From: an uncultured Bacteroidia bacterium
GTDB taxonomy: Bacteria; Bacteroidota; Bacteroidia; Bacteroidales; UBA932
Assembly: GCA_902784965.1 (NCBI GenBank)
Contig: CACZWU010000021.1
Coordinates: forward strand, 1-36,534
Length of the DNA: 36,534 nucleotides
Direction: 5' to 3'
Each line of letters begins with the position of its first letter. Within the stretch, counting starts at the first letter, position 1. Under the pieces are notes generated by a model. The model was given only the letters and a program-made list of their open reading frames with translations. It made no database searches and had not been told where the DNA came from. The position numbers were made by a program, and so were the translations under genes. Positions 1-36,534 of this stretch are shown piece after piece.

Positions 1-721
1 CGTTGTTGATGTCAGCATCTATCTGTACGTTCAACTGCGCCAGTGCGTGATTGAACTCAAACTTCAAATGATCACCCGTCTTCGGCTTGATCACGTTGAG
101 AAACGGATAGCCCGCTGCCACGTTGTTACTGTTGTTACCGTCTACCGAAGATGTGAACGGCTCGGCAGCTACGCCCCAGCAAAGGTCTACACCATTGCCC
201 GGCGTCAAGCTCGAGCTGTACATCACCACTGGATCGCCTTTGGAGATGTTCCTCGACATTCCGATGATACCTGTGGTGCTACCATCCGTTACCACGCCCG
301 TGGAAGGCGTCACGTCGGCAAACGGAGCGTAGGCGAAGAACGTCAGGCGGTCGGCCGCCTCGCTCGAGGCCGCTTCGCCGAATTCGTTCGGCCAGTATTT
401 AATCGGGCTGTATTCCCAAACGTTGTTTCCCGTCCACTTGACCTGCTGGTCGTACATGAAGTCCGGCATCATCGTCTCGTTGTACAACGCACCGTTGCCA
501 TAGTACGCAAACACACCGAAGCCGTTCGCCTCGTCTTTCAATTCGTCCAGCGTCAGCACACCTTCCCAGCCGGCCTTCGTCTGGAGGCCGCGGTTCACAT
601 AGACGTTGAAGCCTACCGCCGCCGGATCAACGTCTTTCGGCTTGTCAGGAGTGTCAATGTTCAGGTCGCACGATGAAATCATCGCCACGGCAACAGCCAA
701 CGTCCAAAGAATCCTTTTCAT
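1..721 (-). CDS. Fimbrillin-family lipoprotein, partial (3' end outside window)
   Basis: Third fimbrillin-like subunit of fimbrial operon 1; 240 N-terminal residues are present and the C-terminus lies beyond the window. A lipoprotein signal peptide ends at C18 (AMISSC), and a candidate maturation site T48-K49-A50 follows. The block FGVFAYY ... FMYDQQVKW ... WEYSPIKYWPN ... FFAYAPF is the conserved core of Bacteroidales fimbrillin-like (Mfa-like) proteins. It is clearly paralogous to the gene at 1818-3167: both carry GVDLCWGV and SVDGNN near the same positions. It probably forms a pilus or tip subunit at the outer surface after lipoprotein export and strand exchange; that role is inferred from the family. 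An in-frame ATG at 727 is possible, but 721 gives an MKRIL start like the paralogue's MKKIL. The upstream gene stops at 735, so the two are co-transcribed. Confidence 0.85.
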   Translation of the reverse strand, partial: MKRILWTLAVAVAMISSCDLNIDTPDKPKDVDPAAVGFNVYVNRGLQTKAGWEGVLTLDELKDEANGFGVFAYYGNGALYNETMMPDFMYDQQVKWTGNNVWEYSPIKYWPNEFGEAASSEAADRLTFFAYAPFADVTPSTGVVTDGSTTGIIGMSRNISKGDPVVMYSSSLTPGNGVDLCWGVAAEPFTSSVDGNNSNNVAAGYPFLNVIKPKTGDHLKFEFNHALAQLNVQIDADINN

Positions 722-734
722 ATCCATTGTCTTT

Positions 735-1799
735 CTATTCATTGGTCAAAGTAATGTTGATATCCAGGGTCTTTCCTTCCTGGATGCGGCCCTGCAACAG
801 CAGTTCGCTCGAAACGCTGCGGTCCGTTTCTGTGACGACCGCTCCTCCTTTTGAGCGAAGAATCTTGTAGTCCATTTCGATGATCACTTTCTGGGGATAG
901 CCCGAAGCCTCAACCGGAATACAGAACACACCATGGTCCTGGTCGGACCATCCTTTTGTCACGTCCGAGTCACCCTGCTTATAATGTAAGAAGTAGGTCT
1001 CTCCGCTGAAAAGCGTTACGGTGCGTGTCGTCAGTACGTCCTCGCTCTGGATGGGCGTCCAGTTGGCCACCCCTTTGTTCCAGAGATTCAATCGCCCTTT
1101 CGCGGTCAGGACATATTTGATCTTCATCGACTTCAGGATGTAGGATGCCTCATCGATGGTGCCAGCGTCCACATCCGATTTTTGCCGGGTGACCAAGGCA
1201 TCGCTGCAATCCAGCGTCACCTTCTCCCCCACGCACGCCAGGGCGTGCTTGAAGTTGAATTCGAGGCGTTCGTTGACAGCGGGCCTGGTCTGGTCGAGGA
1301 GCGGCGCGGCATAGAGGAGATCGACCTGATCGTCAACATTGTCAGCGATGCGGTACATGATCCACGGGTCGCCCTTTTCCTGGTAGCGGACGTAGGAGGG
1401 AATGCAGCCTGTGCCGTCACCCGCGCTGTAGGGCGCGTAAGCGAAGAAACTCACTTTGTGGCCTTCTTCGCCGGGCCAGTATTTCACGGGGTCGTATTCC
1501 CAGCGGCTGTCGCCCGACACCCATTCCACCTGCTGGTTGTACATGAAGCTGGAACTGGCGTCGCTCTCGCTATAGTTGTGCAATCCGGTGTAGCAGCCGA
1601 ACACGCCGAAGCCCTCGTCCTGCAGATCAGCATCGTTACTGATCATGCCGGACGCGCGGGTGGCGGGCATATCGCCCGACACCACGGCGGAGAAGGCGAT
1701 AGAGGTCTCCTCCGGCACCGGCTGTTCCAGCTCGGCACAAGATGCGGCTGCCAGCAAGGCCAGCAGACTTACGGCGACGATTCTACACTTGAATTGCAT
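735..1799 (-). CDS. Fimbrillin-family lipoprotein (354 aa)
   Basis: Second fimbrillin-like subunit of operon 1. The signal peptide ends in lipobox LAAASC with C21. P-A-T-R-A at residues 45-49 looks like the Arg/Lys maturation site of type V pilins; this is the only copy here with Arg instead of Lys. The fimbrillin core is visible as FGVFGCYTG, FMYNQQVEW, WEYDPVKYWPG and FFAYAPY (about residues 60-125), followed by a beta-rich region with a RLEFNFKHALA segment. It is more divergent from its two neighbours than they are from each other. Only 18 nt separate it from the upstream fimbrillin gene and 13 nt from the downstream one. It could be a stalk, adaptor or tip subunit; sequence alone does not say which. 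Confidence 0.87.
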   Translation of the reverse strand: MQFKCRIVAVSLLALLAAASCAELEQPVPEETSIAFSAVVSGDMPATRASGMISNDADLQDEGFGVFGCYTGLHNYSESDASSSFMYNQQVEWVSGDSRWEYDPVKYWPGEEGHKVSFFAYAPYSAGDGTGCIPSYVRYQEKGDPWIMYRIADNVDDQVDLLYAAPLLDQTRPAVNERLEFNFKHALACVGEKVTLDCSDALVTRQKSDVDAGTIDEASYILKSMKIKYVLTAKGRLNLWNKGVANWTPIQSEDVLTTRTVTLFSGETYFLHYKQGDSDVTKGWSDQDHGVFCIPVEASGYPQKVIIEMDYKILRSKGGAVVTETDRSVSSELLLQGRIQEGKTLDINITLTNE

Positions 1800-1817
1800 C
1801 GGAATTTCGATTTTCGT

Positions 1818-3167
1818 TTAGTTCTGCGGCACGTTGATGTCGGTGCTCGTCGTACCGCCTTCCCACGTCGAAACGCTGGCGTCGAACTGGACGCTGGTCA
1901 AGCCGATGTGCAGGGCGATGTTGTATTTCTTGCCGGCTTCGAGCGAAAAATCGTGACCGCCGATCTGGATGGACTTGGAGATAGCGTTCTCGACCGTGCT
2001 GCCATGCGTCACTCCATCGGAAAGCAGGGTAGCAAGTTTGTCGTCCTTGGTCTCCACGTCGTAGACGATGGTCACCTTGAGCGGCTCGTTGCTCGGGATG
2101 ACGAACACGGAAGCGGTGGAAGAGGTAGAGTTGAACAGGTTGACCGCAGTTTTGGTCACACCTGCCGTCTCGCCGGTGGCACCGTAGGGTCTCGACTGGA
2201 CGAGCACCGGGTTCAGGCCGGTGGGCGTCTCGTTGCCGGCCACGGCACCCTCGACGCCTTCCTTGCCGTCGCGGCGGCCGTCATAGACCGTCAGGACCTC
2301 GGCGACCGGAATGCCTGAACCGGAATAATCGGTCCAGAGCGGGCCGTTGGCCACCGTGCTGTTGAGGTTCAGGGCACCTTTGGTGGCCAGGCCCTCGAAG
2401 CTGACCGAACGCACGTAGATCTTCGTATTGGCGTCTACAGCCGTACCAGCCGTCGCCGTCGTGGCATCGACAATCGCGTCGATCGTCACGTTGATGGCCG
2501 AAAGGGCGTGACGGAAGTCATACTCGATCTTGTCGCCCTGTTTGAGCTTGACCACGTCGATGTAGGGAGCGCCCTTCGCCACGTGGTTGTTGTTGCCGTC
2601 GACCGAAGCCGTCAGGCCGTTCTTCGACACACCCCAGCACAGGTCGACACCCTGGCCCGGGTCCATATTGACGACATATTTGACCATCGGGTCGCCGCCA
2701 ACGCTGTTGCGCGAAAGCGCGACAATGCCGCTCTTGTTGTCGCCGGTGACCATACCGTTGGAAGGGGTTACTTCCACGTACGGTGCATAAGCAAAGAAGG
2801 ACACTTTGTCGATCTCCTCGCTGGAGGCAGCGGCGCCGAACTGGTTGGGCCAGTACTTGATCGGCTCATAAACCCATCTGGTACCGTCGTAGGTCACCTT
2901 TTCGTTGTACATGAAGCTCGGACCCGAAGCACCCGTATAGGGTTCGTCGGCCGTATAGTAGGCAAATACGCCGAAACCGGCCGTCGCGGCCTGCAGGCCC
3001 GCCGTCGTCAGTTCACCTGCCATACCGGCCTTGGTGGCACGGCCCAGGTAGGCGCTGAAATCGACGGCCACGTTTTCTTTCTTGGCGTCGTCATCCGATT
3101 CGATGTTCACGTTGCAGGAAACCGTCATCGCGGTCATCACTGCCAATGCAAATAAAATCTTTTTCAT
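1818..3167 (-). CDS. Fimbrillin-family lipoprotein (449 aa)
   Basis: First and longest fimbrillin-like subunit of operon 1. A lipoprotein signal ends at C18 (MTVSC), and the maturation-type site T45-K46-A47 follows. The core reads FGVFAYYTADE, FMYNEKVTYD, WVYEPIKYWPN, KVSFFAYAPY, GVDLCWGVSKNG and SVDGNNN, then KIEYDFRHALSAINVTI, which is typical of Mfa-like/fimbrillin proteins with two transthyretin-like beta domains. The C-terminal stretch (VSTWEGGTTSTDINVPQN) matches the usual end of these proteins, where a W-x-G precedes the final strand. It is a clear tandem paralogue of the gene at 1-721. A 34-nt gap separates it from the upstream DUF5119 gene. A structural pilus role is inferred from family and operon context. 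Confidence 0.88.
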   Translation of the reverse strand: MKKILFALAVMTAMTVSCNVNIESDDDAKKENVAVDFSAYLGRATKAGMAGELTTAGLQAATAGFGVFAYYTADEPYTGASGPSFMYNEKVTYDGTRWVYEPIKYWPNQFGAAASSEEIDKVSFFAYAPYVEVTPSNGMVTGDNKSGIVALSRNSVGGDPMVKYVVNMDPGQGVDLCWGVSKNGLTASVDGNNNHVAKGAPYIDVVKLKQGDKIEYDFRHALSAINVTIDAIVDATTATAGTAVDANTKIYVRSVSFEGLATKGALNLNSTVANGPLWTDYSGSGIPVAEVLTVYDGRRDGKEGVEGAVAGNETPTGLNPVLVQSRPYGATGETAGVTKTAVNLFNSTSSTASVFVIPSNEPLKVTIVYDVETKDDKLATLLSDGVTHGSTVENAISKSIQIGGHDFSLEAGKKYNIALHIGLTSVQFDASVSTWEGGTTSTDINVPQN

Positions 3168-3201
3168 TGTTTATATATTTTGTTACTATTTTATTTTCCT
3201 T

Positions 3202-4287
3202 TTACATATTAACATCCGCCTTCCCGCCTGGCTCCCAAGGGGTTACCGTGGCGTCGAAGCCCGCGGAGCCCTTGGCGTCCACATAGGGCAGCACCACCTC
3301 GATGGGGATTTCCACGCGGGCGATGAGCTGCTCTTCGTACAAGGTCACGTATTCCGGTTTCACGTCGAAATGGAAATACAGCACCGTCTCCTCGTCGCGC
3401 AGCAGCACCCGCAGGTTCAGGCGCAGCGGAGTGATGTCGACCACCTCTTCGGCACGGGTCAGGGTTGGTTCCGGAAGTCCGAACGTATGGATGGTGGTCA
3501 CCAGCAGGCTGATGCTGTCGTTGTACGGCTGCACCCGCCACTCTTCGAGCGGATGCAGGCAGGTGGAAGAGGTGTGCTGCAGGCGGGCCAGCCACATGCC
3601 TTCCGCCAGGCCGGCCACCGTCCCTTCCACCGAATGCATGAACTGGATGCCCTTGACGTGGATCAGGATGCGCAGGTCCCAGGTAATGGGCTCCGGCTGG
3701 CAGTAGAAAGTCTGGGTAACCAGCGATTTCTCGTATTCTTCGCGGTCTTTCCACAGCACGAGGTCGCCCTCCACGCCGGTGACGATCTCCACGTTCCGGA
3801 GCGTGTCGGCGCACATCGGGTCGGGCGTCACGGAGAGCAGGTACAAGCCCGTGGAATCGACGCGGGGAATTCCCATATTCGCCGGAACGGCGAGATTACC
3901 GTAAAGTTCCTCGTCAGCGGCAGGCTGTACCGTAGCGGGACGGACGTGCACCAGTGCGCTGTCGGGACGGGTCATACCGCTGAATTCCTGGTTGGCGTAT
4001 TCGGCGGGCGACCAGTCGAAGATGATGCCTGTGAAGCGGCCGCGCGGCAGGTTGAGCCAGGCGTGTTCCACGTCCGCCGTGGTGATGCGGCGGTTGCGGC
4101 CGTCCAGTGCGTCGGATACGAACCAGGCCGTCATACCGTCGGGGCGGCTGTCGCAAAGCGACCAGTCGGTGAACAGTTCCACCTGCCGGTATTCGTCGGT
4201 ATAGATCCACAGGTCGCGCCGGCACGAAGTCAGTGCCAGTACGGCCAGCAGGACCGTCAACAACCCGTATATGCGTTTCGTACTCAT
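3202..4287 (-). CDS. DUF5119-type lipoprotein of fimbrial operon 1
   Basis: A 361-aa lipoprotein whose signal peptide ends at C22 (LALTSC). The next segment (RRDLWIYTDEYRQVELFTDW, then DGMTAWFV) is the hallmark of DUF5119 proteins, which occur beside fimbrillin genes in Bacteroidales. The first half resembles FimB/Mfa2-type anchors, with a short beta domain directly after the lipidated Cys. It has no T-K/R-A maturation site, unlike the fimbrillins downstream, which fits a subunit that stays membrane-bound as the pilus anchor. That role is inferred, not established for DUF5119. Its start codon overlaps the stop of the upstream DUF3575 gene (ATGA, 4 nt), so the two are probably translationally coupled. 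It ends 34 nt before the first fimbrillin gene. Confidence 0.82.
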   Translation of the reverse strand: MSTKRIYGLLTVLLAVLALTSCRRDLWIYTDEYRQVELFTDWSLCDSRPDGMTAWFVSDALDGRNRRITTADVEHAWLNLPRGRFTGIIFDWSPAEYANQEFSGMTRPDSALVHVRPATVQPAADEELYGNLAVPANMGIPRVDSTGLYLLSVTPDPMCADTLRNVEIVTGVEGDLVLWKDREEYEKSLVTQTFYCQPEPITWDLRILIHVKGIQFMHSVEGTVAGLAEGMWLARLQHTSSTCLHPLEEWRVQPYNDSISLLVTTIHTFGLPEPTLTRAEEVVDITPLRLNLRVLLRDEETVLYFHFDVKPEYVTLYEEQLIARVEIPIEVVLPYVDAKGSAGFDATVTPWEPGGKADVNM

Positions 4288-5681
4288 TTCCGACGGTGGT
4301 TCTTGTCTTTATAGTTGATCACGTACACGATCGAAATATTCGCGTGGCAGGGTCCGGGCCAGAGGAAGTAGCCCGTGTCGTGCCAGATAAGGTGCTGGTC
4401 CCATTCCTCTTCGCGGCCCTCTGGGTAGACGGAACCGCCGTAATAGTGGCGGTACTGCGTGCCCATCGCACCGACGCCGAGGCCCAGGTCGATGGCCCAG
4501 TTCTTCTTCTTGCCGAAGCGGTGCTGCCAGCCGATATTGAAGTAGATATTGGCATATTCGCCCTGGTAGCCGTCGCTCGGGAACCATTCCCAATCGTAGT
4601 AGCCGCCGGCCAGCGCCAGGCCGAGGTGCCAGCCGTCGAGCCAGGGGTGATATTCCCGCTTGCCGAGCCACAGACGTGCCTCAACGCCAAGGTTGATGGC
4701 CTGGGAGGCCTGTGCATTCTTATTCCAGACAAACCAGGAGGCAAAGGTTTCGAATTCAAGGCTCCAGCGGTTCTTGTTGCCGAGCGGGATCTCGACTTCC
4801 AGGTTGGGCGCCACCACGCCCCAAAGAAGAAGATTTGTTTTGATGGCCCAAGCTTTGGTCTGGTCAGCCTTCTCACGGATGTGCGGGACCGGTGCTACGG
4901 CGACGGCCGGATAATAGTTTTCGTGAATAATGACCACCGTATCTCGCACCGGGACTGGTGTCATCACCACGGTCTTCTCGACGACCACCGTATCACGGAT
5001 CACGATCGTATCGCGTTCCGGATGCCACGACACGACCACGCTGCCGGCTGCGCCGAGAGGCTTGTCGCTGGCAAGGCCGGCACCGGAGCCGCCGCTTCGC
5101 AAGGGAGCCAGATATTTCTTCAGCAGCACGGACCAGACCTCACCGCCGCGGAGATTACGCAGACGCATCTCGCGGGGGTCGAGGTAGCGCGGATCCGCGG
5201 CCACATCGGACTTGATGATATTGAGGGCTTCGTCACGCCATGGCTCGTTGCTGGCGGCAATCATGTCGTAGAGGTCGTCCCAGCGGGGACCTAGGTTATG
5301 GAGTTCGATGGTTCCGGCCTTTTCTCCCAGTCGCTCACGCAGGAGAGCGGCGATCGATTCGGCGCGGGCCTGCCCCAGGGCCATGTTGCGGTTGCGGGAA
5401 CCTTCCGGCGAAGCGCCGGCATAGATATCCATCTGAATGCCGATCGGGTTGCGGTCGCCATATTGCCGGAGGAAATTCTCTTCAAATTGCTGCAGTCGGG
5501 CAGCATTGCCGCCATAAGACAGGTTGACGTCCGTACTATCAAGTTGAAAGCGGATAAACAGCGAGTCCGTACTTTGTGCACGAATAAATAACGGTGTCGC
5601 GAGCAGCAGCATACAGGTCGCTGCGGCCCTGACGAGGCCCGTCAAAAATCGGCTGTTATTCCGTAACTCTTTCATTTTCAA
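4284..5681 (-). CDS. OmpA-like domain fused to DUF3575 outer-membrane domain
   Basis: First gene of fimbrial operon 1, 465 aa. A signal peptide (about residues 1-35, ending ATPLFIRAQ) precedes a periplasmic region with an OmpA-C-like pattern: FRLDSTDV-type strand, then IDIYAGASPEGS and NMALGQARAESIAALL at about residues 75-115. After a low-complexity linker (about 195-275), the DUF3575 block runs from about residue 280: KAWAIKTNLLLWGVVAPNLEVEIPLGNKNRWSLEFE, PWLDGWHLGLALAGGYYDWEW, GLGVGAMGTQYRHY. DUF3575 proteins are predicted outer-membrane beta-barrels and often sit at the head of fimbrial loci in Bacteroides. The expected role is an envelope or assembly factor for the pilus (inference). The gene is preceded by a Bacteroidetes -7 element at 5726-5733. 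Confidence 0.85.
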   Translation of the reverse strand: MKMKELRNNSRFLTGLVRAAATCMLLLATPLFIRAQSTDSLFIRFQLDSTDVNLSYGGNAARLQQFEENFLRQYGDRNPIGIQMDIYAGASPEGSRNRNMALGQARAESIAALLRERLGEKAGTIELHNLGPRWDDLYDMIAASNEPWRDEALNIIKSDVAADPRYLDPREMRLRNLRGGEVWSVLLKKYLAPLRSGGSGAGLASDKPLGAAGSVVVSWHPERDTIVIRDTVVVEKTVVMTPVPVRDTVVIIHENYYPAVAVAPVPHIREKADQTKAWAIKTNLLLWGVVAPNLEVEIPLGNKNRWSLEFETFASWFVWNKNAQASQAINLGVEARLWLGKREYHPWLDGWHLGLALAGGYYDWEWFPSDGYQGEYANIYFNIGWQHRFGKKKNWAIDLGLGVGAMGTQYRHYYGGSVYPEGREEEWDQHLIWHDTGYFLWPGPCHANISIVYVINYKDKNHRRK

Positions 5682-5725
5682 CGCTCTTGCGAACGATTCG
5701 CACTAGTTCCGCAAGTTGGTAAGCG

Positions 5726-5733
5726 CAAAGGTA
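5726..5733 (-). promoter_or_regulatory. Candidate sigma-ABfr promoter (-7) of fimbrial operon 1
   Basis: On the minus strand the bases read TACCTTTG, a perfect match to the Bacteroidetes -7 consensus TAnnTTTG. It lies 44 nt before the ATG of the DUF3575 gene. The -33 region is weak: ATTG at 5760-5757 gives a 23-nt spacer instead of the usual 19-21. A regulated promoter needing an activator, such as the divergent AraC-type protein, would fit this weak -33. Confidence 0.5.
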
Positions 5734-5826
5734 AACTTTCATTTTTTACTTTGCGTCAATATTTTACAAATCTTTTCGGCAATAATTGCTGATTCTTGAT
5801 TCTTGAAAACATAATTTCCGCCCATA

Positions 5827-5835
5827 GGGGGGGGG
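5827..5835. repeat. Homopolymeric G9 tract in regulatory DNA
   Basis: Nine consecutive G residues on the plus strand, inside an AT-rich intergenic region between two divergently transcribed pilus-related units. Mononucleotide G tracts of this length can slip during replication. This tract lies about 95 bp upstream of the operon 1 -7 element and about 190 bp upstream of the AraC-type -7 element. Confidence 0.85.
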
Positions 5836-6021
5836 TAAAAACCAGGTTTCATTTCCTTCAAAGCGGGGTTTGTAACGCATTTGTGACCCTTTTTATCCAT
5901 CAAAACCCTACCAGCAGGCACACCAGTAGCACTTTTACGTTTTAACAAGTTTTGCGTTTTTACAAATCGAAAATATTTCACGATTTTGAAACCCATCCCG
6001 CAACCCCTCATAAAAAATTTT

Positions 6022-6029
6022 TATCTTTG
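6022..6029 (+). promoter_or_regulatory. Candidate -7 element of the AraC-type regulator
   Basis: TATCTTTG matches TAnnTTTG exactly and ends 17 nt before the ATG at 6047, so the predicted leader is only about 10 nt. No TTTG stands at the expected -33 distance; the nearest (5985-5988) is too far upstream. Confidence 0.5.
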
Positions 6030-6046
6030 CATCAGATTTCCGGCCT

Positions 6047-7339
6047 ATGTTTTACATCCCTTTTCTCGCCATCCCTGCACTGGTTTGCCTGTTCTGGATC
6101 TTCGTGCACTGGCTGCTCGCCGCCAGAACGCTGACCTTTCGACTGCTCGTCATCCTTTTGTTCTTTATCTTCCTCACGATTCTTGGAGACGGCATATTGA
6201 CCTCCATGCTGGGCTCCGGCATCGCCCACATCGTCATCGATTTCTCAGCACCGTGTCTGATCCCTTTGACCTACCTCTATTTGCGTTTTCTATACAAGCC
6301 CTATATCTATAGGCCCAGACACCTGCTCTGGGTCATCCTTCCCGCCATCCTTACAACCGCTGCCATTATTTTGACGGTCATCATGGGACTGGACGAAACC
6401 GACGAACTGCTGGCCCGTGTCCATTCCGGCTCTTTCAACGTGAACGATCCCGCCAACACCCACCTGAATAAATTGTACTACTACTGGACGGTCCTCTCCT
6501 TCAAGATCATTATCTTTGCTGAAATAGCTTTTATGCTGGGGGTCATCCTCGTGATGTCCTTCAAGTTACATCTCCGCCCGGGTATCTTCGTGTCCTTGCT
6601 CCAGGGAAAACCGATCCGTGTGCTGGCGGCCCAGCTCGTCCTGGCAGGCGCCATCTTCCTGATCATCTGCCTGAAAATGTTGCTGCACGCAACTGCTTAC
6701 CACGATGACCCCACCTGGGCCCTGTCGTTTGCGGGCATCCACTCTATCTTGTATTTCCTGTTCGGCTTCTTTGCGCTCTTCGGCGCAAAAGAATACATCA
6801 CCCGGCGCGACATTGTCACGGCCTTCCGCTTCAACTATAAGCCCGACACGCAATCCGGCGTCGCCGAAGAGATCATCACCGATATGTCGAATTCCCTCAG
6901 CGTCGAATCCCTGACCCACGTGCTCTCCAGACTCAGCACCCAGCACGGCGTACAGCCTGGTCGCGAAACAAGCGCCAAGCCCGGTACAGGCACATCACTG
7001 TCGGCCGCGGTGCTGAACGTCGTCTCCATTTCGAGCGACGAGAGCGGTCTGGCGCCCCGGTTCCGTGACCTGATGCTGCAGGAGCGCCTCTACCTGCAGC
7101 CCAGCCTCACGCTCGGTGACGTGGCGGAACGGCTCCATACCAACAAAACCTACGTGTCCAAAATGGTCAACCAGACCTATAAAATGGGCTTCCCCGAGTT
7201 GCTGAACATCCTGCGCGTCGATTACGCGCAGCGCTACATCCGCTCCCATCCCGACGCTTCACAGGAAGAGATCGCCAAGGCGTGCGGCTTCCTGAGCGCC
7301 TCCTCCTTCAACAGCACCTTCAAGCGCATCTCAGGATAG
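6047..7339 (+). CDS. Polytopic membrane protein with C-terminal AraC-type HTH (likely pilus regulator)
   Basis: A 430-aa protein with a membrane N-terminal half: about seven hydrophobic helices near residues 1-24, 30-48, 58-80, 92-112, 148-170, 195-215 and 228-246. A cytosolic linker and an AraC/XylS-type DNA-binding domain follow from about residue 340. The first HTH is LTLGDVAERLHTNKTYVSKMVN. The second is ASQEEIAKACGFLSASSFNSTFKRISG. It likely senses an envelope signal and regulates transcription directly; the flanking fimbrial operons are the obvious targets (inference from position). The C-terminus is odd: AraC domains normally run on after FKRISG with a G-x-x-P-x-x-(Y/F)-R segment, but here a stop follows at once. 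The last 106 nt overlap the 3' end of the convergent gene at 7234-10668, suggesting a deletion junction. Confidence 0.85.
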   Translation: MFYIPFLAIPALVCLFWIFVHWLLAARTLTFRLLVILLFFIFLTILGDGILTSMLGSGIAHIVIDFSAPCLIPLTYLYLRFLYKPYIYRPRHLLWVILPAILTTAAIILTVIMGLDETDELLARVHSGSFNVNDPANTHLNKLYYYWTVLSFKIIIFAEIAFMLGVILVMSFKLHLRPGIFVSLLQGKPIRVLAAQLVLAGAIFLIICLKMLLHATAYHDDPTWALSFAGIHSILYFLFGFFALFGAKEYITRRDIVTAFRFNYKPDTQSGVAEEIITDMSNSLSVESLTHVLSRLSTQHGVQPGRETSAKPGTGTSLSAAVLNVVSISSDESGLAPRFRDLMLQERLYLQPSLTLGDVAERLHTNKTYVSKMVNQTYKMGFPELLNILRVDYAQRYIRSHPDASQEEIAKACGFLSASSFNSTFKRISG

Positions 7340-10300
7340 TTGACAAAGTTGGCGCCTGACGGCATACCGATGCCGCGGATGATGATCTTGCTGATCTTGA
7401 CATCATCAGAACTCGTGAAGGTGAGCGTATGCGCGGCAGGGTCGCTTGTCATGGTGCTATACGAAACAGGGAAGTTCCAAATGTACTGCAGTGTCGGAGT
7501 GTCCTTGTAGCCCCAGTATCTCGAAATCGTGCCCTCGCTCACCGACATGTCGGGAACGGTGCTGCCATCAGCGAAGGTGACCTCGACATAATAGAGCGGC
7601 TTGTTTCCGCTGGTAATGGATTTCACGCTCATCGTAAAGGTTTGCGTTGCCTCCGAACTGGGCTTTTCCAACTTCAGGTTTCCGTTTTCCACCTTCACGG
7701 TCTTGTCGAATTCCACTTCAACCTTACAATCATTTTTATAGGAAAAACTCGCCTTTCTCTTGTTGTTGTTGAACGAGTTATTCGTAACAGGCGTTGATTC
7801 GTAATTGCCGATCGCTTGCGCACCGCTAAAACGGCCGGCGGTAATCGTCTTGGTCAAGTAGCTCGGCGCCACCATTCGGAAAGCAAACGGATACTCATTG
7901 CCAGTTTTTGTCTTGAAGGGAATTTCATGATAGGTAACCTCCGTCAACGGGAAGTTGTCGACCGTGGGGACACCTGTACTGGAATTACCGGGATAATACA
8001 GGTAGGTGAACGCCTTGTCTGTACCCACCTCCTTTAACGTTACTACCGCAGGAAAATCTTTGTCATCCCGATAGCCGAAAGGAGCCGCCTTACCATTATT
8101 TCTGGCATCTGTGGTAACATACTCAAACATCACGTTGGAATACAAGTTCACTCCCTTCGACCAGATGCCATCGCGGAAACGACAATCCGTGAAGCGGCGC
8201 AAAGCGACGGAAACAGGCGTATATCTGTCTTCTTCTCTAGCTGAAATATCGATCGAAAAATCGCCATCCGTTTCACTGATTATCTGGACGAGTTGATCAG
8301 TCAGCTTAAAGCGGATATCCTGCATCTCCTGCGTCGCTTGATATTCATACGTAACGGAACCATCGCCGTTGTTCGTTATCGTCGCTTCGGGAAGGTCGGA
8401 AACCACCATTACCCCCCTTGTGAGCAACGAGACCCGAGGAAAACCATATAGATAGCTCTCCTCCACCTCAAAATGAATCGGGAATGTATATTCGGTCGAT
8501 TGCAAATCAGACAGTTCAAACGAAGGAATCGTCAGGTTCCGGAACTTTTTCGCAGCATTCTGAAAAGCCGCCCAGTTGGTTTCAAAATTATCGCTCGCCA
8601 CCCATATTTTCGTAGCGTTCTCTGTCCGCGTAGTCACAAATTCACTCACTACTGGACGCCACATACTGCCGTTGTCAGGATCTTTGACGCTCTGTATGGC
8701 AGGATCCATGTATTCTTCGTAGGTTAGCGACCGGATAAACTGGAAAGTTCCGGTGGCCTTCTCGACAACGGGAACAGCTATGGTATGACCATACACAACC
8801 GGCATGTTGGAGCCTGTCTTGGGCATCAAAGACATCGCTTCCGGCTCGATGGTAAAATCGAGCGGGAACATCGACTGCGGCAAACCCTCCGGAATCAGGA
8901 TGGTCAATGTCTGTTCAGCACCGATCACATTTTCCAATTCGGGCTTCAGACAACTTACTTTCATTTGCTGACTTGGCAATATCGTAATCTGGACATCCCG
9001 GAAAAATAGCTTCGCCACGTTATTCTCAATGAAACTGGCCTTGACGCGAAGCGTCTGGGTCCTCGGCTTCGTACCACTTTCCGGTGCAACGGTCGAAAAA
9101 TAAATCTGACGCCACCCGTCTATCCACGCCGCTGACGGATCTCCTCCTGTAATAGGAGGGTGAGCGATGAAGGCATCGGTAATCACATCTCCCAGACCAT
9201 CCTCAACCGGAAGGATCTCCAGCGTCACAGGGTTGTTCTCCTCATCCGGCACGTTGGAAACGAGATACACCGTATGGCCATCAATGGTCCTCGTCTCACC
9301 AGAATCGGTATACTTCTGATTTACGATGGGCGTAGTCCCGGTAATGTCTTCGAACAGCTTAACACTCAGCACATTGTTGTCGGTCTGTTTCATATGGAAA
9401 GTGCGCGACATCCACGGACGGACGCTTAGCTGGGCAATGCCGTCGGAAATGTCACCCAGGTGGCTGGTGGAAACTTCTGATGAGATATCGACACCTCCCA
9501 CAGATTCCGCTGCACCTTGCGGCGTAGAAAAGCCTTTGGTCCCGATTCTTGTAATATGGATCTGATAGTTGAAATTCCGATAGATGGGATAATAGTAGCC
9601 GCCATCGGCCAAATCGACTTTGTAGTAATAATTGTTTCCGTCCTTGTATGTGCCATACACTATCACGAATGTCGCTTTGAGCGCCTCGTTCGGAACCGGA
9701 CGCTCATACAGGAATGCAGCAGCATCAGCTCTGATAAAATGGTCAAGGTCTGGTATCGTCTCGTCGAAAATGGCTTCGTCGGGCAGACTTGCCGGATATT
9801 TCAGCTCTCCAGAAAGCCTCTCAAAAGTTTGATCCTGATAGTCTTCAACAAACATCAAAGAGCCCATATTCCCTTTCCATAACGGTGCAATGGTCCCTTT
9901 CGTCGGGACATTGACGATGGCAAAGCTAATGGGCGTAAAATTGGACTGTTCAGGATCATCGGCAACAATGGAAATTTTCGCCCAATTCCGTACCAGCGGA
10001 ACCTTATTCAATTGCTCATTGGTGTAATCGTCCGGAACATAACCTGTTCCGTCTTCAATGATGTTACCGTCCTTATCGATATAATGTCCTTGCTTATCTT
10101 TCAACGCACCGATGCGATCCATTCTCCTGATCTGCCAAAAGCCGCCTTCTCCTCCCTCCGACATCAATGTGGCCATCACGGTGGTGTCAGCATCGTAAGG
10201 CAAGGTCACAGGGCCATTCCCGATGAAATGGATGATTCGATTTTTCTCCGAAAGAGACAGTGTCGCGGAGTACTTGATCAAAGGCACTGTATGCTCATGT

Positions 10301-10668
10301 TTCGCCTTTTCTTCGGACGTCATTCCCTCATTCCAGTACGGATCCCTATACGTATATGTCTCCGGAGCCCATTCACCAGTACCCGTGTCTCCCAGACGCA
10401 TTGCCTTGACATACTCCTTCAAATAACCGGAACTGCCGAAGACAGCCAAGTGAAGCGTATTGAGCTTGCCCTCATCCCCTATGCCGTCCTCTGCCTTGGT
10501 GCCGACCCGCTCTTCAGGAGCCGGCACGGAGAAGGTAATCGTCACCTTTTCCCCCTCCGGGAACGGATCTCCATCGACAAGAAGCATCTGCGGAATATCA
10601 CGCACACAGGCAGACGCCAAAAGCAGCGTCGCCAGCAACCCGTACAAATATCGCTGATATCGTTTCAT
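7234..10668 (-). CDS. Large DUF4906-type fimbrial lipoprotein (1144 aa), likely tip/adhesin
   Basis: Last gene of fimbrial operon 2. The start at 10668 is chosen because its ATG overlaps the stop of the preceding gene (ATGA), and because MKRYQRYLYGLLATLLLASAC is a good lipoprotein signal (C21). A candidate maturation site is VGTKAE (T57-K58-A59). KVTITFSVPAPEE ... LNTLHLAVFGSSGYLKEYVKA and the later YYKVDLADGGYYYPIYRNFNYQIHITRI are typical of DUF4906 proteins, which are found in Bacteroidales pilus loci. The rest is beta-rich and repetitive without a clear catalytic motif. Position last in the operon and large size suggest a tip adhesin (inference). The C-terminal ~35 residues read antisense to the AraC-type gene and may be an artefactual extension: after IIIRGIGMPSG the composition changes. 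Confidence 0.8.
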   Translation of the reverse strand: MKRYQRYLYGLLATLLLASACVRDIPQMLLVDGDPFPEGEKVTITFSVPAPEERVGTKAEDGIGDEGKLNTLHLAVFGSSGYLKEYVKAMRLGDTGTGEWAPETYTYRDPYWNEGMTSEEKAKHEHTVPLIKYSATLSLSEKNRIIHFIGNGPVTLPYDADTTVMATLMSEGGEGGFWQIRRMDRIGALKDKQGHYIDKDGNIIEDGTGYVPDDYTNEQLNKVPLVRNWAKISIVADDPEQSNFTPISFAIVNVPTKGTIAPLWKGNMGSLMFVEDYQDQTFERLSGELKYPASLPDEAIFDETIPDLDHFIRADAAAFLYERPVPNEALKATFVIVYGTYKDGNNYYYKVDLADGGYYYPIYRNFNYQIHITRIGTKGFSTPQGAAESVGGVDISSEVSTSHLGDISDGIAQLSVRPWMSRTFHMKQTDNNVLSVKLFEDITGTTPIVNQKYTDSGETRTIDGHTVYLVSNVPDEENNPVTLEILPVEDGLGDVITDAFIAHPPITGGDPSAAWIDGWRQIYFSTVAPESGTKPRTQTLRVKASFIENNVAKLFFRDVQITILPSQQMKVSCLKPELENVIGAEQTLTILIPEGLPQSMFPLDFTIEPEAMSLMPKTGSNMPVVYGHTIAVPVVEKATGTFQFIRSLTYEEYMDPAIQSVKDPDNGSMWRPVVSEFVTTRTENATKIWVASDNFETNWAAFQNAAKKFRNLTIPSFELSDLQSTEYTFPIHFEVEESYLYGFPRVSLLTRGVMVVSDLPEATITNNGDGSVTYEYQATQEMQDIRFKLTDQLVQIISETDGDFSIDISAREEDRYTPVSVALRRFTDCRFRDGIWSKGVNLYSNVMFEYVTTDARNNGKAAPFGYRDDKDFPAVVTLKEVGTDKAFTYLYYPGNSSTGVPTVDNFPLTEVTYHEIPFKTKTGNEYPFAFRMVAPSYLTKTITAGRFSGAQAIGNYESTPVTNNSFNNNKRKASFSYKNDCKVEVEFDKTVKVENGNLKLEKPSSEATQTFTMSVKSITSGNKPLYYVEVTFADGSTVPDMSVSEGTISRYWGYKDTPTLQYIWNFPVSYSTMTSDPAAHTLTFTSSDDVKISKIIIRGIGMPSGANFVNYPEMRLKVLLKEEALRKPHALAISSCEASGWERM

Positions 10669-13352
10669 CGCGGTCTGTCCCCCCATACAAATTCATTCCT
10701 GTTCTCCTGCTGCTCATCACCCCAATACCAGGTATCATATACACAACGAAGCATCGCCTCGGTTACGCTTACATCCTTCACATTGCCGGCAGACTCAACC
10801 TTGATGGCACCTGTGGAAGACCAATATGTTCCTCCCGTGTTGAAAAGTTCTGCAAACACTTTATTAGAAGAAAGCATAGCGGCGAATCTGATTTCTCCCT
10901 TCGTGGGCAGACGCCAGCGACCGGCAGGAAAGCCATCCTCCTGATAGACAGCACAACGATAGGTGGCATACTCCTTGGAAATACTCGGGGTATTGTTGAC
11001 ACCACTAAATTCTATCCCGCTGAACTTGGAAGAAACCCGGTAACTGGGAGCCAGCATCGTCTTGGTACGGTCGGCATCATCGGTAGGATAATAAAACATC
11101 AGCGTCCGATAATCCCCTTCCGGATAAAGAGCGCGTGCTTTGGTGAAGCCGTCCCGCAACTCAGGATCCGGTTCGGGCAAAATTCCCCCATGGAACTCCC
11201 CTTCACTGTCATAAAACCTGCTGTTGAACGATCTTTTGTAGTCGCTGTTCAGATCGCGGATCGTGTAGGTCCTGGGATCTCCGATAGTGAAATCACTGCC
11301 GGCCGGAAGTGCCGTCACATTGATTCTGAACATATCCAGGCTGCCGCCCGTGTACCACAACGTACGCCACTGATACTCCTGTCTGATATACAGCGCATCG
11401 ACAGTCGACGGTATTTTATAGAACATATCCTGCTTGTTGTCTCTCTGGTCGCGCCGATTCTGCCGGGCACCCTGCACCCACTTGCAGGCTGTACTGCCAG
11501 CGATTCCTCGATCAACAGGACTGTCCATATTCTCAGGCCAATAAGCACCGCCGTCCACAAAGGCGTATCCCCAGTACTGGGAATCTGATGCTTTTGTCGT
11601 ATTTGCGTTGGGATAGACCGTCGTCGTTCCCCCTTCGGTTTCTGCATCGGAATTCGTTTTCCGGTCGATATAGATCGCAGGGTATTGCTCAACCCGCACT
11701 GTTTTCTCAATCCTGTCGGAATCTCCGTGCTGCAAGGTAAAGAAAATCGAATAGGGAGAATAGTCGAAATCCGCTTGCGTATAGTCATTGACCAGTTCGT
11801 GACGGACGATGACGCTGGCCAAAGCTTCCACCACCAGGAACTCAAATTTGTTGATTTTGACGGAAACAGCATCATAATCTACTCCCTGCACAGTGACTGT
11901 GGTCTGCGAGCTTACGGCCGTTTGACCATAGATATAATCCAGATAGAGCATCCCGTCGGGATAGATATCGTGGTCCGTGGCCTTATGGATGATGGCTGCT
12001 CCATCGTAAACCGTTGTCCCTTCCGACTCTGTTCCATAGTAAGGGCGCGTCGCACGGATGGAGCCCTCTTTCATCTGAACGGGATGACTGGTAAGATAAG
12101 GAATGGTCAACTCCCCATAATTGCGCACTACGATGCTGTCGCGTTCCACGAAAAGATAGTGCGCCTCGCCCACCTCGACCTGATGATTGATTTTCTGGTT
12201 GACATTCTGCCAGGGCACGATAAAACAGGAACTCGGGCTGATGGGAACGGCGTTCTCGTCGGTCAGCGCACCCAGGATGTCGATATCGAGATCCAGATGG
12301 TACCAGTTGTTCATCTCGAACTTCTTGTTGAAACTTTCTGGTAACATCACCTTGTAGTAGCACTGCCGCTGATTCGAATAGATATTGTGCTCCACATCCT
12401 CTTCCCGATACCAGGGAAGAATCAGCTTGATGTATGGCTCGCAAGTACCGGCCGCTTTATCGGTAGAACCATACTCCCAGGATTGCGGATACATATACAT
12501 CGGATAGGTGTTGTAATATTTCTTTTCATCGATGATGGTGGGCTCGATCAGATCGGTCACTTCTCCGGTCTGGCTGTTTCGCACGGCAAAGCGGCGTCGG
12601 GCACTGGAATAGTCAAAATATGCCAAAGCGCTGGGCGCTGGATCTCCGGAAATCTTTACCGTGTTGATACCATCTACCAGATAGACCTCCATATTTTCCC
12701 GCATCGGATGCCATTTTTCTCCACCGGCCGTCAACGTTTTCGAAGTTTCCGGGATATGCACGGCAACGGTCAGCTTGCTGGCATAGCGTGCCAGAGCGAC
12801 CGTTCCGGTGCAAACCACCTCTTCATCCACCCCATTGAGATCCAGGGTCTGGAGCCCCCGCATCATAAAGCAATCCTGGCTGATTTTCGAAGGATTGACG
12901 AATTCCGTTGTTACGCTAATGTCGTAAAGCTCCGTCAGTGTCGTGTGGGACAAGTCCGTCTCGGAGACAGGCAGCGGGTCGCTGCCCAGATAATTGGCCA
13001 AGGCAAATACGGTCATCTTTTCAACTCCGGCAGGAAACAGGCTTTGTATCTGTCCAGAGGACACATTAATCTGGAAGTCAGCGCTGCCTGTCGTCGTATT
13101 GTCCAGATCGAAATGTCTGTACAGCACGGCCAGCTTGCTTGGATCCGGTTCGCCGGAATAGAAGAAGAGGTCCACCCCGGTAATCAGGTTTTCGTTGTAT
13201 GCATCCAGGCCCGGCTCAGACTTGGTCTGGGCAGGATCTTCACAATACATCTTCAGCACAATGCGCTGCCCCGTGCCAGACATATTCGGTTCGACACAGC
13301 CAGCCAGCAGCAAAGCGGCTAAACAGACAACGATATGATATACTCTTCTCAT
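10665..13352 (-). CDS. Large accessory fimbrial lipoprotein (895 aa) with C-terminal YWSST-type domain
   Basis: Fifth gene of operon 2. The signal peptide ends in LLAGC (C19), and A-Q-T-K-S at 41-45 is the candidate maturation site. The N-terminal region (RIVLKMYCEDP ... ITGVDLFFYSG ... VEKMTVFALANYLG) resembles the first beta domain of FimB/Mfa-type subunits. The C-terminal ~90 residues contain GRWRLPTKGEIRFAAML and TYWSSTGAIK, the pattern of the FGE/DUF1566-like (C-type-lectin-like fold) domains seen at the ends of Bacteroidales surface proteins. A tip or ligand-binding subunit is therefore plausible. The start overlaps the upstream gene by 4 nt, and its own stop overlaps the next start by 4 nt, so stoichiometry is probably set by translational coupling. 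Confidence 0.8.
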   Translation of the reverse strand: MRRVYHIVVCLAALLLAGCVEPNMSGTGQRIVLKMYCEDPAQTKSEPGLDAYNENLITGVDLFFYSGEPDPSKLAVLYRHFDLDNTTTGSADFQINVSSGQIQSLFPAGVEKMTVFALANYLGSDPLPVSETDLSHTTLTELYDISVTTEFVNPSKISQDCFMMRGLQTLDLNGVDEEVVCTGTVALARYASKLTVAVHIPETSKTLTAGGEKWHPMRENMEVYLVDGINTVKISGDPAPSALAYFDYSSARRRFAVRNSQTGEVTDLIEPTIIDEKKYYNTYPMYMYPQSWEYGSTDKAAGTCEPYIKLILPWYREEDVEHNIYSNQRQCYYKVMLPESFNKKFEMNNWYHLDLDIDILGALTDENAVPISPSSCFIVPWQNVNQKINHQVEVGEAHYLFVERDSIVVRNYGELTIPYLTSHPVQMKEGSIRATRPYYGTESEGTTVYDGAAIIHKATDHDIYPDGMLYLDYIYGQTAVSSQTTVTVQGVDYDAVSVKINKFEFLVVEALASVIVRHELVNDYTQADFDYSPYSIFFTLQHGDSDRIEKTVRVEQYPAIYIDRKTNSDAETEGGTTTVYPNANTTKASDSQYWGYAFVDGGAYWPENMDSPVDRGIAGSTACKWVQGARQNRRDQRDNKQDMFYKIPSTVDALYIRQEYQWRTLWYTGGSLDMFRINVTALPAGSDFTIGDPRTYTIRDLNSDYKRSFNSRFYDSEGEFHGGILPEPDPELRDGFTKARALYPEGDYRTLMFYYPTDDADRTKTMLAPSYRVSSKFSGIEFSGVNNTPSISKEYATYRCAVYQEDGFPAGRWRLPTKGEIRFAAMLSSNKVFAELFNTGGTYWSSTGAIKVESAGNVKDVSVTEAMLRCVYDTWYWGDEQQENRNEFVWGDRPR

Positions 13353-15283
13353 TGCGGGTAAACTTTGCCTCCTGTCGATGATTTGATGACAAACTCAAAC
13401 CTGTCGTCGAGAATTTCTGAATCGGCGTCTATGATGCGGCCGTCCGACAGGCGGACGGAAAAAGTGAGGGATATTTTCTTTCCTTCCACGGCTTTCGACG
13501 GATCATCCGAACGGTAAACTTTGACGTAGATACGGCCTCCATCGCGGGATCGGTCGATTTTTCCGTCATGGGTTGTTGTCTCGCCCGTCTTGGATTCGAG
13601 TTCAATCACAAAAGCATCGACATCGCCTTTCGGCGTCACGATCAAAGTTCCGCCATCGGGGGCATAGATGGCAACCCGGCCTCGTGCATAATTGAAGGGC
13701 GTTGCATTCCTCGCTGGAACGTGTACTTCGTAATGGTCCACCTTCGTCGTACTGCCGGCCCTGTACACCGTATCCATCTGGCCGTAGCCAAGCACGGAAG
13801 GATCCACAAAGAATTTTCCGTCCTGATCCACGTTGACAGTCTGCTTACTCTCGATTCCTTCCGTGTTTTTGCCTTCCCAGGGGAGCACCGAAGCGGTAAC
13901 TTCCAGGCGCTGCTGAAGAATGGAGTAATAGGCATAGACCGTCCAACTGTGATTGCGGTAGAAGTTGGTTTCGGAAGGTGAATCCGGCATACTGAAGGCA
14001 GCGGGCGTCTCTACCTGATTGTTGAATTTATACGTAATGCGGCCCTTGACGGGCTTGTCGCTTTCCCTGAAATAGATGATTTTTTCTGTTGAGGTCTTGT
14101 CGCCCACCCATCGGTTCAGGAAGGACTCGTATTCAGCCGCCGTCATCTGGCTCGGCGACTTGCCGGAAACCATATCGATAACGCCGCTGGTGCTGTTCAG
14201 GCGCAGCGGATTTTTGTCCTCTTTGATATCCGTATCACCGACCAGCAGCCTCCCTGCGGCGCCCTCCATCGAAGCGATGGAATACGCATCGCCCGGCAGA
14301 TCGATCGCCGTGCCTGTTTCGCGAGGAAAGACATAGCTCGCATCGGGAATGACGCCCGTATCATCATCATCATCACCGGTACCTTTGTCGTCCAGCAACT
14401 GTATGCTGACGATACCGATGCCCGTACCGAGCAGATCGGGAGATTTCGCAAACACGAAACGCAACTTGGACACCGCCCGGGAGATGGTCATCTGGGGACA
14501 CAAGACAGCCCAGTTCCACTTCCCATTGTCAAGGAGGTGACTGGTGATATAGGATTTCTGCGCATCGGTAAAATCCAGCGCTACAAATTCTCCATCGTTC
14601 GGATCATAGGCTAGCGCGTGGTGCGTCATCATATAGGTCAACTGCTCGGAAGAGAAATGCTGATTCACAAACGACAAGTCATATCCTTCTCCTCCGTTGT
14701 TGAAGAAGCCCGAGAGCGGAAGGCCTTCGCGCGGAACACCGATGACAGGCGTTACCGTACCGAAGCCGCGACCATCGGTGTTGCCGAAGGTCTTTGCCTT
14801 GAGCTGGCCCCGCGTAAGCGTGCGTGTAGAGCCGGTGGGTTCAAAACCAATGGACTGTCCATTGCCCAGCACATAAAAATCGAACTTCAGTGCGTCGTCC
14901 GGCCTATTGAACAAATAACTGGGGAAGAAAATATCCGCCTCTAGAATCTTACCGCTCGCGTTGGGTTTGATATTGATGGGCGACAGGCCCAGATAGGCGA
15001 CGGCAGCTTCACCATCGCCGGCCGTCGAACTCGCATCTTGATGGGAAAAAGCCCAGACCTGCAAATCGTGCAAAGTGTTTTCTGCTACACTTGCCGGTAC
15101 ATCTCCCGCCCCTGCCTTGGTAGGGACGTCCGAAACCGGCAGATAAATCCGGATAGGAAACATCACCGCATTGGGGTCGTTCTGCACATCGTAGGGTTGA
15201 AGCGGTTCCACACAGCCCGCCCCGGCGAACGCCAGCAGGGCCATCGCCAGCAGAACAATGCCAATATGGAATCTTCTTGCCAT
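13349..15283 (-). CDS. Accessory fimbrial lipoprotein (644 aa)
   Basis: Fourth gene of operon 2. The signal peptide ends in FAGAGC (C24); D-V-P-T-K-A at 52-57 is the candidate Lys maturation site. The mature protein begins with a fimbrial-like beta domain (MFPIRIYLPVSDVP ... LHDLQVWAFSHQD ... LKFDFYVLGNG) and includes an Asp-rich stretch (DDKGTGDDDDDTG) near residues 310-325. The C-terminal domain (about 500-640) is all-beta, with TLIVTPKGDVDAFVIELES and ISLTFSVRLSDGRIID. I do not recognize a named family. It shares the fimbrial-subunit layout of its neighbours and is likely an adaptor between stalk and tip, or an Mfa3/Mfa4/FimC-like accessory component. The stop of the upstream anchor gene and this ATG share one base (TGATG at 15283), indicating coupling. 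Confidence 0.78.
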   Translation of the reverse strand: MARRFHIGIVLLAMALLAFAGAGCVEPLQPYDVQNDPNAVMFPIRIYLPVSDVPTKAGAGDVPASVAENTLHDLQVWAFSHQDASSTAGDGEAAVAYLGLSPINIKPNASGKILEADIFFPSYLFNRPDDALKFDFYVLGNGQSIGFEPTGSTRTLTRGQLKAKTFGNTDGRGFGTVTPVIGVPREGLPLSGFFNNGGEGYDLSFVNQHFSSEQLTYMMTHHALAYDPNDGEFVALDFTDAQKSYITSHLLDNGKWNWAVLCPQMTISRAVSKLRFVFAKSPDLLGTGIGIVSIQLLDDKGTGDDDDDTGVIPDASYVFPRETGTAIDLPGDAYSIASMEGAAGRLLVGDTDIKEDKNPLRLNSTSGVIDMVSGKSPSQMTAAEYESFLNRWVGDKTSTEKIIYFRESDKPVKGRITYKFNNQVETPAAFSMPDSPSETNFYRNHSWTVYAYYSILQQRLEVTASVLPWEGKNTEGIESKQTVNVDQDGKFFVDPSVLGYGQMDTVYRAGSTTKVDHYEVHVPARNATPFNYARGRVAIYAPDGGTLIVTPKGDVDAFVIELESKTGETTTHDGKIDRSRDGGRIYVKVYRSDDPSKAVEGKKISLTFSVRLSDGRIIDADSEILDDRFEFVIKSSTGGKVYPQ

Positions 15284-16434
15284 CAGACTTCAGGATTATA
15301 TTCCGTTCCTTGTTTCCATTGGAGCGTTACGCTCACGCCCACCACCGTCGAATCGGACGGGGGTTCGGGCGGCTCGTCCGGACCGCCCGGGCCTGGATTG
15401 TAGGGTTCATGCTCCGGCCGTGGCGTAAAGCTGCCGTCGGCGCAGATCCAGCCCTTGATGATCATCAGGCTGCCCGCCACCAGCGGACGGCCGATATAGA
15501 TCTGGCTGCGGGTCACCGAGTCGTCTTCCAACGTCACGTAAAGGTCGATGGTCCAGATCTTCGGATAGATACCCACGACCTCCGAACTGACGTTCGGGCT
15601 CGGGAAACCCACGCCGCAAACCATCAGCGGCATCTTCGTCCACAACTCCCAGAAGATATCGTAGATGAACGGATCCGCTTCCATGCTGAAGTCCTCTTCG
15701 CTGGCAGTGTAAGGCACGACGTCGATGTTGTCGGCCTGGATCACCGCCTGCTGGTCGAAGGAATAGGCGCTGTCCAGCACCTTGAAGGTGTCGGCCAGTC
15801 CGATATACTCGGCCCGGATGGACTTCACTTCGCAGGAGTCCCGGTTGAGGAGCAGGGCTGCAGCGGAGTTGGCCATATAGAAATGCATATCGAACGCCTG
15901 ATCATCCTTGTCGCGGACCAGGATCCGCTTCCGCGCCGTGAAAGCGGCCGCCGGGTGCGAAGTCACTGCCTTGGCCGACAGCTTCTGCACCACAGCCACC
16001 CCGGCACTGTTTTCTTCGTCCTTCAGCGAAAGCATCGGTACGGCCGAAAGATTCGAAACACCGACGACCCTGTAGTCCGACGCGGGAACGCGGAACGTGA
16101 AAACCTTCTGCCCGGCATCCATTACTTCTTTTTGGCGGAAGGTCATCTTTCCACGGTTGCGCTGGTCGTAGAACAGCAGTTCCACGTCGTGGGAAGTGGT
16201 GGCGAAGACATCGGTCAGGTAGTCTTCGAGCGCTTCCCGCAAAGGCCGGTCGTGCAGCGTACCGAGCTTTTCGTCCATCTCCTGCTCTTTATTGTTCACC
16301 AGATTGAGGGAACAGGTCAGCGTCATCTCTTCCGGGCAATCGTCCCGACGTTCGTCGACCAGGGCACAGCCCGAGAAGGCTGCACCCGAGAGGACGCACA
16401 GCGCGACAAAGGAAGAGATGACCGAAATCTTCAC
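15283..16434 (-). CDS. FimB/Mfa2-family fimbrial anchor lipoprotein
   Basis: Third gene of operon 2, 383 aa. The signal peptide ends at C23 (AAFSGC), and the segment after it (ALVDERRDDCPEEMTLTCSL) resembles FimB/Mfa2-family anchors, which carry a D-x-C-P motif just after the lipidated Cys. The body has two beta domains (VELLFYDQ ... FTFRVPASDYRVVGVSNLSAVP; later WTIDLYVTLEDDSVTRSQIYIGRPLVAGSLMIIKGW). Unlike the other subunits of this operon it lacks a T-K/R site near residue 50. In the Porphyromonas system the anchor keeps its lipid and tethers the pilus base to the outer membrane; the same role is inferred here. Its place directly after the major subunit gene matches mfa1-mfa2 and fimA-fimB order. 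Confidence 0.83.
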   Translation of the reverse strand: MKISVISSFVALCVLSGAAFSGCALVDERRDDCPEEMTLTCSLNLVNNKEQEMDEKLGTLHDRPLREALEDYLTDVFATTSHDVELLFYDQRNRGKMTFRQKEVMDAGQKVFTFRVPASDYRVVGVSNLSAVPMLSLKDEENSAGVAVVQKLSAKAVTSHPAAAFTARKRILVRDKDDQAFDMHFYMANSAAALLLNRDSCEVKSIRAEYIGLADTFKVLDSAYSFDQQAVIQADNIDVVPYTASEEDFSMEADPFIYDIFWELWTKMPLMVCGVGFPSPNVSSEVVGIYPKIWTIDLYVTLEDDSVTRSQIYIGRPLVAGSLMIIKGWICADGSFTPRPEHEPYNPGPGGPDEPPEPPSDSTVVGVSVTLQWKQGTEYNPEV

Positions 16435-16452
16435 GGCGCAGGATAGAAACTA

Positions 16453-18684
16453 TCAGTTGCCTGTAACAGTGCCAACAGGAATATTATAAGATGCACCTGT
16501 TTTCCAGACAAGATCGACCGAAAGGCCGAAAGACATCTTGGCGGCACGAAGGTCCGGTATCGTAACCACAGCGCTCTTCAACGCATCTTTCGACAAGGTG
16601 ACAGTCAAATTGGTTCTGGTATCGGCCATAAAAACGCGAGGCTTCTTTGAGGTCTTGCCTTCATTGTCATACGGCGGCATCATATTCTGTTCATCCGTAT
16701 CCAATGCGATTGTACCGGGCCAAGTTTTAGGCGCTTCCAGGTTCAACAAGAGATAAAAAGTACCGCCGGCACGAACCATATTGTCCTTGCCCCAGAAATC
16801 CTTCCCGGTCATATTCAAGAACTGCAAGGCCACAAAGACATCATTCTGATTGTCAGGGTTCTCAAAGTTGTAATTATCGTGAAGAACCGTATAATTATTG
16901 CCGCTCATCGGAATCTTTGCTCCTTTGAAACCTGATGCAGAGTAATCCTGAGGGCAAATATAACTATCATATACCATCTTGTTCATATTGAATGCAGGGA
17001 TCTGTTCAGCAGGAAGTACAGTAGATAAATCTGATGCTACGCTAGCCCAGGGAAGATACTGCCAGTTGGCAATGGAGGGCTGTCCTCCGACAATAATACC
17101 CGTCAAAACCAACGGTGTTGAGTTCGAGACTATGATGGTCTGGTCGCTTTGTCCCGTATGCCCGGGAATACCGGCATTATTGTCTATCAATTCATATCCT
17201 CCAGCAACAGGTTCGTCCTTGAATTTCACTGTTGTTGCAAGAATGGCCTGTCCATACTGAACATTGAAAGCCATAGCCACACCGCGTGTCGAAGTCGTAA
17301 TATGGCCATATTTGACTTTACCACTACCATCTGTCTCCCATTTCCCCGCACAGGTTCCGCTAGTCCAGCTCGAGAGATTCGACCAGTTGCCTACCGTATT
17401 AGGATAGCCTGGATACGTATGTTTATGCTCCGAGTCGTCCAGATCATTGCTATTACTGATATACAGGGGAGAGTTGGCGTAGTAGCACAACTGGGGAGGA
17501 TATGTCACATCGTAAATAGTGCTTCCCGTGGCGCCCGTTCCCTCTGGATTGTCGATATACTTAAGTTGTCTATACGGGCCCGTGCTATCTTTTTTAAGAA
17601 TTGCTACGCCTACAGGAAGCTTGAAAGAAGTCGGAAACGCATTGAAATCCACGCCTTCCGGTTTATTAAATCCAGGTGCGATTCCCCAATATGTAAAACC
17701 ATTATCCAAATCAGTAGCACTCTTCCAATTAGGCGTATCATCGAAAAAGGATTGCAAATAAGACTTCAAGACAGTAAAAAACTGTATGGCTACCGCTTCT
17801 TCATCATCCAAAGGTGTTGCAGTGGCGGCATCTTCGCAAAGATACAAGAGACCTGCCACCTGACTGGCAATGTCCGGACCGGAACCGGATCTCGCTTCAC
17901 TGTCAGGAATATTCGTCAAAGCATCAAAAGTTTTACCCAAAACAATTTCGAGAGCAGCCGGATTAGCACTCTCATTGAGCGGACTGCGAGGATTAGTTTC
18001 ATCTATTGCTTTAAGATAGTCCTGCCAGTGAACCGTTTTGTTTTTATATTTTTCAATCTCGATCTCTGTGTTGTCCAACCTCGTTCCGCTACTGACTCCC
18101 ATTCCTAATTTGAACATATTGTTTAGTACTGCCAACATATAACCACGTGTCTGGTTAAATTTCGTCGCGACATCAGACCCCTGCGGAAGACGGGCCACAG
18201 CATAACTGCCGATATGCTTCAGGTGTTTATCAGGATAAATATAGTTGGTCAAACCGGCTTCTTCATCCGACCTGTCGCCTTTCGTTGCCATACCGTAGAA
18301 TATCATGGTGTTGGCACCCAAAGGTAAGGGCAGTTCAAGGACGCGACGACTGTTTTGGTTAGTGATAACCCCTTTATCGAGGACAGTGGACAGGTCGAAA
18401 GCACTTCCTTCTTTCGGGGTCAAAAGCTTTTCTCCGTCTTTATCCTGATCAAAGACAAACAAAGTGGCATTGTCCATACCCAGGAAGGCAGTTTCAATCT
18501 GAACCGCAGAAGCCGACTGTTTGGTAAGGGGGTCCCCTTCCGCAGCCGCGATGTTGAGCACGAAACTGGTATTGACCGTGTTCGTGGCCGGGTCAAAATT
18601 GGGATTGACCTGTTGCTGCTCCACGCAGGCCGTCAAGCCCAGGACGGCTGCGAGGCAAAATGAAATGAAAATTGATTTCTTCAT
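16453..18684 (-). CDS. Mfa1-like major fimbrial subunit (fimbrillin)
   Basis: Second gene of operon 2, 743 aa. The start at 18684 is chosen because MKKSIFISFCLAAVLGLTAC is a lipoprotein signal (C20); the open frame runs 103 codons further upstream only by chance, across the DUF3575 gene. L-T-K-Q-S at 53-57 is the candidate maturation site. The C-terminal part (GGTFYLLLNLEAPKTWPG, PRVFMADTRTNLTVTLSKDALKSAVVTIPDLRAAKMSFGLSVDLVWKTG, split here) closely follows the Mfa1/fimbrillin C-terminal domain, whose last strand is donated during polymerization. It is about 180 residues longer than P. gingivalis Mfa1, with extra sequence in the middle. This gene is visibly AT-richer than its neighbours, as expected for surface genes under diversifying selection or transfer. 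It probably forms the pilus shaft. Confidence 0.85.
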   Translation of the reverse strand: MKKSIFISFCLAAVLGLTACVEQQQVNPNFDPATNTVNTSFVLNIAAAEGDPLTKQSASAVQIETAFLGMDNATLFVFDQDKDGEKLLTPKEGSAFDLSTVLDKGVITNQNSRRVLELPLPLGANTMIFYGMATKGDRSDEEAGLTNYIYPDKHLKHIGSYAVARLPQGSDVATKFNQTRGYMLAVLNNMFKLGMGVSSGTRLDNTEIEIEKYKNKTVHWQDYLKAIDETNPRSPLNESANPAALEIVLGKTFDALTNIPDSEARSGSGPDIASQVAGLLYLCEDAATATPLDDEEAVAIQFFTVLKSYLQSFFDDTPNWKSATDLDNGFTYWGIAPGFNKPEGVDFNAFPTSFKLPVGVAILKKDSTGPYRQLKYIDNPEGTGATGSTIYDVTYPPQLCYYANSPLYISNSNDLDDSEHKHTYPGYPNTVGNWSNLSSWTSGTCAGKWETDGSGKVKYGHITTSTRGVAMAFNVQYGQAILATTVKFKDEPVAGGYELIDNNAGIPGHTGQSDQTIIVSNSTPLVLTGIIVGGQPSIANWQYLPWASVASDLSTVLPAEQIPAFNMNKMVYDSYICPQDYSASGFKGAKIPMSGNNYTVLHDNYNFENPDNQNDVFVALQFLNMTGKDFWGKDNMVRAGGTFYLLLNLEAPKTWPGTIALDTDEQNMMPPYDNEGKTSKKPRVFMADTRTNLTVTLSKDALKSAVVTIPDLRAAKMSFGLSVDLVWKTGASYNIPVGTVTGN

Positions 18685-18712
18685 AGTAATGGATGTGTTG
18701 ATTATTGATTGA

Positions 18713-19441
18713 TTATTCGTTTTTCTTGTTGATGGTATAAACAATGTTGACACCCACGTTGGGCAGGAGTGCGGCACCGCTGCGCGGGCCAATGACCCGG
18801 CCGCAGCTGGGACATTCATAGACGATGTCGCTGTACCAGCCGCCGCTGGCGCCCAGCAGGGCCTCGATGCGCCAGTGATTGCCGATCGGGAAGGCATAGC
18901 CGTAGAACAGGCCGCCGCCGAGGAAGTCGCCCTGCACACGCTGGTCGGCCACGCCGGGATACAGGTTGAACGGGAAGCGGATGGAGCCCGCATTGTAGTG
19001 CAGCCAGAGCAGGTTGGCGCCGAAGAAATGGCCGCGGCTCACCTGGCTCAGGTAGTAGCGGAACTCCGGCACAAGCGAGAGGTGACGCCACTTCTGGACG
19101 AGACTCTGTTCCCAGGGGAAGAAACGGTCCCAGGGCTTCAGGCCGAAGGTCCCGCCGACACTCGCATGCGTGCCGAGGGCGAACTCCACCGAGAGGTTCA
19201 TCGTGCCCGTGGCGTCGTACGCCAGGTTGTTGCGGATCGAGAAGACCGTGGCGGGGTTGGCCTTGCGATAAACGGGTGTCTGCTCCTTCTTGGGAAGGTC
19301 GACGGCTCCACCAGCCCAGGGGTCAGAGGCCTCCTGGGCGAAGGTGAACGTAGCTGCGACTGAGCTGAATAAGAAGCCTAAAGTCGCAACTATCAGTACC
19401 TTACGGATATAATTCGTTGCTCTGTCGGACAATCCGTTCAT
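18713..19441 (-). CDS. DUF3575 outer-membrane protein of fimbrial operon 2
   Basis: First gene of operon 2, 242 aa. A signal peptide (about residues 1-36, ending TFTFAQ) precedes a single DUF3575 domain: FSIRNNLAYDATGTMNLSVEFALG, KWRHLSLVPEFRYYLSQVSRGHFFGANLLWLHYN, GDFLGGGLFYGYAFPIGNHWRIEALLGASGG, and a CPSCGRVIG cysteine pair near the end. The family is predicted to form a small outer-membrane beta-barrel. It lacks the OmpA-like half present in its operon 1 counterpart (4284-5681), so the two fimbrial operons are headed by different versions of the same component. It ends 28 nt before the major subunit start. A role in pilus secretion or assembly is inferred only from recurring gene neighbourhood. 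Confidence 0.85.
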   Translation of the reverse strand: MNGLSDRATNYIRKVLIVATLGFLFSSVAATFTFAQEASDPWAGGAVDLPKKEQTPVYRKANPATVFSIRNNLAYDATGTMNLSVEFALGTHASVGGTFGLKPWDRFFPWEQSLVQKWRHLSLVPEFRYYLSQVSRGHFFGANLLWLHYNAGSIRFPFNLYPGVADQRVQGDFLGGGLFYGYAFPIGNHWRIEALLGASGGWYSDIVYECPSCGRVIGPRSGAALLPNVGVNIVYTINKKNE

Positions 19442-19476
19442 TCGTCTCTTACGGATACTAGTATCACAAATTCTTA

Positions 19477-19508
19477 CAAAATTAGAACTTTTACACTAAT
19501 AATCCAAT
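19477..19508 (-). promoter_or_regulatory. Candidate promoter of fimbrial operon 2
   Basis: On the minus strand, ATTG (19508-19505), a 20-nt spacer, then TAATTTTG (19484-19477). The second element is a perfect TAnnTTTG and the spacing is in the usual Bacteroidetes range. It lies 35 nt before the DUF3575 ATG at 19441. It is better formed than the operon 1 promoter. Confidence 0.6.
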
Positions 19509-19517
19509 TTTTAACTC

Positions 19518-19547
19518 AAAAAAAAGCCGCCTGATGATTCAGGCGGC
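19518..19547 (-). terminator. Rho-independent terminator, minus strand
   Basis: A perfect 9-bp stem (GCCGCCTGA at 19526-19534 with TCAGGCGGC at 19539-19547) and a TGAT loop are followed on the minus strand by eight T residues. No convincing minus-strand gene directly precedes it, so it probably stops antisense or read-through transcription from the right before it reaches the fimbrial operon 2 promoter. It could also be the remnant of a lost gene's 3' end. Confidence 0.8.
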
Positions 19548-19607
19548 CACTTTCAGATCCAAAATTTCGCCCTTCTTCAACCGCATTTTTCGAGCGACCA
19601 TTGGCTT

Positions 19608-19757
19608 GTCCGCCAACCTGTGACACACCACATTCTCTCCAAAGGCCACCAGCGCATCTCTCCGTGGAACGGGAGCCCTAGTGAAGGTCCCGTTCCACGG
19701 CCACCATCGATAGCAAACCCACAACCGCATCCGCCGTGTCACAGATTGGCAGAGCCG
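19608..19757. repeat. Nested palindromic element, copy 1 (5' of HUH transposase-like gene)
   Basis: Outer arms GCCAACCTGTGACAC (19612-19626) and GTGTCACAGATTGGC (19736-19750) are inverted with 14 of 15 matches. Inner arms CCGTGGAACGGGA (19662-19674) and TCCCGTTCCACGG (19688-19700) are inverted with 13 of 13 matches. The two nested stems make a ~140-bp structure. It shares its outer GTGACAC arm and inner GTGGAACG core with copies at 20774-20917 and 25318-25467. It ends 97 bp before the transposase-like gene. Confidence 0.88.
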
Positions 19758-19822
19758 CCACAAAAAATGTCCCCATTTTGTCAAAATTGCTTTTTTGCGG
19801 CCCTCTTCTCAAAATCCTCACC

Positions 19823-19830
19823 TATCTTTG
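19823..19830 (+). promoter_or_regulatory. Candidate -7 element of the HUH transposase-like gene
   Basis: TATCTTTG fits TAnnTTTG exactly and ends 16 nt before the ATG at 19847. A TTTG at 19794-19797 is 25 nt upstream, longer than the usual spacer, so expression may be weak. Confidence 0.45.
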
Positions 19831-19846
19831 TGAAGAATTCTCCATT

Positions 19847-20770
19847 ATGAACGAACGAGGCGAGCGAACTATGAATGATCTTTCTTTTTTCCATCTGACC
19901 GGCGACGGCGCCGTCATCAAGGAATTCATCGCATCGGACGATGACTTTCCTGCTGCTTTCAACCTGATCGGCGTATGTGCCTTCAACGCCGGCGTCATCG
20001 TGATGGCCTTCGGCATCGAAGAAACACACCCGCACATCCTCCTCAGAGGCCACCGGGAACGTTGCATGCGTTTCAAATGTCTGTTCGAGGGCAGCTTCCT
20101 GCACCACGCTGCGCGTACACGCAAACCGCCCGTCAACTTGAACCTGGATCTGGACCTGCTCGACATCGCCGATGAAAGCCATCTGATGAACGCGGGCACC
20201 TACACCATCATCCAACCTACCAAAGATGGCAAGCAGGTGATGCCCTACGACTACCTCTGGGGAACCGGTTCCATGTATTTCCGGCCACCAACGCACATCC
20301 CCATCTGGTGTTACGACGCTGCCGGTGTCTTTCACCAGCCGGAACGCGCAGACCAGGTTGGCGCCCGCCGTCTTCGGGCCATCTGCTGCTCCCGGATGCC
20401 GATTCCCGACCATTGGCTGATTTGCAACGGCCTCATTTTGCCGGACAATTACGTGGATGTGGCCGCTTTCGAGCGCATCTACCGGACGGCCAACTGCTAT
20501 CGCACCTTCCTGACGAGCAGCCGGGCGCAACAGCAGACTGTCCAACAACGGATTGCGGCAGCCCGCGGCGTGAGTTTCGATGATCTGGAAGCGCGCAGGC
20601 TGTGTGGCGACGGCTGTCAGCGGATGTTCGGTTTCAAGGACGTCCGGCGGCTCAATGCCCTGCAGCGCATCCAGCTGGCCCAGCAGCTGTGGCGCACGCA
20701 TCACCTCTCGCGGCGGCAACTCGCCACGATCGTCCGTCTTCCCTACGAAGAAATCTGCAAGTATACCTGA
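19847..20770 (+). CDS. Divergent Y1/HUH (REP-associated tyrosine transposase-like) protein
   Basis: A 307-aa protein. I read it as a Y1-type single-strand transposase from three landmarks in the right order. FFHLTGDG (14-21) matches the N-terminal strand (YHVTSRG in typical members). ETHPHILLRG has H61-x-H63, the metal-binding HUH pair seen as PNHVHLL in RAYTs. YTIIQPTKDG with Y119, followed by MPYDYLWGTGSMYF, fits the catalytic YI-x-x-NPV helix and PEDYPWSSY segment. About 150 further residues include a C-terminal helical segment (LSRRQLATIVRLPYEEICKYT) that could bind DNA. The start at 19847 follows a good -7 element; a longer frame upstream would run through the palindrome. Nested palindromes lie 97 bp upstream and begin 3 nt after the stop codon, as in RAYT-REP loci. 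It is apparently intact. The alternative is a domesticated DNA-binding relative; the Asn of the NPV motif is absent. Confidence 0.72.
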   Translation: MNERGERTMNDLSFFHLTGDGAVIKEFIASDDDFPAAFNLIGVCAFNAGVIVMAFGIEETHPHILLRGHRERCMRFKCLFEGSFLHHAARTRKPPVNLNLDLDLLDIADESHLMNAGTYTIIQPTKDGKQVMPYDYLWGTGSMYFRPPTHIPIWCYDAAGVFHQPERADQVGARRLRAICCSRMPIPDHWLICNGLILPDNYVDVAAFERIYRTANCYRTFLTSSRAQQQTVQQRIAAARGVSFDDLEARRLCGDGCQRMFGFKDVRRLNALQRIQLAQQLWRTHHLSRRQLATIVRLPYEEICKYT

Positions 20771-20773
20771 TTC

Positions 20774-20917
20774 CCGCCAACCCGTGACACCGCTAGCTTC
20801 GCCGCAGGGGCAGGAAGACGAGTGCCCGTGGAACGACCCCCTCAACTGAGGGCCCCGTTCCACGGGCACCTTCGCTAGCGCGCACTCAGACGCTATCACC
20901 GTGTCACAGATTGGCGG
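20774..20917. repeat. Nested palindromic element, copy 2 (3' of HUH transposase-like gene)
   Basis: Outer arms CCGCCAACCCGTGACAC (20774-20790) and GTGTCACAGATTGGCGG (20901-20917) are inverted with 15 of 17 matches. Inner arms GTGCCCGTGGAACG (20822-20835) and CGTTCCACGGGCAC (20856-20869) are perfect over 14. A middle pair CGCTAG (20791-20796) and CTAGCG (20875-20880) is also inverted. The unit is in the same orientation as copy 1, starts 3 nt after the transposase-like stop codon and ends 62 nt before the convergent aldolase gene's stop. It may also serve as a bidirectional terminator. Confidence 0.88.
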
Positions 20918-20979
20918 ACGGACGAGCCAACGGACGCACAAACGGCCGCACATCAGCCGAAGCGGGCGCTCGCCCTACA

Positions 20980-22005
20980 CTACAGCCACTTCCGCAGCTC
21001 TTCCAGGTGCTCTGGCGGGGTGGCCCAGCTGGTGGCCAGGCGGATGGCGGTATGGTCGGCGTCGACGCGGTCCCAGAGGTCGAAAGCCACGTGCGCAGCG
21101 AGTTCCTGCAGCTTCCGGTTCTCGAGCACGATGAACTGCTGGTTGGTGGGCGAATCGAGGAAGAAGGTGCAGTGCTTCTCCTGCAGCAGGGCCTTCAGTT
21201 GCATCGCCATGTCGATGGCGTGCCGGCTGATCTCAAAGTAGAGCCCGTCGGTGAAGAGCGTGTCGAACTGGATGCCCAGCAGACGGCCTTTGGCCATCAT
21301 GGCCCCGTGCTGCTTGGTCGTAGTATAGAAATGCTTGGGCGCGTTGCCGCGGGGGAAGACCACCGCCTCGCCGCAGAAGCAGCCCACCTTCGTGCCGCCG
21401 ATGTAGAACACCTCGCACAGCTGCGCGAGTTCGGGCAGGGAGAGGTCGCACGCCGGGCTGGCCAGGCCGTAGCCCAGGCGGGCGCCGTCGATCATCAGCG
21501 GCAGGTGGAATTCGCAGCAGATGTCGTGGATCGTCTGCATCTCCTGCCGGGAGTAGATGGTGCCGTATTCCGTGGGGAAGGAGATGTAGACCATCCCCGG
21601 GAAGACCATATGCTCGTAGTTCGGGTCGGTGGTGGCGGCGTGGAGGTATTCACGCAGCTCGGCCGGGTCGATCTTGCCCTGGTGGCCGGGAATCGTGAGC
21701 ACTTTGTGGCCCGTGTACTCCACGGCCCCGGCCTCATGGACGCCGATGTGGCCTGTCTCCGCGCTGACCACGCCTTCGTAGTCGCGCAGCATCGCCGCGA
21801 TGATGGTGGAGTTGGTCTGGGTGCCGCCCACCAGGAAGAACACTTCCGCATCAGGCGCGTCGCACGCCGCGCGGATTTTGGCCTTGGCGCTCTCGCAGTA
21901 GTGGTCCACGCCGTAGCCCGGCAGTTGTTCGAGGTTCGTCGCACCCAGGCGCTCCAGAATCTTCGGGTGGGCGCCTTCGCTGTAGTCGCAGGTAAAGGAG
22001 ATCAT
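20980..22005 (-). CDS. Threonine aldolase-family PLP enzyme
   Basis: A 341-aa cytosolic enzyme of the beta-eliminating lyase / low-specificity L-threonine aldolase family (LtaE-like), which cleaves L-threonine or allo-threonine to glycine and acetaldehyde using pyridoxal phosphate. Visible landmarks: SEGAHPKILERL near the N-terminus, GGTQTNSTIIAAML (60-73, cofactor phosphate region), GHIGVHEAGA (H86, H90), MIDGARLGYG (D173, R176) and FYIGGTKVG with K206 as the likely Schiff-base lysine. Length matches the family (about 340). It starts 9 nt after the tricorn gene's stop, so the two are probably co-transcribed, although their functions are not obviously linked. Substrate preference cannot be read from sequence. 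Confidence 0.88.
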   Translation of the reverse strand: MISFTCDYSEGAHPKILERLGATNLEQLPGYGVDHYCESAKAKIRAACDAPDAEVFFLVGGTQTNSTIIAAMLRDYEGVVSAETGHIGVHEAGAVEYTGHKVLTIPGHQGKIDPAELREYLHAATTDPNYEHMVFPGMVYISFPTEYGTIYSRQEMQTIHDICCEFHLPLMIDGARLGYGLASPACDLSLPELAQLCEVFYIGGTKVGCFCGEAVVFPRGNAPKHFYTTTKQHGAMMAKGRLLGIQFDTLFTDGLYFEISRHAIDMAMQLKALLQEKHCTFFLDSPTNQQFIVLENRKLQELAAHVAFDLWDRVDADHTAIRLATSWATPPEHLEELRKWL

Positions 22006-22014
22006 AACGGGTGG

Positions 22015-25000
22015 TTATTTCAGGCCGGCGAGCATCTCGCGGACGGCGGCCTCCAGTTGCTTGTCTTCGCCGCGGAGGCGGGAGGCCGGGTCATTGTCGA
22101 CGCGGACGTCGGGTTCAAGTTGCAGATTCTCCAGATAGCGCTGCTGCGAAGGGATCCAGCCGCCCACCTCCGGAATGCCGAAGATCATCTGCGGATGGAT
22201 GAGCGTCTCCCACCAGACCGCCGTCATCGTGCCCGGGACCGGCATGCCAATGAGCTTGCCCAGACCCAGCGTCCGGTAGGCGAAGGGGAAGCCCGACGCG
22301 TCGGAATAGCAGTCTTCGCACACCAGCACGCAGGAAGGCTTGTTCCATTTGCTGTAGGGCTCAGTGCCGATGTACTGGCCGCGCGGACGCCATTCCACAT
22401 AGGCCTTGCCGCCCAGCAGCGTCACCAGGTCGTCGTGGAGCCAGCCGCCGCCGTTGTGCCGGATGTCGACAATCAGCGCATCGCAGTTGCGGTATTTGCC
22501 CAGGGCCTTCGAGTACACCTCACGGAAGGACGGGGAGTCCATCCCCTCCACATGTACGTAGCCGATGCGGCCGCCCGAGAGGCGTTCCACCATCTCCTCG
22601 CGCTGGCGCACCCAGCGGCGGTAGAGCAGCGCCGACTCCGACGTCACCGGCTTCACGATGAGGTCTTCCTCCTTGCCGCCCTTGCGCACCGTCACCACGA
22701 TCTTCTTGCCTGCCTTGCCGGCGAGCAGCGGGAACCAGTTCTCGCCCGGGGCGATGGCGTGGCCGTCGATGGCGGTGATCACGTCGCCCGCCTTGATCTC
22801 GCTGTCGGCCAGATTGAGCACACCGGCCGGTAGCACCTCGGCGATCCGCAGGCCCTCGCCGTTGTAATCGAGGTCGTAGAGCACGCCGAGCCGGCCCAGC
22901 GGTTCGCCGCTGGAAGCCCGGTAGCGGGCGCCCGTGTGCGAGCCGTTGAGCTCGCCCAGCATCTCGGAGAGCATCTCCTGGAAGTCGAAGTAATTGTCGA
23001 TATAGGGCAGGAACTGCGCATAGTTCTCGCGGTAGTAGTCCCAGTCGGCGCCGTGCAGGCCCGGATCGTAGAATTTCTCCTTGACCTGTTTCCACACGTG
23101 CGAGAACATGTAGTCGCGCTCGGCCCGGGGCTTGAATTCGAAGTCACCGTTGAAGTTGATCTGCTTCGTCTGGCCGCTCGCAAGCGTCACCTTGGTGATG
23201 CCGCGGCCCGAAAACATGAAGATCTCCGAGCCGTCGTGCGACGGGGTGATGCTGCCGCTGACGCCGCGGGCCAGCACCTTCACGCTGCCTTCGCGCAGGT
23301 CTTTCACGCAGAGACCCTGGCCGCTTTCGAGCGGAGTCACATAGTAGAGCTTGCGGCCGTCCTTGGCCAGGTAGTGGTCGCCGTAAGGGGCCGAGGCATT
23401 GGTGAGCCGGCGGGTGCGGTTCTCCCGCCCGTCGAGCAGCAGCTCCAGCTTCTTGGGCTTCTCCTGCGCCAGGGAATCTTTCTTCTCCTCCTTGGCCAGC
23501 TGCTTCTCGCTCTTGCCGCTGAGCAGTTTCTCCACCTCCTCGTCCTCCTTGTCCTGGGCGAACTTGCTCATCTCTTTGCCGTCGAAGAACATGATGTAGA
23601 TGTCGCTGTGGGCGCCCCAGCTGCCGTGGCTGCGGTAGCCGTTCTTGTCGGACTCCCAGGTCATGGCCTTGCCGCCGAGGGCCCAGCGGAAGCTCGCGTC
23701 GCCGTAGCCGCTCTCGGTCAGGTCGGTCACCTTGCCGGTCGAAACCTCGATCAGGGCGATGTCGACGTTGTTCCAGCCGCCGTCGGCCTGGTACTGGGTG
23801 AGCAGGTATTCGCTGTCGGGGCTCCATTCAAACTCCTGGTCGCCGTCGCGGTACGAATAGTTCGCACCCTTGAGCAGCGACTTCACTGCGCCGCCCTTCG
23901 TGGGCTTGACCACGAGTTCCGTGCGGTCGCGCAGGTAGGCCACCCATTTGCCGTCGGGCGAAACCTGGGGCTGGAAGCTGGTCACGCCGGGTTCGGAGAA
24001 GAGTTCTTCCTTCGTCTTGACGGCGTAGGTGAAGAGCTTGTCGTTCTTTTCAGTCAGGACGGTGCGCCACACGCCCCAGCAGCCATTGCGCTCGGCAGCA
24101 TAATAGAGCTCGCGGCCGTCTTTCGAGAAGCTCACGCCGCGCTCCTGCTCAGGGGTGTTGGTGATGCGGCGGGTGGTGGCATATTCGGTCGATGTCACGA
24201 ACACGTCGCCGCGGACCACGAAGGCGATCTCCTTGCCGTCGGGCGAAACGGCCATCGCGGTGGCGCCGCCCGTGTAGTTCATCTTCACCAGGTCGCGCTC
24301 GTTCTCGTCGCGGAACACGGTGATTTCGACCTTGCGGGGCTGCTGGCCTTCCTTGAGCGTATAGAGGTCGCCGTTCTGGGAGAAGGCCAGGGTGCCGTCT
24401 TTGGCCACGGAGACATAGCGCACGGGGTCTTTCTCGTAGCGGGTAAGCTGTGTCGACTTCCCGGGCTGGCTGAGGCGGGCGCAGCGCAAGTTGATGGTCT
24501 TGCCGTCCTGCTCGCTCAGATAATAATAGGTGTCGCCGTCAGCGGCCCAGACGGGCTGGCGGTCTTCGCCGTTGTAGCCCGTAAGCTGGGTATAGCTGCC
24601 GTCCCGGCAGAGCCAGATGTCGCGCGTCACGGCGGAGGTGTGGTGTTTGCGGAACGGGTCTTCATAGCCCTTGTAGTCTTCGTAGAGGATGGCGCCGTCG
24701 GGCCGCACGCTCATCTCCGACATGGTGATGTCGCTCAGGAGCGCGGGGCGGTGCTTCGTGGGCTCGTCGCCGTCGGGCGAGACGGCCCAGACCTGGGCGT
24801 CGCCCGGGAAGCCGTCGAAGCGCACGGCGGGTTGCAGGCTGGCCGTGAAGGCGATGCGTCCGTCGGGCAGCACGGCCTTGGGCGTCTCGCCGCCGGGATA
24901 GTTGGTGATGCGTTTAACCTTGCCGCCTTCGGCCGACACCAGGAAGATGTCTTTGCTGCCTTCACGGTACGAACTGAAGAACAGCTGTTTGCTGTCGGGT

Positions 25001-25239
25001 GTCCACACAGGGTCGGAGTCGTAGGCCGCGTTGCTGGTGACCTGCGTGGCGCGGCCGCCCTGCACGGGTACGACATAGATGTCGCCTTTGTACGAGAAGG
25101 CGATGCGGGTTCCGTCGGGAGAGATGGCGTTCTTGCGCAGCCAGCGCGCAGTCTCCTGGGCGCTGAGCGTCGGCGCTGCGGCGCCCAGCGTCAGCAGCCC
25201 GACCACCGCCAGAAGGCTGAAGAGAATGGTCTTTTTCAT
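22015..25239 (-). CDS. Secreted tricorn-type S41 peptidase
   Basis: A 1074-aa exported homologue of the archaeal tricorn protease. A signal peptide (about 1-27, APTLSAQ) leads into beta-propeller repeats with PD40/WD40-like signatures: AISPDGTRIAFSYKGDIYVVP, VWTPDSKQLFFSSYREG, AVSPDGKEIAFVVRGDVFV, QVSPDGKWVAYLRD. A Lys/Glu-rich linker lies near residues 555-600. The C1 region (about 710-775) contains YMFSHVWKQVKEKFYDP, and a PDZ domain spans about 781-866. The S41 catalytic region has VDIRHNGGGWLHDDL and EDCYSDASGFPFAYR, where Ser in YSDA (about 979) is the probable nucleophile. Such enzymes degrade peptides in the periplasm or at the surface. The start is fixed by the signal peptide. Palindromic copy 3 lies just upstream. 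Confidence 0.9.
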   Translation of the reverse strand: MKKTILFSLLAVVGLLTLGAAAPTLSAQETARWLRKNAISPDGTRIAFSYKGDIYVVPVQGGRATQVTSNAAYDSDPVWTPDSKQLFFSSYREGSKDIFLVSAEGGKVKRITNYPGGETPKAVLPDGRIAFTASLQPAVRFDGFPGDAQVWAVSPDGDEPTKHRPALLSDITMSEMSVRPDGAILYEDYKGYEDPFRKHHTSAVTRDIWLCRDGSYTQLTGYNGEDRQPVWAADGDTYYYLSEQDGKTINLRCARLSQPGKSTQLTRYEKDPVRYVSVAKDGTLAFSQNGDLYTLKEGQQPRKVEITVFRDENERDLVKMNYTGGATAMAVSPDGKEIAFVVRGDVFVTSTEYATTRRITNTPEQERGVSFSKDGRELYYAAERNGCWGVWRTVLTEKNDKLFTYAVKTKEELFSEPGVTSFQPQVSPDGKWVAYLRDRTELVVKPTKGGAVKSLLKGANYSYRDGDQEFEWSPDSEYLLTQYQADGGWNNVDIALIEVSTGKVTDLTESGYGDASFRWALGGKAMTWESDKNGYRSHGSWGAHSDIYIMFFDGKEMSKFAQDKEDEEVEKLLSGKSEKQLAKEEKKDSLAQEKPKKLELLLDGRENRTRRLTNASAPYGDHYLAKDGRKLYYVTPLESGQGLCVKDLREGSVKVLARGVSGSITPSHDGSEIFMFSGRGITKVTLASGQTKQINFNGDFEFKPRAERDYMFSHVWKQVKEKFYDPGLHGADWDYYRENYAQFLPYIDNYFDFQEMLSEMLGELNGSHTGARYRASSGEPLGRLGVLYDLDYNGEGLRIAEVLPAGVLNLADSEIKAGDVITAIDGHAIAPGENWFPLLAGKAGKKIVVTVRKGGKEEDLIVKPVTSESALLYRRWVRQREEMVERLSGGRIGYVHVEGMDSPSFREVYSKALGKYRNCDALIVDIRHNGGGWLHDDLVTLLGGKAYVEWRPRGQYIGTEPYSKWNKPSCVLVCEDCYSDASGFPFAYRTLGLGKLIGMPVPGTMTAVWWETLIHPQMIFGIPEVGGWIPSQQRYLENLQLEPDVRVDNDPASRLRGEDKQLEAAVREMLAGLK

Positions 25240-25317
25240 GGATTATTTGGTATTATTCGTTTCTTTTCCGATTAACTCGGGAAAGTTACGAATATTTTCC
25301 GGCTCTGACAAGCCGGC

Positions 25318-25467
25318 TGTCCGTCAAAGTGTGACACGCATGAAAGGTTAAGAAGGAATCTACGAAGGGGCTTTGTGGAACGACCCCCTGTACTGAGGGG
25401 GTCGTTCCACAAAGAAAGCGGCCTTAATGCGTAGGACTTTAACGACCGTGTCACACTTTGACGGACA
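25318..25467. repeat. Nested palindromic element, copy 3 (near-perfect)
   Basis: Outer arms of 21 nt (25318-25338 and 25447-25467, TGTCCGTCAAAGTGTGACAC plus one base) are perfectly inverted. Inner arms CTTTGTGGAACGACCCCCT (25371-25389) and AGGGGGTCGTTCCACAAAG (25396-25414) are perfectly inverted over 19 nt with the 6-nt loop GTACTG. The core GTGGAACGACCCCCT is identical to that of copy 2. The element fills most of the gap between the small barrel gene and the tricorn gene and sits about 80 bp upstream of the tricorn start. It is far from the transposase-like gene, as expected for a dispersed non-autonomous element. Confidence 0.92.
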
Positions 25468-25490
25468 CGCAGATGGATTGAAGATCAAAA

Positions 25491-27224
25491 TCAGAAGATA
25501 TAGCGCAGGCCGACGAGGAAGGAGAGATTCCGGGTCGAGCCCGGAATGACGGAAGAGGTCAAGCCCGGAATGACGGAAAAGGTCAGGCCCGAAGGGGCAT
25601 AGCGGCAGTAGCCGGTGAGCTGGAGGGTGTGGTCGCGACTGCCGGCCGGGAAGACAATGTCCTGGCTCAGGCGGGCCTCAACGGCGTGATCCCACGAAAG
25701 GGAAGCGGGCGACAAATCGTCGATCAGACTCGCGCCGGTATAGAGCGCGGAGAGCGCCGTGGCGGCGCGCTGGCTCCACGGCATCTTGTAGGAAAAGCCC
25801 GCACAGATGCGGTCGCGGACGCTGCCGTCACTGTGCGTGTAGGAAGCGAGCGCCCAGGCTCGGTCGGCGAAAGGCCGCTCGAGCCGTGCCGTCAGCTCGT
25901 AGTGGCTCTCGAGCACGTTGTGCGAGGAGATATAGAATGCGCGGCGCCACGACTGCCCGTATACGCCTTCCAGCGTGAGCCGGAAATCGAGCGGCAGCCG
26001 CGTGTCGAACGCCACCAGATTCTTCCAGACCGTTCCCTCGCCGTGGCGGCCATAGACCGCCGTACCCATGCGCAGCACCAGTTTGCCGTTGCCCAGCAGG
26101 TCGTAGTACAGGCTCAGGCGGGGCGAGAAGGCGAAGGGGAAGGAGAAACGGATGCCGCCCTGTAGGGTGATCTTCCGGCCGAGCCGGACCACATCCTGCA
26201 CGTAGATGTCACCGTGCGTGGAGGTCGAGTCGGCCGTCGGGAACTGCTGATAGGAGAACTGCACGCCGGCCAGCAGGCGGTGACGGCCGGCCGCAAAGGT
26301 GAAGTCGTCGGAAGTAAGCATCTGCCGGGCGAGGCCCGTATCGTACCAGCCCGTCTGCAGCCGCATGGAGCCCGCGCCGTCGAGCATCGACATGGTCAGG
26401 CCCGTAGCCGCCCAGGTCTCGGGATAGACCCCATCGGCCAGCCGGCCGCCCGACAGGTCGAGCCGGAAGCGGTTGCTCAGGCGCGCGTCGAAGCGGGCGG
26501 CGCCGGACAGTGCGTCGAGACCGCTGCGGCCGCTCAGGCCGCCGTACTGCAGGCCCGCAAAGAGCTGGTAGTCCTCGTTCCCGAGCGGCGTGGCGACATT
26601 GAGGCCGCCGACGCCCAGATGCCGGGTCGAGCCCGGGGTGACGGTCTCGCCGCCGTAAAAGCCGTAGGCCGTGCCGTGGAAACGGCTGGCGCCTGTGGGG
26701 GCCACCCACTGCTGCGTGGTGCCGACCAGCGGCGATTCCTGCCGCACGTCGAAGGTGACCGGCGTATAGATGCGCTGGCTCACCAGGTCGTAGCCCAGCG
26801 GCGAGACCGGCACGATACCGCCGCCCAGCTCCGGACCCACCCGCATAGAAGTGGCCGCTTCGTCGACCTGCACGCGATACGACTTCTCTTCCAGGTCGGC
26901 GTCGACGCGGGTGTTCTGTCCGGCATAAGTAAAGAGATTCCGGACGGTCAGCGGATCGTAGCCGAAATAGTGGATGCGCAGGGTGTAGGGCCCGCCTGGC
27001 AGGACGTCGAGCAGCTGCCACCAGCCACCCCGGTCGGTCGTGGCGTAGTATTGCGCGTTGGTCTGCTGGTGGATGGCCACCACAGTCACGCCTTCGATGG
27101 GTCCGTTCTCGTCGGTAATGCGGCCGCCAAACGTCGCCACGGCGGTCTGTCCCGCCGCGCTCTGTGCCGACAGCAGCGCTGTTGTCAGGACGAGTAGTAT
27201 GAGAGTGTGGAATTTTCGTATCAT
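25491..27224 (-). CDS. Small Oar-like outer-membrane barrel protein, apparently without a plug
   Basis: A 577-aa protein with a signal peptide (about 1-25), a carboxypeptidase-regulatory-like beta domain (about 28-113: GGRITDENGPIEGVTVVAIHQQ ... GWWQLLDVLPGGPYTLRIHYFGYDPL) and a beta-barrel. It is related to the 1094-aa receptor just upstream: TFDVRQESPLVG and ASRFHGTAYGFY correspond to PFDVRQSNFVGG and TFKGTVYGYY there. The ~110-residue plug region between the two domains is reduced to about 40 residues with no recognizable TonB-dependent plug, and the barrel is roughly half length. Two stretches, VTPGSTRHLG and VIPGLTSSVIPGSTRNLS, come from in-frame palindromic repeats. The protein ends in RYIF, a good outer-membrane C-terminus. 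It may be a divergent small barrel or a degraded paralogue that stays open. Confidence 0.78.
   Translation of the reverse strand: MIRKFHTLILLVLTTALLSAQSAAGQTAVATFGGRITDENGPIEGVTVVAIHQQTNAQYYATTDRGGWWQLLDVLPGGPYTLRIHYFGYDPLTVRNLFTYAGQNTRVDADLEEKSYRVQVDEAATSMRVGPELGGGIVPVSPLGYDLVSQRIYTPVTFDVRQESPLVGTTQQWVAPTGASRFHGTAYGFYGGETVTPGSTRHLGVGGLNVATPLGNEDYQLFAGLQYGGLSGRSGLDALSGAARFDARLSNRFRLDLSGGRLADGVYPETWAATGLTMSMLDGAGSMRLQTGWYDTGLARQMLTSDDFTFAAGRHRLLAGVQFSYQQFPTADSTSTHGDIYVQDVVRLGRKITLQGGIRFSFPFAFSPRLSLYYDLLGNGKLVLRMGTAVYGRHGEGTVWKNLVAFDTRLPLDFRLTLEGVYGQSWRRAFYISSHNVLESHYELTARLERPFADRAWALASYTHSDGSVRDRICAGFSYKMPWSQRAATALSALYTGASLIDDLSPASLSWDHAVEARLSQDIVFPAGSRDHTLQLTGYCRYAPSGLTFSVIPGLTSSVIPGSTRNLSFLVGLRYIF
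25526..25600. repeat. ATTCCGGG/CCCGGAAT palindromic repeat, partial tandem array in coding DNA
   Basis: A full unit ATTCCGGG-TCGAG-CCCGGAAT at 25527-25547 is followed by tandem partial units: TCAAGCCCGGAATGACGGAA, then TCAGGCCCGAAGG. Read on the gene strand it encodes the VIPG-(L/S)-T motif near the C-terminus of the small barrel protein. Related units occur at 26617-26646, 33044-33079 and 35974-36026. Confidence 0.85.
26617..26646. repeat. Diverged palindromic repeat unit in the small barrel gene
   Basis: GCCGGGTCGAGCCCGGGGTG followed by ACGG resembles the 25527-25551 unit and encodes VTPGSTRHLG, parallel to VIPGSTRNLS at the C-terminus. It is more decayed than the other copies and may be an older insertion. 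Confidence 0.6.
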
Positions 27225-27228
27225 ACCA

Positions 27229-27236
27229 CAAAGATA
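27229..27236 (-). promoter_or_regulatory. Candidate -7 element directly at the small barrel gene start
   Basis: TATCTTTG on the minus strand ends only 4 nt before the ATG at 27224. If used, transcription would start at or near the start codon, giving a leaderless mRNA. No -33 element is evident. Confidence 0.4.
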
Positions 27237-27244
27237 ACACTTTC

Positions 27245-27330
27245 AACGCTGTCGATGTCCCTGAAAAGGGGACACCAACGGCAAAAACGGCGGAAAACGC
27301 TGCCGATGTCCCTCATTTTGGGACATCGAC
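27245..27330. repeat. Two tandem hairpin repeats upstream of the small barrel gene
   Basis: Two related units begin AACGCTG(T/C)CGATGTCCCT, at 27245 and 27296. Each folds on TGTCCC/GGGACA. The second is a perfect 9-bp stem, CGATGTCCC (27304-27312) with GGGACATCG (27320-27328). They sit immediately upstream of the -7 element and may be operators or a small repeat family of their own. Confidence 0.7.
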
Positions 27331-27375
27331 GACGCTGCCTCAGGAAAGGCCCGCCGATACCAGAGCCAGCGGAGC

Positions 27376-27407
27376 GCAAACAAACAAGGGCGGCCCGAAG
27401 GTCGCCC
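27376..27407 (-). terminator. Rho-independent terminator of the Oar-like receptor gene
   Basis: On the minus strand, an 8-bp GC-rich stem with one mismatch (27407-27388) is capped by a C-TTCG-G tetraloop and followed by the T-rich tail TTGTTTGTTTG. It lies 83 nt downstream of the stop at 27490. Two more hairpins precede it: CTGGGC/GCCCAG at 27466-27480 and a 13-bp stem with one wobble pair at 27425-27457. It separates the receptor from the small barrel gene. Confidence 0.65.
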
Positions 27408-27489
27408 CGCTCATGAACGCACAACTCCCGGCTTTAGCAAAATACTAAGGCCGGGAGGCGCGGGTCTGGGCAGAGCCCAGTAGAGTAGA

Positions 27490-30400
27490 CTAGTTGAAGT
27501 AGTACTTCAGACCGAAGAGGAGCTGCCAGCACTCGGACGGGCTCTTGGAATACTTGTTCCAAGTTTCGGTCGGGTAGGCCTTGTCGACCTGGTTCATCGA
27601 GTAGACCGGCACGCCGCCGTCGACATGGTCGAGCTTCAGCACCGGGTTCGAATAGGTACCGGCGGAAGTCGTGTAGCACGACCAGCGGTGGACACCCCAC
27701 TTGGAGTTGAACATGTTGCCGATGTTGTCGATGGAGACGCTCAGCTGGAAGTTGTGTTTGGTCTTGCCGATACGGAAGGCGAAGTCCTCGGCGATACGGG
27801 CATCGAAGCGGTGCGTCCACGGAGCCGGAGCGGCGTATGCCTCAGCATACTGGCCCTTGTGGCTGCTCATGTACTTATCCTGCTCGAGGAAAGCCCAGAA
27901 GGCATTCTTGTCGGCCTCGCTGGTAAAGCGGAGCTCGTCTTTGGTAGCAGGAATGTACATCAGATCGGAAGCGATGCCGTCACCGTTCATATCGTTGGAG
28001 TACACATAGCTGTAGCCGCCCGCGGTGTAGCCGCTGTAGTAGAGGTTCAGGTGCAGACCATTGCCGCCGAACACCTTGAACGGAATGAAGTAGCTGATGT
28101 TGGCCATCAACTTGTCGGGCACCACGTACTGCGAATTCTGCACGGTTGCGAAGTTCGGGCCGTCGATGGTGTAGAGGTTGGTGTAGGCACTGGTGGCGTT
28201 GGAGCCCGGCATGCCGGAAACTTCCTTGCTCACGGTGTGCGTGTAGGCAACCATCAGGTCGAGACCCCGGGCCGGGGTGGCCTTCAGGGTGACGTTGGCG
28301 ATCCAGCCGTAACCCTTGTTGGTGTTGGTCAGCACGTATGCTGCGGACTTGCCATATTTGTAGTCGCCCAGCGTACGGTAGTTGATGCGGTTGTCATTGC
28401 CGGAGAAACGGCCGCCCTTCTCAACCACTGCGTCGTTGATGTTCCAGTCGACGAGACGTACACCGTTGATGGTCTTGTTGAAGATACCTTCAGCCGTGAT
28501 GCTGAACGGGAAGGAGGTCGGGAAGTTGTAGTCGACAGCAATGGAGCTCTTCCACACCTGCGGCATCTTGAAGTTGCGGTCGACACCGTTGATGGTGCTC
28601 TGCAGGTTGCCTTCCGATTCGGAGATCGTGCGCTTCAGACCGAGGGTGTTCTTGATCTGGTCGGTGTCGGTCATGATCTTGCCACCCACCATCAGTTTGT
28701 CGAGGGCGGCGGCCACCTCGTCGGAGTAGACCACCTGACCGTTCTTCAGCTGGCTGGAGAACACGGCCTGGTTGAGGATCATACCGGAGTTGGTCGGCAT
28801 GTTGGTGAAGAACACCAGCGGGAGACGGCCCTGGAACATACCGGTACCACCACGGACGGTGAGGCTCTTGTCGCCCAGCACATCCCAGTTGAAACCGATA
28901 CGCGGGTTCACCTGGACGGTGGTCTTCGGCCACAGGCCCGTATCAACGGATTTGTCGCCCATCTTGTAGTTCAGGATGGCGTTGTTGGTGATCAGGTCGG
29001 AGTTGTCGTAGATGATGGTATCGAAACGGACACCGTAGTTCAGTTTGAAGCGGTCGGTGATGTTCCAGTCGTCCTGGACATAGACGCCGAGCTGGTTGTA
29101 GGTGATCTGTGCGGTCTCCGGGGAGTTGTCATACGCATAGTACATGGCGAAGCTCAAGGGGCGGGCGCCGTTGAGGAAGTCGTCGACGCTGGCGAAACGG
29201 TAGTAACCCGTACCATTGCGGATGTAGGAGTTGTCGGCGAACATGTGCTCGTAGTTGACACCGGCCGTGATCTTGTGCGAACCAGCGTAGTAGGTGAAGT
29301 TGTCGGTGACGTTCCAGACCTTGTTGGTCACACCATTCTTATAGGTAAACAGCTCGTAACCGAACGAGGTAGCCGGCTTGAAGTTACCTTCCGAGAGATC
29401 CCAGTTCTCCATGATATCGACGTGCGGGAAAAGGTCGGAGTTGGAGCCGCGCTGGTCGTTGATGAACGAGTAGGTGGCGATCAGCTGGTTGGCAGCCTTG
29501 TCGCCGAAGCGGCTGTTGAGCTCGGCAGCGAACGAAGTCACGTTGTTCTGCTGGCTGTACATGTTGTTGGAGAACGGCTGGGCCTGGTCGCTGGCGCGGT
29601 TGTAGCCCTTGTTACGGTACTTATCGTCGCAGGAGTTGCCGTTCGGCGAGTACCAGGTGAGGTTCTTCGTGTGGTTGAAACGGACGGCCAGCTTGTGGTT
29701 GCGGCTGATGTTCCAGTCGATGCGGGCCAGGATCTTCATGTTCGAAGTACCACCCGGGAAATCGGTGTAGGAACCCGGATCGTAGCCGTAGTCGTTGACC
29801 AGTTTCTCCTTCACGGCCTTCAGCTGAGCCTCGGTAATACCCTTGCCGATACCGTTGGTCGTGATGGCCTGGCCCGGCTGGTCGTTGAGCTCGAAGTTGG
29901 CGAAGAAGAAGAGTTTGTTCTTCACGATCGGGCCTCCGAAGGTGGCGCCGATGGTGCGGACCTTTTCGCTCTTGCGCTCGCCGAGGTCTTCGCCGTAGAT
30001 CTTGTTACCGCGGAGTTTCTCGTTGTGATAGTAGCCGTAGACCGTACCTTTGAAGGTGTTGGTACCCGACTTCGTGATGGCGTTGATACCACCGCCAACG
30101 AAGTTGCTCTGACGGACGTCGAACGGAGCAACCACGAGCTGGATCTCCTCGATGGCGTCGAGCGAGATCGGCGTACCGCCGCCCGGCAGGCTGGAGCTCA
30201 GACCGAAGTTGTTGTTGAAGTTGGCACCGTCAACGGTGAAGTTGGTGGAACGGCCGTCGCTGCCGGCGAAGCTCATGCCGTTGGCATACGGGGAGAGCTT
30301 GGTGATGGCAGAGATGCTGCGGCTCGAGTTCGGCAGGTCCATCATCTCACGGTTGGAGACGTTGGTGGAGGCACCTGTCTTCTCCGTACCGAATTTGGTA

Positions 30401-30774
30401 GCGGAAGCCACGACCACCACTTCCTGCAGGTTCTCAGCGTTGTCCTCAAGTTCCACATCCCGGGTGAGGGTTTCACTCAGTTTGAGAGTAATGTCCTGGA
30501 GTACAACGGTTTTGTAACCCAGCAGCTGATAGGTAACCTCGTAAGGGCCACCCGGACGCATACCCTGGATCGTGTAGCGGCCCTCGTTGTTGGTAAGGGC
30601 GAAATACTGCGTACCCGAAGGGGTGTGAACAGCGATGACGGCGACGCCGGGAACGGCGCCCTGAGCATCGGTGATCTTACCAGACAGGGAGGAAGTCGTC
30701 ATCTGGGCATTCAGCGTCAGGGAGACGAACAGCCCAAGAGCGGCAAGAACAAAAAGCTTAAAGGCTTGTTTCAT
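27490..30774 (-). CDS. Oar-like TonB-dependent outer-membrane receptor (1094 aa)
   Basis: Full-length TonB-dependent transporter of the Oar/carboxypeptidase-regulatory type. The signal peptide ends about residue 23 (LTLNAQ). A regulatory-like beta domain spans about 30-113 (SGKITDAQGAVPGVAVIAVHTPSG ... YEVTYQLLGYKTVV). The plug domain (about 118-235) begins LQEVVVVASATKFGTEKTGAST and includes DGANFNNNFGLSSSLPGG and IEEIQLVVAPFDVRQSNFVGGGINAITKSGTN. The barrel occupies the remaining ~850 residues, ending WQLLFGLKYYFN with a C-terminal aromatic. The substrate is unknown. Oar-like proteins are often large surface receptors without a SusD partner, and none is present here. The gene has the best promoter in the window and its own terminator, so it is probably monocistronic and well expressed. 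Confidence 0.9.
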   Translation of the reverse strand: MKQAFKLFVLAALGLFVSLTLNAQMTTSSLSGKITDAQGAVPGVAVIAVHTPSGTQYFALTNNEGRYTIQGMRPGGPYEVTYQLLGYKTVVLQDITLKLSETLTRDVELEDNAENLQEVVVVASATKFGTEKTGASTNVSNREMMDLPNSSRSISAITKLSPYANGMSFAGSDGRSTNFTVDGANFNNNFGLSSSLPGGGTPISLDAIEEIQLVVAPFDVRQSNFVGGGINAITKSGTNTFKGTVYGYYHNEKLRGNKIYGEDLGERKSEKVRTIGATFGGPIVKNKLFFFANFELNDQPGQAITTNGIGKGITEAQLKAVKEKLVNDYGYDPGSYTDFPGGTSNMKILARIDWNISRNHKLAVRFNHTKNLTWYSPNGNSCDDKYRNKGYNRASDQAQPFSNNMYSQQNNVTSFAAELNSRFGDKAANQLIATYSFINDQRGSNSDLFPHVDIMENWDLSEGNFKPATSFGYELFTYKNGVTNKVWNVTDNFTYYAGSHKITAGVNYEHMFADNSYIRNGTGYYRFASVDDFLNGARPLSFAMYYAYDNSPETAQITYNQLGVYVQDDWNITDRFKLNYGVRFDTIIYDNSDLITNNAILNYKMGDKSVDTGLWPKTTVQVNPRIGFNWDVLGDKSLTVRGGTGMFQGRLPLVFFTNMPTNSGMILNQAVFSSQLKNGQVVYSDEVAAALDKLMVGGKIMTDTDQIKNTLGLKRTISESEGNLQSTINGVDRNFKMPQVWKSSIAVDYNFPTSFPFSITAEGIFNKTINGVRLVDWNINDAVVEKGGRFSGNDNRINYRTLGDYKYGKSAAYVLTNTNKGYGWIANVTLKATPARGLDLMVAYTHTVSKEVSGMPGSNATSAYTNLYTIDGPNFATVQNSQYVVPDKLMANISYFIPFKVFGGNGLHLNLYYSGYTAGGYSYVYSNDMNGDGIASDLMYIPATKDELRFTSEADKNAFWAFLEQDKYMSSHKGQYAEAYAAPAPWTHRFDARIAEDFAFRIGKTKHNFQLSVSIDNIGNMFNSKWGVHRWSCYTTSAGTYSNPVLKLDHVDGGVPVYSMNQVDKAYPTETWNKYSKSPSECWQLLFGLKYYFN

Positions 30775-30810
30775 AGGTGTTTGTATAGTTTTTTAGGGTT
30801 TTCTCCGGGG

Positions 30811-30842
30811 CAAAAATAGTAAAAGGAATCGGTTTTACCAAA
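30811..30842 (-). promoter_or_regulatory. Promoter of the Oar-like receptor gene
   Basis: On the minus strand TTTG (30842-30839), a 20-nt spacer and TATTTTTG (30818-30811) reproduce the Bacteroidetes consensus (TTTG / TAnnTTTG) at canonical spacing. The ATG at 30774 is 36 nt downstream. The -33 element is only 9 bp from the divergent metK -7 element, so the two promoters are packed back to back. Confidence 0.75.
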
Positions 30843-30851
30843 GTTTTTATA

Positions 30852-30859
30852 TACCTTTG
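30852..30859 (+). promoter_or_regulatory. Candidate -7 element of metK
   Basis: TACCTTTG matches TAnnTTTG. The expected transcription start is near 30866, which leaves a ~56-nt leader beginning just before the riboswitch-like structure at 30871. No clear -33 TTTG is present. Confidence 0.55.
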
Positions 30860-30870
30860 CGCTCCCAAAC

Positions 30871-30921
30871 CTGTGGATGGATTTGACTGCTTGCCAACCA
30901 CACTAAAAAAAGGCTAAAATT
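30871..30921 (+). promoter_or_regulatory. Candidate SAM-II-like riboswitch in the metK leader
   Basis: A 5-bp stem TGTGG (30872-30876) with CCACA (30898-30902) encloses GGATTTGACTGCTTGCCAA, and GCTAAAA (30913-30919) follows, ending 2 nt before the ATG. This order (P1, GAUUU-containing loop ending in AA, P1', A-rich linker, GCUAAAA) is that of the SAM-II aptamer. GCC (30893-30895) could pair with GGC (30912-30914) as the pseudoknot. Differences: three extra bases between P1 and GATTT, and weak pairing for the second pseudoknot helix. Sequestering the start region would repress metK when SAM is plentiful. A plain hairpin is the alternative. Confidence 0.42.
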
Positions 30922-32163
<1,242 letters not shown>

Positions 32164-32540
32164 CGTGAGGGCCATCTGCACCGGATATTCGAGATCCGGC
32201 ACGAAAAGGTCGTAGCGGACGCGGGCAGAAGCAGCGTCTTCGTCCACTTCGACCGAGACAATCCGGAAAGAGGTCTGCGACAGGGCCTCTTTCATTTTTT
32301 GTGTCCGTTCCCGGACCAGGGCGCTGGCGCCTTCATCGGTGCCGTCGGCTGCATCGGCGCCGCGGAGCACCTGCTCGGCCAGGCGCGGCGTGCAAACGGC
32401 AGCCGCGGCGGCGTAGTCACCCGTGTAATACGCGTGTAAAAACGTTTCAGCAACGGCTGCGGCCTGCTTTTCGGGGCGTTGGCAGGCGGTCAGGGCCAGT
32501 GCGGCGAGCGCCGCTATGAGCAGATATCGTTTCATCGGAC

Positions 32541-35042
32541 TTACAGATCCATTTCCACCACGGTGATGCCGGCCCCGCCCTGCTGCACCGCCTCGTCGCG
32601 GAACGACTTGACGGAAGGAACCGTGCGGAGGTATTTGCGGATCTCCTCGCGCAGCACGCCGTTGCCCTTCCCGTGCAGGATCTTCACCTGGCCCACGCCC
32701 ACCATCGTAGCGTCGTCGATGAAATGCATCACGATGTCGAGGGCCTCGGCCAGGCGCTGCCCGCGGATGTCGATCGTGGGCTTGAATTCGAGCTTGCGTC
32801 GGCTGATCGACTCGCTGTCGTAGTGGATGACCGGGCGGAAGGTGCTGCGGGTCTTGTCTTTGTACTGCTGGTTGGAGATTTTTTCGACCTTGCCGGGGGC
32901 GATTTTCGAGATGATGCTGCCTACCGACACGGAGATATATTTTGCGGATATCTGCACGACCTCGCCCACCATATCGTTGTCTTTGAGGCGGACTTTGTCG
33001 CCTACTTGGAGCGGAGCGCCGTTCACGGCGGGACGCTCCTTCCTTTCGTCATTCCGGGCCTGACCCGGCATCTCTCCGCGACGCTCCTTCCGGACACGCT
33101 CCCTTTCCTTCCGCTCCGTGACCTTCTGCATCTTGCGGTCGAGCACGGCTTCCTTTTCGCTGGGCTTGCCCTGCTGCAGCGACTCCTTGAACTGCGACAG
33201 CTTCTCGCGGGCCTGGCGGGTCTTGTCGCGCTCGGCCTGCGCCTCGCGGATCTCGCGGATGGTGCGCTCCACCTGCTTGTTGGCCTGCGCGATGATCTCC
33301 TGCGCCTCCTGGCGGGCTTCCTCGAGGATGCTCTTTTTCAGGTCCTTGACTTCGCCGAGCTCTTTCTGGTATTTGTCGGTGAGACTCTCGAGGGTCTTGT
33401 CGGTGCTCTTGATGCGGGCAAGCTTCTCGTCGAGCACGCGGCGGCTGCGGGCGATCTGGCGCAGGTTGCGCTCGATATTGACGAACTCGCTGCCGGCCCG
33501 TTCCTCGGCGTCTTTCACCACGTCGGCGGGCAGGCCCATCTTCCGGGCCAGTTCGAAGGCGAAGGAATTGCCGGGCATCCCCTGCTGCAGTTGGAATAGG
33601 GGCTTGATGGCCGCCCCGTCGAAGAGCATGGCGCCGTTGACCACGCCGGAACTCTTGTCGGCGTAGAGCTTGAGGTTGGTGTAGTGGGTGGTGATCACGC
33701 CGTAGGCGCCCAGGGCGTCGAGGCGTGCGAGCACAGCCTCGGCGATCGCGCCGCCTGCGGCGGGCTCGGTGCCGCTGCCGAACTCGTCGATGAGCACGAG
33801 CGAGTGGTCGGTGGCGTGGGTCAGGATCTCCCGCATGTTCTGCAGGTGCGAGCTGTAGGTGCTCAGGTCGTTTTCGAGCGACTGGTCGTCGCCGATGTCG
33901 ATGAAAATGCTGTCGAAGATCAGCATCTCGCTCACCTCGGACGTGGGGATGAGCATGCCCCACTGGAACATATACTGGAGCAGGCCCACCGTCTTGAGGC
34001 ACACCGACTTGCCGCCGGCATTGGGGCCGGAGATCAGCAGGATGTGCTTTTCGCGGGTCAGCGAAAGGGTCAGCGGCACGATCTCTTTCTTCTCGCGCCG
34101 CAGCGACGCCTCCAGCAGCGGGTGCCGGGCGCGACGCAGGTGCATCTCGCCGTTGTCCGACAGGATGGGCATGCCCGCGATCATGTCGAGGGCAACGAGG
34201 GCTTTCGAACGGATGAAGTCGATCTCGCCGATATATTCGGAGGCGGCCACCAGGCCACCCAGGTAGGGACGCAGGAACTCCGTGAACGCGAAGAGGATGC
34301 GGGCGATCTCGCGCTGCTCTTCGAACTGCAGTTCACGGATTTGGTTGCCCAGTTCGACGATCTCGAAGGGCTCGACGAACGCGGTCTTGCCGCTGGCACT
34401 TTCGTCGTAGACGATGCCGGGCAGCTTCTTCTTGCTGCCGGCCGCCACGGGAATCAGCACCCGTCCGTCGCGCACCACCACTTCGGCGTCGGCCTCGACC
34501 AGGCCTTCGCCCTTGGCGTTGCCCAGGATGGCGTTGATGCGGCGCGACACCTGCCCCTCTTTCGAGCGGAGGCTGCGGCGGATTTCGCCCAGCTCAGGCG
34601 ATGCGCTGTCGCGCACTTCGCCGTTACGGTCGAGGATCGCTTCGATGGCACGCGCCACTTCGGGCGTATAGCTCACCGAAGCGGAGATCTGGCGCAGGGT
34701 CGGATAGAGATCGTCCTTGCATTCGCGGAAGAAAGCCAGGATGCGGCGCAGGGTATCGAGGCTCGTGCGCAGCAGCCGCAGCGAGGGCAGGTCGATGCTC
34801 GTGTTTTCGGCCTGCAGCGGCAGGAGGAACTCCTTGGTATCGATATAGCCGCCTGCAGGAAAACTGTCTTCAAAGAGGCAGATGAGCCGCATCTCGTCGG
34901 TCAGGCGGAGCCGGAACATGATCTCGGCACCGTCGCGCGACATCTGTTCCGCGGCGACTTTCCGCTGCGCGTATTGGGTAACGCATTTGGCTGCGATCTT
35001 GTCCCGCACCTTGTCGAATCCGATTTTCTGCTCAAGTACCAT
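32541..35042 (-). CDS. mutS2: MutS2 family ATPase with Smr domain
   Basis: An 833-aa MutS2 protein. The clamp/lever region is followed by the ABC-type ATPase: LLISGPNAGGKSVCLKTVGLLQ (Walker A, near residue 339), then DIGDDQSLENDLSTYSSHLQNM, and LIDEFGSGTEPAAGGAIAEAVL (Walker B). A long Lys/Arg/Glu-rich coiled coil covers about 500-680, followed by a KOW-like segment (VGDKVRLKDNDMVGEVV). The C-terminal Smr domain (about 755-833) has IDIRGQR and LHGKGNGVLREEIRKYL. MutS2 proteins suppress recombination or rescue collided ribosomes. Residues ~651-670 hold an in-frame palindromic-repeat insertion (GEMPGQARNDE) between two RKER copies. It lies 15 nt after cdaA and is likely in the same transcript. 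Confidence 0.95.
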   Translation of the reverse strand: MVLEQKIGFDKVRDKIAAKCVTQYAQRKVAAEQMSRDGAEIMFRLRLTDEMRLICLFEDSFPAGGYIDTKEFLLPLQAENTSIDLPSLRLLRTSLDTLRRILAFFRECKDDLYPTLRQISASVSYTPEVARAIEAILDRNGEVRDSASPELGEIRRSLRSKEGQVSRRINAILGNAKGEGLVEADAEVVVRDGRVLIPVAAGSKKKLPGIVYDESASGKTAFVEPFEIVELGNQIRELQFEEQREIARILFAFTEFLRPYLGGLVAASEYIGEIDFIRSKALVALDMIAGMPILSDNGEMHLRRARHPLLEASLRREKKEIVPLTLSLTREKHILLISGPNAGGKSVCLKTVGLLQYMFQWGMLIPTSEVSEMLIFDSIFIDIGDDQSLENDLSTYSSHLQNMREILTHATDHSLVLIDEFGSGTEPAAGGAIAEAVLARLDALGAYGVITTHYTNLKLYADKSSGVVNGAMLFDGAAIKPLFQLQQGMPGNSFAFELARKMGLPADVVKDAEERAGSEFVNIERNLRQIARSRRVLDEKLARIKSTDKTLESLTDKYQKELGEVKDLKKSILEEARQEAQEIIAQANKQVERTIREIREAQAERDKTRQAREKLSQFKESLQQGKPSEKEAVLDRKMQKVTERKERERVRKERRGEMPGQARNDERKERPAVNGAPLQVGDKVRLKDNDMVGEVVQISAKYISVSVGSIISKIAPGKVEKISNQQYKDKTRSTFRPVIHYDSESISRRKLEFKPTIDIRGQRLAEALDIVMHFIDDATMVGVGQVKILHGKGNGVLREEIRKYLRTVPSVKSFRDEAVQQGGAGITVVEMDL
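33032..33091. repeat. In-frame palindromic repeat insertion in mutS2 with flanking 12-bp direct repeats
   Basis: The palindrome ATTCCGGG-CCTGA-CCCGGCAT (33051-33071) sits in a 36-bp segment bounded by GACGCTCCTTCC at 33032-33043 and 33080-33091. Segment plus one direct repeat is 48 bp, exactly 16 codons, so the mutS2 frame is kept. The repeat translates as EMPGQARNDE on the gene strand. The flanking repeats look like a target-site duplication. Confidence 0.8.
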
Positions 35043-35057
35043 CTGCGGGACTTCCTC

Positions 35058-35840
35058 CTATTTGTATGATTCTTCGATGGCCAGTCGCAATTCTGAGATA
35101 CTGCCCATGGTCTTGATCTGGCCCTCGCGGACGAACGAGATGTTTCCTGTCTCTTCCGATACCACGATAACCGTGGCGTCGCAGGCTTCCGACAGGCCGA
35201 TGGCGGCCCTGTGGCGCATACCGTAGTAGGCAGGGACATCCAGGCGCTGGGTGATGGGCAGGGTGCATCGGGCCGCCAGGATACGGGTTTCCGACAGGAT
35301 CATGGCGCCGTCGTGGAGCGGCGAGTTCTTGAAGAAGATGTTCTCGATGAGGCGGCGGCTGATGCGGGCGTCGATCTCGTCACCCGTGTCGATGATTTCG
35401 CCCAGGCCCGAGCCGTGGCGCAGGACGATCAGGGCGCCGGTTCGGGTTTCCGACATTTGCTGGCAGGCGGCCGTCAGTTCTTCGAGCTCGGCGGGCTGCA
35501 TGCCGCCGGAGCGGGCTTGCTTGAATAGTTTGGTGAAGATACCCCGCTGCGCTGCGGCCGAGGTGCTGGAGCTGATGCGGAGCAGGAAGCGCCGGATCTC
35601 GGGTTGGAAGATCACCAGCAGCGCCACCACGCCGACGCCGAGCACCTGTCCGAGGATGAACGACAGGAGTTTCATCCCGATGGCGCGGGAGGCGATCCAG
35701 ATGACATAGAGCAGCAGGACGCCCAGGAAGATATTGACAGCCGACGTTCCCCGCACCACACGGATGAGCCAATAGATGAGCAGGCCCACCATCAGCACGT
35801 CGAGCACGTCAATCCACGATATATCTATGAAATCGAACAT
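35058..35840 (-). CDS. cdaA: Diadenylate cyclase CdaA
   Basis: A 260-aa membrane enzyme producing c-di-AMP from two ATP. Three hydrophobic helices lie at about 10-28, 33-52 and 58-78, followed by the DisA_N/DAC domain. The catalytic motif NSPLHDGAMIL has D177-G178-A179, and the second signature AYYGMRHRAAIG has R209-H210-R211. Layout and length are typical of the CdaA (YbbP/TIGR00159) class. It is the first gene of an apparent cdaA-mutS2-lipoprotein operon. No glmM or cdaR-like regulator gene is adjacent, which is normal for Bacteroidetes. A -7 element lies only 7 nt upstream of the ATG, so the transcript may have almost no leader. Confidence 0.95.
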   Translation of the reverse strand: MFDFIDISWIDVLDVLMVGLLIYWLIRVVRGTSAVNIFLGVLLLYVIWIASRAIGMKLLSFILGQVLGVGVVALLVIFQPEIRRFLLRISSSTSAAAQRGIFTKLFKQARSGGMQPAELEELTAACQQMSETRTGALIVLRHGSGLGEIIDTGDEIDARISRRLIENIFFKNSPLHDGAMILSETRILAARCTLPITQRLDVPAYYGMRHRAAIGLSEACDATVIVVSEETGNISFVREGQIKTMGSISELRLAIEESYK

Positions 35841-35847
35841 ATTCGAA

Positions 35848-35855
35848 CAAAGATA
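35848..35855 (-). promoter_or_regulatory. Candidate -7 element of the cdaA operon
   Basis: TATCTTTG on the minus strand, 7 nt before the cdaA ATG. Given normal spacing to the transcription start, the mRNA would begin at or within a few bases of the start codon. A -33 TTTG is not evident. Confidence 0.45.
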
Positions 35856-35973
35856 ACAAAAAATATCGAATATCCTCTATGCTTATCGTCTTCGAAGCCT
35901 CGCTTCGCTGCTCTGGTATTTGTCCCGCTCGCAGTAAAAATGCTCGCGGCTCCAAATACCACCCGCCGCTGCG

Positions 35974-36026
35974 CTCGGGTCCGGGCTTGACCATTTCGTC
36001 ATTCCGGGCTTGACCCGGAATCTCAT
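35974..36026. repeat. ATTCCGGG/CCCGGAAT palindromic repeat, intergenic copy
   Basis: A perfect unit ATTCCGGG-CTTGA-CCCGGAAT at 36001-36021 is preceded by a partial unit, TCCGGGCTTGACC near 35980-35992. With its TCGTC lead and TCTC tail it matches the mutS2 insertion closely and is the best-preserved copy in the window. Confidence 0.85.
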
Positions 36027-36341
36027 CTGATCAAAGGATTTAAAACAATCTCTTCATACAAATCCCTCCTTTCCGGATTTATCGCATCGGAAAATGAAAA
36101 ATAAATAGGTTTGAAACGCAGTGAAAAGCGATGATACGTTGTACTCTGCGGATAGGACCCTAACGTCCTGCTTAGAACCCCGTTTTATTACAAAACCCTT
36201 TTTATCCCGTTTCAATAGGTTTCATTGCGGGGGACAGTTACATAGCGTTGAGCAAATGATTCATTCAGAAAAATGTGTCAAATCCGGAAAAACTCGTTGG
36301 AAAAATTACGGCGAACAATAGAAAAGTCGTTGGAAAAAGTG

Positions 36342-36349
36342 TATATTTG
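36342..36349 (+). promoter_or_regulatory. Candidate -7 element of the AAA ATPase gene
   Basis: TATATTTG fits TAnnTTTG and ends 23 nt before the ATG at 36373. The second copy of the direct repeat TCGTTGGAAAAA ends only 3 nt before it, so a factor bound there would cover the promoter. Confidence 0.5.
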
Positions 36350-36372
36350 TTCCCGGATAAAAGTATCAGACT

Positions 36373-36534
36373 ATGCTGAAAAGGAAAATTGAAGACGCTC
36401 TCATTGCGTGGAAAAACAAGCCCGGGCATAAGCCTCTGGTGATAATGGGCATCCGCCAGTGCGGAAAAACATATATCTCGCAGCACTTCGCTGAGCAGAA
36501 CTACAAGAATGTCGTCTATATGAACTTCATCAAG
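36373..36534 (+). CDS. AAA ATPase (AAA_14/DUF4143 type), 5' part only
   Basis: The first 54 codons of a gene that continues past the window. The sequence contains a P-loop G26-I-R-Q-C-G31-K32-T33 preceded by a hydrophobic strand (KPLVIM) and followed by a helix and the strand NVVYMNF. This spacing and the G-x-R-Q-x-GKT form are typical of the large family of DUF4143/AAA_14 ATP-binding proteins, abundant in Bacteroidales and of uncertain role, often discussed as toxin-antitoxin-like or stress-related. The start follows a perfect -7 element by 23 nt. The C-terminal DUF4143 domain cannot be checked here. Confidence 0.8.
   Translation, partial: MLKRKIEDALIAWKNKPGHKPLVIMGIRQCGKTYISQHFAEQNYKNVVYMNFIK

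Follow-up and report, generated by a model that had tools for sequence, protein, structure and literature searches.

The gene described here likely encodes a divergent HUH enzyme resembling the REP-associated tyrosine transposases (RAYTs), which would act on single-stranded DNA and have its own non-autonomous four-arm elements. What is new is the DNA element, which has a rigid four-arm design with gene-specific arms. The window, which is the whole stretch of DNA analysed, comprises 36,534 nt from an uncultured Bacteroidia bacterium (Bacteroidales; UBA932; GCA_902784965.1, contig CACZWU010000021.1, forward strand, positions 1-36,534). A preliminary description had reported a RAYT-like gene between two palindromes. 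Both flanking copies were confirmed, and a third copy that it had missed was found between two minus-strand genes (Table 1).

Table 1. Gene and four-arm elements located in the window.
Feature	Position	Strand	Details
RAYT-like Y1/HUH gene	19847..20770	+	likelier start 19871, giving 299 aa (MNDLSFFHL)
Left four-arm nested palindrome	19608..19754		outer arms 19609-19626 / 19736-19753; inner arms 19662-19674 / 19688-19700
Right four-arm nested palindrome	20773..20919		outer arms 20773-20790 / 20901-20918; inner arms 20822-20844 / 20847-20869
Third copy, gene-free	25320..25465		25 nt past the stop of the minus-strand gene 25491-27224

The open reading frame spans 307 aa. The family alignment indicates that translation probably begins at 19871, and H61, H63 and Y119 of the longer frame become H53, H55 and Y111 in the 299-aa numbering used below. 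The preliminary description had located the 307-aa frame, its HPH pair, the tyrosine and both palindromes correctly. It had placed the second palindrome 3 nt past the stop; the stop codon ends at 20770, and the gap is 2 or 3 nt with 20773 or 20774 as the first base. The NPV that it reported missing after the tyrosine is indeed not there, and the protein reads YTIIQPTKDG at this place.

Homologs of the protein (E <= 0.001) were found in 78 of 297 related genomes, all from one bacterial family, and the 118 sampled genomes of the order's other families had none at this threshold. Scanning named genomes with a sequence pattern yielded 112 stretches, of which 85 were relatives and 80 were kept; by their titles, most of these belong to uncultured Bacteroidales or Bacteroidia, and the gut of ruminants or horses is the source of many. 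H53, H55 and Y111 were invariant in the aligned members (26/26 and 55/55), giving the HxH metal pair and downstream catalytic tyrosine of the HUH Y1 superfamily. The residue between the histidines varied, with HPH in the window protein and HPH, HIH, HLH, HVH, HAH, HYH or HFH in the others; the bulky hydrophobic residue of the HuH motif is therefore missing from the window protein. Most family genes (72/80) were intact, with no stop and at least 285 aa. The other eight comprised four cut by contig ends, one short gene and three with stops or frame breaks. Selection was purifying, with a median dN/dS of 0.088 over 16 usable pairs (dS 0.05-2) and a value of 0.121 for the window gene against its relative in genome G003. 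The near-identical intragenomic transposase units of IS200/IS605 were not seen in the window's genome (G000; a draft, 78% complete), where the next homolog was 53% identical.

Structure prediction, which had been proposed as a check, gave a confident AlphaFold model (pLDDT 92.5, pTM 0.84). The predicted fold is that of a Y1 transposase: the core runs in the order beta-alpha-beta-beta-alpha-beta-alpha, and Y111 sits on the helix that follows the final core strand. The best PDB match in Foldseek was 4er8, the TnpA-REP bound to a REP hairpin (E 4.3e-3, probability 1.00), followed by the ISDra2 and IS608 transposases. The matches to TnpA-REP and IS200/IS605 proteins had probabilities of 0.97-1.00 and E-values of 4e-3 to 0.1. 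Acylphosphatases were interspersed with the transposases from rank 10, and no PDB match fell below E 1e-3. The best matches were thus Y1 transposases, albeit with weak E-values, which agree with the element order in the core, the invariant residues and the profile matches of distant members. The suggested comparison with the Y1_Tnp profile turned out differently for the window protein and its relatives. Searches of Pfam, NCBIfam, PHROGs and PADLOC gave the window protein no significant match of relevance, and none to PF01797 or the RAYT model. Among the 55 members, four distant ones matched Y1_Tnp (PF01797; best 5.5e-5) and four matched NCBIfam REP_Tyr_transpos (NF047646; best 5e-8), counting E-values up to 0.1; where scores were listed, they fell short of the curated cut-offs. 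Two other candidates were set aside: a DSRM_RDM1 match (E 0.0038) was below its cut-off and ignored, and the one match in a PDB sequence search (E 0.83) was judged to be chance. Foldseek against viral models gave nothing below 1e-3.

The preliminary description had also stressed unusual motifs and a C-terminal extension of about 150 residues. Both stood, since the motif is HPH without NPV, and the C-terminal domain was as conserved as the whole protein (mean column identity 58% vs 57%). When this domain was searched alone with Foldseek, nothing fell below 1e-3 (best E 0.61). With the model and the invariant residues, both fold and motifs uphold the RAYT-like reading.

The window elements are about 146 nt long. 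As had been proposed, the left and right palindromes share both their outer arms (TCCGCCAA..TGTGACAC / GTGTCACA..TTGGCGGA) and their inner arms (GTGGAACG / CGTTCCAC). The foot-plus-arm pattern TCCGCCAANNTGTGACAC, which was derived from the window elements themselves, had six matches in the window with at most three mismatches, against a shuffle mean of 0.49. None of 100 shuffles reached six, and the elements are therefore not due to chance. Single-strand DNA folding of the three copies gave z-scores of -4.55, -6.12 and -11.46. The inner arms fit the A' expected from the family (see below) at just 5/8 places but pair perfectly with each other. The window elements consequently passed a paired-arm scan and failed a stricter four-pairing scan, with 26/32 pairs against a threshold of 27. 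Between 19400 and 21100, three terminator-like sites were predicted, against a shuffle mean of 1.5. Two of them lie outside both elements, and the third overlaps the left element and differs from its nested stem.

Several other features of the window were recorded. Rfam reported only a SAM-II riboswitch (30867-30927, 56.2 bits), which overlaps the start of the ORF 30922-32163, presumably metK. A short dispersed repeat, GGGTCGAGCCCGGAATGAC, at 25524-25556 had many partial matches across the genus genomes, and we take it to resemble the CGTC-tagged repeats of Di Nocera et al. 2013. On the minus strand, 735-18993 holds a run of large lipoprotein-like ORFs, which we assume to resemble a Bacteroidales fimbrial locus.

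Many family genes were flanked by a nested palindrome of their own, with the same layout and a different arm sequence. An arm A is followed by A' about 46 nt on, and then by A and A' again (A-A'-A-A'), with about 126 nt between the outer ends and arms specific to the gene; the element of locus L088, for example, is of the TGCGGCAG arm type. The paired-arm scan, which demands paired outer and paired inner arms and allows spans of 116-135 and offsets of 40-50, detected an element in 82/147 flanks and in 18/279 control windows. The stricter scan, which weighs all four pairings equally, detected one in 68/147 flanks and in 1/279 control windows, and that control is itself a full four-arm copy. These flank counts omit 7 of the 80 loci (L091, L105, L106, L109, L110, L111 and L114) with truncation, frameshift or contig ends. 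Within the scanned ranges the spacing was rigid: the span was 124 or 126 in 45/82 elements and the offsets were 44/44 or 46/46 in 42/82, with a similar result in the stricter scan. Palindromes on both sides of the gene, as in the window, were not universal in the family. With the strict element, 22 of 74 genes examined had it on both sides, 24 on one side and 28 on neither. Rfam at the gathering score found nothing in six related loci.

The pairing of the arms was examined by covariation in 23 of 33 non-redundant elements, all with the 46/46 layout and none from the window. Compensatory changes on both sides were seen in 29/31 nested pairs of these 23 ungapped elements. The covariation score was 0.668 against 0.202 for shuffled sets, with none of 500 shuffles reaching this value, and slid controls scored 0.11-0.15. 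The covariation of the foot stem and the central hairpin is independent support, because neither was selected for, as the arm pairs were. Nested pairing also beat half-hairpin pairing in 8/8 discriminating elements, with 46 ties; this comparison was made on elements from the scan scoring all four pairings. At the foot, GTAG showed no excess (4/108 feet vs 4 shuffled) and neither did GT[AG]G (6 vs 9 shuffled, same 108 feet), and GCCAA or GCAAA occurred in 43/108 vs 3 shuffled.

Two further sequence features were noticed around family genes. Before the start codon, a conserved leader of the form GTCATC..GGTGGCG..GATTGAGGCGAGAGA.. was present in 22/76 loci by a strict pattern (e.g. L039, L044, L061 and L080), with GATGAC downstream of it in 8 loci. 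It may form a hairpin around the ribosome-binding site; by eye, the strict pattern was not seen in the leader of the window gene. In the flanks of L008, a more distant HVH-type relative, and of L009, there is a shorter alternating-arm repeat, CCATCCTC..GAGGATGG.

The GTGGAACG hairpin pattern alone matched 6/297 genomes (13 forward matches). The reversed-pattern control matched 8/297 (18 forward matches, two genomes having 5 and 7), so this count by itself is little evidence, because the control matches more genomes. In G000, the control had no match and the GTGGAACG pattern four. The outer arms separate the true copies. When they were required, 11 copies remained, in G000 (4), G003 (3), G023 (3) and G026 (1), and the single matches in G046 and G290 lacked them. 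A fifth G000 copy, with one mismatch, is on contig C14; a second, weak palindrome (L192:2076-2226, E 0.013) adjoins it. The complete GTGGAACG type thus occurred in 4/40 genomes of the genus, and two of these, G000 and G003, carry the gene at >= 70% identity. Outside G000 the close gene was found only in G003 (70% identical, intact). G023 and G026, drafts that are 83% and 89% complete, kept GTGGAACG-type elements with no close gene copy.

A covariance model of the general element, with which the right window element scores 35.7 bits, had matches in 27/40 genomes of the genus (E <= 0.01). Across the 297 relatives, searched with stricter filters and few scored candidates per genome (10 among those shown), matches were found in 43 genomes (E <= 1e-4), 42 of which carry a family gene. 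Within the bacterial family, gene and element were both present in 42 genomes, gene alone in 36, element alone in 1 and neither in 100 (Fisher p 4e-18). Outside the genus the same table read 18, 31, 0 and 90 (p 6e-10). These p-values are inflated by phylogeny and draft genomes, and the co-occurrence is partly confounded. Within the genus, model matches were present in 17/18 genomes with a close gene, 9/11 with distant homologs only and 1/11 with no gene. No element was detected by the model in 36/78 gene-bearing genomes. In eight test loci the model found 2/12 distinct GTGGAACG-type elements, and some of its matches were a partial hairpin elsewhere. Because the model is blunt, the element counts are lower bounds and mostly concern other arm types. 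The similarity of the arms tracked protein identity (Mantel r 0.497, 0/2000 permutations, 36 loci), with the lowest identity bin (5 pairs) breaking the trend. Two outcomes had been named beforehand as speaking against the proposal, the lack of a Y1 fold and the lack of palindromes elsewhere that co-occur with the gene. Both were examined and neither came true: besides the predicted fold, the palindromes do occur elsewhere and co-occur with the gene, the window's own type being present in 4/40 genus genomes, two of them with the gene at >= 70% identity, and the general type in 43 of the 297 genomes, 42 of them with a family gene.

Comparison of related genomes at shared sites revealed empty, filled and flipped states, that is, presence or absence at a few sites and an in-place inversion at one. 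G003 has the element L128:7146-7289 at a place whose counterpart in G023 is a clean empty site. At a second site the element lies in opposite orientations in G003 (L128:5561-5686) and G023 (L129:2904-3029); the identity of the interiors was 28/36 and 27/36 when flipped and 8/36 and 10/36 when unflipped. At a third site both genomes have the element, and only in G003 does the gene lie next to it. Another intergenic place holds a solo element in G026, none in G000, an element next to another gene in G033 and G036, and in G039 a family gene within a region that has elements at both ends. In G003 and G023 (L239, L240), a different short repeat like that of L008, CCGTCCAC..GTGGACGG, occupies this place.

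Between the matching genes, G023 has neither the window gene nor the two elements beside it. This insertion site is too diverged from G023 for base-level reading, as is L204 from G023 and G026. The third copy has a counterpart with the same arms between matching genes in G023 (L126), with an approximately random interior (19/36, 18/36). Across four pairs of elements from shared sites, the interiors ranged from this level to near identity (35/36, 36/36). Conservation of the outer arms in orthologous pairs (8/8) was dropped as a measure because it follows from the construction of the search, as do most inner-arm letters. Copies of the window's element type differ in their interiors, with no sign of a recent burst.

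These results suggest how the system might operate. The substrate of the enzyme would most likely be the four-arm element on either side of the gene. Once single-stranded, through replication or cruciform extrusion, the element could fold into an outer stem of about 19 bp, which carries the foot and the outer arms, with a large internal loop and an inner hairpin of about 12 bp. The enzyme would read the gene-specific arms of 8-10 nt, use Y111 and the HxH metal site to nick the DNA at the foot, and rejoin the strands. Copies of about 146 nt could in this way be excised, inserted or flipped, and spread as non-autonomous passengers with the gene staying at low copy. The TnpA-REP proteins of E. 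coli, Stenotrophomonas and Marinomonas are described as cleaving single-stranded REPs in vitro (PMC8266576). From this superfamily we infer single-strand cleavage, the cut site, binding and mobilisation by the present enzyme rather than by host recombination.

The main rival explanation, which we consider unlikely, is a domesticated DNA-binding role, in which a protein with an HUH fold does not cut and binds the four alternating arms as four evenly fixed sites, serving as double-stranded operators or chromosome-organising sites. The spacing that is rigid within the scanned ranges agrees with this, the purifying selection and low copy number fit a host function, and the C-terminal helices look HTH-like by eye, with weak, non-significant Foldseek matches to ParB/Spo0J and WhiA (E >= 0.6). 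Against it stand the invariant HxH and tyrosine, the stem-like covariation of the foot beyond the arms, and the presence, absence and inversion of elements. Somewhat less probable still is an independent MITE or REP family that owes its movement to a different enzyme or to recombination, with the gene merely lying among its copies. Inverted repeats can flip by host recombination, and the retention of GTGGAACG-type elements by the drafts G023 and G026 (83% and 89% complete) with no close gene points the same way; against it, 42/43 element-bearing genomes carry a family gene, the elements directly adjoin genes (68/147 flanks), and the arm sequence tracks the protein sequence. Ordinary intergenic hairpins such as transcription terminators, kept for that reason, are very improbable: the three window copies are intergenic and the right one lies 2-3 nt past a stop codon, but the terminator-like sites are not the nested stems of the elements, terminators are not built on a fixed-length four-arm plan with gene-specific arms, and one relative has a clean empty site in place of an element.

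The favoured reading, an enzyme acting on its own four-arm elements, places the system close to known ones. Known REPs carry GTAG at the foot, which is the guide of known TnpA-REP proteins, and in REPINs and BIMEs inverted REPs are paired. With the TnpA-REP/RAYT REPtrons (E. coli, 4er8), the present family shares the Y1 HUH fold, a single gene with palindromes on its flanks and further copies of them at other places in the genome, and co-variation of protein and palindrome. It differs in its four-arm element of about 146 nt against REPs of 20-40 nt, which bears out the earlier remark on palindrome length, in lacking a GTAG or GTGG foot, in its HPH and YTIIQPTKDG motifs, in the additional conserved C-terminal domain of about 150 residues, and in its number of detected copies, which runs from a few to some tens per genome. 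REPINs and BIMEs likewise combine paired hairpin-forming units into one non-autonomous element; the present element is distinguished by its fixed span of about 126 nt, the repeated arm A-A'-A-A' and a foot other than GTAG. By strict tests (no GTAG, no PF01797, other motifs, a far longer element) this is not a classical RAYT/REP system, and it probably works like one.

The nearest published groups, as far as their descriptions go, are the TnpA-REP subclass 2.6 and the TIRYTs. Subclass 2.6 (Bertels group 5) is described from Bacteroidetes, with genes flanked by 'atypical secondary structures' that have copies elsewhere in the genome (PMC6006769), and in these respects it is like the present family. 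The table in that source gives a median of 179 aa and the motifs NH[LIV]H, WQ and YIH[QN]NP, which the window protein, with 299 aa, THPH and YTIIQP, does not match in length or motifs. TIRYTs and TIRtrons are described as having a RAYT-like gene and long, sometimes 'double palindromic' terminal inverted repeats that have no relation to GTAG REPs, with shared protein signatures and the TIR motif GGGGWSAS (Di Nocera et al. 2013, PMC3733652). By this description they resemble the present system in the RAYT-like gene and the long non-GTAG inverted repeats; the hosts named in the passages are Acidobacteria, Stenotrophomonas, Pseudomonas and others. The window system may extend either group. Subclass 2.6 could share the same element design, and the four-arm plan may already have been seen there or in TIRYTs. 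The suggestion of a distinct HUH/palindrome family thus held as a variant, with a Bacteroidetes subclass with atypical flanking structures already described in print (PMC6006769). That it forms a separate HUH element class in uncultured gut Bacteroidales is a tentative reading. In such a class, a fixed-length four-arm element would be read via gene-specific arms instead of GTAG and could be excised, inserted or inverted in place by the enzyme, the enzyme would join a RAYT fold to the conserved C-terminal domain, and enzyme and arms would have co-diversified into dozens of private recognition codes.

The findings bear on a long-standing puzzle of REPs, namely how a low-copy, possibly domesticated enzyme maintains families of short palindromes. 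Here there are many enzyme-element pairs with one rigid design and different arm codes, and empty, filled and flipped sites across related species. Such pairs make the recognition rules, the cut site and the mobility directly testable, and they provide a natural set of candidate single-strand DNA nickases with different specificities.
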